Assembly: GCA_014871385.1 (NCBI GenBank)
Contig: CM026423.1
Location: 24,766,898-24,830,897 of the forward strand
Source of the DNA: Ceratodon purpureus
Lineage: Eukaryota > Streptophyta > Bryopsida > Pseudoditrichales > Ditrichaceae
Direction: 5' to 3'
DNA: 64,000 bases
Shown: one piece after another, positions 1 through 64,000 of the stretch
Layout: each line of letters opens with the position of its first letter
How positions within the stretch are numbered: the stretch's first letter is position 1
Program-made: the position numbers and the translations under genes
Notes under the pieces: model-generated
What the model was told of the DNA's origin: nothing
Seen by the model: the letters and a program-made list of their open reading frames with translations, nothing else
The model's database searches: none

Positions 1-600
1 AAGAACCATACACGTCCTCATCCGGTGACGACGACTTACCGGGGCCATGGGGACTCATTCCCTCCGATGTACAAAAACCGGCTGATCGAAAGTACATAGC
101 CGTGTTATAAACATCACCATATGATACCCCTGACCGAGACTATCATTCTACTTACCCTCACCACGCCACTCTCCTGACCACGCCCTGCCCTTACCTAGGT
201 CTCCCATGTTATCGGTCTGAATCCGGATCGGTATCATCCTGATCATTTCCTGGTGACGACGTGACAGCACGCAAAAGCCAGCGGAGTGATCGCAGACGTG
301 ATCAGCGAGATCAGGAAATCTTAGGGAAATCATCGTGTTTATGAGCAACATGTCCCTCATCAGTCATGGCTATGTCGCCATGCGGCTGACGTACTTGCCA
401 TCCAAACCTGAGGACCCCCAGATGATCGTCGTCACTCACTCTTAACTCCATTTCCTCACTCGCTCCGAGCTACGCCTCACCCATTTCACCACCGAACGTC
501 TGCTCAGGTACTCCGCGAGCGCCCTTTGATGCTGCTTGGACTACTAGAGAATTGCTCTGTCGTAGAAATGGTCTCTGCTCAAAGAGTCCTGGAGTTTTTT
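1..600. other. Stretch with no recognised gene
   Basis: No reading frame here resembles a known protein and no repeat or RNA gene is evident. It lies just upstream of the recognisable VPS16 exons and may hold more strongly decayed VPS16 sequence. Confidence 0.5.
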
Positions 601-604
601 CTCG

Positions 605-2113
605 AAGTATAGGAAATCCTTCTGGATCAGCTTTGCAAGGGCCTCGCCTAAAAACAACACCAAGCAGCTGATCTTTATGCGCAAACCAAAGAGCATATGT
701 TTGAGCGCGCTGCTGCAGAGAGACAGGGGAAGCTGCTGAGTAAGTTCTCGATTTTGTTCTTAGTCCTGATTATAAACGTGAAGTCATTACTATTCTCTTG
801 TAATACGGTTTGCATAATTTCAGCTCTTTATTTTACCGTTTTGAGGTATTTATTAAAGAATACATTTGTTCATATGGGTGCCTTGCAGGTTGCGCAAGAG
901 TTTGAAATCTCCACAGGGCAGCTTATAATCTTTGTGGACTCTAGTGTCAGTGATACAATACGTACCCTAATTACCCTGGGCAATCACCGAGCTGCTCAAA
1001 GGGTGAAGGTTGGACTTTAAGGTATGTGCACATGTTGCCACATTCTACAACTAAATTGTACTGTATACTTGACTAATTTTATGGCCACTACTCCTCATAG
1101 CGTGTTGTACTTTGGACATGTTGGATGTGATGCCCTTTACTTGGCATTGTAGGACTTCACAAATTCTTTGCCATATCTCCTGGTTTGTGATTCACGAAGT
1201 TTTGTTGTTTCAACGTTCTGGGCTCTGTGTTAGTCGGATTTTGTGTTAATTCTGCTTTTTGGTGTTCAGGTCCCTGACAAGCGTTTCTATTGGCTGAAAG
1301 TGTTTGCACTTGCACTGCAAAGCAATGGCCCGAGGCACTAGAGAAGTTCTCGAAAGAAAAGAAACCTCCTATTGGTAGGATGCCAACAGCTAATCACTCT
1401 TGCTAGATCTCGACTATTTTCTTCAATCCTCGAGGCGCTGAGTTCATTATCTTACACACGTGTACCGTACAAAGTGGGTAGCTGTCATTTTTGTTTCAGG
1501 TTGTGAATATTGACTTAGATAGTCTTTTAGATCTTTACCAACGTTGAAAACATGATTAGCGGCTGCAAAACGCGTTCAATTTACGGACCTTTCCAGAGCA
1601 GGGAATTTTGAGGTAGAATGGTGTTATATTCTCTTGATTTGTGCTATCCTATCGTGTCCATGCAGGATACAAACCATTTGTGGAGGCATGCATAGAAGAA
1701 GAGGAAAATGCTGAAAGCTTTGAAGTACATTGCTAGACTTACGGATCCCCAAGCGAGAGCTGAGGTTTGGCCCATGTCATCCCATCAATCATTGGTTTGT
1801 CAACTGCGTGTTGTTAAAAAGTTGACGAAACTTGCATGAACATCTTCTGGCATAAGACTGGGTTTTTTTTAATAAAACCTGAATATTTTAGGTCATGAGC
1901 TGTGTACATTGGTTCTCTTCCTCTACTGATGAGTAACTTGGTGGTTTCAGGCCTATGCGAGAATCGGGATGGAGAAAGAAGCAACAGAAGCTGCTGCTCA
2001 AGAGTCAAGCGAAAGATAATGAATTGCTGGGCAGATTGAAGATTACATTTGGGCAGAACACAGCTGCTCGAGCTCTGTTTGACACTTTACGTGATCGCCT
2101 CTCGTTAACATGA
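605..2113 (+). pseudogene. VPS16: VPS16 C-terminal half, decayed
   Basis: VPS16 is a core subunit of the HOPS/CORVET tethering complexes that drive vacuole and endosome fusion. Exon-sized pieces match the C-terminal part of plant VPS16 in the right order: an exon near 655-740 reading AQTKEHMFERAAAERQGKLL, one at about 889-1008 with IFVDSSVSDTIRTL and LGNHRAA, one at 1270-1377 with DKRFYWLKVFALAL and EALEKFSKEKKPPIG, one at 1665-1765 with KPFVEACIEEE and KYIARLTDPQARAE, and the last at 1950-2113 with ARIGMEKEA and KDNELLGRLKITFGQNTAA ending in FDTLRDRLSLT-stop. Intron borders look normal (GTAAG after the first exon, TTGCAG before the second). The frame shifts inside the third, fourth and last exons, and an in-frame TAA follows the second exon, so it should not make full-length protein. 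The N-terminal propeller region is absent. Assembly error could explain single shifts but hardly all of them. Confidence 0.82.
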
Positions 2114-2933
2114 GCCACATAGTGAGCTTAAATGTTAGCTTGCGAAGAGGTTTTTTTTTGGGTAGGTTCAGATTATTGAACTAGGTGCCTTGTTTGTACA
2201 TTTTGTGTAACTGATTTTTCTTGTACCGTAATCTTGGTGTAGGTCTACATTGAGTTGCAATCAACTTAGTGCATACTCGTAATGAAGATTAAGGAGGAGT
2301 GTGTACATTATTCACATCTGACCTAGATCAATTCAGTTCTTATCATCTCTATACTCTTGAATCTGTTCTTGTTTTTGCCATTTAATTCCACAATCTCTAC
2401 TATATTGAAAATAACATCTACTAAATGTCACCAACGTTGAATATTTACATCAATACTAATCATGACTTGCGTAGTGAAACCAGCACTACATGCTAGAGAC
2501 CTGTCACTTTAAATCCTTTAGAAACTCATACTTAAAATGCACCATCGCCAAACAACGGTGACACGGTCCCATGAAATCCCAGTATCCAGTAAACATTAGA
2601 CATGGGCATTACAAGTTTGTATCTTGACTGGAAACATTAAACAACCCTGAGAATTATTATATAGTCTATAATCCTAAAATATGTTCACAAGGCGCAAGTC
2701 CAACGGCCTTCAGAAAAGCTGATTCACGGCACTGTGTAAAATCCGGGTATGGAATTCCAGAGATTGGTCTTCGTAAAGATCAGCTGAGTATCAATTGACA
2801 ACATCACACAGGATTAGGAAAACTGCACCTGAAGGAAACTCAATGAAAAGTGATACAGAGTAACCATTTCAGGCTAACTTACGTGAAGGATTTTGAAAAG
2901 GAGTATCTGCTATTGCCGCATCCAGAGCAAACA
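2114..2933. other. Intergenic stretch between VPS16 remnant and RING-like gene
   Basis: AT-rich sequence without a credible reading frame. It holds the 3' flanks of two genes that converge here, so polyadenylation signals are expected, but none is distinctive enough to call. Confidence 0.5.
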
Positions 2934-4406
2934 TCAACTCTTGCCAGAAATACTTTTCCTACGACCTGATGGAGATGCCTTTTCCTTCTTCACGTAGTTC
3001 AACCCGCCAATATCAGAATTTAAGTGTCTGCGCTTCTTCTCACTCTCCAAACCAACCTCGGCCGATGGTGTCTTGATTGGATCTGTTTACGAGAAGCATT
3101 ATTAACCAAGGTCACTAAGTCGTAGGTTGAATCAAAACATACCGAAGATAATCAAAAACACCAGGATATCATATTCAGAAACATATTAGGTTACTGAAAC
3201 AACGAATATCCGTGACCTTGGAAAGTCAACATCGAGAATCCAAGGCTACTGAAACCTCGACAAACCTTCGATCATGTAATATCCAAAGCTTTTGAGCCAC
3301 GACACTGGAAATTCGAGATGGCAGGTAGCTCTTGCACAGCTGCCATCAATCCAGGCCTGCATGGCAGCGCACCAAGGGTGATAGACACAAAGGCAGGGTG
3401 CCAAAATGACATCCTTATTGGGAAATCCTGTCGAGCACATGGCACACGCATGCACATTGATAACAACCGCATCCGTCCGTGGAGTATCGCTGTCAATGAA
3501 GCGGCTTGGTGCCCTCACGAGTGGGATGTTCGAGCGCTCTGATAATTTCAACTTGAGATCCTCGAGTCTTTCAACGGTGGCTCGCTGCTCCTGCTCCAAG
3601 GAGTTCAAGCGCATCTCCTCTTCAATAGCTATGCTCAGCTCCGGCTCAACAGAAACCAGTTCCTCCACCCTGACGCGGATCCTTTCGTCCAGCTCTGAAA
3701 GAAGACGTTCCTCGCTCTGAAGCTCTTCGTTATACCACTGCCTCATCTCCTCGTCCACACTGATGTCCATCTTCGCCTTAAACGCCCGTCTCCTCTCGTG
3801 CTTCAACACCGCCGCGTCGTAGCGCTCCTTCCAGCAGGACAACTCCGCAATGGCCGTATCCTTCCCTCTCATCACCGACTCATGGTGCTGCTGCTTGGCC
3901 CTCAAGATGCCGACCCTCTCCATCTTCCGATTGTGCAAAGACCGCGTGTCACTCCACTGATTCTCAGCCTCTCCGAGCAGCTCCTCAATTCGATCCATAG
4001 CCATGTCGGAGAAGGTCCTCCTGCCATCATCTCCTTGGTAGAACACAACCGCACCACCTGGCTCCACTTTCTTGTTTCTGCAACGATCCGCCGCATATTT
4101 CGCCCAATTCATTTGATTATAGTGGCAAACCTCCGAGATGACTGCGCGAGCAAAACTCTCGGGTATCAAGGCTGGTTCAGGTAGAGTTGCGGTCTGGAAG
4201 ATGGGAGGATAGAGCTCCTGGACTCGCGCTTTCACCCGGTCAGACTTCGCCGCCATAAAGTTATACCCCTTCTGTTGTTCTCTTTCCCCGAACATGAACA
4301 CCAGCTCCCCATCCCTTACGTGGTGGCAGTCCTTGCTCGGATCGAGACCAACACTGGGCAGACCAACCTTACTAGCGAAGTACTGCTCACTATTCACATC
4401 GGCCAT
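2934..4406 (-). CDS. Coiled-coil protein with C-terminal RING-like zinc-binding motif
   Basis: Unrecognised protein, predicted 429 aa from two exons (4406-3266 and 3082-2934). The splice is phase-consistent: the donor follows ...YYMIE plus one base, and the second exon continues PIKTPSAEV. The start is the ATG reading MADVNSEQYF; an upstream in-frame ATG would add 48 residues that look like 5' leader. Residues about 150-290 are rich in Glu, Lys, Arg and Leu with coiled-coil character. Near residues 320-370 there is a Cys/His series (CAMC, CLCVYHPWC, then two further Cys) like a RING or related cross-brace finger. The second exon is basic (SEKKRRH, KKEK, GRRKS) and may be a nuclear localisation signal. 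The frame is intact across both exons, so it is probably a working gene. An E3 ubiquitin ligase role is only a guess from the finger; the spacing is not a standard RING. Confidence 0.7.
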
Positions 4407-5734
4407 GGTCACTTTACAACCACTGTTTGGACGAATGAAGTCACTCCCCTTTCCACAGCCTCTCTTCCCAACTAATAGCTTTCGATTGCAATGCACAACA
4501 CTTACAAAATTAGGCAGACGCCAGCACCCTCTATCCAGATATCCAAACAACGAAAATTACATTCAGGTGGAAAGCCAATCCAGTGTGTGTTTGACAACGG
4601 AGCCAAGCTCGGATCTCACCTTCATCGTGATCAATTAAGCCCTAGAGAACCGAACATGAAACTCGCCCGATGGGGAGCAGTAATGTTGAGGTAGGAATTA
4701 ATGAAGCAAGATTAGTACAACTTGATGAGATGTGCAACACTTTCACGACAATACAGCGAATTCTAGATAACTTGCAAAAAGATCTAAGGATCATGAAGAT
4801 TAAATGGATGAATCCACCAAAAATATCTAAAACGGCCAGAAGACTAATCGAATGATACAGGACCAGACATGATGATCAACATCCTTGAGCATCATCATTC
4901 AAGGACCTTGAAATTGTAAGATGTCAATTTCCAGTAATACAACATGATACTCCTACCTATCATTGGCAGCCAAGGCAGCATGATAATCGCCACTGGTGCT
5001 AAAACTAGACTTCATAGGGCAACTGAATGTCCATGCTGCATATTATACGTATATGTCACTTTGATTTCAAGCATGCAAATTTGATGAAATCCATCCAACC
5101 GCGAGCGCAATACTTATGCGATCAGTGTGAAAACCGATCAGGCGACTTTCTAGATATTATTTACCTTGGAGCCTCTAAGTATATTAGGCTATCTGGCTCT
5201 AACTATGCTTCAAGCTCCATTAAGGCCTTTGATAATTGTGCAAATTGTGGAAGGTCAGCTGAAACAAGTGTCCGCTCCGGAGTAGTGTCACTGTGGAGGG
5301 GATCTTACGGAGCCTTTGGTTGGGTTTAGATAGTGGTCCCGACGGCTATTTGTTCTTCTCTTCAACAATATTTTGTATTTCATTTGGGTAGGTTTGGACT
5401 CCACTTAGAAATGCTCACACAGAGTTTTCCTACAATTTTTGGAAGAGTGGTTGACGAGTGTTAACAAGGGAATCACTGGAGACGGACAGCATGGAAGCGT
5501 ACTCTTCGTTTCCTAACAGGGCAGTTTGTTACTTCAAAGAGACTTTTCATTGAGTCTTATTTCTATGTTTACAGGCATCGTTGTGTGCTTCATGTATTAG
5601 AATTATTTGTATAGGATTTAGATAACTCTATTGGTGCTAAATTGTTTGGTTGTTGACCAATTTAATGTTGCAAGTACTTTGCATTTCTCCCATTTAGCAT
5701 ACATCATAAACAAATTTCTTCTTGTGAATTTAGG
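4407..5734. other. Intergenic stretch before CHX remnant
   Basis: No supported coding sequence. The missing N-terminal exons of the downstream CHX copy would be expected here, but no frame shows the family's first membrane helices. Reading frames of up to 114 codons look random in composition. Confidence 0.45.
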
Positions 5735-8700
5735 ATCCAAATTGGAAGCCCTCGCCCTGTTTCTTGGTGTGGCACTGTCCATCACTTGCGTTTCCTGTTC
5801 TTGCTCGTATTCTCGCAGAGCGTAAACTTCTTAACACTGAGGTACGACTAATTCCCATCTTACTGTTGAATCGCATTTCCAGTTACCCATCTTTCAATTC
5901 CTATGAGCTTGACAGGCTATGAAATTTCACAGATTGGACGAATAGCGATGTCTGCAGCAGCAATAAATGACGTTGTTGCATGGGTCCTCCTGGCTCTGGC
6001 AGTGACCCTTACAAATTCAGGGTCGAGTCCATTGATAGCAGTGTGGGTGCTTCTCCTTGGCGTAGCCTTTCTTGTCTTCATGTTTCTTGTTGTTTCACCA
6101 ATTACACACGCATTCGCCCACAGCAGGGAGCCTGCGACGGAGTCTGTGATTGCAATGACTCTTTTGCTAGTTCTTGGAGCGGCATTTCTCACAGATTTAA
6201 TCGGAATTCACGTCATTTTTGGAGCCTTCATCTGTGGGCTCATTATCCCTAAGGAAGGTCCATTTGCAGGTGACTCATCCAATCTGCTCTTTCGTCAACG
6301 TGATATCACAACGCAAGCAAGTCTTGTGTAAATCTTCCAGCTTTGTTTTTGAGACTGCCTGATGCTGCATTAGAGTCTCCGTAAAATTACAACTGCCCCT
6401 GCCTATTTCCTGATATCTCCATGATGTGCAGCGATACTGATAGAAAAGGTTGAGGACTACGTCACTGTGCTCTTCTTGCCTCTCTACTTCGCAGTTTCTG
6501 GTCTGAAGACGCAGCTCTCTGCTGTCAACAATGGAACTGCAGGTAAGAATTAGTCCACATACAAACTATCCGTTAGAAAATCTCCAGTCTTCAAATTTCG
6601 AAGGTTTCAAAATATGTCCGCTCTATGTTTTGAAATTGAAAAAGCACACTAGCTACTTCGGCGACAGTAAAGAATATGTAGTTTGAGAGCGGTAATTAGA
6701 ACAAACAGAATTAAAGAAACTCTCAAAAAGATGATGATCTGTCTTCTAACACAATTTTTTTGTTGCAGTGTTGATTCTTATCTTGGTGATAACTACAGCA
6801 AGTGTCGGTAAAGTACTGGGGACATTCGTTGTAGCCAAGATTTGGGGTGTTGAGAGTCGCAAAGCTATTGCCCTTGGCTTTCTCATGAATACCAAAGGTC
6901 TTGTTGAATTGATTGTCCTCAACATCGGTCTTTCGAGAGGGGTAAGGTCTTATGTCTTCACTCGAACTGCATTTAATTTTGTATTTACAACAGCAACTAG
7001 GGCTTTATGGCTTCAAGGGCTCTACTTGACCCAACACCAAGCAGTCAAGAACAACAATTATGAGCAAATAGAACTAACGGACTTGACATTATGTGATGCA
7101 CAATGCGTGCAGGTTCTAAATCAAGAACTGTTTGCGATAATGGTGGTCATGGCCATCGTAACCACCTTCATTACAACTCCAGTAGTTATGTGGTTGTATG
7201 AACCAGCCCGAGATATTCAACCTTATACAAGGCGGACCATCGAGTATTCTGGGGACGACAAAGACAAATTGCGTTTGCTACTCTGCCCCTTTGGATCGTG
7301 GAACGTGTACGCCATGATGAACATGGTGGTAATCACAAGAGGAGAAGATTACAGGTCTTTGAGAGCATATGTGCTTCACCTGATAGAATGTTCGGAACGT
7401 TTGTCATCCATCCGGAAGTCCACGTTATCCAGTCAAGAGGACCGATATGACACTATGCACCAGGTGATGCGTTGTACCTCCTTTCTGATTCTCCAAAGAA
7501 TCTTATGATTTTCCTTCCTGCAGAGAAAGGGAGAGGATTAGAATAGTGAAATAAGCTAGAATGTAATAATCAAATACTTAAAAGAATAGTGTTGATTCAG
7601 CTCTCTTGGTGGAACTTTTTTTAGGAGAAACGTAATACATTCAAGCTTAACTTTCTTTGAATGACAAGTGAAGTTAATCCTCGAGTTCAGGGAAATATGG
7701 AGCGAGAAGCAGCTGAAGTGGCATTCCAAACATATGCACAGATGAGCAGAGTGAGCATCAAGACCGAGGTCGCCGTCAGTGCATTCTACAACATGCACAT
7801 AGACATCTGCAACACTGCTTGCTCCAATCGGGTAAATTTTCTGATACTGCCATTTCACATGCGTGGGCGTCGTCACGGAATTTTCGAAACAAAAGTCGCA
7901 GGGCTCAAGGAAGTGAACTTGAAGGTGTTGAGGGACCCTCCTTGCTCTGTGGGGATCCTGGTGGATAACGGGTTCGGAGGAGGAGCAGCTAGCCCCCCTG
8001 TCAATTGCTATCAACACATATATGTACTGCTTTTCTTCGGAGGACCAGACGACCGAGAAGCCCTGATGCTAGCACACCGTATGTTACAGCATGATGGTGT
8101 CGAGGTCACAGTGATCCAGTTCGTGATCCAAGGACTTCGGCGACATTGCTCGTATAGCATCCGAAGTACGTCAAGTCGCACACTGATGTCGCATTTGCGA
8201 ACAAAATCAGCTCTAGAAAGAGGACGCAGTGCTTTGAAACGTCTAGCTCATCAAGTGGTGGATTTCTTCGCAGCACCATGGGTCCGGCCCAAGTGTGTGA
8301 AACCAAAGCCGAGCAGTGGAAAGAAGAAAAATCTTTCATCGGAATCAACTGCTGAGAGGGACGTAGCAGATGGAAACAAGGCAGGCTCTAGTGAAGAAGT
8401 CCATGTCTCCGTGGACAACATCGTGTTGCAAACTGAGAGAAATATGGATATAAAAGCCCTAGCTCGTATCCTGGCAGCTGCAACAAAAGCCAAGAAACAA
8501 GTTGGCAACCAAAAAGACAAAGATATACCACCCTTAAACTCAAATCAGGACATACACAAAACCAACTCAGAGCTTCAGGCAGACATTGCTTGCAAAAACT
8601 TGACACTAAGAGTGGTTGAAACGCAGAACCTCGAAAAAATCGGTACTTGACGCAGTGAATTCCGCAAAACCAAATGGTTTGATTATCACGGGGCTGCATT

Positions 8701-8972
8701 TGCACGAAAACAGTCCAATTATAGAGTTGGGTGCCTTCCCTTCAGTTGAGGATCACGGTCTAGGGCCTGTAGGAGATTTCTTGGTGTCCAATAAGCACCT
8801 CCACATGCAAGGATCTCTGCTAGTGGTCAAGCAGCATAGTCTTTACCAGAGCACAGTCTCGAAATCCTCTAAAACTCAAGATAGCTTGCACCCAGTTGCG
8901 GAAGAGGCTGAGCTAAGTCCTTCAGTTTCCTCTGCTCGAAGTAATGTGGATGCCTCCACGACTTCGGTTTAA
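5735..8972 (+). pseudogene. Plant CHX-type cation/H+ exchanger, 5'-truncated and frameshifted
   Basis: CHX proteins are endomembrane or plasma-membrane monovalent cation/proton antiporters of the CPA2 family. The copy begins inside the transporter domain with GVALSIT followed, one frame over, by FPVLARILAERKLLNTE. The long second exon (about 5924-6270) reads YEISQIGRIAMSAAAINDVV and ITHAFAHSREPATES, then IHVIFGAFICGLIIPKEGPF. Further exons lie at about 6430-6541 ([20 protein letters not shown]), 6768-6941 (SRKAIALGFLMNTKGLVELI) and 7114-7460 (NQELFAIMVVMAIVTTFITT, then the hydrophilic C-terminal domain). The regulatory tail continues through 7670-8120 and ends one frame over at about 8660-8870 with GLGPVGDFLVSNKHLH and GSLLVVKQ. 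At least two frame breaks (near 5785 and near 8620) plus loss of the first roughly 130 residues argue for a pseudogene, although the middle exons are well preserved, so decay is recent. Confidence 0.85.
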
Positions 8973-9243
8973 AACGACTGCCTAATCGAAGACAATGATT
9001 AGTTGTGGCATATGTCTCCGAAGTTATTGCAGTGGACAAAATCAATTAGTAATACACACTCGTACTTACTTCAGTATGTGCGCCTGTATAACAAGTTACC
9101 TTCAATATTTGCACTTCGAATTCCTTTACACCATGCCAGTCATGCCATATAAGCATAGCTGAATATTTGAAACCTTCATGAAATTGGGTCCCCGTTGTAC
9201 CGTAAATAAGTTAAGTCAAAGAAAGTTGACGTTTACCAGCAAG

Positions 9244-11103
9244 TCAGCATTTAAGCCATTGATTAAAATGAGCCTGCATACCCTCCCTTTGGGCAGCAGA
9301 TCCTATGTTCACAGTAGCGATAATCTTTTGAGGTCTCAAGAACTGTACAAACTCTCGAAGCTCTGAGTAGCTTGAATGCTCACTGTAAGGAACACCATAA
9401 ATGGTTACGGCACCACTACACTGGGGCCTCAACTCTTCTAAATTGGAACCTACTTTTTCTGAGTAAGTCCAACCTGTGGGCCGAAAAGCTAATACTGCAT
9501 TATACGTGGGGTGAAACGACTGCATGTAGGCCCTCAACTTTGTGGCATTCAAGTGTGAGATTGGAAGCACATGCAACTCACTCCTGCTGGCATCCGAGCA
9601 TAATCTGTCGGTCAAATCAGGCCAATCAAGAGCTCGCAATGTCCTTACTCTCCGTTTGTCAGCATAAATCTTCAATTTGAGTGCCTTCGCAATCCCCAGA
9701 TACACACGTTCTTTTCCAATGCTATATGCGCCAACTGTCACCAACGTCCTCGGATTTCGAGCTAATGCTGCTGTTGTCAACCTGACGACATGCCGGATTA
9801 CATTTTCCTGTAAAGGAAAATTATATTTCGGATTACAATAAGTGGTATCCAAATAGAGGGATGTGACGCGTGCCCGGAGGAGATCGGGGTAACTCTGCAT
9901 GTCTTTACAAGCCCGGAAATCACCCGTGTGTAGGATACGCTGCCCACAAGTTTGAAAAAGTATCAGAGCAGCACCTGGGCAGTGATTTGCTTCCAAAAAC
10001 TTTACTTCCACGCCTTCCACCATGAAGAGGGAATCAAGCTTAACTGGCCGTAACCACCGAGAATCAACACCTAGGTGCATCGAAACAAGGCGGGCAGTGA
10101 TTTCAGTGCAAAATATCGGACCATGAGACCATGATCGTGTAAGCCCCCCATAATGATCGGCGTGAAAATGTGAGAGGAAATAAGCTTTGCATCCCTCTAC
10201 AGCTCCAAATTTAAATGCGTCCACCGTAAAAGGAGTCCCTGGCATCTTCTTATAAAATGGGCAACCCCTGGTAGACTCACGAATGCTTTTCCGGCCATTG
10301 CCGCCCTTCCTTGGCGCATACTCCCCACTTGCAGCAACAGGGGGCGTTTGTCCTGGCCGAAACTTGGACAAAAAGTTCGCTGCTGCAGAAGCCTGCTTCG
10401 CGAGAGGAGCCAATCCAAAGTATGTGCCTATATCTCGTTGTTCTGTCCTCTTTTGGGAGACGTTCGCATCAGGAGGTGATTTGCGCTTGAATCCTAGAAA
10501 TGATGAGAGATCGCCCTGCTTCAACTTTGAGGAACGATTCAAATTATTCAACATATTATCTTTGATGTTCAAACCTGGCTCGGATACGCTGCTTTGAGAG
10601 TGTCTGCTCTGGGATGAAAGCTGCGGTTTCACTACCTTATATTCCATGCTACCCTCCGCATTCCTAATTCCCTCTGCATCCTCCGATCCACAATCACGGC
10701 CATAGCTCGATGGAGGACTGCTTGTACATGGTAATCCATACTCATCAACGTCATTCAGTGAACTCCAATCAGTTCCACCCTTATAAAATGCGTCCCTAAA
10801 GCTTAACTCTTCTCTATCCGAGATTCCACAAGCCGACTCTTCCAATTGAGAATCTGCCTTACTTCGTGTATCTAGCGTCGTCTCAATGCTTGCATCCCTA
10901 CTTTCCTCATCAAAAAATAAATCATCCCTAAAGGCTGAGGAGTCGTCAAAAGCGTCCTGATATCTGATGCTCGATTCATCCTCTATTAAAACAGGTTCAT
11001 CATCTCTCGAGAAGCCTGGCTTGAAATCTTCAACCATTCCCCCTGCGACGTCATATTCCTCGAAATAAGTGCGCTCACTGAAATTGAGACTCTCCACAGC
11101 CAT
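9244..11103 (-). CDS. SNM1: SNM1-type DNA cross-link repair nuclease (MBL/beta-CASP)
   Basis: Single-exon, intact 619-aa protein of the SNM1/Pso2/DCLRE1A family, 5' exonucleases that act on interstrand cross-links and blocked ends in the nucleus. The metallo-beta-lactamase core starts near residue 285; the metal-binding signature HFHADH is at 312-317, followed by His374 (EANHCPG), Asp395 (HTGDF) and Asp419 (LYLDTTY). The beta-CASP part follows (VGAYSIGKERVYLGIAKAL), and the family's typical C-terminal run is VNIGSAAQREGM. The N-terminal 280 residues are acidic and probably disordered, without the UBZ finger of animal SNM1A. They contain two PCNA-binding-like boxes, QGDLSSFL (196-203) and QRDIGTYF (222-229). 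The start is the first ATG of the frame, reading MAVESLNFSE. It lies tail-to-tail with the CHX remnant. Every catalytic residue is present, so this is very likely a functional gene. Confidence 0.95.
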   Translation of the reverse strand: MAVESLNFSERTYFEEYDVAGGMVEDFKPGFSRDDEPVLIEDESSIRYQDAFDDSSAFRDDLFFDEESRDASIETTLDTRSKADSQLEESACGISDREELSFRDAFYKGGTDWSSLNDVDEYGLPCTSSPPSSYGRDCGSEDAEGIRNAEGSMEYKVVKPQLSSQSRHSQSSVSEPGLNIKDNMLNNLNRSSKLKQGDLSSFLGFKRKSPPDANVSQKRTEQRDIGTYFGLAPLAKQASAAANFLSKFRPGQTPPVAASGEYAPRKGGNGRKSIRESTRGCPFYKKMPGTPFTVDAFKFGAVEGCKAYFLSHFHADHYGGLTRSWSHGPIFCTEITARLVSMHLGVDSRWLRPVKLDSLFMVEGVEVKFLEANHCPGAALILFQTCGQRILHTGDFRACKDMQSYPDLLRARVTSLYLDTTYCNPKYNFPLQENVIRHVVRLTTAALARNPRTLVTVGAYSIGKERVYLGIAKALKLKIYADKRRVRTLRALDWPDLTDRLCSDASRSELHVLPISHLNATKLRAYMQSFHPTYNAVLAFRPTGWTYSEKVGSNLEELRPQCSGAVTIYGVPYSEHSSYSELREFVQFLRPQKIIATVNIGSAAQREGMQAHFNQWLKC

Positions 11104-11562
11104 GTCCTTTGTATTCTCGCGCTCACCTACTAGATTGGACTCGTGTAGAGCCGATCGTTTGTCAAGAAGCGACTCACTGATCTGGCATGAATGCTCCTAC
11201 AGGGAAATTAACTCTACCAATGCAAAAAATTGCTCCATTGAATTCTCGATCAGGCGTATGATCATGAGTCATTCTCGCAAAGCAACTGCCTTGCAACTAA
11301 ACTTTCTTCACGAACTAGCTCATGCTTGCGTACTTAAGCCCAGAAGCCTTCATCTGCACCACCACAACCAAATGTACACACGTCAACTTCCTGAAAATCA
11401 AGCGTACATCCAAACTATGGCAATGTAATCGCAATTCCTCGAAGATACTACCTTACCAATTTGGAATTAGCAACCCTATCTTTGAAAGGAAACAGTGCAT
11501 CCAAGCACCACAGAAATTTGGAATTGTAAAAGGACAGTCTGCTCTTGATAATTGTACTGATA

Positions 11563-12017
11563 TTACAGTACCTTCAGCTTGACATAAGAGATGCCTGTGC
11601 CATTGAGCATGTACATGGTGTGAAGGCCTTTTCCTGCAAATCCCATGTTGGCAACTCCAGATTGACGGATGAGACCCAACGGCTTCCCCGACTGGGCAAA
11701 CACTGAAATACAGACACATCAATCATCATTACAATGCGTCAGCTTGAAGTTACAAATTATTCATGTAGAGCCAAAGTCATCTGGCTATCCTGCAACACGG
11801 AATAATTGCAGCACACTGACCTTGGACCCCATCCACAGTGGCGACGTAAACTCGTTCCAACGTGTCGACCTTAATGCCATCCGGAATTCCAAGTCCCACG
11901 CCGCTTCCGTCGTAAACTCCAACCGAGGCAAATAACCGTCGGTTGCTGAGGAGTCCATCAGCACCGATGTCAAAGACTGTAATAGAGTGCGGCCTTGTGA
12001 CGTCGAAGGTTCCTTGC
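11563..12017 (-). pseudogene. SMP-30/lactonohydrolase-like protein, last two exons only
   Basis: Two exons (12017-11821 and 11702-11563) join in frame through standard GT-AG borders. The first reads RQGTFDVTRPHSITVFDIGA and continues with IPDGIKVDTLERVYVATVDG; the second begins VFAQSGKPLGLIRQSGVANM and ends YVKLKVL-stop. This is the C-terminal strand pattern of six-bladed beta-propeller lactonases of the SMP-30/gluconolactonase/LRE family (PIR..PDGIK.D motif). The upstream exons that should lie at higher coordinates are missing: the sequence runs directly into the telomere-like minisatellite, so the gene appears cut off by it. The two exons themselves are open. Family assignment is fairly firm, function uncertain. 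Confidence 0.7.
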
Positions 12018-12157
12018 CTGTTAAGGACAGATGAATCAAGCATCAAATTGGGTTTTAGCACTCGACATGCAATTCCTCACATGAGCATCAGATTGTTTTC
12101 CAATGGATAAGCACAATTTGCTTCCCGTTGAGAATATAGGATAAATCAAGCACCAAA

Positions 12158-12430
12158 ATAGGGTTTAGGGTTTAGGGTTTAGGGTTTAGGTTTAGGGTTT
12201 AGGTTTAGGTTTTAGGGGTTAGGGGTTAGGGGTTGGGGGTTGGGGCTTAGGGGTTAGGGGTTAGGGCTTAGGGGTTGGGGCTTAGGGGTTAGGGGTTAGG
12301 GGTTGGGGCTTAGGGCTTAGGGGTTGGGGCTTAGGGGTTAGGGGTTGGGGCTTAGGGCTTAGGGGTTGGGGCTTAGGGCTTAGGGGTTGGGGCTTAGGGC
12401 TTAGGGGTTGGGGCTTAGGGGTTAGGGAAA
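12158..12430 (+). repeat. Interstitial telomeric repeat, TTTAGGG grading into TTAGGGG/CTTAGGGG variants
   Basis: Starts with four to five clean TTTAGGG units at 12158-12200 and grades into GGGGTTA, GGGGTTGGGGCTTA variants. The G-rich strand is the + strand, the orientation expected if a chromosome end lay to the right; the telomeric blocks after 53.5 kb point the other way. Confidence 0.95.
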
Positions 12431-13775
12431 TTAGGGGATATAGGGGAAATTAGGGAAAATTAGGGGATTTAGGGAAAATTAAGGGAAATAGGCGAAATAG
12501 GGGAAATCGGGGGAAATTAGGGGAAATTAGGGGATATGGGGGAAATAGGGGAAATTAGGGGGATATAGGGGAAATAGGGGAAATTAGGGGATTTGGGGAA
12601 AATTAGGGGAAATAGGGGAAATAGGGGAATTTGGGGGAAATTAGGGGAAATAGGGGAAATTGGGGGATATTAGGGGAAATAGGGGAAATTGGGGGAAATA
12701 GGGGAAATAGGGGAAATAGGGAAATAGGGGAAATTATGGAAAATTAGGGGAAATTAGGGAAATAGGGGAAATTAGGGAAATTGGGGGAAATTAGGGGAAA
12801 TTAGGGAAAATTAGGGAAATAGGGGAAATTAGGGAAAATTAGGGGAAATTAGGGAAAATTAGGGGAAATTAGGGAAAACTAGGGAGAGAGGGGAAATTAG
12901 GGGAAATTAGGGGAAATTAGGGGAATTTGGGGGAAATTAGGGGAAATAGGGGAAATTGGGGGATATTAGGGGAAATAGGGGAAATTGGGGGAAATAGGGG
13001 AAATAGGGGAAATAGGGAAATAGGGGAAATTATGGAAAATTAGGGGAAATTAGGGAAATAGGGGAAATTAGGGAAATTGGGGGGAAATTAGGGGAAATTA
13101 GGGAAAATTAGGGAAATAGGGGAAATTAGGGAAAATTAGGGGAAATTAGGGAAATTAGGGGAAATTAGGGAAAACTAGGGAGAGAGGGGAAATTAGGGGA
13201 AATTAGGGGAAATTAGGGGAAATTAGGGGATATAGGGGAAATCAGGGGAAATTAGGGGATATAGGGGAAATTAGGGGATATAGGGGAAATTAAGGGAAAT
13301 TAGGGGAAATTAGGGGATATAGGGGAAATCAGGGGATATAAGGGAATTAGGGGAAATTAGGGTTAATTAGGGGAAATTAGGGGAAATCAGGGGAAATTAG
13401 GAGATATAGGGGATATAGGGGAAATCAGGGGAAATTAGGGGAAATTAGGGGAAATTAGGGGATATAGGGGAAATTAAGGGAAATTAGGGGAAATTAGGGG
13501 ATATAGGGGAAATCAGGGGATATAAGGGAATTAGGGGAAATTAGGGTTAATTAGGGGAAATTAGGGGAAATCAGGGGAAATTAGGAGATATAGGGGATAT
13601 AGGGGAAATTAGGGTTAACTAGGGGAAATTAGGGTTAACTAGGGGAAATTAGAGAAATTAGGGGAAAGTAGAGAAATTAGGGGATATAGGGGAAATAGGG
13701 GAAATAGAGGAATTAGGGGAAATTAGGAGAAATTAGGGGAAATCAAGGGATACAGGGGAAATTAGGGGAAATTAA
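12425..13775 (+). repeat. G-rich minisatellite of GGGGAAATTA-type units
   Basis: About 1.35 kb of 8-10-bp units of the form AGGGGAAATT or AGGGGATAT, continuous with the telomeric block and plausibly derived from it. It contains two visible higher-order duplications: about 12620-12900 recurs at about 12920-13200, and about 13270-13395 recurs at about 13458-13585. Regular G runs of four make G-quadruplex formation on the + strand likely. No coding capacity. Confidence 0.93.
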
Positions 13776-13972
13776 ATTCAGTAGCATCTATCCGAGGGTT
13801 AGTCTTGAGGTCTGTTTCTTGCCGTTCGATGTCAAAAAAGTTTCCTCTTAGCTCAGAGCAGACTGCCAAGTCCATGGTGAGCGCTGGATGGTCACGTAGA
13901 ACCTACTTCAATTTTTACTTTGAATTTAAAACTACAGAAACAATACGCGAACTTGAGGTGTCACATTCAAAC

Positions 13973-14136
13973 CTGAAGGTACTCCAAAATTGCTTCGTGG
14001 CAGAACTGCTCTGGATTCTTTGGTGGTGTAGCGAAAGACTCTGGGTGCTCAGCCAAACGGTTCAGGAAAAGAAGAGCTTCCCGGTGCTTATGATAGGCGC
14101 TCTTGTACAGTTGAACGAGCTGAGCGTAATACCCAC
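13973..14136 (-). pseudogene. VPS39/VAM6-like single exon
   Basis: A 164-nt stretch bounded by an acceptor (TTTTGGCAG) and a donor (CAG|GTTTGA) reads YYAQLVQLYKSAYHKHREAL, then LNRLAEHPESF and EAILEYLQ. The pattern (ALYK....HREAL..L..L, then a KPE.IIEYL-like end) resembles the clathrin-heavy-chain-repeat part of VPS39/VAM6, another HOPS subunit. No neighbouring VPS39 exon is recognisable, so it is an orphan exon. Assignment rests on recall of the family pattern. Confidence 0.5.
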
Positions 14137-14632
14137 CTGCCAAAATTTATGAATTCAACATTCATATTAAGAAAGACCCAAGTGTATCTAACAGGTAACA
14201 ACAAGCAAGGAACTCAACTGCAATTCGAAGCTCGTTGATTTCACCTTGAGGGATTTCCATGCAAGATTACGAGTTTGAGAACGGAATCAGAACAATGTAG
14301 ATTCATTAACTCCGAAAGCCTAAGAACGATATTGATGTGTCATGATTATGCGTCGTACTGTAAAAATGACCGTGAACTCGTTACAAGCGCCCTAGTAACT
14401 TGAAGGAGATTTGGCCTTGTTTCAACATATTATGATGTTCACCCATGAATACTAGGACTATCGTTTCACCTTCTAGCACGACGTCGAACACAAGAACTGC
14501 ACCTTCTAACATCAACCCTGCCCAAAATATCTGGTGTGAGCAGTGTAGCCGTGATAAAAATTATTTATGAAGGCGAAAAGGGAGACAAATCATGACTATG
14601 ATGCTGATATCCTCAACTTAGTTCGATAGATT
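14137..14632. other. No recognised feature
   Basis: Mixed-composition sequence between two orphan exon fragments; no open frame of note and no repeat. Confidence 0.4.
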
Positions 14633-15000
14633 CCTTACTGCAAAGAAGCCGCCTGCTCCATTTCCTGCGTCCACAACTATGTGGAACCCCTCCAAAGGTC
14701 GCTCTGATTATCAACAAAATTCAACTTATGTTAGAGAACCTCCAAAGTGCAATTGCAGCTTAGGAACACACTGTCAGTTTCTTCAATTCAAAACGATCAT
14801 GAAGACTACTTTGAGTAGACATATCAACTTCGACAAAGAGTTGAAGCTCACCAACACCTCCAGCCCCTTTGCGAACAGCATCTACAAGATCAGCAGTATA
14901 CTGCTCCATGTAATCAACAGAATGTGTCTCTTTCTTTGCTACGGTCTCTCCAGTATTAGTACTTTCTTTGGACATAACATGGTTTATTTTTGTTTTTTGA
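14633..15000 (-). pseudogene. Phosphohexomutase (phosphoglucosamine/phosphomannomutase-like) exon pair
   Basis: The exon at about 14990-14855 reads VDYMEQYTADLVDAVRKGAG before a GTGTTGG donor; the next, at about 14690-14634, reads PLEGFHIVVDAGNGAGGFFA before GTAAGG. DAGNGAGGFFA is the start of domain II in alpha-D-phosphohexomutases (the plant family with At5g17530-like members). The catalytic serine domain and the sugar-binding domains are not found nearby. The fragment is therefore an orphan of a few exons, on the same strand as the VPS39-like and lactonohydrolase-like pieces. Confidence 0.7.
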
Positions 15001-15660
15001 GGCAAATGAAGAGAGAACTTCTCTTCCGTCTCGTTCATCGCGATAAAACATAAGTTATTTTTGAATCATGTGAGCTTCTCTCCATTTGTTTTTTTCATTC
15101 TACACACGATCATTTAGATGGTGACCAATGGTAATTTACTGTTATTGATTTTTTTGGTCAATTTGCCATGCTTGTAGTGCGAGTTAAATGTCTTTCATTG
15201 CGTTCTCTGTTGCAGCTGAGGCGTAAGGATTGGTAAATATGATTTACAATGTATATATGAATCGGTCATACGTTATGTTTGATGATCTGACATCGTGGGA
15301 TTATGTAGTTCTGAACTGATTTGTTAATATGAGGTCATTGAGGGAGGTTTGCAGGTTTCTTACAAGTGGCTGCTCAAGTAGGAAGTTTTCTGTCTCTTCG
15401 AATGCTGCAAAGAGGTAATTAGTTAGCTGGTCGATGTTGGCTCTGACATGATTTTATGTAATAGTTATGAAGGCTAGCTGACAACGATTCCACACTGGAG
15501 GGCCTTGGTGAGTTGTTGAGATTTTGAAGGAGCCCAAATCTTGTTATCAGGATGTAGGAGATCATTTTTGTGATGATGGCTGCACGTTTACCTGAATGCA
15601 TCTGCTGCTGTTTCTCTTTCTTGTGGAGACAGACTAGATTTACTCATCCAACTTTTTGTC
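15001..15660. other. No recognised feature
   Basis: AT-rich sequence, with several T runs, upstream of the next coding-like exons. It could contain a promoter for them but shows no distinctive motif. Confidence 0.4.
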
Positions 15661-15674
15661 TTGCTTTTGAAGCA

Positions 15675-16613
15675 GGATCTTACAGTCCAATTTGCGAAAC
15701 AAAACGAGGGGAATTATAAGGTTGAGGTTGTATGCACCGTTTCTGGATGGTCGAAAGGCGAACCCCGAGCTTATAGTGTACAGCTAGTGCCAAAAGCCAA
15801 GTTGCATGGTACTCTATCTTTACGTCGGTTTTTAACCAAATCTTGCAATCTTCAGGAGCTGTGTCTTTCTCAGATTGGAGGATTGTTTACTGCTAATTTA
15901 ATTCGTTTGTGTTCGAAAGTTTTGTTTGCTGCAATATTTGGATCTTGTGTATTTTGATGTTGTCGGTTCATTCGTGTGTACTTACTTTTAGTAAGTGTGG
16001 CTATTAGGGCTCAGGTGAATCCTGACACGGCTGCGGAGGGCAAAGTGTCAAGATAACCGCATGATACAGTTTGATGATCAGTATGTGCTCTAATTGTGTG
16101 TTCGTTTATTTTGCCTGTACACAGATGCAAAACATGAATTTGACGGGTCTGCATCTCACCATGTATACAGTGTACAGCCTTGCTTACCCAACGACCCAGC
16201 CCAGCTTTATATTGGCGAGTATGTGAAAGCTCAGGAACTCGAGCGCTCCCCTTTTTACTATTGCGAAGCTAGACATGGGTCACCGGTCAACATAGGACCT
16301 TCTGTTCTCTATTTCTCATGTTTACTTAAATGTTCGATGTGAATTGAATACTTCGGAGGTTTGATGAGTTTGGACCGACTAAACATTGCGGTAACCTGCA
16401 TCTCCTGCTACTGATTATGTGTTTTATGGTGAGGCAGAATGGCAGCTGTATGCGGTGTTAATTGGAATGATGTTATTATCAGGGCTGCTGTTCTTAATGT
16501 TCTTCGAATCTCCAAAATCCGACGCTTTTTGGCAGTTTCCCATGGGGCGAGCACAACCTGCTCGTCCTCCTCCGCAAGCAGTATGGGGTCATTCAAACCA
16601 CCAAGAATTATAG
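15675..16613 (+). pseudogene. Unidentified membrane protein, exon remnants
   Basis: Three coding-looking stretches in order: about 15676-15810 (DLTVQFAKQNEGNYKVEVVC, then GWSKGEPRAYSVQLVPK), about 16127-16275 (EFDGSASHHVYSVQPCLPND, then YIGEYVKAQELERSPFYYCE) and about 16432-16613 (EAEWQLYAVLIGMMLLSGLL, then FFESPKSDAFWQFPMGR, ending WGHSNHQEL-stop). The last has one clear transmembrane helix of about 20 residues and a short proline-rich tail; the terminal HQEL is reminiscent of, but not equal to, an ER retrieval signal. I do not recognise the family. It may be a complete 3' end of a small type I membrane protein or a decayed copy. Confidence 0.45.
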
Positions 16614-17109
16614 ATGTAAGGCGTACATACACGTGTTGACTTTACATGGAAAGACTTGCTTTTATAGCAGCTGAGGATACATTTGAAGATCTTATGATCA
16701 TTTCTTGATCGCAAACTTTGCTTTTCTTCTTTTCATTTCGTGTTTTAGTTCCAGGGAGAGGTTTTCAGATTGTTCAACTAGTCATGAACCCTTTATTCAT
16801 CAGGGGATACACACAATTGTTTTTAAACATAAACACTCTATATCGATATACATTAATTTGGTTCGACCTGAAATCTCGTCTTTTGTTCATTCCAATGCTA
16901 CGTCGATGCTGCCTTGTATCGGTGAAATTTGCACTGATGTACAATTTCGACTTGCGTTTTTAGTCTGTTAGAATGATTTGCAACAATTCAAGGTGTGAAC
17001 CTTTAACTTCTTATGTCCACTCGAGAGTTTCACTGACATCTCAGAGTTAATGATATTGTAGCTATATCTCGGACTAGACGATGAATCTGGCAATGCGGAG
17101 AAAGGTGAC
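16614..17109. other. Left flank of the transposon insertion, unassigned
   Basis: Contains short open frames with hydrophobic residues around 16718-16963 but nothing recognisable. It leads into the host exon that the transposon interrupts. Confidence 0.4.
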
Positions 17110-17154
17110 ACAGGATGTGGTCAACTGTTTCCTTGATTTTGAGCTGTGTTTTTA

Positions 17155-17255
17155 GGGGGTTTGAGTCGAGCCGATCATCTACTGAAAGGCTTAGGAGCTT
17201 CAACGATCCAAAACATACGTCTGGTTTGCAAGGAGACAGCAAGGAGCTCCTTGTG
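17155..17255 (+). pseudogene. Host exon, left part, split by the giant MULE
   Basis: An acceptor-like TTTTTAG at about 17148-17154 opens a frame reading GFESSRSSTERLRSFNDPKH and then LQGDSKELLV up to the transposon border. The same ELLV codons recur as the target-site duplication on the far side (34081-34090), and the frame continues there. I do not recognise the protein. Confidence 0.55.
17246..17255. repeat. Target-site duplication, left copy
   Basis: GCTCCTTGTG, identical to 34081-34090 and directly abutting the terminal inverted repeat. MULEs typically make 9-11-bp duplications. Confidence 0.9.
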
Positions 17256-17308
17256 GAGGGAAGCTTGTACGTGAGCGGAGAGCGCAGAGCGGAGAGCGGT
17301 GAGCGCAG
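17256..17308 (+). repeat. Left terminal inverted repeat of the MULE
   Basis: Starts GAGGGAAGCTTGTAC, then GTGAGCGGAGAGCG with internal GAGCGGAGAGCG subrepeats. Pairs with 34028-34080 inverted. Weaker similarity continues to about 17470. Confidence 0.92.
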
Positions 17309-17344
17309 ATTTGGAGAGCGGAGAGCACAGAATGGGAGACAGAA

Positions 17345-18240
17345 CCTTAAAATAGCAATTTTTTTACTAAAAATAAATTATAAAATTAGAAGATCCGAAT
17401 ATTCTTAGTATATTTTTGGGGAGTTACTAATTTTAGTAATTTAATTGACCCTATAACCGTGGACTAATTACAGTATTTTCATTGAATTTGTAGTTCATAT
17501 TCTCTTTTCTTGGTGATTAATTTTTTAACGTGCACCAATTACTATGCTCCAGCTCCTTCTAACTAGTTCAGGCATACAGTAATTCCCCTTATCTCCTTAA
17601 ATTTATATGCAAATTACTACTTAAAATGTTTTGGTATTGAACCTGTGAACAGGGATCAAGTAACATTTAATTTCATAACATTTTCTTAACATTGCTAGAA
17701 TTCATCCACTATAATCTACATGCCTTTCTCCTTTTTTTTTTTATTTTTTTTAAATTTTTTTGAAATTTGTTTTGTATTTTTTATAAAATTTTCTTTATTC
17801 TATCTATCTTGTTAGAGGGGTCAAAAGCCTCCTTGCATTTGATTCTCTCCTTCATTTTATTTTCACAATCATTTTATTTTCACATTCAATTTGTTGATCT
17901 CCTTCATATTATTTTCAACCTTCATTTTAAATATTGCTATTCTTTTCTTTAATCTTTTTAATTTCAATTTATATAAATGTCTTTTTTTTTTAATTTTTTT
18001 TTTTTTTTTTTTCATTCTTTAATTTTTAAAGAAAAATTTAAATGCTAAATGACTTGTGCTAAACCTTCATCTTTTTCCATTCGGTTTAGGAGGATGACAA
18101 CTTTTAAATGAATGAATAGCCGATTTTCAAGGGCGCCAAGCATCTTCTTCAGGGATATTTAAGATAAGAGTAGGGAATGTCTCTGCCTCTTTTGTGTTGG
18201 TGTTATGTGAAGCTCTTTTCCGTAGTGCGGGACAGCAGCT
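17345..18240. other. Subterminal AT-rich region of the MULE
   Basis: Very AT-rich with long T runs (17730-17770 and 17985-18012). No gene. It presumably contains the promoter and leader of the small gene at 18241 and possibly transposase-binding sites. Confidence 0.5.
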
Positions 18241-18693
18241 ATGGAAGACGTCAGAGATATTGTTGTTTCACTTGCTGACGATGTTTGTCCATTTCAACCA
18301 TATGTTGAGGTCGATGACGAAGAAGAGGTGATGGCCAACAGCCAAGGGCGTCCTTCGACAACGGATGTTGACGTGCAACCGGATGTAAGATCTGACCCTC
18401 CACGTTCAGAAAATTCGGATGAAATCATAGTGCTAGAGAAGGACGCAGATGTGCCTTTGCAACCACATGCATACTCGAAGGTTGGAAAGATCCCAAGGGG
18501 AACCTATTCCAGGGAATCAGTTAATCGGAGGCGGGGAGGTGGGCCATTGCTGAAACGATCATACCAAGGACATTTGCCAAGTGTGGGAACGAAAGTGAAT
18601 GCGAATGTAGTTTCTCCTGTAGTACAGTCAGCGGCTGGCAGTCCTGCTGATAGTGTAGTGGGCAACCCTAAACGTGTTAGGTTCGAAGAATGA
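18241..18693 (+). CDS. Small acidic-to-basic transposon protein, unknown
   Basis: An intact 150-aa frame starting MEDVRDIVVSLADDV. The N-terminal 80 residues are acidic and contain DEIIVLEKD, which fits a SUMO-interacting motif (hydrophobic core followed by acidic residues). The C-terminal half is basic (RESVNRRRGGGPLLKRS; NPKRVRFEE at the end) and could bind DNA. No family is recognised. It is transcribed toward the transposase gene and ends 254 bp from the transposase stop. Position and composition resemble small accessory proteins of large DNA transposons, but that is inference; it could also be one exon of a longer gene. Confidence 0.6.
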   Translation: MEDVRDIVVSLADDVCPFQPYVEVDDEEEVMANSQGRPSTTDVDVQPDVRSDPPRSENSDEIIVLEKDADVPLQPHAYSKVGKIPRGTYSRESVNRRRGGGPLLKRSYQGHLPSVGTKVNANVVSPVVQSAAGSPADSVVGNPKRVRFEE

Positions 18694-18947
18694 GACATCT
18701 AATAACTAGTATATGTTTGCCTTAATAAAGGGTACATGTCAGAGGATACGAGGTATATAGTGCACTTCTTCAAGATACAATATATTGAAATAGAATGCAA
18801 TCAATGTGAACGCCAAAGCCTTTAATATAATGAAAAAGTCAATACAGCTTCTCAATAGCTGACTTAGTATATGGTATATTACTAAAATCATTCACTACGT
18901 GACAAATGGCCATTGTGGAAATGGAAGTTCTAAAGCAGGAGGGCTAC

Positions 18948-21900
18948 CTACTTCTTCGCCAAGGGGTGACGCAAGATTCCACTCTCTAAGAGTAGCTTGA
19001 CCTCGTTGAAGCTGAAGGTAGGCGCATGGATGAAAAGCTCCGCTTCGGGATCACGGTTGCAGACCTTCAAGAATATGTAGTATAGGTGCTTACAATACGT
19101 GAACTGAGTCTTCCCACGGAACGTAGTCATTGTCTTCTTGAATGCTGGGCAAGTGCAACCAGGGTAAGAACTGATGGTAATCTGGTACCGTGTGATGTGT
19201 GGAGCGACGCCCGAATCCAGCCCAATGATGCAACCGTGGCCCGGCTCAGGTATCATGGTGACGGAACGGAGGCGCGCTTTAAGAGACTCGGAGGAGCCCA
19301 TGGAGAGTCGCTGCGCTTGATTGGGACGGGTGGCAGTGCGCTTCACCATCTTGCCGTCTCTCTTGCCTGGGTAGCGGTCAGCGTCTTCAGGGACTGGCAC
19401 CGAGCTGAGATTTGCAGGGGGCGGGGCAGAGGAGAAGAGGCGTCTTGGGGAGACCGGCTTCTTCGGCGGAAGTTGAAAGCCCGCTGCTTCGAGGGCTAGA
19501 ATCTCAGTCAGTTTTAGGTTAGTACCTAGTTTCACTGGCCAGACCTCTGGAATGGAGGGGAATTCCTGGTCCTTTGAGTAGTGTGCTACCCACTTGCGCT
19601 TAGAGCCTTTCACGCAGCGCTCAATATCGTCGGAGCAGAAGAAGAACTCTGTCTTCTCGACTAGGTTCCTGCGATAATTAGTCCAGAGCCCAGTGTAGGT
19701 CGGTGCAGCTGTGGAATGGGGCCCTCTGACGATTCTCTCAGTGCACTTCTTCTTCGTTTCAGCCCTTTGGGCCCAGCAGCACTTCGCAGAAAGTTTGTGT
19801 AGTCTGGAAATGTGCCACTCCTTCACGTCCACCTTAGTTTCTTCAACCGCGTTGACATGGCGAATGCCGCCCTTGTTCACAGGTGAAGGTAAAGGGGAAT
19901 CAACTTCCTGGGCAGGAGGTTGCGTACATTGTACCTCGGTGTCTTGTTCGGAGTCGTCTTCCACAATGACGGGCATCTGCATAGGGCGAGCCCTGACGAC
20001 ACGTCTTGGGCCTCGTGGGCGTGAGAAGTTTGTCTTATCCGGGCGATGGGACTCCTCGTCAGCTCCGATAAGGACGTCGGCTTTTCGCTTCTGTGAACCG
20101 AAGACTTCCGCTCCAGGCATGATAGGCTGACGGGTGCAGAACTCATCCGCGCCTGGCATATCGAGCATGGGCTTGTCGAGCAGTGTAGGATTTCCCCATT
20201 TCTTTGCGTTGCGTTCAGCCATCCGGAGCCTGAGTTCCTTCTTGGATGGTCCGGTTCCGCCGACGTCACCTTTTAGGAACTGGTAGTAGTTGACAACCTG
20301 TAGAAAAGCCCGAACGAAATCGTCCACGGTAGCAACGTACAGGTCGTTCCCGTTGTTTCCTGAAGCTTGGAGCCACTTGTTGTGAACCGTTTCGGCGAGG
20401 TTACAGGTGGGCATCTCTGTGAGTTCTTCTTTCGTGAATTTCTGCAGATTTGACAGTAAATGCCGTTAGATTCACCGATTACAGGTTTCTAGGTTAGGGC
20501 TACGAAACCAGTATTAAAAACATCAAAACAGAGTGCAGAGAGATTACCTCGGTCATGAATCCCCCCCACTGGCGGAAGCGGTGGTGCCAGAATGACAGCC
20601 ACTGATCGAGTTTGATGAGCCCGCTCTCGCCAACGACCCCGGTGGATGCCCACCATGCTCGCAACGCGTGGTACAGAGTTTCCGCCTCTGCCATGCTGGT
20701 CGCATTCTTGTACTGAGTGCACATCTTTTTGTGCTGTACCCAGAGTTCTTCCGGGAAGTGCTTCTGCGTATACGCCACCATGTTCTGAGTCCAGTGGAAC
20801 AAGCACGACCTCTCCCGGTCCTCCATTGGGTCTTCCTTGTTGCCATTGCCGTAAAGGATTCGCACTGCATTCCAATTTGCCTGTGCGTTATCCGCCATGA
20901 ACCCCTTGAAGTTCGGCGCTGCAACGCCATTGATCTCCATGACCAGGTTCAGGTTTTTCCAGAAGACGAGCTGGGCGTCCGTGTCCTCGGACTGCATGTC
21001 GCAAGTGGCGATTGTCATCACGCGGCAGTAGGTGGCGTCGTACACATGGCACGCCATCGTCGACCAGTCTTTGACGCGTTTTACATGGTCGAACATGATC
21101 CATGCGTTCTCCAAGTCGCCACCAGCTTGCATACGGCTGACCAAGTCGACGCCACTTCCCGGCCCGACCTCCGACATTTTGAAGACGAAGACTTTGTCAC
21201 GCATAGATCCCTGACCAGGAAACCTATTCTCCTGGACATACGCCCAGAGACTGTTACCACGGAGCTTGGTGATACCGTCCATGATTCCGTACCTTACGAA
21301 TCTTTTGAAGGTGGCGACTTTGTTGCGGATGTTGGGCGACGCCATGTCTTTGCATCGATCCAGAACAGGAACCAGCTCCTCCATCGTCAGTTTCCTCGGT
21401 GGTGCATCCTCGGGCTGTAGAAGGTAGCTCCCGATGAGGAGTTTGCTCGCCTCCAGGACAACGGCGCTCTTTGTTGCTTTGTTGTTCATCTCTACCTGCT
21501 CTTCTATTAAGCTACTAATCTCTGCTTTAGAGTCTCTGTAGTCTCCTACTTTCACTGGATGATCATGTGTTCCTATGTGAATACAAGCTCTAGTCTGATT
21601 TGGTTTGCCCACAACGTAATAAATCTTAGCCTCGCATGTAGCTACACATGATGGAGGTTCTTTACATACCTTGCACACAAGCGTGGAGTCAGATGGAGGA
21701 GGCTGATCCATGAGAAAAGCTTGCAGGGTACAGCCTTCGAACTCAGTCTCGTTAACCTCGAAGATCTTGGGAACACGCTTCAGGAAGTCACACTCCTCGT
21801 TGGTGCAGCGCAGCCATCCGACGCAGGTGGAACTACGAAAAGACAGTCCGAAGTCGTTCTTGATGTTTGTTGTGATGGTCTTGGTCCACAAGTGTCCGTC

Positions 21901-22629
21901 GTATCGTTTGTCCATTCCCTGCATAGACTTGGCGGCGAGCTTAGAGGATCCTGCAGCAGCTGGGGGCAACTCAAATAGAACCGGACCATCAAACTTCGCA
22001 GGCAAGTACTCAACTCTCTCGTGTCTAATAGTGGAATAGTCTATCTTCTTCAATATGTTTTTTGACCCACGCGTCTTAGCAATCTCTTTAAGGAGCGGAA
22101 CAATGCTAACTGTGACTAAGGACAATGGAGGAGAGACATTGGAAGGAGGAGCATCTGCGTGGACCTTAGGCACCAACTTGACGGGACTGACTTCGTCATC
22201 AGAGGAGAGAGAAATGACTGTTGGAGGGGGAGGTTTCTCTACTTCTGAAGTTTCAGTACCAGGCTCGACTTTGACCTTGACATCACGAGGTAAGGGAGTC
22301 TGAATTGTGCAAGTAGAAGAGCGACGGGGGGTGAGGATCTCAGTGGATGCAGCCATAAGAGAATCAGTAAGACCATAGACTCTATAGGATCCAGGGAGGA
22401 GTCTCCACTGCAACATGTTGTTCTCATCTCTCAGTGAAGGTTGCCCGAGGGTGTGGGTAACCTCGGCAGTAACGTCATCAAAGATCTCCTCCTCTATACT
22501 GATAGAATCCTCACGAAAATGGAATCTGAGACTCAAGCGAAGAGAGGAGACTGTAGCAAGACCATCATCATCTACGCGAAACCTAAGAGGGATGCCCATG
22601 CCTTGGGCGTACAGGCACACCATTCCCAT
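18948..22629 (-). CDS. MULE transposase with N-terminal zinc finger and C-terminal SWIM finger
   Basis: Predicted 1,191 aa in two exons (22629-20548 and 20441-18948); the 106-nt intron has GTAATC...CTGCAG borders and joins in frame from GGFMTE to KFTKEELTE. The start is the ATG of MGMVCLYAQG, since the 14 residues upstream lack an ATG. Residues about 125-150 hold VISLSSDDE, a classic SUMO-interacting motif. A Cys/His cluster at about 269-357 (Cys269, Cys275, Cys280 and HIGTHDH) fits the WRKY-GCM1/FLYWCH-type DNA-binding finger found in MULEs. The catalytic triad is Asp531 (YDATYC), Asp580 (GFMADNAQANW) and Glu711 (TCNLAETVHNKW). The third acidic residue is reached only through the splice, which independently supports the intron. 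A SWIM finger (Cys1123, Cys1125, Cys1144, His1146; GCTCPAF...YCKHLYY) closes the protein. The region between is Lys/Arg-rich. Intact frame. Confidence 0.93.
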
Positions 22630-23219
22630 GTTTACAGACGCAGAGAGTAGAAGAGTGAGTGTATTAGCCAAGCGCTATCGCGAGAGCAAAGTGAGAGGAA
22701 TGATGCATCGTTGTTGATCATTTTATTCAAGTTGGAATGTCCCAGTGAATAGTTGAAGAATGATTCATTCTGTTAGGTAACGAATGTAAGATTTATTAGA
22801 GACGGCGCTAACTAATTATAATGCCACTTTTTGCAGGTCTAAGAATATCAGGTAAGATTTTTAGAACTCTACATTGATAATTTGAATCCAGGAGCACATT
22901 CTATTTGTTATTATTTATTATAGGATTAGAATGAGCCGTCATTAATATTCTACATTTAAAACAATGATTTTTAATAGCGGCAAGCATTGAAGTGCTCGGA
23001 TTTCTACCTTTTATTTCAGGGCTGAAATTTTAAACTATACTGTAATATAGAAATATCATTGGTACTCTTAATATAAAGTGGGTATATAATGTGTCAGTAG
23101 TTTAGAAAGTATTTGAGCTTAACGTTTAATTAAAATAGTGGTACGTCATAGGTATTTAAGCTGGGAAGAAACTCTCATGAGAGTCTTTTTGTGAGAGAGT
23201 CCTTTCTGTGGTTAGACAC
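22630..23219. promoter_or_regulatory. Probable bidirectional promoter of the MULE
   Basis: A 590-bp AT-rich spacer between the divergent transposase and methyltransferase genes. No frame of note. TATA-like stretches occur (GTATATAA at about 23082 toward the + gene; ATTTATTATAGG around 22915), but none can be assigned with confidence. Confidence 0.5.
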
Positions 23220-26200
23220 ATGAAGCAGAGTGGAGGGCCATCTCCCTCCACTTATGTCACTCCTAAACCTAGAAGAAAACCAGGTGGTACAGATTTCACG
23301 GATAGGAGAGCTAGAAAGAGGAGAGCATTACGTAAGAAGGTAGTTTTTAAAGATGACAATTTGAGTGCTCCTGTAAAAAGGAGAGGAGTCGGCCTGCCTG
23401 TAGCATTGAAGTTTTGTAGCATTCGCAAACTCATTCTCGAGTCTATAGTGGAGGAGAAGGAAGAGATATTAGAGAACACCGTTGTTGAGAGTCAAGAGCA
23501 GGAAGAGGAGGTACTCGGAAGTGGAGTTGCACGTGAGGCCATGACGGACGAATTAGTCTTTAATTGTAGTCAGAGAGTAGAATCACCAGAGCCTTCTATC
23601 AGATTCAATGACTCTTTGAGAAGAGGCCCTAATTCTCAATCCGAACATGACTTTAACTCCGTTGAAGTAAGTGTACTCAGACAAAGTCTAATATGAATCT
23701 CTAATGTACATGTGCAATTTGAATAAAAATATAGCAAATATTTATTGCAAAACTAGGGTATGATTTAATCAAGTTTATTACTTTTGACAGCTTCCAACTG
23801 ATAATCCTTTTTTTTTCACAATTTCCCAAAGAGTAACAACTGGATAAGGGAGGTGGGAGTTTCCACTCCATTGTCAGTAGTTGGAGTTGGTAGCGAAAGC
23901 GAGCGTTTGAGAGGGATTGCGAGGCGAGCCAGAGAGGAGATCCTCAGCAGTGGTGAAGGTGGGGTGGCGATGGCGGCGCGGATGGTAGGCGACGGAGGCC
24001 GAGGCGAGGAGGAGGCTGGGGGAGGCGCGGAGCCCGTGCTGGGAGAGGAGGAGCAGGGAGTGATCGAACCCGCGGCCCAGCCTGAGCTCGGCCTCGGAGC
24101 TGAAGGCGGGAGCGAGGACGAAGACGAAGACGAGGAGGAAGAGGAGGTAGCTGCCTCCACCTCCACATTGATACCGAGATGGCGACTGAATGTGTGACGT
24201 GTTTTTTGAATCTTGAATGTTTTAAATCTCGGGTATTTTGAATCTTGGGTCGTACGGAAATGAGAATAGTCAAGGTCGTACGGCAGCGACTGGAATTAAT
24301 GGTTGGTACAACGTACTGTGGCTTGCGGGTTGTGGGTACTTGGGATTCGGGATTTGGGTGCTTGGGTGCTGGGGTGCTTGGGTGCTTGGGTGCGGAATGT
24401 TTGGGTGCTTGGGTGCTAGGGTACAGAATGCTTGGGTGCTTGGGTGCTTGGGTGCTAGGGTACAGAATGCTTGGGTGCTTGGGTGCTTGGGTGCTGGGGT
24501 GCTTGAGTGGTTGGGTGCGGAAAGCTTTGGTGCTTGGGTGCTTTGGGTGCTTGGATGCTTGGGTGCTTGGGAACTCGGGTGTGGGATGTTTGGGTGCTTG
24601 GGCGCGGAATGGGATGCATATTGTGATTTTTTTAATTATTTTTTTTTTTCAAAAGTTTGGATCCGTCACCCTACTGTCGTCACAGACAGTAGGGGAGCGG
24701 GATTTGAACTCTTGTTCATGTTGGTGATATTTGCTCTCCTTGTGGTGCTTGGGCTGCTCGGCTTGGAGCCATTTCATTTTTAATTTGTTTTTTGTTTTCA
24801 AATTTTTGATTTCCTTAAGGTACCTTATGATTATTAATTAATTTTTTTTTTCAAAAATTTGGATCCGTCACCCTACTGTCGTCACAGACAGTAGGGGAGC
24901 GGGATTTGAACTCTTGTTCATGTTGGTGATATTTGCTCTCCTTGTGGTGCTTGGGCTGCTCGGCTTGGAGCCATTTCATTTGTAATTTGTTTTTTGTTTT
25001 CAAATTTTTGATTTCCTTAAGGTACCTTATGATTATTAATTATTTTTTTTTTTCAAAAGTTTGGATCCGTCACCCTACTGTCGTCACAGACAGTAGGGGA
25101 GCGGGATTTGAACTCTTGTTCATGTTGGTGATATTTGCTCTCCTTGTGGTGCTTGGGCTGCTCGGCTTGGAGCCATTTCATTTTTAATTTGTTTTTTGTT
25201 TTCAAATTTTTGATTTCCTTAAGGTACCTTATGATTATTAATTATTTTTTTTTTTCAAAAATTTGGATCCGTCACCCTACTGTCGTCACAGACAGTAGGG
25301 GAGCGGGATTTGAACTCTTGTTCATGTTGGTGATATTTGCTCTCCTTGTGGTGCTTGGGCTGCTCGGCTTGGAGCCATTTCATTTGTAATTTGTTTTTTG
25401 TTTTCAAATTTTTGATTTCCTTAAGGTACCTTATGATTATTAATTAATTTTTTTTTTCAAAAATTTGGATCCGTCACCCTACTGTCGTCACAGACAGTAG
25501 GGGAGCGGGATTTGAACTCTTGTTCATGTTGGTGATATTTGCTCTCCTTGTGGTGCTTGGGCTGCTCGGCTTGGAGCCATTTCATTTGTAATTTGTTTTT
25601 TGTTTTCAAATTTTTGATTTCCTTAAGGTACCTTATGATTATTAATTAATTTTTTTTTTCAAAAATTTGGATCCGTCACCCTACTGTCGTCACAGACAGT
25701 AGGGGAGCGGGATTTGAACTCTTGTTCATGTTGGTGATATTTGCTCTCCTTGTGGTGCTTGGGCTGCTCGGCTTGGAGCCATTTCATTTTTAATTTGTTT
25801 TTTGTTTTCAAAGTTTTGATTTCCTTAAGGTACCTTATGATTATTAATTAAATTTTTTTTTTCAAAAATTTGGATCCGTCACCCTACTGTCGTCACAGAC
25901 AGTAGGGGAGCGGGATTTGAACTCTTGTTCATGTTGGTGATATTTGCTCTCCTTGTGGTGCTTGGGCTGCTCGGCTTGGAGCCATTTCATTTTTAATTTG
26001 TTTTTTGTTTTCAAATTTTTGATTTCCTTAAGGTACCTTATGATTATTAATTAATTTTTTTTTTCAAAAATTTGGATCCGTCACCCTACTGTCGTCACAG
26101 ACAGTAGGGGAGCGGGATTTGAACTCTTGTTCATGTTGGTGATATTTGCTCTCCTTGTGGTGCTTGGGCTGCTCGGCTTGGAGCCATTTCATTTGTAATT

Positions 26201-29200
26201 TGTTTTTTGTTTTCAAATTTTTGATTTCCTTAAGGTACCTTATGATTATTAATTATTTTTTTTTTTCAAAAGTTTGGATCCGTCACCCTACTGTCGTCAC
26301 AGACAGTAGGGGAGCGGGATTTGAACTCTTGTTCATGTTGGTGATATTTGCTCTCCTTGTGGTGCTTGGGCTGCTCGGCTTGGAGCCATTTCATTTTTAA
26401 TTTGTTTTTTGTTTTCAAATTTTTGATTTCCTTAAGGTACCTTATGATTATTAATTAATTTTTTTTTTCAAAAATTTGGATCCGTCACCCTACTGTCGTC
26501 ACAGACAGTAGGGGAGCGGGATTTGAACTCTTGTTCATGTTGGTGATATTTGCTCTCCTTGTGGTGCTTGGGCTGCTCGGCTTGGAGCCATTTCATTTTA
26601 ATTTTGTTTTTTCTTTTCAAAGTTTTGATTTCCTTAAGGTACCTTATGTTTATTAATTAATTTTTTTTTTCAAAAATTTGGATCCGTCACCCTACTGTCG
26701 TCACAGACAGTAGGGGAGCGGGATTTGAACTCTTGTTCATGTTGGTGATATTTGCTCTCCTTGTGGTGCTTGGGCTGCTCGGCTTGGAGCCATTTCATTT
26801 TTAATTTGTTTTTTGTTTTCAAAGTTTTGATTTCCTTAAGGTACCTTATGATTATTAATTAAATTTTTTTTTTCAAAAATTTGGATCCGTCACCCTACTG
26901 TCGTCACAGACAGTAGGGGAGCGGGATTTGAACTCTTGTTCATGTTGGTGATATTTGCTCTCCTTGTGGTGCTTGGGCTGCTCGGCTTGGAGCCATTTCA
27001 TTTTAATTTTGTTTTTTCTTTTCAAAGTTTTGATTTCCTTAAGGTACCTTATGTTTATTAATTAATTTTTTTTTTCAAAAATTTGGATCCGTCACCCTAC
27101 TGTCGTCACAGACAGTAGGGGAGCGGGATTTGAACTCTTGTTCATGTTGGTGATATTTGCTCTCCTTGTGGTGCTTGGGCTGCTCGGCTTGGAGCCATTT
27201 CATTTTAATTTTGTTTTTTCTTTTCAAAGTTTTGATTTCCTTAAGGTAACTTATGTTTATTGTTTTAAATTTTTACTCTATAAAAGTATCCTTCACCCTA
27301 CTGTCTGTGACGACAGTAGGGGAGCGGGATTTGAACTCTTGTTCATGTTGGTGATATTTGCTCTCCTTGTGGTGCTTGGGCTGCTCGGCTTGGAGCCACT
27401 TCATTTCAGCTTGTAGAGAGTATTCGGTTCGATTCCCCCCGGCTGGAGGTCCTGCTAGAAAGCTGTACCAATGATGGCCCCAATTTTTTAGACGTCTTGC
27501 TTAGTATGCGTTAAATTTTTGAAGTGTCCTTGTTATTAGACTGAGTTTGAGATATTCTTTCTTCAACATTAGTGGTGTTCGTTTGTTCTCAACATTAGTG
27601 GTGTTCGTTTGTTTTGAACAGAGGTTTGATGGCTGCTTTGTCACATTTATTTGTCTTTGTGTATGAATTAGGAGTCTTCTGAGGATAATATGGAAAGCCA
27701 ACGTGAAGTCCCAACTCCAGCTGAGACCGAGGTACATAACTATTTCTTCTCACTTGTCTTTTTTTTTTTATTTATTGCTTACAACTCTTTTGAAATGTGG
27801 AAAATAACCCTCACTTCATTTCTTTTACTCTAGGTATATTCAGATGCTCCTGAGATGTCCGCGACCTCCCCCATTTCAGTTATCAATGTTTCCGACCTCT
27901 CGGATTCATTTGATCAGCCTTATTGTACCTGTGATGTAGCCAACCCTGTAGTTGGAGATAGTGGACCTCTCGAGGTCCACTCTCCACAGTACATGCCTAC
28001 TTCTCCCGTGTACATGCCTTCTTCTCCCGTGTACATGCCTACCTCCCCAGTGTATGAGCCTACGTCACCGGCCTACATGCCCACTTCCCCTCTAGAGGGC
28101 TCACCGCCGATGTCTCCACCCTCTCCTTCCTCGCCTATCAGAGTGAGAAGGCCTGCCCATGTGGTGTTTGCTCTACCGGCAATTCTGCCGTGCCCGGTTC
28201 AGCAAACCAGGCGGTTTTGGAGGAGGCGCCGTCACTGGAACTGTAGACAGTCTAAGGAGTACTATAGTCGAGCATCACGTAGATAGTTCCCCCAAGCGCA
28301 GATGAATTCTGACTTGTTACAAAAGAGATGACAGTATGAAGATATATTGTTACTTTCTTTTACATACTTGTCTTCTTTGCATGACTTCCTTTGATTGTGA
28401 TTCCTCTCTGAATTCCCACACCTCTTGGCAGGTTACTCAAACACAGGATGTGGTGGCAAAACCATCTTGCCCGATTGACTTGAAGACTGCTATGGAAGGG
28501 GAGTTGCAGCATCGAATTCAATACAAGTTGGACTCCAACGCCGTCATCAACAACCTTAGGATCAAACCGCCGGAGAAGTCTCGAATGCTGGTTCCCTTAT
28601 GCAGGATGATTCCAATGGCCAAGGTAAGACCAGTGGGTGAAATGGGGGTACAACACTTGGAGCGGGAGTTTGTTAAGGGATATAGAGATGGGGACCGCGT
28701 CATGTACATCTCCATGTACAACACTGAAGAGGAAACGAAGAATGTGACGGCGGAGATTATGGCCACTTGGAGCCCTTTATGGAGGGCAGCGAGTGATCGT
28801 TTTGATGATGAGATCTCTGGGGACGAGGAGTTGCTGCAGTTCTCTCACAAGATGTTTTTTGTCTGGGAGGGTAATCATCGCCTCTCCGCTTGGCTCCGGC
28901 ATATCAACAAGCATCATGCGGACGACCCATCCTGGCACATCTCTGTGCATTGCATTGTACTTGACCCCCGCGGCCAGGTGGGCAATCTCCTGCACGCCAT
29001 GCACGACATCAACTGGTACGTTCAAAAGTTTTGACTATTTGTTATCCATACTCAAGTCTATTTCGATTATATTTTATTCGACTTACGTACTAATTTCATA
29101 TTCAGGTCGACTGAGAATGACCACGTGAAGAGTAATCTTCCAGCAAAATTGTTTCGAATCCGCTCATTCGGAATGATGAAGCTGGAGGAGTTTAAAGACC

Positions 29201-32200
29201 TCCTGCGCCCTGACGAATATGAGGCTTGTTTGAAGAACAGGCCACCGAACCCGTCATGGTTCCCCTTGACAACTCGTGTGTTTATCGCATTTCTCTACCG
29301 AGTAAGTTGTACCTCCTCTTTGTCTTTCCTCGTTTTGTCTCCCTTCATTCTTTGCAAGTTCTATTTTATTCATTTATGAATTCTCTAAGAACTGGTTATC
29401 CTTCTACAGCGGGAAATTGCTGTGGCCTCGGATGAAGCAGCTAAAGCCTACATGGAGAAGACACCGGCGGATGAACAGACTGCATCTGCGATTTGGGATG
29501 TCATGAATGACGCGACTGAGAAAATGGTGGACCTCATTAAGAGGAAGGACTTCACTAAGTACTTGGCAATAGCAAATCCCAGAAACGGAGACGACTTCCT
29601 GAATGAGGTAACACCTTCATCTAATTTCAATTAGTATTTTGAATTGTTACAACATTATGCAATTATATTTTCTAATACTTCTCTACTCCTGGCAGATCAA
29701 TCGGCATTACAGTCTAAACTCTAAACCTGAGATGTCCCTCGATAAGCTCCAGAAGATCTGTCCAGCTGCCGTTGAGCCCAAATACAAGGCTCGGTGGCTG
29801 AGGTGGTGGAACTCATCTCCGAGTTCTCGACTATCTTACAGATTTCCACCACTTGAATTCAAGGATACTGCATTCGACCCTTGGTTGAACAGGGCTTCAT
29901 TCTGGGCTGGGGTATGGTTTCTCAATATCCCTTACCAATTACAACATGCTTTCTGATTTCTTTTCTCATTGGTACTAATTCTCATTGGTACTACAGTTGG
30001 AGGAAGCCGTCATCAACGAGGTTGATGACATATTCAAGTCAGAGAACCTCGATATCGACTGGACGGCATTTCCTGATGTCCAACAGCCGGGCGATTATGT
30101 CGAGAGTTCACGTATTATGTTGTGGGACAAGGCCTTCCCTACGTTCATTGGAAAAAACGCTAAGAAGCCCTTCGAGAAGAAGTCCGACTTCGCTAAATTC
30201 CCTGGAACTGCTGATGTTGTCAAGCGGGTTATTTACCGGTATATTGCCTAACTTTTTTGCATTTGCATATTCTAATTCGCTAGAGCTTTCTATGCTACTA
30301 ACCTTCTAAATTTCTTCTCTTAGGTACTTCAAGCGAGAGCTTGTTTTGAAGGGGGCCATCACGGTCCAACAGCTCCCCAACTACTTCCGTGCTTGGACGG
30401 AGACAACCTCGGACCAGTGTATCTATTCTCCCCAGCAGCTGCAAAGGTACAAAGCTCCTCACTTGCTTGAGGGATGCTGGTACCTTGATTGCTCTCGTGG
30501 TTTCACGATTGACTCAGAGGTCGACGTCAAGACTCTACACGATGGGGGTGCGGTGGTGGTCGAAGACACAGAGGATGGTGCAGAGGATTTTGAAGGACAG
30601 CAAGACCAATCCTCTGCTCCTCCACCGAAGAAAGGGAGAGGAAGGCGACTGAAATCTCTCCGTTCTCAGTCAGAGGCATCACAGCAAACCGGTGCGGCGT
30701 CTTCTCAGCCAAAACAGAAGGAACCGGAGCCCTCTCCAGGTATTGTCGTTACGAAGCCTTCTCCAGCTTCTTCGCCGGCTCCTTCCTCAATCAGTGCTTC
30801 CGAGGTCACCAGAGGTCTCCTCGAGCAGCGGAAAACCAAGAAATTTCCACAGACTACCTCTTCCGCTGGAACTATCAATTCCTCTCAGGTTTATGTCATC
30901 AACTCCTCTGTTGGCTCGGTTCTATCCCGACACAAGGAACTTGAAGACGTTGGTGGCGATCCCGAATGGAACAAGGCTCTAGACATCATTCGAATGGTAT
31001 GATTCGTTGTTTCATTCTTTCCCTTGAATTCTTATATTCTGTTAACCTTATATTTTCTAACTCTGATTTCTTGTTTATTCAAGTTTGGGGCAGGCCGCGA
31101 GAACCGAGTTCCTGATAGATGCAATGAGGACAATCACTTGGGATTCGACTTGATCATTGTCGACGTTCCTGAGAATCTTCCGGTCCCCACTATATCCAAT
31201 CCCACCTACGTCCCTCCGTCTTGGAACAAACGCGGCAAGGATTATTTGGAGGACCTCTTCGAGTTCGCAAGACATTACTTGCAGTTTGATGGTGCTCTCT
31301 GCATCATCCACAACAACGACCAACGTCTGGCTACGAAGATTTCCGAAGTGGCTGCTGCTGATGGCTTCGTGCAGCACCGAGACTGGTGGGGCTTCAATGC
31401 ACTAGGCTTGGCTCACCCAACGATGCCCGGCTCCTTGGTATGTACATCATAATCTTCGCTTGTCTTTGCATTTTACTAAGTTTTCTTTTTAATAACACTC
31501 ACATATTTCTGTTTTTCGCAGTCTCTTCGATTCTGGGTGCGCGTCTTCATTCGTGGTGGTTCTCCCCCATCCAAGTTTTCTTTTCAAACGAAGAAATCCG
31601 ATGTCGTTTACAACGACCTCCACATTACCGAGAGTGATGCCATTCTCAACTTCACCGATGCAGACTCGCAGCTCATGAATGGGGAGGTGCCCTGGAGAGG
31701 CCCGAGGGAGAAAGCCCCTGAGATGATGCAGGGCATCATTGAGGAGATGACCAAGCCCGGTGACATAGTCTTCGAATGGTCGGCAGGAACAGGTAATCCT
31801 CCATTAACAGTTTCTGTATTTCCAATCCTCTGATTTTCTCCACAGGGACTCACTACTTTTCTGTGCTACGTGTTTTCAGGTGCCTCCCTTAAGGCTTGCC
31901 AGAGTATTGGTCGTCATATTATAGCTTGTGAGGAGGACGAAGCCATCTTCAACGCCCTTCTCAAACCGTATATGGCTACGTCATCTGCCATGGGCCCTCC
32001 TAAACATCCTAGGCCGGCAGCAGCAGACGAAGCGCCTCCAAAGAGAGCTAGAAGACCTGATAAGTGGTGTAAGTCTTCTATTTTTTGTTCAAATTCTCCA
32101 AGCATTTCTTCTCTTTGCACCTCTACGTATTTAATCTAACCACAATCGGTTTTCTATTGCAGAGTAGTTTCGGCAACACCGCCACGTGGGCCAACACCAG

Positions 32201-32430
32201 TGTCCACTCCATCGTGGCGTCTTCATTCCAGCCCGATTCAGCCTTTTATACTTCCGGACTACGCAGAGGACTTAGCACAGGCGTTTCAATCTGGAGCCCT
32301 CACATATGTTCCTAGTCGGCCAACTACTTTTGATCCCAGGGCCCTTTTATTCGTCGATGACGAGGCGGTAGAAGAAGATTCGGAGTCCTCTAGTTCTGAG
32401 AGTGAAAGTAGCGACTGTAGCATGTTGTGA
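23220..32430 (+). CDS. CTD-heptad / ParB-like / N6-N4 DNA methyltransferase-like protein carried by the MULE
   Basis: Thirteen predicted exons: 23220-23666, 27672-27731, 27834-28142, 28432-29015, 29106-29301, 29410-29607, 29696-29911, 29997-30238, 30324-30996, 31084-31437, 31522-31792, 31880-32068, 32165-32430. All borders are GT-AG, all phases agree, giving 4,005 nt and 1,334 aa without a stop. Residues 1-150 are basic ([12 protein letters not shown]). Residues 222-256 are five heptads of the form YMPTSPV, like the RNA polymerase II CTD. Around 335-450 lies a ParB/Srx-like fold signature with [12 protein letters not shown] (GNHR 419-422). Residues about 980-1220 form a beta-class N6-A/N4-C methyltransferase-like domain: [10 protein letters not shown] (1002-1005 replacing DPPY), [14 protein letters not shown], then [14 protein letters not shown] (FEWSAGTG 1177-1184) and [11 protein letters not shown]. 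The C-terminal tail is Ser/Glu-rich. Exon 1 to exon 2 spans a 4-kb intron and is the least certain join; exon 3 could also read on to a stop at 28286. Methyltransferase activity is doubtful because the DPPY motif is altered. Confidence 0.83.
23850..24197 (+). other. GC-rich coding-like island in the 4-kb intron, possible captured exon
   Basis: Markedly more GC-rich than the surrounding transposon DNA. A + frame reads [18 protein letters not shown] and ends in an acidic run of Asp/Glu. It looks like the first exon of a host gene (ATG-proximal GCG codons, acidic tail). MULEs are known to pick up host exons (Pack-MULEs). Source gene not recognised. Confidence 0.35.
24330..24612 (+). repeat. Minisatellite of CTTGGGTG units
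   Basis: About 280 bp built from 8-bp CTTGGGTG units interspersed with short variants (GGTACAGAATG, TGCGGAATG). Lies at the left edge of the 202-bp array. Any open frame here is a by-product of the 8-bp period. Confidence 0.85.
24622..27416 (+). repeat. Tandem array, 14 copies of a 202-bp unit
   Basis: Thirteen near-identical units carry GGATCC at 24659, 24861, 25063, 25265, 25467, 25669, 25872, 26074, 26276, 26478, 26680, 26883 and 27085; a fourteenth, divergent copy starts near 27285. Each unit has a T tract, a 26-bp palindrome (CCCTACTGTC, loop, GACAGTAGGG), then sequence whose reverse strand contains GAGTTCAAATCCC (similar to a Pol III B box) and AAGCCGAGCAGC (10 of 12 match to an A box). 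The T tract would be an A-rich tail on that strand. A tRNA-derived SINE that became tandemly amplified is one reading. Low divergence points to recent amplification. It lies inside the first intron of the methyltransferase gene. Confidence 0.93.
27562..27614 (+). repeat. 27-bp tandem duplication
   Basis: The string CAACATTAGTGGTGTTCGTT occurs twice in a row just upstream of exon 2 of the methyltransferase gene. It is probably replication slippage within the intron. Confidence 0.85.
27990..28094 (+). repeat. Five 21-bp repeats encoding Pol II CTD-like heptads
   Basis: Encodes [35 protein letters not shown]. The Thr, Ser and Pro codons differ between repeats mostly at third positions (for example ACT/ACC/ACG, TCT/TCC/TCA, CCC/CCA/CCG/CCT), so the protein repeat is older than the DNA looks and has been kept by selection rather than being a fresh slippage product. 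Confidence 0.93.
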
Positions 32431-32938
32431 GGTTGAAGGAGGCTTCGGTCTATTGTTGTTTTCATTTGATTTGATTTTATTTAATTGGAGTTCATTGGGT
32501 AATCCTTCGTCTACTCTACTTCCCTGAACCTAAACTTGTTATAATTCTCATGTCCAATTTGTCTCCGTGTTTGTAAAGGATGAAATGTCACAACTGTAAT
32601 GCTCAAAATATAATATGAAGAATGAAATGTTACAAAAGAAAGGCACAAATATAATATTGTGCTGTTATTTATATTTTACTCATTCAAAATCCCACATTTG
32701 CATAGCCATGTTACCTATTCTTGACTTGGTGTACATCTTGGTTTCTGCCACTCCATTATTGAACAGGAACTCTGAAATATTCCACGAACTTCTAAGACCA
32801 TTTCGGTTATTTGTTTCGAGTTGTCTTATTCCTAGAATCGTCTATATTATCTAAAGCCATTATGCTGGAATACTCGTATCTAGATCCAATGAATGACCAA
32901 ATCTTAAGGATTCGAACACCCCACTAGACTTCACAGTA
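32431..32938. other. Spacer between convergent genes of the MULE
   Basis: AT-rich 3' flank shared by the methyltransferase gene and the small minus-strand gene. Contains AT-rich candidate polyadenylation sequence around 32609-32625; no gene. Confidence 0.5.
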
Positions 32939-33310
32939 CTAATCCTTCGAAGGATATACAGTCCAACTCTTGTCCATATCAAACCAGCAAGTTTCGCCAT
33001 CCGATATGATCACTTCGGGCAGCTGAACAACTGGATTGTCATCGACGTTCGATAGCAAGGGATACGGGATTAGGGACAACTCCATAATACGGAGAAGCTC
33101 ATTGGTACAAAGCACTGTCCAACGCCATTCACCTTCACCAACATGGAGGCTTCCGATGTGCCTAAACGGTGGCAGGTCCATGCCTCGTTCCCTGGCGCGC
33201 TCCACCTCCAGCAGCCACGGCCGCAGCTCCTCATAACTCGCCGGTGCCTTTGGGGGCAAACCTACAGCCGCTCTCGTCCTCCTGGATCTCGCATTACACA
33301 CCTTCGGCAT
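32939..33310 (-). CDS. Small transposon protein, unknown
   Basis: An intact 123-aa frame starting MPKVCNARSRRTRAAVGLPP; an upstream extension in the same frame lacks convincing protein character and is left out. The N-terminus is basic, followed by a helical Glu/Arg-rich stretch (YEELRPWLLEVERARERGMD) and a more hydrophobic C-terminal half with Trp residues (EWRWTVLCTNELLRIMEL; SDGETCWFDMDKSWTV). No family recognised. It lies between the methyltransferase gene and the right inverted repeat and is transcribed toward the centre of the element, mirroring the small gene near the left end. It could be the last exon of a longer gene. Confidence 0.55.
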   Translation of the reverse strand: MPKVCNARSRRTRAAVGLPPKAPASYEELRPWLLEVERARERGMDLPPFRHIGSLHVGEGEWRWTVLCTNELLRIMELSLIPYPLLSNVDDNPVVQLPEVIISDGETCWFDMDKSWTVYPSKD

Positions 33311-34027
33311 CGCGCAACACACTAAATTGTTGTACTCTAAAAACGTTACAGGCAAGCTTGCAGATTGACATCCCCGAACTCCTACGCTACCTTCGCATAC
33401 AGCACAGCATGCCAAGGACTGTGTCACTATCCAAATACGCCATCTAGAGATAAGCTCAAGAAACCAAGAGTGACCTCCTTCTCTGGAACCCAGCTTACCA
33501 AGTGTTGTTTGATGATGAAAATCTCCTACTTGTATCACTCAAATGAAGATGCTTTGCTGCCTAGGAAGAGAGAGTAATCTTCGATGAAGACAAGGACTCT
33601 AACAAGGTATATCTTGGTTTCAGCAGTTAAGATATTATACACGAATTTTGAAATATTCCAGGAAGTTTTCAAACCTTGCCTCCTTTATGTTCTGTGAAAG
33701 TTGTTTCTTTCCTTGTGCATTTACATAAACCTATGAAAGAATTAATTGTTTGATCTAGAACTTAACGCCTGATCATTATATCTTGCCTAAATCCATGAGA
33801 AATATAACAAAATATATGCATGACGTCATCATGACATCAGCCCTAATTTGTATCTTAGAGAACAAACGTAATAAATTCTTACCAGAGATAATCCTAATTT
33901 CCACGGTAATGCACTATTTTTCTAAAAAAAGTGTCAAAATCAAGCCTTAATTTAGTAATTTTCCACGGTTATAGGGTCTACTTTGCTTTTGAAAATTTTC
34001 CTAATTCTCAATTCTGTGCTCTCCATT
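33311..34027. other. Right subterminal region of the MULE
   Basis: AT-rich, no supported gene. Near the end it repeats, inverted, the CCCTATAACCGTGG motif found inside the left end. Confidence 0.5.
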
Positions 34028-34080
34028 CTGCGCTCACCGCTCTCCGCTCTACGCTCTCCGCTCACATACGAACTTTCCCC
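34028..34080 (-). repeat. Right terminal inverted repeat of the MULE
   Basis: Read on the minus strand from 34080 it starts GGGGAAAGTTCGTAT and then GTGAGCGGAGAGCG, matching the left end at 47 of 53 positions; the six mismatches are transitions. Confidence 0.92.
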
Positions 34081-34090
34081 GCTCCTTGTG
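34081..34090. repeat. Target-site duplication, right copy
   Basis: GCTCCTTGTG, identical to 17246-17255. Confidence 0.9.
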
Positions 34091-34192
34091 AATGTCAAGG
34101 ACCATCTATCTCAGCTGCATTTTAGAATCTCCCGAGCTAGGCTTCCTGGTTTCAAATTTAATCCACCATGTGAAGCTCTCGACGTGAAGTAA
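34091..34192 (+). pseudogene. Host exon, right part, split by the giant MULE
   Basis: Continues the frame of the left host part (LLV then NVKDHLSQLHFRISRARL) to PPCEALDVK and a TAA; a GTGAAG just before the stop could be a splice donor. Protein not recognised. The continuity of the frame across 16.8 kb shows that the element landed in coding sequence. Confidence 0.55.
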
Positions 34193-34635
34193 CTGCAGTG
34201 CGTGCTTTGCAAACATCAATTCCCTGAATCACTTCGATCAATGAAGTCGATCGAGGGCGAATAAGTATGTCATGATTGAGCTTATGAAGTTGGAACCATC
34301 CTCCACAAAACATGCAGGCAAGGATGTACACTACCGTATCATCGTAGCAGGCCCATGAAATATAAAAATGAAAAAAATAGAAAATTATGTAGATGTAAAA
34401 ACGAAAATAGAATTATTAGTTTTTACTATTTTTTTTAAAAAAAAAGTCTAAGCCATTTAAGGTCATTTTTGCTGATTTTTTGCCTAAAAAAACAAAAATC
34501 GTGAAATTCAATTTTTTTGAGACAAATCTTAATTTTACAAAAAAAAATAAAAATTATTTGTTTACGAAGGACCAAACCTGCTATGATGTTACGGTACTAG
34601 AATGAAGGGGTCTAAACATTGAACAGCACCGGGAA
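34193..34635. other. No recognised feature
   Basis: AT-rich with A and T homopolymer runs between 34370 and 34560; no gene. Confidence 0.45.
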
Positions 34636-35425
34636 TCTGTTTAAGGCATTGCACAACAGGAGCCACAAAAAGTCATATCCCTCAAAGTAGCATTGAACAA
34701 TGAAGATACAATGCCTAGCAATGCCCACTCCAAGGGCCTGGGGTCCCCAATCCAAGGGCCTGGGGTCCGCAATCCATGTGCTTCGGCACCCCAGTCCATC
34801 TTCTTGGGGTCTGAAACAATTCAGTTTCATTTTTTTCAGTTTTTACTTTTCTTAATTTACTTTTTAGGATTGTAAGTAGGAATACATAATCTTCATACAT
34901 ATATAGACTATTAAACTAAATTCTAGACCTCTTGTTTTCAATCATTGCACGTGAGTTCAAGTTTTTTAGAGTAACAACTGGGCCAGTCCAAGGGCCTGGG
35001 GTCCCCAATCCAAGGGCCTGGGCCCCTGTCCATAGGGTGCCAACTGGGGTCCCCAGTCCGAGGTCCTGGGGCCCCAGTCCATGTGCTTTGGCACCCCAGT
35101 CCATCTTCTTGGGGTCTGAAACAGTTCAGTTTCATTTTTTTCAGCTTTTACTTTTCTTAATTTACTTTTTACTTTTTAGGATTGTACGTAGGAATACATA
35201 ATCTTCATACACATACAGCCTATTAAACTAAATTCTAGACCTCTTGTTTTCAATCATTGCATGTGAGTTCAAGTTTTTTAGAGTAACAACCGCAGTCCAA
35301 GGGCCTGGGGTCTCTAGTCCCAGGGCCTGGGGCCCCAGTCCATGTGCTTCGGCACCCCAATCCATCTTCTTGGGGTCTGAAACAGTTCAGTTTCTTTTTC
35401 TCAATTTTTTCTTTTTTTTAATTGG
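34636..35425 (+). repeat. Three tandem copies of a roughly 290-bp segment with a CCAAGGGCCTGGGGTC minisatellite
   Basis: Each copy contains CAAGGGCCTGGGGTCC-type units, then CTTCGGCACCCCAGTCCATC (with small changes), a T-rich stretch, and CTAGACCTCTTGTTTTCAAT. Copies begin near 34725, 34975 and 35285; the third is cut short. The three are diverged by a few per cent. Confidence 0.85.
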
Positions 35426-36749
35426 ACCATGATAATAAGATATTTCTTAAGTTAAAAGTGATAATTGTTTTGCAAAACAATCTTTGTGAAGTTTGGGAAA
35501 TCAAATGAAAGAGGGATTAGGGCTATGGTCTTCCAACTCTGTCATTTTCTAAATCCGTCAGGTCCTTATAAGCAACATTCAAAAGATGGACATTTGCGGC
35601 TACCTACATGTACAGAGACAGGATATGTAGGCAAGATGAGATGTCGGGTTTAGGGGTTAGTGCCTGGCCTTCATCAACGGCTCGTAGCTCACATGAGGAA
35701 ATGCACGGCCTAGGTTTTGTTTCTCTTGCAGGAACGATCAGGGCTTTGCATGCATCGGAGATCAGTTTCTTCCCAAGCTGATGAGCTTCAATATTGTATT
35801 GGGATTTTCTGATGAAACAATTCCCTATGGCTGATTTGTGTTCTGTGAACTTTCATTTGATGTGCAGGGTTGGTAGTCAGGCAGCTGTAAACAAAGTTGG
35901 TGCAGCCATGGCCCATGGGTATGATACTTGGAAAGATCACGGTAGAAACAGCAAAGTACAAATGATGCACGCCGAGTTGTTGCCGCTGGCTTTCGACTTC
36001 TTGGTAACACTAGACTTCCACGATTTGCTCTAGTCAATCATGTCTCTTCTGTTTCGTGTGGTGGCTTTTTTCGCTCTTTCTTTATATTGTTGATTTCGGT
36101 TCAGATTTTTAACAAAGGCGAGGTTGCATGCAGGGGAGTTGATGCAGGTTCAGCTTCGAAGACTATCTAATTTTCAACGTCATCGTCACGGTCCAAAAGA
36201 TCAGTGATAGTGCAGTTTTTTTGAGTGATATTTAGAGCTTAATTAGATATTGTTTCTGCAGTTCCGCTCGATGTTAACAATTGTTTACGTGATAATCGGT
36301 AAGTGATTCCCGTCTAATATGGACCTTTTTCCTGAAGGATGAGATGAAACGAAATCGAGTTGTCAAAGTCAACCACTGACCAGCGAGTGGGTACAAACAG
36401 ATCTTGCATCCCTCATTGAATATGGTTGTGCCGTATGTTGTAGTCTCCCTCTGGCTCTTGTTTAGACGGGTTGGTTTAAATAGTTCAAGCGACATCATTA
36501 TTTGTTGCGCCTACGTGGTTTATTTATTTTAATGAGAGCATATACTTGTCAAGACCTGGAGTTGATTATCGGCTTTTGGAAATAGACCCGCGAGTTTCGT
36601 TGGAGTTTTTTTATCAAGGGATTTTATATATTGTTTGACAGTATTCTTTCCTCTGCAGATTTGGTTCAGTTTCCTACTCGCATGTTTAGGGTGCTTTTCA
36701 GGTGCTGATTCCAGGTGCTTTTGAAAAACCTTAGGATTGTGTACTTGGT
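35426..36749. other. Possible exon remnants, unidentified
   Basis: One coding-looking stretch at about 35869-36005 reads GSQAAVNKVGAAMAHGYDTW, then RNSKVQMMHAELLPLAFDFL, bordered by AG and GT; protein not recognised. The rest shows nothing. Confidence 0.3.
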
Positions 36750-36755
36750 GTGGTG

Positions 36756-36998
36756 GGCAGGAACGGAGATACAGATGCTGGAGAGTATTTTGCAGACAAG
36801 ATGCATGGGTACGGTGTCTACAAGTTTGCTAACGGCCATCGTAACGAAGGCTCATGGCACGACGGACGAAAACAAAGATTAGGCATGATCTACACTTTCC
36901 GCAATGGTGACACTCACGCAGGCCACTGTCATTTGGGTACGTACCCTGGAGAGCAGAAGCACGCAGGTCCCCAATGCATCGGCTCCAGTGGCTGTTAG
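36756..36998 (+). pseudogene. MORN-repeat protein fragment
   Basis: One frame reads NGDTDAGEYFADKMHGYGVY, KFANGHRNEGSWHDGRK and FRNGDTHAGHCHLGTY, i.e. three consecutive MORN repeats (G.Y.G.W..G...G.G). The sequence matches the plant MORN family (At1g77660-like), in which these repeats precede a helical C-terminus. No further repeats are found upstream, and the frame ends soon after. One repeat contains an extra residue (GMIYTFRNGD). It is a fragment, not a complete gene. Confidence 0.75.
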
Positions 36999-36999
36999 T

Positions 37000-38654
37000 C
37001 ACTCCAAAGTTTTGAATGCTGCGCAGGTAATGCTCTGAATGTCATCTCGTTCTGGCCATTCTTTTTAGCGATACCAGTGAATCAAATATCCACACGTACC
37101 ATATTCAGTGCAAGAATAGAAACGAACTGGGAGTTTCGAGAAATCACGCTTCATTCCGTGTTGCAGTGCTTCAACCAAAATTTCGGAGACTGTACTAACT
37201 TGGTCTAACAAGTGTTATTGAAAAAATAGACTCATTGAATCAAGCGTCCAGAAAATCTCCTAAATTCACTACACCTAGCGTATTGCATCATAACCCATGA
37301 CAACAGATCTCATCCACTTATTGTCAGCACCTTCTATGTAATTGAATTACAACTTATACAGAGGGCGGCTATAAAACCAAAAATCCAATGAGGTCAACCC
37401 TAGCTACCCCGTGATCGTCGTTTTGAATGAACCCTAAAACGTAACGGGCAACGGGTCCTACCGGACCCGTCGCCCTCAGTCAAACCCTTCTCGCTCCGCT
37501 CGATGGGTTTGCTTTATGTTGCCTGAATATTTTTATGAGAAGTAAATATTCCACTTATAAAACTTAATTTAATGAATGAATTTATTTCCCTGATTTTTCC
37601 CTCGACGGAGCAGAAACTGTAAGAGCAGTGAAACTGTATTTTCATTCAATCTTTCATGAATGTCGGTCTTCATCTCTTTGATTTAGTGACCACTGTCTGA
37701 TTACCTGGCCACTGACAGGCCTATGTGCACTGCAAGCGACGCACGGCCATAAGCTGTCCTGCAGCAACTGCTATGGACTGTGTTGTTCCTATCATATTCC
37801 GCATGAAATACACCATGTGAGCGAGAGCAACACAGTCACCATCATCAAATGTGGCGCGCCTTCAGACACTGTTGCCCACTCAAACTGGTTCTTTAAAGTA
37901 ACCGATTCAAGGAGTACCAGTCACAGCAAATCTCATCAGGTCAGTAACAGGTCGTGTAATCACATACGGGACTTGTTAATCTTATTTCGATATCATTCCA
38001 GAGAGCACAAGACTTTACTGCAATCAGACAGTACCTTTTTTATATCCGAGTTTTTAGTTTCTAGAGATTTAGACTGCCTATCTTCAACAGCTGAAATTTC
38101 CCCCACCGCAGCAGTCTTTTTGGTACGACAATCCCTTCACGTCATCCACCATGGTCTGGTCATTGGATTTCCACATCGTTTGCAGTTGATGCTAACTTAT
38201 TTCGCTTCGCATTTCTTCCTGGAAATGGACCACTTCGAAGTCATCAATTTGTATTAAGCAAGTAATACATGTGTGATGGGGAAACTTGTCATACCTGACA
38301 GTGTACGCATATGAGGGCTGTTGTAGAATGTCAGCAGTCATCGAACAGGACTGTTGTGGTGAGTCGTTCACTCAGGTGTCGTTTATTCATTGTAGTATGT
38401 AGTATTTGTGTTCTGAATAAAAAAAGGGGTAAAATTATATTATGCGTATGTTCATGGGATTCAATGAGAAAACGTGCATGACTAGGTGTGTTTTATGCCG
38501 CTGTGCAAAAAAAATAACCCAAAATGACTTGTATCCAGTCAACGAACATTTATTGAAACATGGTTTCAAGCACAGAAAGAGTGAAGCGTGCTGCAAGAAA
38601 ATTAACTCATCTAACAAGGACGCGTTCCACCTTCTTCACTAAAATGTAACCCCT
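37000..38654. other. No recognised gene
   Basis: Open frames up to 146 codons (37817-38257) have random-looking composition. No repeats or RNA genes stand out. Confidence 0.4.
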
Positions 38655-38865
38655 AACAGCAGCCACCTTCATTTCTTGTGTGTACGATTTGGGAAGCGTT
38701 CCTGAAACCGATGTCCCTACTCTTCCCATCTAATATATCTACTACAAACACAGAAGATATCAGAACACAATCAATTAACCCATCTTTCATTCCAAATAGG
38801 TCGCACTGTGATATACAATCACATTCCGAAGACACTGAGTTCACAGAATAACGAACTATAGACAG
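38655..38865 (+). repeat. Diverged direct repeat, copy 1
   Basis: About 200 bp matching 39100-39300 at many blocks (for example CATTCCAAATAGGTCGCACT against GATATTCCAAATAGGTTGCA). Both contain ACAATCACATTC and ACTCTTCCC. Confidence 0.8.
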
Positions 38866-39094
38866 AGACATACAAAAGATAGAAAACGAAAAAAAAATAA
38901 AAAATAAAGACTAAAAAAGGCTAACATTTATTGCAACTGGACTTCCTAATCGCGAGAACAGAAGAAGAGTTTCGACGAATAATAACAACACATTGCATGC
39001 AACTTGTGGCAGCTTATTTTTTTATTCAGTGACGCTCATCTCTTTATACTTGCGACGACAGTGGGCATCATCTTCTTCTCTGCGATGCGATGTG

Positions 39095-39305
39095 GCTCTT
39101 GGCAGCGGCCATCTTCAATTCATGTGAATACGACTCGGGAAGTATCCCTCAAACCAAGATGCGTACTCTTCCCGTCGGAATCTATTGCAAGCACAGAGGA
39201 TATTAGAATTCAAACAATTAACACGCATTTGATATTCCAAATAGGTTGCACTGTGATGTACAATCACATTCTGTAGACACCGAATGAAGATGAGAACGAA
39301 CCTAC
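39095..39305 (+). repeat. Diverged direct repeat, copy 2
   Basis: Partner of 38655-38865. This copy adjoins the 3' end of the gene at 39330-40028, so the other copy may mark the 3' flank of a lost duplicate of that gene. Confidence 0.8.
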
Positions 39306-39329
39306 AGACACATACCTCCAATATGCTTA

Positions 39330-40028
39330 CTATGCATGCCGTGGTGGATGATCCCACACGTGGTGGATGGTTTCGTCTGCAAGTGAAACCACAAAGTCCT
39401 CCCCCTCATCCGGTGAATCCGGGTGCTCTTCTAGTCTCTTGCGTTTGAGTCTATTTACTTCGAGGAAACGGTTCACTCGGAGCCTCCATTCCCGCATCTG
39501 TATATTTTTAGGCCACGGCGAATCCATTGCATCCCCCCATATGGAGTCCAGATTGTCGTTGGGACCAAACTCGTCTTCCCTGATGGTCCGTTGACACCTA
39601 AACTCTGCATAGTCCAGTTTGTAACCAAGAAATGAAGGATCGGCATCGGCTATGGCGCAGTACTCCTCATATTGCCTGTGTGGGGGAAGCCAATCCTCGT
39701 CAAGTTCGTCCAATCTTAGCCTGTACTCCCAATTGGCTTCAGGTCGCACAAACGCCTGCTCCGGTTTAGCAGACCCTGCGTGTCCACGTGATTGTGTCGA
39801 AGTTGTGTCGTCTCCATCCTGTTTTGGAGGCCAGCTTTCCAGATCCACCTTCTCCCTCGACGGAACCCATGATGGGCCTACGGGTCCTTCCTTAGCCGCA
39901 GCACTATCTGAATATTGAGTTGCTTCAAACTCCGGTGTACCATCTCGGTGACGGCATCTCTTCTCGTCCTGTCGCTGCTTCTTCGAGGCTCTCCTGTCCT
40001 TACCACCGCTGATTCTCTTCCGGTCCAT
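39330..40028 (-). CDS. Hypothetical nuclear protein, 232 aa
   Basis: An intact frame starting MDRKRISGGKDRRASKKQRQ. The N-terminal 30 residues are strongly basic (likely nuclear signal). The middle is acidic and Pro/Ser-rich, and the C-terminal half has Trp/Tyr-rich aromatic patches (ANWEYRLRLDELDEDWLPPH; DAMDSPWPKNIQMREWRLR) ending in a helical basic stretch (RFLEVNRLKRKRLEEH) and an acidic tail. No domain recognised. Codon composition differs from the decayed genes around it and no stop interrupts it, which argues for a working gene. The start could instead be an internal exon boundary, since an AG lies just upstream on the coding strand. Confidence 0.6.
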   Translation of the reverse strand: MDRKRISGGKDRRASKKQRQDEKRCRHRDGTPEFEATQYSDSAAAKEGPVGPSWVPSREKVDLESWPPKQDGDDTTSTQSRGHAGSAKPEQAFVRPEANWEYRLRLDELDEDWLPPHRQYEEYCAIADADPSFLGYKLDYAEFRCQRTIREDEFGPNDNLDSIWGDAMDSPWPKNIQMREWRLRVNRFLEVNRLKRKRLEEHPDSPDEGEDFVVSLADETIHHVWDHPPRHA

Positions 40029-40479
40029 TCTAACAACCTCCTCTCCACCGCAGCCTCCTCCTCCTACAACACCTCGAATACATGATCAGAGAAAATGGAT
40101 ACAACAATAATGTTACTAGTAACGGCGCTGTAAAGTGCATAAGTGGACACGTACATTGCAACTTCCAAGAGAGATTAAAAAAACAAACTAGTAGAATGTT
40201 CACAGTATCATGACTTAATGGAGATTTCTGATACTCCGTAATGGTTTCAACAGACAAAACATCGTAGTACTCTTCCCTCGTAGTCGAGTGCAGCACCCCC
40301 GCCCTGACAGCACTTGCCCTCGCACACACCCCATGAAAACAAATAAAAACCCTAAACCCTTACTCCGAATCCCGAACCCCCTCCACCAAAACTCCAACGC
40401 TCAAATCACTGCTAGGACCACTCCCCATTCTCAAACACTCGCTTTACAAACTCCTACCTCACCAAACAACTCAAGATTG

Positions 40480-41000
40480 AAACATTTACCTTGTCGAAAC
40501 GATTCGCCGCTCCACAACAACCGCCCTGCGACTCACGATCTCCCCGTGCTCAGAATCAGAGAAAAACCGCTTCGACGTCCCATTCACCGCCGCTCTGTGC
40601 GACACACTCCTGTACCGCGTATTACTCAACACTTGCAGCATTTCAATGCGACTCGAGTAAGAACTCGAACACCAAATGGTTGGGTGGTGAGGCCAAACCC
40701 TAAACCCTGAAGACTGTATGGAGACTGGTGATCGAATTGGATGGAGTCTCATACCTGGAACAGATCGCCGATGTTCACGACGAAGCAATCCGGGCGCGGC
40801 TTGACGGTAATCCACTCGCCATCGATCTATCTGCACCTGCGGGCCGGCGACTTCGTCTTGGTGCAGGATGGTGAGCAGATGCGGGTCGGTGTGCGCGCGC
40901 AGGCCAATTGCGAGCGGCATAGGAGGCGTGCGGAGGCAGCATGCAGCAAAGCAGAGCAACGGAGACGGGGACTGCAGCTTGCATGAGGGTACCCGGGGCT
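40480..41000 (-). pseudogene. 2-oxoglutarate/Fe(II) dioxygenase fragment
   Basis: Two exons of the 2OG dioxygenase (DOXC) core. The first (about 40985-40755) reads LAIGLRAHTDPHLLTILHQD, containing the iron ligands His and Asp of the HxD motif, then, after a one-base frame break, WITVKPRPDCFVVNIGDLFQ before a GTATGAG donor. The second (about 40650-40490) reads MLQVLSNTRYRSVSHRAAVN, containing the distal His ligand, then SKRF. The order and spacing match gibberellin-oxidase-like and flavonoid-oxygenase-like enzymes. The N-terminal half is missing and the frame is broken once, so it is non-functional as it stands. Confidence 0.78.
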
Positions 41001-41009
41001 GCATGTCAA

Positions 41010-43590
41010 CGTGTCGTAGCATGGGTTGTCTCGTTGACGGATTCCGTCGGGAAACCGTTCAGTGACACATCCATGCTCATTCGTAACATTGATTGCTGCA
41101 CTTTGTAAAACCGTGCTCATAGATGTCTTGAAATTTGCATGCAAGTGCAAGGTAGAAACAAATGGGAAAGTTTCAAGGATGCTCGAGTTTTGAAATTATG
41201 CATACGGTCGCATAATGCATTCAAATCATGCGAGCATTGGACAAATGTATGGGAAAGTTTCAAACATGCTCAAGTTCTGAAATGTATCGTTGCATTCATG
41301 TCATGCTAGCGTTTAAAATTCCTCTTTACGTGGAAGCATCATGGAATTGCCGTGGTCGGGTGCTGTTTTACGCAGTCGCACTCGGGATTGCCGTGGAATT
41401 TGCACCCGAACGCGCCATAGCATCAAGTGTGCAAGTTGCAAATATGTTGAAGTCGTGGAATGCATCTAAGTTGCATTGAACTCTAGTGAAGTGTTGATTT
41501 GGTGTTCCGTCAAAGTGAAAGTATGATTTGCTGTACTTTCTGAAGCCGAACACATGACTGTCGTAGAATTAGCATGAAAATGTATGATATGGATTAATGA
41601 ACAAGTTGAAAAAATATTTACATAGTCAGGTGCATCGTTGCATGTTTGGCATATCAGCGTTTAGGGAGTTCTTTTACGAGAGAATAGTATGAAAATTTAC
41701 GGAGTGTTGTAGTTTATTGAGCCCCACACATGACTGTCAAAGAATCAGCATCCCAATGCTCGACAGAAATAAATGACCGGGCTCTTTATGTTTTGAAATT
41801 GTCAAACGCGTCGCAGCATCCTACTCACGCGAGTCTTTTGGGAACATATTGCATGAATATTATATGAAAAACTTACAGATTGCCCAACTAATGAGATCTA
41901 AAACTGATCGATATTTGAGGTCGCCACGCGATAATGCCATTTTTCTAGGATTCCATGATGAAACAGCAAGCCGCCAGGATTGGACGTTGCATACAACAGA
42001 TATCGATGGATAAAGTTTCGACAAATTACACAGACAACTCAAGAATGGAATTATGAAGACTACGTCTACAAGAAGGCGTCCTTCATATCATCCGTTTGAA
42101 ACAGTAGTAGCTGCGGTCCTTTGAATGCTGGTCTAGTTGGGGTTACCGGAAGCTGCTAAGGGGAAGTATACAATTCTGGAAAGATATGGGCTCCTTCATG
42201 TTCGATTGTGGCAGCTTTGGGAGCCCTAGACCTATGCAATGCAGCACCACTACGACATGGGCATGCCGTCCACCAGCCTGCAGCTCATGGCGACTGAGCA
42301 TTGCCTCCTGGAGTCGCTGGAGAAGACGAGAAGCGGGGGATTGGGGACCGACTGGAGGAGGGGGAGCTGCAAGCCTTCGCTTCCCTCCTTCGCAAGAAGT
42401 AGCCTGGGCACGCATGCATGGAGCTGCCCTCTCTCTTCTACGCTCCTGCTGAAGTACTCCATGATGCAATCATGTGTATTAGATTTAGTTTTGAATTCCA
42501 TCAAGGTTAAATTTTTAGTGGAAAAGAGGGACAGATGGTGGCGGTTACATCAACTGTGCTAGCTGATTCACTCCCTAGAAATAATTAGTCTCTTTCTTTG
42601 CAGTCGTTTTCTATGAGCGAACGAGTGGACAGGTGGTTTTGATGTGCAGGTTTGGTTTGTGGATTGGATGACCAACGAATAGAAGGGACTGGACAACGCA
42701 GTGGGTGTTGATTTCGTCACAGTTGAGGATGGGATTGCAAGCATAGCAGGTACATAGTTAGTACTAACCTGGTATGTAGCACCGCATTCAGTGCAACATG
42801 GCTCCCGTGATGTCGGTTGCTGGAGCTCCTTCATAGCCTCGGATGATGCTCCGGTGCGGCCGTCTGATCAGGAGCATCATAAAAAGCAACGTCCAAGTTC
42901 GATGATTGGCTGTGTGATTGAATCCAGGCAGGTTTAACATAACACAAGCATGACTTGTGTGTTTTGTGGTGATCAATGGAGCGTCAACAGTCATGGAAGC
43001 GGAAGAGCTGGCACCATCCCACTCAACAGTAGTACTGGATCCGGAAGATAGCACGTACTTCGACTCCTGGACTTTTCATTCTACAGGAAGCAGTTAAGAC
43101 CCAGGTTTTTGAAACGTGAACTGCATTGTAGTTAAGGCAAGGGTTGATTGACGCAGTCTGTTAAATTATAAAGGCGGCACAGATGGAGTTGCCGTAAATT
43201 GAAGCTGCACTGCACTGGACAATGTTCGAAGTTCAGTCCCTGCGACTTGATCCAAGCTCTGGTACCAGCTCATGCTTTACCAGATTAGCGGCGTCATCGA
43301 ACTGGTATAATGGGTTCGCAAGCAACTGGCTCTCAGCGATCATGTTGATTTTTTATGGGTCTAGGATTATTAGAAGACGTCGAAGCTTGATGTGTTCGCA
43401 AACAACATGTTCCAACGTTGTCATCTGAGGACACCCTGACAGACGCGAGATATGGAGGACCATGTATGCCATGGTCATGATTTCTGCAGAGGCTAGAATT
43501 TTGTGCAGGATCTGCGCGCGTTTCTAGGAAAGCTTTCCACCGTTTTTGACGTCGGCAGAATCTCCAGCTGAAATGGACATTACTTCCGAT
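41010..43590. other. No recognised gene, faint internal repetition
   Basis: Between 41130 and 41700 phrases such as GGGAAAGTTTCAA and TCGTTGCAT recur at irregular spacing, suggesting old tandem repetition. Open frames near 42200-42500 overlap on both strands and none is convincing. Confidence 0.4.
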
Positions 43591-43591
43591 G

Positions 43592-43618
43592 AAAAAAAAA
43601 AAAAAAAAAAAAAAAAAA
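43592..43618 (+). repeat. Poly(A) tract
   Basis: About 27 consecutive A. There is no identifiable retroelement body upstream, so it may be a simple homopolymer expansion. Confidence 0.9.
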
Positions 43619-43619
43619 C

Positions 43620-44765
43620 AAACGATTCAATTGCAATGCACGTAATGTCATTGTCACTTTTCACAAGCTATGAGATTTTGGACACATGGACATGCAAATG
43701 TGTGTTCCGTCAGATCAACACTTTGGATCTGCATGAACCTGCTCTAAGTGGAAAGGAAGACCGGGTTTGAGTCAGCCGAAGCGCAACCACCAATGGTGGC
43801 ATGAATTCAGGACATGGTATGACCTTGAAGCAGGTCCCACTGTAATCACTTTACATCTTAATAATATGTCACTATAAAACTGTGCACAGTCACGCCTAGG
43901 ATTGTGCTTCCGTTAAATTCTTACAACTACGGACGAAACCAATCAGTCCACGACTCCATCACGAGCAAATCGAGGTGATTTCATACCCCATTCTGTGTCA
44001 CAAATCAAACCCCATCTGAGCTCTATACCCGCGGGTTTGCAGCTATAGCAGTAATAATACCTAGAGATTCTGGACGCGCCCGGTTATTCTTCCAGCCCCA
44101 AAATTTGTCCTTAATAAGCTCCAAACTGGTCTCTCCCTGAAGTGATAAGGTCTTGACAAGGGTATCCACGGATTAACAATTATCGTGTAATTACCAAGGT
44201 CAGAGGCCATTCCCGCTTGAAACCCATTGGATGCTGAGGGAAATATCATGACGACTGATCGGACATCAACTAGGTGCTCAAAGGAGGAAAGTACTGTCTT
44301 GACCTTTCGCACTATAAACCGGGCTGTATGTGGTTTAGACGAATACCTGTAATACGATCAATACTGGCTCCATATGGACCGTGGAGATCGCGGCGCGGCA
44401 ACACCTCTTCGCGACTTCTGTAAGTCTGGTCGATCTTCTGCTCCTGGGCACCAAACAAAGGTCTCGACGTTTCAGTTGAATTATTTGAAAATTCATTGCA
44501 TGGCTTGATGCTGTTTTGATGAGGTAGCAAGTCATAGTTGATCTCTGAAGATGCTCGTTTCTTAGCTAGGCCGTCGAAGTTAATTGTCGGCATTTGTCGA
44601 CATCAGTACTACTTAGTTTGCATAATTCTGAACTGCTCGGGAAGCTAGTACCCATGTAGCGACGGAGGCAATAGCTGGCGAGGAGGCCGTTACCATCCAC
44701 CGTTGATAAATAAAAGCGCTAGAATTTCACGTTTAATCTAGTCAACAGAAGAGACACGTGCTTAC
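43620..44765. other. Mostly unassigned; possible further exportin-like exon
   Basis: A minus-strand open stretch at 44593-44335 (MPTINFDGLAKKRASSEINY) ends before a GTATTCG donor-like site and could be a diverged downstream exon of the exportin-like gene. No other coding signal. Confidence 0.3.
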
Positions 44766-46888
44766 CGAGAAAGCAATACAGCAGGGTAGTTGGCCGCTTC
44801 TGCTGTGCTCATGTTCAACGTTGATATTGATTCTGGGACCTGCAAAAGTTTGTCCAAAGATCTTGTTAGAGGGATACTGTAAAAATAAATCATTGGTCCA
44901 GTATCTCAGAAGCCAAGGAATTGGTTGTCAGGAGAAACACAGGCTCAGGAAAAGGGCAAAAAAATCTCTTGACAAAATTTTAAAAAGATACTAATGTAAT
45001 TTTAAGGAAGACTTCAGCAGAGAAAGTAGCAGCATGAATTGGCACAGGGCTATTACCGTGACAGCTGAAAGCTCACCAGAGGTGTCTCGCCATCTCCGCA
45101 GTCCGGAAGAACATATCCTGACATAAGCAAAAGCCGATGTATAAACACCTCCAACATTGTTGTAGGATCATTTCTTCAGCTAGGCACACTAATTTGTCTC
45201 CATAGAAAGGTCTATTATAGAAGCTGTTAGGATGAACCTAATGAAAATCTAAGTGACACTCATATCAAAGAAATGATAGCATTGAGCAGAATATACGAAG
45301 AAGTGAGGAATCGACACCTGCAATGCTCGCACGGAGTTGCTCGGCGTCATCGTCTTCGTCATTTGCTGATTCTGCGGCAGCTGTTAGCTCACGGAACAAT
45401 GACATGAGTCGAATGAAACAGGATAGTGAGTGGTGTGACGAAAAATAATCATGTTGGCCTCGTAAAAAGTATCAGCTAGACCAGCAGAGTAAACGCAACC
45501 AATCCGTCACCGAACAATAATTTGTACAATACCTCGAACTACTGTGACTTCAACATAAGCTTGGAAACCCGAAGCTGCAGCCTCAACACCACTAGGGGGA
45601 AATGGTATAATTCGTTCGCTGAAATCTGCAGGCTGAACGCATGATGTGATGATCAGTTGTGGTGGTCCATACCATGCATTACTATTCTAGCAATGCGATC
45701 TCCAACTGTGCCTTAAAAAAAGAGCTGGAAAAATTCATTCTTGTGGAGGAAGAATACGAATAGACGGAATAACGCTAAACTCAGACATGAAGGCTGAGCT
45801 GGATATTTTGAGAAACAAGGTGATAACAGAAGCCCGTGAAAAGCGCAGATCAGAATACTTTTCATACTCTTGCAAAACATCAGCTAGTATTTGCCCAGGA
45901 TATCACAAGTGATCTAGTAACCATGGATCTACAAAACACATCATGAACTTCGACGAACTTAATAAGACCGATCCCCAAATTACCAGATAGCAGGATGCTT
46001 ACTTGAACGAGAACGTACTCCAGGTATTTTAAAAAATATCGAGAGCTTCTACTGCCCAGGTATCCTCTTCTTTACCATTTTGCTCACGGGCCTTGAAAAC
46101 CTCTCGTGTAAGGGAAGCGAGCAGGCTCCAAGTTCCTACTGACCTGCACCAACAGGTCCATTTCAACAAACTGTTAGGGAGCTAGACCCGTACAATCAAC
46201 GATACCACCTTGCACGATGGTCAATCAGCGAAGGAGGATGAACTTGCCCTCGATCGAAATAAAAAGCAAAGAAAAGTGAGGAAAACATATGCCTAGCTAG
46301 AAACTTTCTCGTTGGCAATAGAAACGCTTATACAAAGGAGTATCCACACGATCGTTAGAGTCCAAATATCCATTATCACTCGATCTCCAGAAAGAAGGTC
46401 CCACTTTCAAAATAGTGTGCCCGAACAATCCTAATCCTAGTTCCGCTGTAAAATTCAGTTGAAATCTGGCTAAACTACTCGATCTCGATCGAGAACAATA
46501 AAGCCAACAAATTTGTCTCACCTAGACACGGGTTCAAGGAGTTGATCAAAAGCTGATGGAGAATTTACACTACCAATAGCCACAACTGCCCGGCATCCAT
46601 ACAAGATCTCGCTGTTCAAAGCCGTAAACACAAGAGGGTTTAGGGTTAAGGCAACAAAAGGATCGGAAAGAGCAATGCTAAAGGAATAGCCCCGGCTTCA
46701 TTGAAGTCAGCCATCTGCCAAAGTGAGAATGAGGAAATTCTTATCCAATGACGCTCACCTTTCAGTCGATGAACCTGCTCCTAAGGCCCCAACAACGACT
46801 TCGGATGGACCTCGCCAAGATGTAACTCCTGTCATGAGCCGTCGGAGATGAAGCTCTTGAGATGTGCCACCGTCTGTGTTAGCAAATA
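44766..46888 (-). pseudogene. Exportin-4-like nuclear export receptor, partial exons
   Basis: Seven exon-like pieces lie in order on the minus strand. 46888-46759 reads NTDGGTSQELHLRRLMTGVT and WRGPSEVVVGALG; about 46632-46522 reads LNSEILYGCRAVVAIGSVNS and FDQLLEPVS; about 46140-46016 reads SLLASLTREVFKAREQNGKE and EDTWAVEALDI, then KYLEYVLVQ one frame over; about 45638-45533 reads FSERIIPFPPSGVEAAASGF and YVEVTVV; about 45383-45321 reads AESANDEDDDAEQLRASIAG; about 45122-45066 reads SGYVLPDCGDGETPLV; 44839-44766 reads VPESISTLNMSTAEAANYPA. The SGYVL.D...GETPL and D..QL.S.. motifs and their order match exportin-4, a HEAT-repeat Ran-dependent cargo receptor. Splice borders are good, but one exon is frameshifted and intervening exons are missing, so only a middle section survives. 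Confidence 0.6.
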
Positions 46889-48210
46889 CTGAACATTGAT
46901 AGATCGGTAAGAGTGTCACTGCGATTTTGTGTGCACTACTGCATTCTTCGGCGACCCACACTGTATTATCCCTTGAACCTTAAAAAAAGGCCGTACATGT
47001 CCACAATGGTAGATCTCTCCAACAGAATGAGCATCTCGTATAGATGCTGATGAGTGTGACATGTTAGCATGTACAAATATTGGATTGCACGAAACCACAG
47101 CAATCTCCACTATCTCTTGGATTTTGGTAGATTTCAGATGTGAAGTCTGCACGTTTTGGAGATAATGGCGGTTTAGGGGCTCTTTGGCGGGTTTGGGATC
47201 GTCTCTCCCGAGGCTGCGATGGAGGAAACCCAGCGAGTTGCACGAGCGAAACCCTATGGACCACGAGCGGGGAGGGCGGTGTGCGGTCGCGGTGGCGATT
47301 GCCGATGCGGATTGGGGGGGGGGGGGGGGGAAGCACCGCACCAACATGCAGGCAGGGCGAGGCCCAGGAGGGTTGTGGGGGTGCCAAGCCGGGGGAGGAA
47401 GCGCCCGGCGATGTGACCAGCGAGGAGGTACCGGGGAGAAGTTGGAGAGCATGCGAGAGGAGCGCGATGAGTGCACGGGGTGGTGATGGACGGGCGCTTC
47501 TATGTCGTCAGCCGCTACGGCATTGAGTTGCAGGGCGTGTTTCACCTAGGGGACAGCACACAGGTGCACCGAGCTATGGCTGTCCGTGGTCGTGTCCACG
47601 CCATGCATGGACATGGGTCGATGTCAACCCTAAACCGTTATGGGGTGCCCTCACGTGGTGGGGTGGTCGTTCTTCACGCGACGAGGCGGGCGGTTGCCGG
47701 AGGTGAGATCACCTTCACTTGGTGACGAGAAACCTAGGTCTGAGGGAGTTAGGGTTGAGTAGTGAGTGACAGATGGGGAGTTTTTGTGGGGATTACAGGG
47801 TCGCCGTGGGGGCAGGAGCAGGGTTCTGATTTTGGGAATGGAATTTTTGGGAGAAGGGGGGGGAGAGTTTTTTCCTCTCGCGTGGGTGATGGTGCCGTGG
47901 TTTTCAGGGGTTTGAAATTTGAATGTTTGTGGAGTTTGTGGACAAGGGATTTGGGGTACGGGTGTGCGCATTCTGTTCGTATTTTTAATCTGTGTTGTTT
48001 GGACCGGAGAGGCTATCGGGGCTGTCATGAGCGATGGGAGTGGGCTTGTTGGTTTAGGTTTAGGATGGGGCGGGGTGTGGAATGAATGCAGGAATGGCAA
48101 TGTGAGGGATGTTAGCGAAGGAGTTGTGGGATTGATGGTGAGATTGTGCGAATTAGGGTTAGGGGTGAATTGGTGGGGTGGTATTGAAATGGCGGAACGT
48201 GAGGTGGCAG
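46889..48210. other. GC-rich stretch upstream of the ZFWD-like gene
   Basis: Includes a run of 18 G at about 47317-47334. The N-terminal CCCH zinc finger and first WD repeats of a ZFWD gene should lie here; a plausible leader (METQRVARAK-like frame from 47219) is present, but no CCCH finger can be read. Many overlapping frames on both strands are composition artefacts. Confidence 0.4.
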
Positions 48211-49834
48211 GTTGTGAACATGACGACACTGCATCAGCAGAGTCTGAGCGGGCCGAAGGGGCAGGTGCACGCGCTTGCGGTGACGGACGAGGGGCTTTTA
48301 TTTGCGGGTACCCAGGTGAGTGTCAGTGATGGATGAATTGGGATGGGCATTGGAGGTGCGAGTGGGAGTGGTGTATGGTGTGTGCTGGGGGCAGCAGTGT
48401 ATGCGTCCTGGTTAGGGAGGAGAGTGGGATGCGAGTGGTGAGCGGTTTTGGAATTGGGTGGGGTTTGAATTGTGGAGGCATATTTGATTAGTATATAGAT
48501 GGCTGTGATAGATGAGAAGGTTTATTTACGCTCGGCTTTGTTGGTTGGATGTGGGTGAACAGGACGGCACAATTCTGGTATGGCAGTTCAACACGGCGAC
48601 GAATGAGTTCGTACCAGCCGCATCGATGTCCGGGCACACGGGGCCTGTGGTGACGCTGATGTTGATCGGGAGTCGGTTGTATTCTGGTTCGATGGACAAG
48701 ACGATACGGGTGAGTGGTTGGTGGCATGTAGGCCTCCATGTTTGGAATTGTTGAGGTGGCCGGGTATGATGTTGGGGCTAGCGTTCATGTGAGGGTGTTT
48801 TGGCCAGTTTGCATGGGTTTGGTTTTGGGAGGTGGGGAGCTCGGGATGTGTTGATGATGGAAGTGCGGCAGGACTGCGCAAACGTGTGAGGATGCTGAGA
48901 GGGGTTTGATGTGATGGACAGGTGTGGGAGATCGCCAGTGTACAGTGCGTGCAGACGCTGGAGGGGCATACGGGGGTGGTGATGGATCTTCTTTGCTGGG
49001 ACTCGTTCCTGCTGTCGTGCTCGCTGGACGGCACCGTGAAGGCAAGTGCGAAACCCACGGCGCGTTTCTTTGGTGTTTGCAGTCACGGAGTGGTGGCAGT
49101 GGTCTGGAGTAGAAGTTGGGTGGGTCGAGGAGGCTGGGCAGGGTTGGTGATTGGATTTAGGGTTTAAAAGACTGACGGGGCTTGCTCGGGGTTGTTTGCA
49201 GATCTGGACTTTGAATACAGCAGGTCAGCTGGAGCTGACGTTCACACACCCGGAGGAGGATAGCCAGGCAGATTCGCGCAATGTGAGTGTCGAACCGCGT
49301 GTTGTGGGTGTATGATGGTTTTGTTGTGGTGGTGTTGTTATGTGTCACATGGTGGTGGACGCGATGAGTTGGAGCGGTGTTGGAATGGAGGAGTGATAAG
49401 ACGGATGTGTTCGCAACGTGTGGCGTGTGCAGGTGACTCTGGCAGGGGCGTTGAAGATGTGCGGGAGCTCGGACAGGGCCGGGAAGCCGGTGCTGTTGGT
49501 GTCGTACAACGATAACAGCGTGCGGCTGTACGACCTACCGACGTAAGTGGGCGTGTAGTTGATAGAGCTTTGTGCGTGGAGTTGTGGTGGTTTATTGGAT
49601 GTTGGGCAGATGGTAGCTGTTGTGGCGAATATTGATGGTCGAGGAAGACCAGGGCTGTTTTGTGAGGTTTAGGGTTGGCAGTGCATTGCTTGTTGCAGGC
49701 GCTTGTGACAAGTCGGAGGCGGGGTTGGATAATGTGGAGGGAATGTAACGAAGGTTTGGTGATGCAGGTTTACGGAGCGTGGGCAGCTGTTTTCGCGGGA
49801 GGAGGTGCGTGCATTACATGCATTACAAGTGGGA
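48211..49834 (+). pseudogene. ZFWD-type WD40 protein, propeller exons, 3'-truncated
   Basis: Six exons: 48211-48315 (GPKGQVHALAVTDEGLLFAG), 48563-48709 (DGTILVWQFNTATNEFVPAA, GSRLYSGSMDKTIR), 48922-49041 (WEIASVQCVQTLEGHTGVVM, LLSCSLDGTVK), 49202-49282 (IWTLNTAGQLELTFTHPEED), 49433-49542 (GKPVLLVSYNDNSVRLYDLP), 49767-49834 (FTERGQLFSREEVRALHALQ). These match the C-terminal WD repeats of plant ZFWD proteins in order and are phase-consistent. The third intron starts GCAAGT after AAG, a GC-AG intron. The last exon reaches a stop right after the RAxQVG position where the family continues with a final FFTGD....VKVW repeat, and the N-terminal CCCH finger is not found. It is therefore either a truncated gene still capable of making a short propeller or a recent pseudogene. 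Confidence 0.8.
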
Positions 49835-50579
49835 TGAGCAGCGGCGTCGCGGGTTTGGGCCAGGTCGGGGGTCACGAGGGGCGAGCATCTCCAGCTTTTC
49901 CGGCGTCTTGCTCTGTTTCTGTCAACTTCAGTTCGGTTTTGTGCTTCCAAAGGTGCAATCTGGTGCAGGCAATCGCTCACTCTCGTCTCTTCTGTCTCGC
50001 GCGCCCTGTGCTGCCTGGCTTGTGAGTGTTGCCTCTGATGTGTGTGGGTGGATGGTTGTTTTGATCGTTGGTTTCCGGTTTCATCTTCGTGCTGATTGCA
50101 TTTCGCGATTCGTGGATTGGTCAATGAGTTGTACAGTTTGGATGGCATGTTGGTGCTCGGTTTGTGGATGATTGTTTGGTTTTTGGGGTTGGAATCTTGG
50201 TTACATTGCGGGCGGGAGGTTTTTTGATAGGTAGTACTTTGGGGTTGTCGATGTGATTGCGTGGGGTTGGAAATCGTTGTGCTTTTGGGTTAGTGTGGGG
50301 TTGGTTATTCTGTGGGGTGAGAGTGATTCCTGGTGGGGTTTTGGGTTTCATTGCCGGTCGATTCGCAACGGAGAGCGCTTGGGGTTTGTTTTTTTTGGAA
50401 TTTTTCTGGGAGTTTCAGGGTACTATGTTGCAGTAGTGTAGGTCATGTGGTTGCAGTCTTGTGCTCGTGTGCAGTTTCTACTTTGCGGTTTGGATGTTCA
50501 ATTGTTCGGTGTATTGGTGTTTGGGCAGAGGTTTTTAAGTGCGAAGTGGGGGAAATGCAGGTGAAGGAGGCTGCTAACG
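49835..50579. other. No recognised gene
   Basis: G/T-rich on the + strand with several open frames of low complexity. The lost last WD repeat of the preceding gene was sought here without success. Confidence 0.4.
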
Positions 50580-50704
50580 ATGGATCACAGTCACGACCAC
50601 ACCCATGCTCACGACGACGCTCACGGGCATAGCCATGATCACTCTCATGATCACGCTCACGAACACGACCATGACCACCACCATGAGCACAGCCATGCGC
50701 ATCC
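50580..50704 (+). CDS. Isolated His-rich first exon
   Basis: ATG opens a 41-codon frame that alternates His with Asp, Ala, Ser and Glu (starts MDHSHDHTHAHDD; about half the residues are His), ending at a CC|GTAAGC donor. Such leaders occur in metal-handling proteins: plant UreG urease chaperones, COBW/ZNG1 GTPases and some ZIP transporters. No following exon is found before the Sec61 copy at 51.3 kb, so the parent gene cannot be named; the exon may be an orphan. Nickel or zinc binding is inferred from composition. Confidence 0.5.
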
Positions 50705-51288
50705 GTAAGCATTCCGATTCTCATCTCGATTGCATTGAGAAGATATTGAATGCTTGCTTATGTTTCTTTCCGCCTTTGGAAACTCTACAATCCTGGACAT
50801 CGGAGTGAACATCACCTTGTTTGAATTAGGACACAAATTCGTGCGATGCTCGCCCGTGAGATACTTTATGTTTGGATTATGTGATTCAGTCAAGAGGAGA
50901 TCGGATGAGGGTAATCTGTTGTGAATGTGTAAGAAAATTGAATGGATTTATGAGTTTTATGGAGCTCATTTGGGGTTTGAGCTTTTCAGGGGTTCGGGGG
51001 ATTGGATGAGGTGGTGTTGCTGTTGTAGGTTTTAGTTTAATTCGTTGCGTTTTGGAGAGTGGTGGTGGTGTTATGTTGTGCGGGTTGAATTGGATTGGGG
51101 ATGTTTGCAATGTAGAGTGTGGAGTTTGATGGGGGAAGCGCCTAGGAGGTGTGCTGACTGTTTGGTGTGATTGTTTGGCAGGTTTTTTGGAGACGATCTG
51201 TTTTTGGATTGAGGATCCGGGAGCTCATGCGGGTGAGAGGGGTTGTGTTTTAGAAGGATTTTGCAGGGAGTAAGGAGGGTTTGTCAAC
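50705..51288. other. No recognised gene
   Basis: Mixed sequence between the His-rich exon and Sec61; no frame continues the His-rich protein. Confidence 0.4.
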
Positions 51289-52333
51289 ATGGGGGGCGGT
51301 TTTTCGGGTTTTGCACCTGGTGCAGCCATTTTTGTCGGTGTTGCCGGAGGTTCAGACCGCAGAGAGGAGGGTGCCTTTTAGGGAGAAGGTTATGTATACT
51401 GTAGTATCGCTTTTCATCTTTCTGGTTTGCAGTCAGCTGCCTCTGTATGGTATCCATTCAGCTACCGGTTCGGATCCCTTCTACTGGATGAGAGTGATCC
51501 TTGCGTCGAACCAGGGAACGGTGATGGAGTTGGGTATTACGCCCATCGTTACATCAGCGCTTGTCATGCAGCTTTTGGCTGGATCCAAACTCATTGAGGT
51601 CGACAACAGCGTCAGGGAGGACAGAGCTCTTTTGTAAGTTACCCTTTCAAAATTTTATGAGATTCGTATGAGTGAGCTGAACGAATTGAGTTTTTGTTCT
51701 GTAGTGATGGCCTTTGCGGTCTCTTACTTGTGTTTAGTATTGGAATGTCCAGCTGTGCATTAGCTAAAGAATCTGAGGTATTCTGCAGGAATGGTGCTCA
51801 GAAGCTTCTCGGTGTGTTGATCACCATCGGAGAGGCAGTGGGTTAAGGTTTAGGTTTGATCGCGGACATCTCCATACATGCCTGACAAGACATATGTCTT
51901 GTCAGGCATGTATGGAGATGTCCGCGATCTCGGTGCCGGCAATGCAATTCTTATCATCATCCAGCTCTTCTTTGCCGGGATTATCGTCATCTGTCTCGAT
52001 GAGCTCTTGCAGAAGGGTTATGGATTGCGGTTTGGAATTTCGCTCTTCATTGCGACCAACATCTGGTGAGCCTAGCTCTTTCTTTCAATGAGTCGATAAT
52101 TCGTCAAGTTAATGCAATTGTGGGTGGTCTGCTCGTGTCGTGAATATGTCGCTGTTGGGGATTGGTTTTGTTGGGTCATTTTTCGGACATTTATTGCGCC
52201 CCTTAACTGAGACAATATTTTGGTTTTCTTACAGCGAGAACATTATCTGGAAGGCATTCAGTCCAACCACCATCAACAGTGGCCGTGGAGTAGAGTTCGA
52301 AAGAGCCGTGATTTCTTCGAAAGAGTCAAACAG
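51289..52333 (+). pseudogene. SEC61A: Sec61 alpha (ER translocon channel), truncated copy
   Basis: Sec61 alpha is the ten-helix pore of the ER protein translocation channel. Exon 1 (51289-51633) opens ATGGGGGGCGGT, but an extra T shifts the frame within the first codons, after which it reads [20 protein letters not shown] and [20 protein letters not shown]. Exon 2 (51789-52065) reads NGAQKLLGVLITIGEAVGY, is interrupted by an inserted palindrome, and continues [20 protein letters not shown] and [11 protein letters not shown]. Exon 3 (52235-52333) reads [20 protein letters not shown], then loses the LFHMLIT-like segment. The remaining roughly 260 residues of a normal 475-aa protein are absent. 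Splice borders are conserved, so this is a DNA-level duplicate, not a processed copy. Confidence 0.93.
51858..51929. repeat. Perfect 72-bp palindrome inside Sec61 exon 2
   Basis: Two 36-bp arms meet at CAT|ATG with no loop. The right arm is normal Sec61 coding sequence (GATGTCCGCGATC at its end); the left arm is its inverted copy, preceded by a telomere-like AAGGTTTAGGTTT filler. Confidence 0.97.
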
Positions 52334-52735
52334 GTAACTTTCTTCCTCCTAGTTCTCGTAATAATATGATTTCCATGACAGTGCTTTCAGTTTATATTAT
52401 GAGTCGATGTATTTACAGAAACTGGAACTAGGAAAAGGAGAGTTAGCGCAGGAGAGTATATGTGCACAAGTTTTAGTACTCGTATCAAGTGGGATAAATG
52501 ATAGAGCACAATAGGGGATTAACAGCAGGCATTTTTGTAGTTTCATCTGACTTTTTTTGCTTACTGTTTTCCTTTCGATCTATGAATTGTCAGGGCGAAA
52601 AACTGTTACTGGTGAAAGCTATCAGGAGCTTGAAGGCAGGCTAAGTTCAGGTTTTTCTCATCCCTTGCTGCTTTTTCTTACGGTACGCTCGTTTACTGCA
52701 TTGTGACACGTTCTCCGCACTTGTTTACGAATCGT
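52334..52735. other. No recognised feature
   Basis: Sequence after the last Sec61 exon remnant; no continuation of the gene and no repeat. Confidence 0.4.
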
Positions 52736-52996
52736 TTGTTGTTTGTTTAGGGTGTGTTTGTGGGTTTAGGGTGTGTTTGGGGGTTTAGGGTGTGTTTGGG
52801 GGTTTAGGGTGTGTTTGGGGGTTTAGGGTGTGTTTGGGGGTTTAGGGTGTGTTTGTGGGTTTAGGGTGTGTTTGGGGGTTTAGGGTGTGTTTGTGGGTTT
52901 AGGGTGTGTTTGTGGTTTTAGGTTGTGTCTGTGGGTTTAGGGTGTGTTTGTGGTTTTAGGTTGTGTCTGTGGGTTTAGGGTGTGTTTGTGGATGTA
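52736..52996 (+). repeat. 20-bp minisatellite GTTTAGGGTGTGTTTGGGG
   Basis: About 13 tandem units alternating TTTAGGG with TGTGTTTGKGGG, i.e. a telomere heptamer embedded in a longer period. G-rich strand on +, like the block at 12.2 kb. Confidence 0.9.
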
Positions 52997-53494
52997 GTTT
53001 TTTCACTTTCATGTTCTGTGTTTAATATTATAATGAGGATGCGGACAGCGACGAGGATAGCCACGAGGAGCTGTAGGCAGTTGCGGATGAGTGTAGGCTG
53101 TGGAGCTCAGGTCGTTGGGAAGGGGACCTGGCGGTGGAAGGCTGCGGGGATTGAAGTGGCTTGTGTGCTTAGTTTTGAGATAGCTGCTGGAGGAATTCAG
53201 TTGCCCTGGGACTGCAGAATTGGAAAGACGGAGAGGGGGTGATTGACGCAGTACTACGGGGCACTACTAGGGGGAAGTAGGGGAACGTTGGGAACTTGGG
53301 GTGAACTTAGGGGGAACGTAGGGGAAATTGGGGGGAACTTAGGGGAAATAGTTTCCCCTACTTTCTTAGGATTCATAATTTCGCAAAATGCTTTAGGTTT
53401 TTAGACTCCTTATCGTTTCCTGATTCTAACGATGTAAAATCCCCAACAAAAAACCTTAGCATCAGATTAACCCCAAAGCTATGGAACGCTCCTG
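52997..53494. other. Transition to the subtelomeric array
   Basis: No gene. Includes a short GGGGAACTTAGGGGAAAT-like run (53265-53350) resembling the minisatellite of 12.4-13.8 kb. Confidence 0.5.
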
Positions 53495-53745
53495 TAACCC
53501 TAAACCCTAAACCCTAAACCCTAAACCCAAAACCCTAAACCCTAAACACCTAAACCCTAAACCTAAACCCTAAACCTAAACCTAAACCTAAACCCTAAAC
53601 CTAAACCTAAACCTAAACCCTAAACCCTAAACCTAAACCCTAAACCTAAACCCTAAACCCTAAACCCTAAACCCTAAACCCTAAACCCTAAACCCTAAAC
53701 CCTAAACCCTAAAACCCTAAACCCTAAACCCTAAACCCTAAACCC
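53495..53745 (+). repeat. Telomeric block (CCCTAAA)n
   Basis: About 250 bp of CCCTAAA with CCTAAA and CCCTAAAA variants. The C-rich strand is +, so a chromosome end would lie toward lower coordinates; the genes on that side show this block is interstitial. Confidence 0.96.
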
Positions 53746-55967
53746 TCCGTTTAGAATCGCCCTTCACCGAGGCAAGGGATCATAATTGCCACCCCCAGAA
53801 AAGGGACCTTGCATTTACTATTATTATCCGTATAGGTGTGGCCCACCTATAGATAATTGTGAGGGAATTCCGGTCATATGTAGGGCTTTGTGATCGGAGT
53901 TTGCAGGCATGAGATATAGATGGATGAAGTTTCAAGAATCTAAAGTTCATCCATCTATATCTCCTAAATGAAGATAGTCTATGGAAATGTTTTTACATAT
54001 TCCAATTCCTTGAGCTTAAAATAGAGTGTAGGTGTCCTTAAAACTTTGATTGCTTTGGCCAATTGACAATGATTCCTATTTTAAGACTTTACCTTTGATT
54101 GCCTATAACTCCTAACCAACACTATTTATGGAAAAAAATTTAAAAGCATCGTCCAAAAATAACTAACAACTATCACATAAGCCTTTGAAAATTTAAAAAT
54201 TGCTTTAAATAGACCAAAGTCAACTACCCTAGCTCAAGATCAACGAGGCTATATCTCCAAAACTACAATAGTCTATAGAAATGTTTTTACATATTTGGAT
54301 TCCCTATACCTTAAAATGGGGGGGTAGGTCACCTCAAAATGCCAAAAAAAGCATGCCAAAAATACGGGAACACCCTTGTAACCCTAAACCCTAAACCCTA
54401 AACCCAAAACCCACAAGCATTTGGAAACCCTAAAGACCACTATCAACCCCACTATATTTTCTTAACCCTAACCCTAATGAGTATTTTGACTACACCATTG
54501 GATTCACAATGCCCTAATATGGGGGGGTAGGTATGTTCAAAATTCCAAAATACTTCACCAATCAAGAAGTCAACTCAAATTTTGCAAAGTCCAAGATGTT
54601 ATATCTCCCAAATGGTGATAGTGTTAAGCGAAATTATTGGACCATTGGATTCACAACCCTTATAAATGGGGGGGTAGGTCCCCTCAAAACCTCATTCTAA
54701 GTATGCTATATAATCGGGGACACACATGTAACCCTAAAACCCTAAACCCTAAATCCTAAACCGCTTACATATATGATTTATTTTTAAACTTCTTTACATT
54801 TCTAAAGTCACGTTATAAAATCCTCCAAAACATGTGTATATTAAAAACAAATACACATTTCATTGAAATGTCATGACTTAAAGTTGTTCATGAGCTTTTG
54901 GCACGTTGGAAAAGTTCAATTCCATGACTTTAATGAATAGAGTACCATTAAGTTAGACATATGTAACATATACACATATAACAAATTAAAGTCAATCACG
55001 CCCTAGAGCCAATTAAAGGGATTTCAAATTGATATCAAAATCCATCTTTGGACTTTGTATGCCTAAGATATTAATGGATGAAGTTTGCAAATTCAGAACT
55101 TCATCCATCTATATCTCATGCATACAAAGTCCAAACATGAAGTGTCATACCATTTTGGAATGCTCGAGATAGGCCCTAGGATGTGGCAAAAGTTTAAAGT
55201 CAAACCCTAAACCTCATCAAAAAGTCATAATCCTAAGACCACCCCTGTACATCTCTTAAACAAAGCACATCTAGACAAATCCAACATCACCATTGGATTC
55301 CCCATGCCCAAATTAGTGGGGGTAGGTATCTTCAAACTTCCAAAATAATGAATATTCAAGTGAAAGTCAACAACATTTACCGAAGTCAAACGTTTAATAT
55401 CTCCCAAATGGTGATAGTGTTAAGCGAAATTATTTCACCATTGGATTCACAACCTTTGAAAATGGGGGGGTACATGTCCTTGAAATTTCGAAATTCCAAA
55501 CCCACAAGCATTTGGAAACCCTAAAGACCACTATCAACCCCACTATATTTTCTTAACCCTAACCCTAATGAGTATTTTGACTACACCATTGGATTCACAA
55601 TGCCCTAATATAGGGGGGTAGGTATGTTCAAAATTCCAAAATACTTCACCAATCAAGAAGTCAACTCAAATTTTGCAAAGTCCAAGATGCTATATCTCCC
55701 AAATGGTGATAGTGTTAAGCGAAATTATTGGACCACTGGATTCACAACCCTTGTAAATTGGGGGGTAGGTCCTCTCAAAACCTCATTCTAACTATGCCAT
55801 ATAATCGGGGACACACATGTAACCCTAAACCCTAAACCCTAAACCCTAAACCCTAAACCCTAACCCTAAACCCTAAACCCTAAAACCCTAAACCCTAAAA
55901 CCCTAAACCCTAAACCCTAAACCCTAAACCCTAAAACCCTAAACCCTTAACCCTAAACCCTAAACCC
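53746..55967 (+). repeat. Subtelomeric satellite unit 1 (2,222 bp)
   Basis: Begins TCCGTTTAGAATCGCCC directly after telomeric repeat. Built of modules that each end in TGTAACCCTAAA: module a (to about 54400), b (about 54407-54735), c (54740-55497), b again (55498-55822), then a telomeric block. Contains foldbacks, e.g. AGATATAGATGGATGAA paired with TTCATCCATCTATATCT at 53911-53963. No coding role; a 60-codon frame recurring on the minus strand is part of the satellite. Confidence 0.96.
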
Positions 55968-58147
55968 TCCGTTTAGAATCGCCCTTCACCGAGGCAAGGG
56001 ATCATAATTGCCACCCCCAGAAAAGGGACCTTGCATTTACTATTATTATCCGTATAGGTGTGGCCCACCTATAGATAATTGTGAGGGAATTCCGGTCATA
56101 TGTAGGGCTTTGTGATCGGAGTTTGCAGGCATGAGATATAGATGGATGAAGTTTCAAGAATCTAAAGTTCATCCATCTATATCTCCTAAATGAAGATAGT
56201 CTATGGAAATGTTTTTACATATTCCAATTCCTTGAGCTTAAAATAGAGTGTAGGTGTCCTTAAAACTTTGATTGCTTTGGCCAATTGACAATGATTCCTA
56301 TTTTAAGACTTTACCTTTGATTGCCTATAACTCCTAACCAACACTATTTATGGAAAAAAATTTAAAAGCATCGTCCAAAAATAACTAACAACTATCACAT
56401 AAGCCTTTGAAAATTTAAAAATTGCTTTAAATAGACCAAAGTCAACTACCCTAGCTCAAGATCAACGAGGCTATATCTCCAAAACTACAATAGTCTATAG
56501 AAATGTTTTTACATATTTGGATTCCCTATACCTTAAAATGGGGGGGTAGGTCACCTCAAAATGCCAAAAAAAGCATGCCAAAAATACGGGAACACCCTTG
56601 TAACCCTAAACCCTAAACCCTAAACCCAAAACCCACAAGCATTTGGAAACCCTAAAGACCACTATCAACCCCACTATATTTTCTTAACCCTAACCCTAAT
56701 GAGTATTTTGACTACACCATTGGATTCACAATGCCCTAATATGGGGGGGTAGGTATGTTCAAAATTCCAAAATACTTCACCAATCAAGAAGTCAACTCAA
56801 ATTTTGCAAAGTCCAAGATGTTATATCTCCCAAATGGTGATAGTGTTAAGCGAAATTATTGGACCATTGGATTCACAACCCTTATAAATGGGGGGGTAGG
56901 TCCCCTCAAAACCTCATTCTAAGTATGCTATATAATCGGGGACACACATGTAACCCTAAAACCCTAAACCCTAAATCCTAAACCGCTTACATATATGATT
57001 TATTTTTAAACTTCTTTACATTTCTAAAGTCACGTTATAAAATCCTCCAAAACATGTGTATATTAAAAACAAATACACATTTCATTGAAATGTCATGACT
57101 TAAAGTTGTTCATGAGCTTTTGGCACGTTGGAAAAGTTCAATTCCATGACTTTAATGAATAGAGTACCATTAAGTTAGACATATGTAACATATACACATA
57201 TAACAAATTAAAGTCAATCACGCCCTAGAGCCAATTAAAGGGATTTCAAATTGATATCAAAATCCATCTTTGGACTTTGTATGCCTAAGATATTAATGGA
57301 TGAAGTTTGCAAATTCAGAACTTCATCCATCTATATCTCATGCATACAAAGTCCAAACATGAAGTGTCATACCATTTTGGAATGCTCGAGATAGGCCCTA
57401 GGATGTGGCAAAAGTTTAAAGTCAAACCCTAAACCTCATCAAAAAGTCATAATCCTAAGACCACCCCTGTACATCTCTTAAACAAAGCACATCTAGACAA
57501 ATCCAACATCACCATTGGATTCCCCATGCCCAAATTAGTGGGGGTAGGTATCTTCAAACTTCCAAAATAATGAATATTCAAGTGAAAGTCAACAACATTT
57601 ACCGAAGTCAAACGTTTAATATCTCCCAAATGGTGATAGTGTTAAGCGAAATTATTTCACCATTGGATTCACAACCTTTGAAAATGGGGGGGTACATGTC
57701 CTTGAAATTTCGAAATTCCAAACCCACAAGCATTTGGAAACCCTAAAGACCACTATCAACCCCACTATATTTTCTTAACCCTAACCCTAATGAGTATTTT
57801 GACTACACCATTGGATTCACAATGCCCTAATATAGGGGGGTAGGTATGTTCAAAATTCCAAAATACTTCACCAATCAAGAAGTCAACTCAAATTTTGCAA
57901 AGTCCAAGATGCTATATCTCCCAAATGGTGATAGTGTTAAGCGAAATTATTGGACCACTGGATTCACAACCCTTGTAAATTGGGGGGTAGGTCCTCTCAA
58001 AACCTCATTCTAACTATGCCATATAATCGGGGACACACATGTAACCCTAAACCCTAAACCCTAAACCTAAACCCTAAACCCTAAACCTAAACCCATAACC
58101 TAAACCTAAACCCTAAACCCTAAACCTAAACCCTAAACCCTAAACCC
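55968..58147 (+). repeat. Subtelomeric satellite unit 2
   Basis: Near-identical to unit 1 by eye over its unique parts, differing mainly in the length of the closing telomeric block. Confidence 0.96.
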
Positions 58148-58228
58148 TCAAAATGCCAAAAAAAGCATGCCAAAAAGGCGGGAACACCCTTGTAACCCTA
58201 AACCCTAAACCCTAAACCCTAAACCTAG
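58148..58228 (+). repeat. Tail of satellite module a plus short telomeric block
   Basis: Carries the CAAAATGCCAAAAAAAGCAT end of module a without its body, then CCCTTGTAACCCTAAA. Confidence 0.85.
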
Positions 58229-59052
58229 GTGCCACGGCTCTAGAGGCAACTTTTGATTGGCGGGGAATGGGAGGGCGAGCCTTATACCGATGGAAAGCTC
58301 TTCAAAAAGCGCACAAGATGCGCGCAAAAAACATGCAAATTGGGCAAGAATTGATTGAGATATCGGTCGCCGAAGTTTACAGTTGGACGGCGCACCCGGA
58401 ATTGCGACTTTTGCATGCGGAGGAATTAGCGGCCGTGCCTTATACCAATGGAAAGAGCGCGAGAAATCAGTCACAATGAAGCCAAGAACGACCGGAATCA
58501 GGCACAAAATGGCGGAGATATGAAAGGTGGAAGTTGGCGGCAACACGGCAATTTCAATGAAAATGTCGCATTTGACTCGCACCTAATCTGTGAACAAAAA
58601 TTAGATGGTTGGAAAGAGCTCACAAAATCAGTAAAAACCGACCTTTGAAACTCTCAAATCGCACAAGATATGACGGAGAAAATGCTCCTCAAAAATTGGT
58701 GTGACCTGCGGGGTACACCAGTGCGGTGTACCGCACGGAATGCACTGCATTCCGGTCCCCTCTTAACATAGGCCATGACATATTGAAAATCTAAATCCTC
58801 TTTAGTTAACGTTTTTGACGGCCATAAGTAATGAAGTATATCGCAATTGAACTCCACCACGTCCTAAGGCCTTGCCAACGCTCTCCGTCAACGCAATCCA
58901 TTCTTCATTCCGACGTGGCATGCGTGCGCAATGAGCTGACGAAGTTTGAAAACCGCAAACTTCATCCGCTCATATCTCATGCATCCAACATTGGAATGGA
59001 GCGTGCTTTAACTCTTTAGAACTATACGGTTGATGTCCACCTCGTGGGGCCC
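58229..59052 (+). other. Divergent 0.83-kb segment inserted in the satellite array
   Basis: Higher GC than the satellite. Contains two related sub-segments (CCTTATACCGATGGAAAGCTC and CCTTATACCAATGGAAAGAG) and, near its end, a diverged relative of the satellite foldback (GAAGTTTGAAAACCGCAAAC followed by TTCATCCGCTCATATCTCATG). It is probably a copy of an older, related subtelomeric repeat family. Open frames up to 125 codons look fortuitous. Confidence 0.75.
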
Positions 59053-59762
59053 TCCGTTTAGAATCGCCCTTCACCGAGGCAAGGGATCATAATTGCCACC
59101 CCCAGAAAAGGGACCTTGCATTTACTATTATTATCCGTATAGGTGTGGCCCACCTATAGATAATTGTGAGGGAATTCCGGTCATATGTAGGGCTTTGTGA
59201 TCGGAGTTTGCAGGCATGAGATATAGATGGATGAAGTTTCAAGAATCTAAAGTTCATCCATCTATATCTCCTAAATGAAGATAGTCTATGGAAATGTTTT
59301 TACATATTCCAATTCCTTGAGCTTAAAATAGAGTGTAGGTGTCCTTAAAACTTTGATTGCTTTGGCCAATTGACAATGATTCCTATTTTAAGACTTTACC
59401 TTTGATTGCCTATAACTCCTAACCAACACTATTTATGGAAAAAAATTTAAAAGCATCGTCCAAAAATAACTAACAACTATCACATAAGCCTTTGAAAATT
59501 TAAAAATTGCTTTAAATAGACCAAAGTCAACTACCCTAGCTCAAGATCAACGAGGCTATATCTCCAAAACTACAATAGTCTATAGAAATGTTTTTACATA
59601 TTTGGATTCCCTATACCTTAAAATGGGGGGGTAGGTCACCTCAAAATGCCAAAAAAAGCATGCCAAAAATACGGGAACACCCTTGTAACCCTAAACCCTA
59701 AACCCTAAACCCTAAACCCTAAACCCTAAAACCCTAAACCCTAAACCCTAAACCCTAAACCC
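59053..59762 (+). repeat. Truncated satellite unit 3 (710 bp, module a only)
   Basis: Starts like the other units but stops after module a, passing straight into CCCTAAA repeats and the next unit. Its left junction is GGGGCCCTCCGTTTAG, lacking the telomeric block seen before other units. Confidence 0.95.
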
Positions 59763-61976
59763 TCCGTTTAGAATCGCCCTTCACCGAGGCAAGGGATCAT
59801 AATTGCCACCCCCAGAAAAGGGACCTTGCATTTACTATTATTATCCGTATAGGTGTGGCCCACCTATAGATAATTGTGAGGGAATTCCGGTCATATGTAG
59901 GGCTTTGTGATCGGAGTTTGCAGGCATGAGATATAGATGGATGAAGTTTCAAGAATCTAAAGTTCATCCATCTATATCTCCTAAATGAAGATAGTCTATG
60001 GAAATGTTTTTACATATTCCAATTCCTTGAGCTTAAAATAGAGTGTAGGTGTCCTTAAAACTTTGATTGCTTTGGCCAATTGACAATGATTCCTATTTTA
60101 AGACTTTACCTTTGATTGCCTATAACTCCTAACCAACACTATTTATGGAAAAAAATTTAAAAGCATCGTCCAAAAATAACTAACAACTATCACATAAGCC
60201 TTTGAAAATTTAAAAATTGCTTTAAATAGACCAAAGTCAACTACCCTAGCTCAAGATCAACGAGGCTATATCTCCAAAACTACAATAGTCTATAGAAATG
60301 TTTTTACATATTTGGATTCCCTATACCTTAAAATGGGGGGGTAGGTCACCTCAAAATGCCAAAAAAAGCATGCCAAAAATACGGGAACACCCTTGTAACC
60401 CTAAACCCTAAACCCTAAACCCAAAACCCACAAGCATTTGGAAACCCTAAAGACCACTATCAACCCCACTATATTTTCTTAACCCTAACCCTAATGAGTA
60501 TTTTGACTACACCATTGGATTCACAATGCCCTAATATGGGGGGGTAGGTATGTTCAAAATTCCAAAATACTTCACCAATCAAGAAGTCAACTCAAATTTT
60601 GCAAAGTCCAAGATGTTATATCTCCCAAATGGTGATAGTGTTAAGCGAAATTATTGGACCATTGGATTCACAACCCTTATAAATGGGGGGGTAGGTCCCC
60701 TCAAAACCTCATTCTAAGTATGCTATATAATCGGGGACACACATGTAACCCTAAAACCCTAAACCCTAAATCCTAAACCGCTTACATATATGATTTATTT
60801 TTAAACTTCTTTACATTTCTAAAGTCACGTTATAAAATCCTCCAAAACATGTGTATATTAAAAACAAATACACATTTCATTGAAATGTCATGACTTAAAG
60901 TTGTTCATGAGCTTTTGGCACGTTGGAAAAGTTCAATTCCATGACTTTAATGAATAGAGTACCATTAAGTTAGACATATGTAACATATACACATATAACA
61001 AATTAAAGTCAATCACGCCCTAGAGCCAATTAAAGGGATTTCAAATTGATATCAAAATCCATCTTTGGACTTTGTATGCCTAAGATATTAATGGATGAAG
61101 TTTGCAAATTCAGAACTTCATCCATCTATATCTCATGCATACAAAGTCCAAACATGAAGTGTCATACCATTTTGGAATGCTCGAGATAGGCCCTAGGATG
61201 TGGCAAAAGTTTAAAGTCAAACCCTAAACCTCATCAAAAAGTCATAATCCTAAGACCACCCCTGTACATCTCTTAAACAAAGCACATCTAGACAAATCCA
61301 ACATCACCATTGGATTCCCCATGCCCAAATTAGTGGGGGTAGGTATCTTCAAACTTCCAAAATAATGAATATTCAAGTGAAAGTCAACAACATTTACCGA
61401 AGTCAAACGTTTAATATCTCCCAAATGGTGATAGTGTTAAGCGAAATTATTTCACCATTGGATTCACAACCTTTGAAAATGGGGGGGTACATGTCCTTGA
61501 AATTTCGAAATTCCAAACCCACAAGCATTTGGAAACCCTAAAGACCACTATCAACCCCACTATATTTTCTTAACCCTAACCCTAATGAGTATTTTGACTA
61601 CACCATTGGATTCACAATGCCCTAATATAGGGGGGTAGGTATGTTCAAAATTCCAAAATACTTCACCAATCAAGAAGTCAACTCAAATTTTGCAAAGTCC
61701 AAGATGCTATATCTCCCAAATGGTGATAGTGTTAAGCGAAATTATTGGACCACTGGATTCACAACCCTTGTAAATTGGGGGGTAGGTCCTCTCAAAACCT
61801 CATTCTAACTATGCCATATAATCGGGGACACACATGTAACCCTAAACCCTAAACCCTAAACCCTAAACCCTAAACCCTAACCCTAAACCCTAAACCCTAA
61901 AACCCTAAACCCTAAACCCTAAACCCTAAACCCTAAACCCTAAAACCCTAAACCCTTAACCCTAAACCCTAAACCC
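59763..61976 (+). repeat. Subtelomeric satellite unit 4 (2,214 bp)
   Basis: Full unit with modules a, b, c, b and a closing telomeric block. Confidence 0.96.
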
Positions 61977-64000
61977 TCCGTTTAGAATCGCCCTTCACCG
62001 AGGCAAGGGATCATAATTGCCACCCCCAGAAAAGGGACCTTGCATTTACTATTATTATCCGTATAGGTGTGGCCCACCTATAGATAATTGTGAGGGAATT
62101 CCGGTCATATGTAGGGCTTTGTGATCGGAGTTTGCAGGCATGAGATATAGATGGATGAAGTTTCAAGAATCTAAAGTTCATCCATCTATATCTCCTAAAT
62201 GAAGATAGTCTATGGAAATGTTTTTACATATTCCAATTCCTTGAGCTTAAAATAGAGTGTAGGTGTCCTTAAAACTTTGATTGCTTTGGCCAATTGACAA
62301 TGATTCCTATTTTAAGACTTTACCTTTGATTGCCTATAACTCCTAACCAACACTATTTATGGAAAAAAATTTAAAAGCATCGTCCAAAAATAACTAACAA
62401 CTATCACATAAGCCTTTGAAAATTTAAAAATTGCTTTAAATAGACCAAAGTCAACTACCCTAGCTCAAGATCAACGAGGCTATATCTCCAAAACTACAAT
62501 AGTCTATAGAAATGTTTTTACATATTTGGATTCCCTATACCTTAAAATGGGGGGGTAGGTCACCTCAAAATGCCAAAAAAAGCATGCCAAAAATACGGGA
62601 ACACCCTTGTAACCCTAAACCCTAAACCCTAAACCCAAAACCCACAAGCATTTGGAAACCCTAAAGACCACTATCAACCCCACTATATTTTCTTAACCCT
62701 AACCCTAATGAGTATTTTGACTACACCATTGGATTCACAATGCCCTAATATGGGGGGGTAGGTATGTTCAAAATTCCAAAATACTTCACCAATCAAGAAG
62801 TCAACTCAAATTTTGCAAAGTCCAAGATGTTATATCTCCCAAATGGTGATAGTGTTAAGCGAAATTATTGGACCATTGGATTCACAACCCTTATAAATGG
62901 GGGGGTAGGTCCCCTCAAAACCTCATTCTAAGTATGCTATATAATCGGGGACACACATGTAACCCTAAAACCCTAAACCCTAAATCCTAAACCGCTTACA
63001 TATATGATTTATTTTTAAACTTCTTTACATTTCTAAAGTCACGTTATAAAATCCTCCAAAACATGTGTATATTAAAAACAAATACACATTTCATTGAAAT
63101 GTCATGACTTAAAGTTGTTCATGAGCTTTTGGCACGTTGGAAAAGTTCAATTCCATGACTTTAATGAATAGAGTACCATTAAGTTAGACATATGTAACAT
63201 ATACACATATAACAAATTAAAGTCAATCACGCCCTAGAGCCAATTAAAGGGATTTCAAATTGATATCAAAATCCATCTTTGGACTTTGTATGCCTAAGAT
63301 ATTAATGGATGAAGTTTGCAAATTCAGAACTTCATCCATCTATATCTCATGCATACAAAGTCCAAACATGAAGTGTCATACCATTTTGGAATGCTCGAGA
63401 TAGGCCCTAGGATGTGGCAAAAGTTTAAAGTCAAACCCTAAACCTCATCAAAAAGTCATAATCCTAAGACCACCCCTGTACATCTCTTAAACAAAGCACA
63501 TCTAGACAAATCCAACATCACCATTGGATTCCCCATGCCCAAATTAGTGGGGGTAGGTATCTTCAAACTTCCAAAATAATGAATATTCAAGTGAAAGTCA
63601 ACAACATTTACCGAAGTCAAACGTTTAATATCTCCCAAATGGTGATAGTGTTAAGCGAAATTATTTCACCATTGGATTCACAACCTTTGAAAATGGGGGG
63701 GTACATGTCCTTGAAATTTCGAAATTCCAAACCCACAAGCATTTGGAAACCCTAAAGACCACTATCAACCCCACTATATTTTCTTAACCCTAACCCTAAT
63801 GAGTATTTTGACTACACCATTGGATTCACAATGCCCTAATATAGGGGGGTAGGTATGTTCAAAATTCCAAAATACTTCACCAATCAAGAAGTCAACTCAA
63901 ATTTTGCAAAGTCCAAGATGCTATATCTCCCAAATGGTGATAGTGTTAAGCGAAATTATTGGACCACTGGATTCACAACCCTTGTAAATTGGGGGGTAGG
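61977..64000 (+). repeat. Subtelomeric satellite unit 5, runs off the window
   Basis: Same order of modules; the window ends within the second module b. Confidence 0.96.

What the first reader, a model, noticed from the sequence alone, without database searches (positions are those of the whole stretch)
17256..34080. A 16.8-kb MULE that carries a DNA-methyltransferase-like gene
Sequence shows a 10-bp target duplication, matched inverted ends, an intact two-exon D-D-E/SWIM transposase and an intact 13-exon cargo gene. MULEs with captured host exons (Pack-MULEs) and with Ulp1-like proteases are known; I know of no described plant MULE with a ParB-like plus N6/N4 methyltransferase protein. A transposon encoding its own DNA-modification enzyme could mark, protect or de-silence its DNA. 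The novelty claim is inference.
Basis: partly seen in the sequence, partly recalled or inferred. Interest (0 to 1): 0.95.

Follow-up and report, generated by a model that had tools for sequence, protein, structure and literature searches.

The report
Moss jumping gene with self-recognition array
A large, abundant moss jumping gene carries, next to its transposase, a bacterial-style DNA-binding protein fused to a probably non-catalytic DNA-methyltransferase domain, and beside that gene a fast-changing array of palindromes that looks like the protein's own docking sites, suggesting a home-made system for escaping silencing.

The parts
17246..17255 (.). left target-site duplication GCTCCTTGTG
17256..17309 (+). 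left terminal inverted repeat
   Evidence: 40 scored near-identical matches in the genome
18241..18693 (+). small acidic ORF, 150 aa, function unknown; found in 9 of 10 copies, open in all 9, dN/dS about 0.42
18948..20441 (-). transposase exon 2: catalytic E in NLAE, SWIM-like CxC...CxH; dN/dS about 0.14
   Evidence: motif reading by eye; SWIM Pfam hit in 1 of 18 relatives
20548..22629 (-). transposase exon 1: catalytic D and D, CxxH; dN/dS about 0.10
23220..23666 (+). cargo exon 1 (probable start), basic region
   Evidence: matched in 9 of 10 copies, no stop in 8 of those 9; median dN/dS 0.34
23832..24146 (+). cargo exon 2 (tentative), acidic
   Evidence: matched in 6 of 10 copies, one with a stop; weakly conserved
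24632..27406 (.). tandem array, 202-bp unit x 13.7; 14 palindromes, 13 of them CCCTACTGTC-gtcaca-GACAGTAGGG
27672..27731 (+). cargo exon 3
27834..28142 (+). cargo exon 4: RNA pol II CTD-like heptads (YMPTSPV type, five in window)
   Evidence: heptad run in 11 of 11 copies, partly degenerate in two
28432..29015 (+). cargo exon 5: ParB-like domain
29106..29301 (+). cargo exon 6
29410..29607 (+). cargo exon 7
29696..29911 (+). cargo exon 8
29997..30238 (+). cargo exon 9
30324..30996 (+). cargo exon 10, partly low-complexity linker
31084..31437 (+). cargo exon 11: methyltransferase-like domain with motif IV position DVPE
31522..31792 (+). cargo exon 12: methyltransferase-like domain, SAM motif I begins
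31880..32068 (+). cargo exon 13: end of methyltransferase-like domain
32165..32430 (+). cargo exon 14: conserved C-terminal tail
32939..33310 (-). small ORF, 123 aa, function unknown; found in 5 of 10 copies, open in those 5, dN/dS about 0.30
34027..34080 (-). right terminal inverted repeat
34081..34090 (.). right target-site duplication GCTCCTTGTG

Best explanation
An autonomous, high-copy, MULE-type transposon of a moss. Beside the transposase it encodes, as a core gene under purifying selection, a multidomain protein (CTD-like heptads, ParB-like DNA-binding fold, methyltransferase-like fold with SAM motif but altered catalytic motif). Shown: the two genes travel together, the protein is constrained, and most copies examined carry near the start of this gene a tandem array whose units hold a palindrome; units are replaced wholesale between copies while the palindrome can persist. 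Inferred: the protein binds the palindromes of its own element, probably as a dimer and several molecules per array, and from there relieves silencing or drives transcription of the element, the CTD-like heptads recruiting transcription factors and the methyltransferase fold serving DNA or SAM binding rather than methylation. Fast turnover of the arrays would then give each subfamily its own address, as proposed for VANC proteins and VANDAL elements.
Confidence: 0.45

Rival explanations
1. The cargo is an active N4-cytosine or N6-adenine DNA methyltransferase guided by the ParB-like domain; it marks the element's DNA to protect or activate it.
For: Domain order and SAM motif fit beta-class amino-methyltransferases; the domain stays open in 27 of 27 exon 11 matches and is constrained; same suggestion in PMC12477816 (passages).
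Against: Motif IV is D[I/V]PE, not DPPY or a variant known to me, in 26 of 27 copies; it aligns with DPPYNL of CcrM, in a weak alignment. The domain has higher dN/dS than the ParB and middle regions.
Confidence: 0.17
2. The arrays are fast satellite expansions whose palindromes come from replication slippage or hairpins, or serve the transposase or a host factor; the cargo does something else, such as regulating transposition.
For: Array sequence changes wholesale between copies; the class correlation is explained by proximity; array C3 conserves its named palindrome poorly.
Against: A palindrome stronger than in shuffles is present in all 12 unit sequences tested, and the same palindrome recurs in otherwise unrelated units, which slippage alone does not explain.
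Confidence: 0.3
3. The cargo is a host gene captured once by a MULE (Pack-MULE style passenger).
For: Long multi-exon gene inside a DNA transposon.
Against: 150 scored full-length exon 5 matches at 81-100% identity, divergent pairing with the transposase, purifying selection across copies; a diverged cargo exon and a diverged transposase from another source report the same longest-contig length, 674632.
Confidence: 0.03

Closest known systems
VANDAL elements with VANC anti-silencing proteins (Arabidopsis MULEs; PMC5735166, passages; PMC10398659, abstract)
   Same: Conserved transposase, a second more variable protein, and tandem repeats that vary strongly between related copies (here)
   Different: VANC has DUF1985/DUF287 domains, not found here in the parts scanned; here the protein is ParB-like plus methyltransferase-like with CTD-like heptads, the repeats carry palindromes, and the element has inverted ends. 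Binding and demethylation are shown for VANC, not here.
ParB-plus-methyltransferase accessory proteins of algal transposons, e.g. Sola1-1_Ec32 of Ectocarpus (PMC12477816, passages; its references 50 and 51 not held)
   Same: About 1100 aa, ParB-like and N4/N6 methyltransferase domains, opposite strand to the transposase
   Different: Different transposon superfamily and host lineage. Palindrome arrays, CTD-like heptads and the lost DPPY are not mentioned in the passages I read.
Beta-class amino-methyltransferases (CcrM, DpnA, RsrI, MboIIA)
   Same: Motif order and sequence profile
   Different: Catalytic DPPY replaced by D[I/V]PE; fused to a ParB-like domain through a long linker
Bacterial ParB, Noc and KorB CTP-dependent DNA clamps
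   Same: Predicted fold of exon 5; palindromic candidate sites, as parS is palindromic (recalled)
   Different: Sequence identity only 5-14%; CTP binding not tested; ParA not looked for

Membership tests
MULE (Mutator superfamily) | 8-11 bp target duplication (range recalled) | tested here: met
   exact 10 bp in 7 of 11 copies examined; in the other 4 no matching pair was found in the stretch held
MULE (Mutator superfamily) | D-D-E with CxxH, and SWIM-type CxC...CxH zinc ligand in the transposase (motifs recalled) | tested here: met
   D531, D580, C609 and H612 invariant in 18 aligned proteins; E in NLAE, seen in the window's exon 2 and in the 3 of 18 aligned rows that reach that far; CxC...CxH in exon 2 by eye; Pfam SWIM 6.8e-5 in 1 of 18
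MULE (Mutator superfamily) | match to a curated Mutator/MULE transposase profile | tested here: inconclusive
   no Pfam family for the window protein; Transposase_mut E 0.18 in 1 of 18
MULE (Mutator superfamily) | RNase H-like fold of the transposase core | not testable with these tools
VANDAL/VANC | VANC domains DUF1985/DUF287 | tested here: not met
   Pfam scan of the 1062-aa cargo core and of the exon 1 frame: N6_N4_Mtase, a weak DUF6568 and chance-level hits only; exons 2-4 were not scanned
VANDAL/VANC | tandem-repeat arrays differing between related copies | tested here: met
VANDAL/VANC | sequence-specific binding and loss of silencing | not testable with these tools
   needs experiments
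Algal-type ParB-methyltransferase transposon accessory protein | ParB-like domain | tested here: met
   predicted fold
Algal-type ParB-methyltransferase transposon accessory protein | N4/N6 methyltransferase domain | tested here: met
   (domain homology; not activity)
Active beta-class amino-methyltransferase | catalytic motif IV (D/N/S)PP(Y/F/W) (recalled) | tested here: not met
   19 DIPE, 7 DVPE, 1 DILE in the 27 of 29 copies with an exon 11 match
Pack-MULE | captured host gene, no own transposase (recalled) | tested here: not met
   transposase exon 1 free of stops in 61 of 64 scored hits by my count; cargo in high copy number

The most novel reading that the evidence does not exclude
A eukaryotic transposon has built a ParB-parS-like system: the ParB-like protein loads at a palindrome array in its own element, spreads along the element as a nucleotide-switched clamp, and keeps the whole element open for transcription through its CTD-like tail. 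Each subfamily carries its own palindrome and so recognises itself.
Probability: 0.12. Interest if true: 0.95.

Novelty: new variant of a known kind. Interest (0 to 1): 0.8.

Why it matters
If the array is the protein's target, plant MULEs have evolved sequence-specific self-recognition at least twice from unrelated proteins (VANC in Arabidopsis, a ParB/methyltransferase fusion here). That would make the open question of how transposons escape silencing without harming their host directly testable in a moss, and would give a source of natural protein-address pairs in one genome. It also suggests a function for the ParB-methyltransferase proteins seen in algal transposons: addressed binding rather than, or besides, methylation.

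Tried and rejected
Tried: phmmer of the whole 1062-aa cargo core found nothing, probably because gene callers split it at introns; exon 5 alone found 63 relatives. Viral-contig scans with exon 5 and with transposase exon 1 found no relative. ARAGORN and Rfam found nothing in the window, so the tRNA-like look of the 202-bp unit was dropped. Profile searches of the PDB with the ParB exon and with the transposase gave nothing. tblastn of one methyltransferase part in phages gave 141 records at E up to 0.1; the 15 rows listed had 21-41% identity and no close donor. Long open frames through some arrays were considered as coding repeats and rejected as a general rule, since the 202- and 128-bp units are not multiples of three. 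Correlation of palindrome class with the ParB exon was rejected as proof of co-evolution because it decays with distance from the array.

Literature searches (open-licence PMC only). No paper listed there was seen to describe a MULE or land-plant transposon with a ParB-methyltransferase protein, but I opened passages or abstracts of only a few and otherwise saw listings; the two primary references for the algal cases are not held, so a mention of mosses there is not excluded.

Full report
OBSERVATION. The element at 17256-34080 is real. Its ends are a 90% inverted repeat, flanked by an exact 10-bp duplication. The transposase joins from two minus-strand exons into 1191 aa, and cargo exons 5-14 from the plus strand, without an internal stop. 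The window lies at C3:24766898-24830897 of a 362.5-Mb genome in 151 contigs, one of them 110.5 Mb.

COPIES. The left end gave 40 scored matches, window included, of 1253 candidates, and the right end 40 of 1385. I fetched 20 kb around the first ten of the 39 other left-end hits. All ten hold cargo exons and nine match transposase exons. With the window, 7 of 11 copies (window, C3, C12_7, C12_4, C2, C8, C5) have exact, site-specific 10-bp duplications and an open cargo over exons 5-14. Transposase exon 1 is matched over its full length in one piece in 6 of the 10, without a stop in 4 (C12_4, C5, C12_7, C2) and with one stop in C9 and C3; in C8, C1_28.26 and C6 the best piece covers only about 400-435 of 694 residues. 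So both genes look open in 5 of 11 copies. The four copies without a full cargo: C9_12.8, where another copy of the family appears to lie inside cargo exon 6; C1_28.44, interrupted in exon 6 beside retrotransposon-like frames, without a transposase match in the element; C1_28.26, rearranged; C6_51.2, with several stops. All seven duplications can be read as ending in G (two can also be read as 11 bp), so a 9-bp duplication with a fixed end base, or a target preference, is possible.

GENOME SCALE. Cargo exon 5 gave 150 scored, essentially full-length matches at 81-100% identity out of 1897 candidates, 130 of them free of stops by my count of the table. The transposase gave 64 scored of 2770 candidates, 61 free of stops. 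Within these capped lists, 22 of 64 transposase hits have a cargo exon in the expected divergent position within 20 kb, against 0.27 expected at random (contig lengths I did not have were set to 17 Mb) and 0 in the wrong geometry. Relatives exist elsewhere: 59 transposase and 63 cargo-exon proteins were found; one diverged pair shares the longest-contig length 674632, which suggests, but does not prove, linkage in another organism.

SELECTION. Median dN/dS over 21 pairs of 7 cargo genes is 0.20: ParB part 0.11, middle 0.15, methyltransferase part 0.32, tail 0.37. Transposase exons give 0.10 and 0.14; two small ORFs near the ends give 0.42 and 0.30. Compared with the window, the transposase half is about 93-95% identical in most copies, the cargo half mostly 68-84%, so the copies are mosaics.

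THE ARRAY. The window has 13.7 copies of a 202-bp unit between cargo exons 2 and 3 of the model. 8 of the 10 fetched copies (not C1_28.44 or C6_51.2), and 6 of 6 further loci that I picked from the exon 5 list, have an array upstream of exon 3 or 5: 15 of 17 with the window. Units are 117 to 441 bp. Twelve unit sequences fall into six families by BLAST; the other three arrays belong to families already represented. Palindromes include CCCTACTGTC-n6-GACAGTAGGG (window), CCTACTGTCGT-ca-ACGACAGTAGG, GGCATTCTGTACAGAATGCC and CGTGTCTGCT-n5-AGCAGACACG. Each of the 12 beats shuffles at p 0.0025-0.032 (400 shuffles each). Fisher's combination, 1.7e-14, overstates this because units within a family are related. 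Against 420 windows of 202 bp from the transposase half, 11 of 12 are reached by at most 0.5%; the twelfth (C8) by 8.6%. For the window's unit and the 210-bp unit of C2, the two best BLAST matches are both the palindrome, so it outlives its surroundings. Within arrays it varies less than the rest in 12 of 13 tested (C12_7.17 and C1_28.26 not tested): clearly so in C2, C8, L029 and L034, hardly at all in L031; C3 is the exception. Exact palindromes range from 5 of 13 (L031) to 18 of 18 (C5). One palindrome class has 2742 genome matches and 0 for the reversed control. The 100 places listed fall in nine clusters on C1 by hand count: 68 lie beside a scored cargo exon 5, 13 between mapped ends of one element, 19 in three clusters I did not check (read).

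SPECIFICITY. I grouped the arrays by eye into three palindrome classes after seeing them. Class goes with protein distance in exon 4 (0 of 5000 permutations) and exon 5 (p 0.002), also in exon 2 (p 0.019), weakly or not in exons 1, 3, 6 and 7 (p 0.09-0.13), and not from exon 8 on or in the transposase. Linkage to the neighbouring array explains this as well as co-evolution does.

MECHANISM. Best reading: the protein binds its element's palindromes and locally counters silencing or drives transcription, as VANC does in VANDAL elements, whose targets also form tandem repeats varying between related copies (PMC5735166, passages; PMC10398659, abstract). It works like VANC but is not a VANC: the VANC domains were not found (exons 2-4 not scanned) and the parts differ.

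WHAT IS KNOWN. [quoted passage not shown] So the protein architecture is not new as a transposon accessory. Not seen in my searches (mostly listings, open-licence papers only): such a protein in a MULE or a land plant, palindrome arrays with it, or the loss of its catalytic motif; CTD-like heptads were not searched for in the literature. Methyltransferases in viral Mariner elements are also on record (PMC3627910, passages).

VERDICT. Element, linkage, selection, domains and arrays are well supported. Array as the protein's target: about even. Anti-silencing: plausible. Active methylation: unlikely.

Noticed in passing
18241-18693 (+) and 32939-33310 (-): Two small ORFs near the element ends are open in the copies where they were found (9 and 5 of 10 copies; dN/dS 0.42 and 0.30); possible third and fourth genes.
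   Followed up: partly
transposase residues near PTVISLSSDDE, small ORF DEIIVLEKD, cargo exon 4 [10 protein letters not shown]: All three proteins carry a short hydrophobic stretch with acidic neighbours that looks like a SUMO-interacting motif (by eye, motif recalled).
   Followed up: no
window 53280-64000: Several blocks of plant telomere-type AACCCTA repeats near the end of contig C3: subtelomeric-looking sequence.
   Followed up: no
window 12159-13774: G-rich minisatellite, 7- and 10-bp units, with extreme GC skew.
   Followed up: no
G000 contig C6 (110.5 Mb): 59 of the 150 scored cargo exon 5 hits, but only 9 of 64 scored transposase hits, lie on C6; it may be a sex chromosome where copies decay (capped lists, so only a hint).
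   Followed up: no
copies in L009-L028: The cargo half differs far more between copies than the transposase half, and the tail exon is nearly uniform in most: frequent recombination or conversion between copies.
   Followed up: partly
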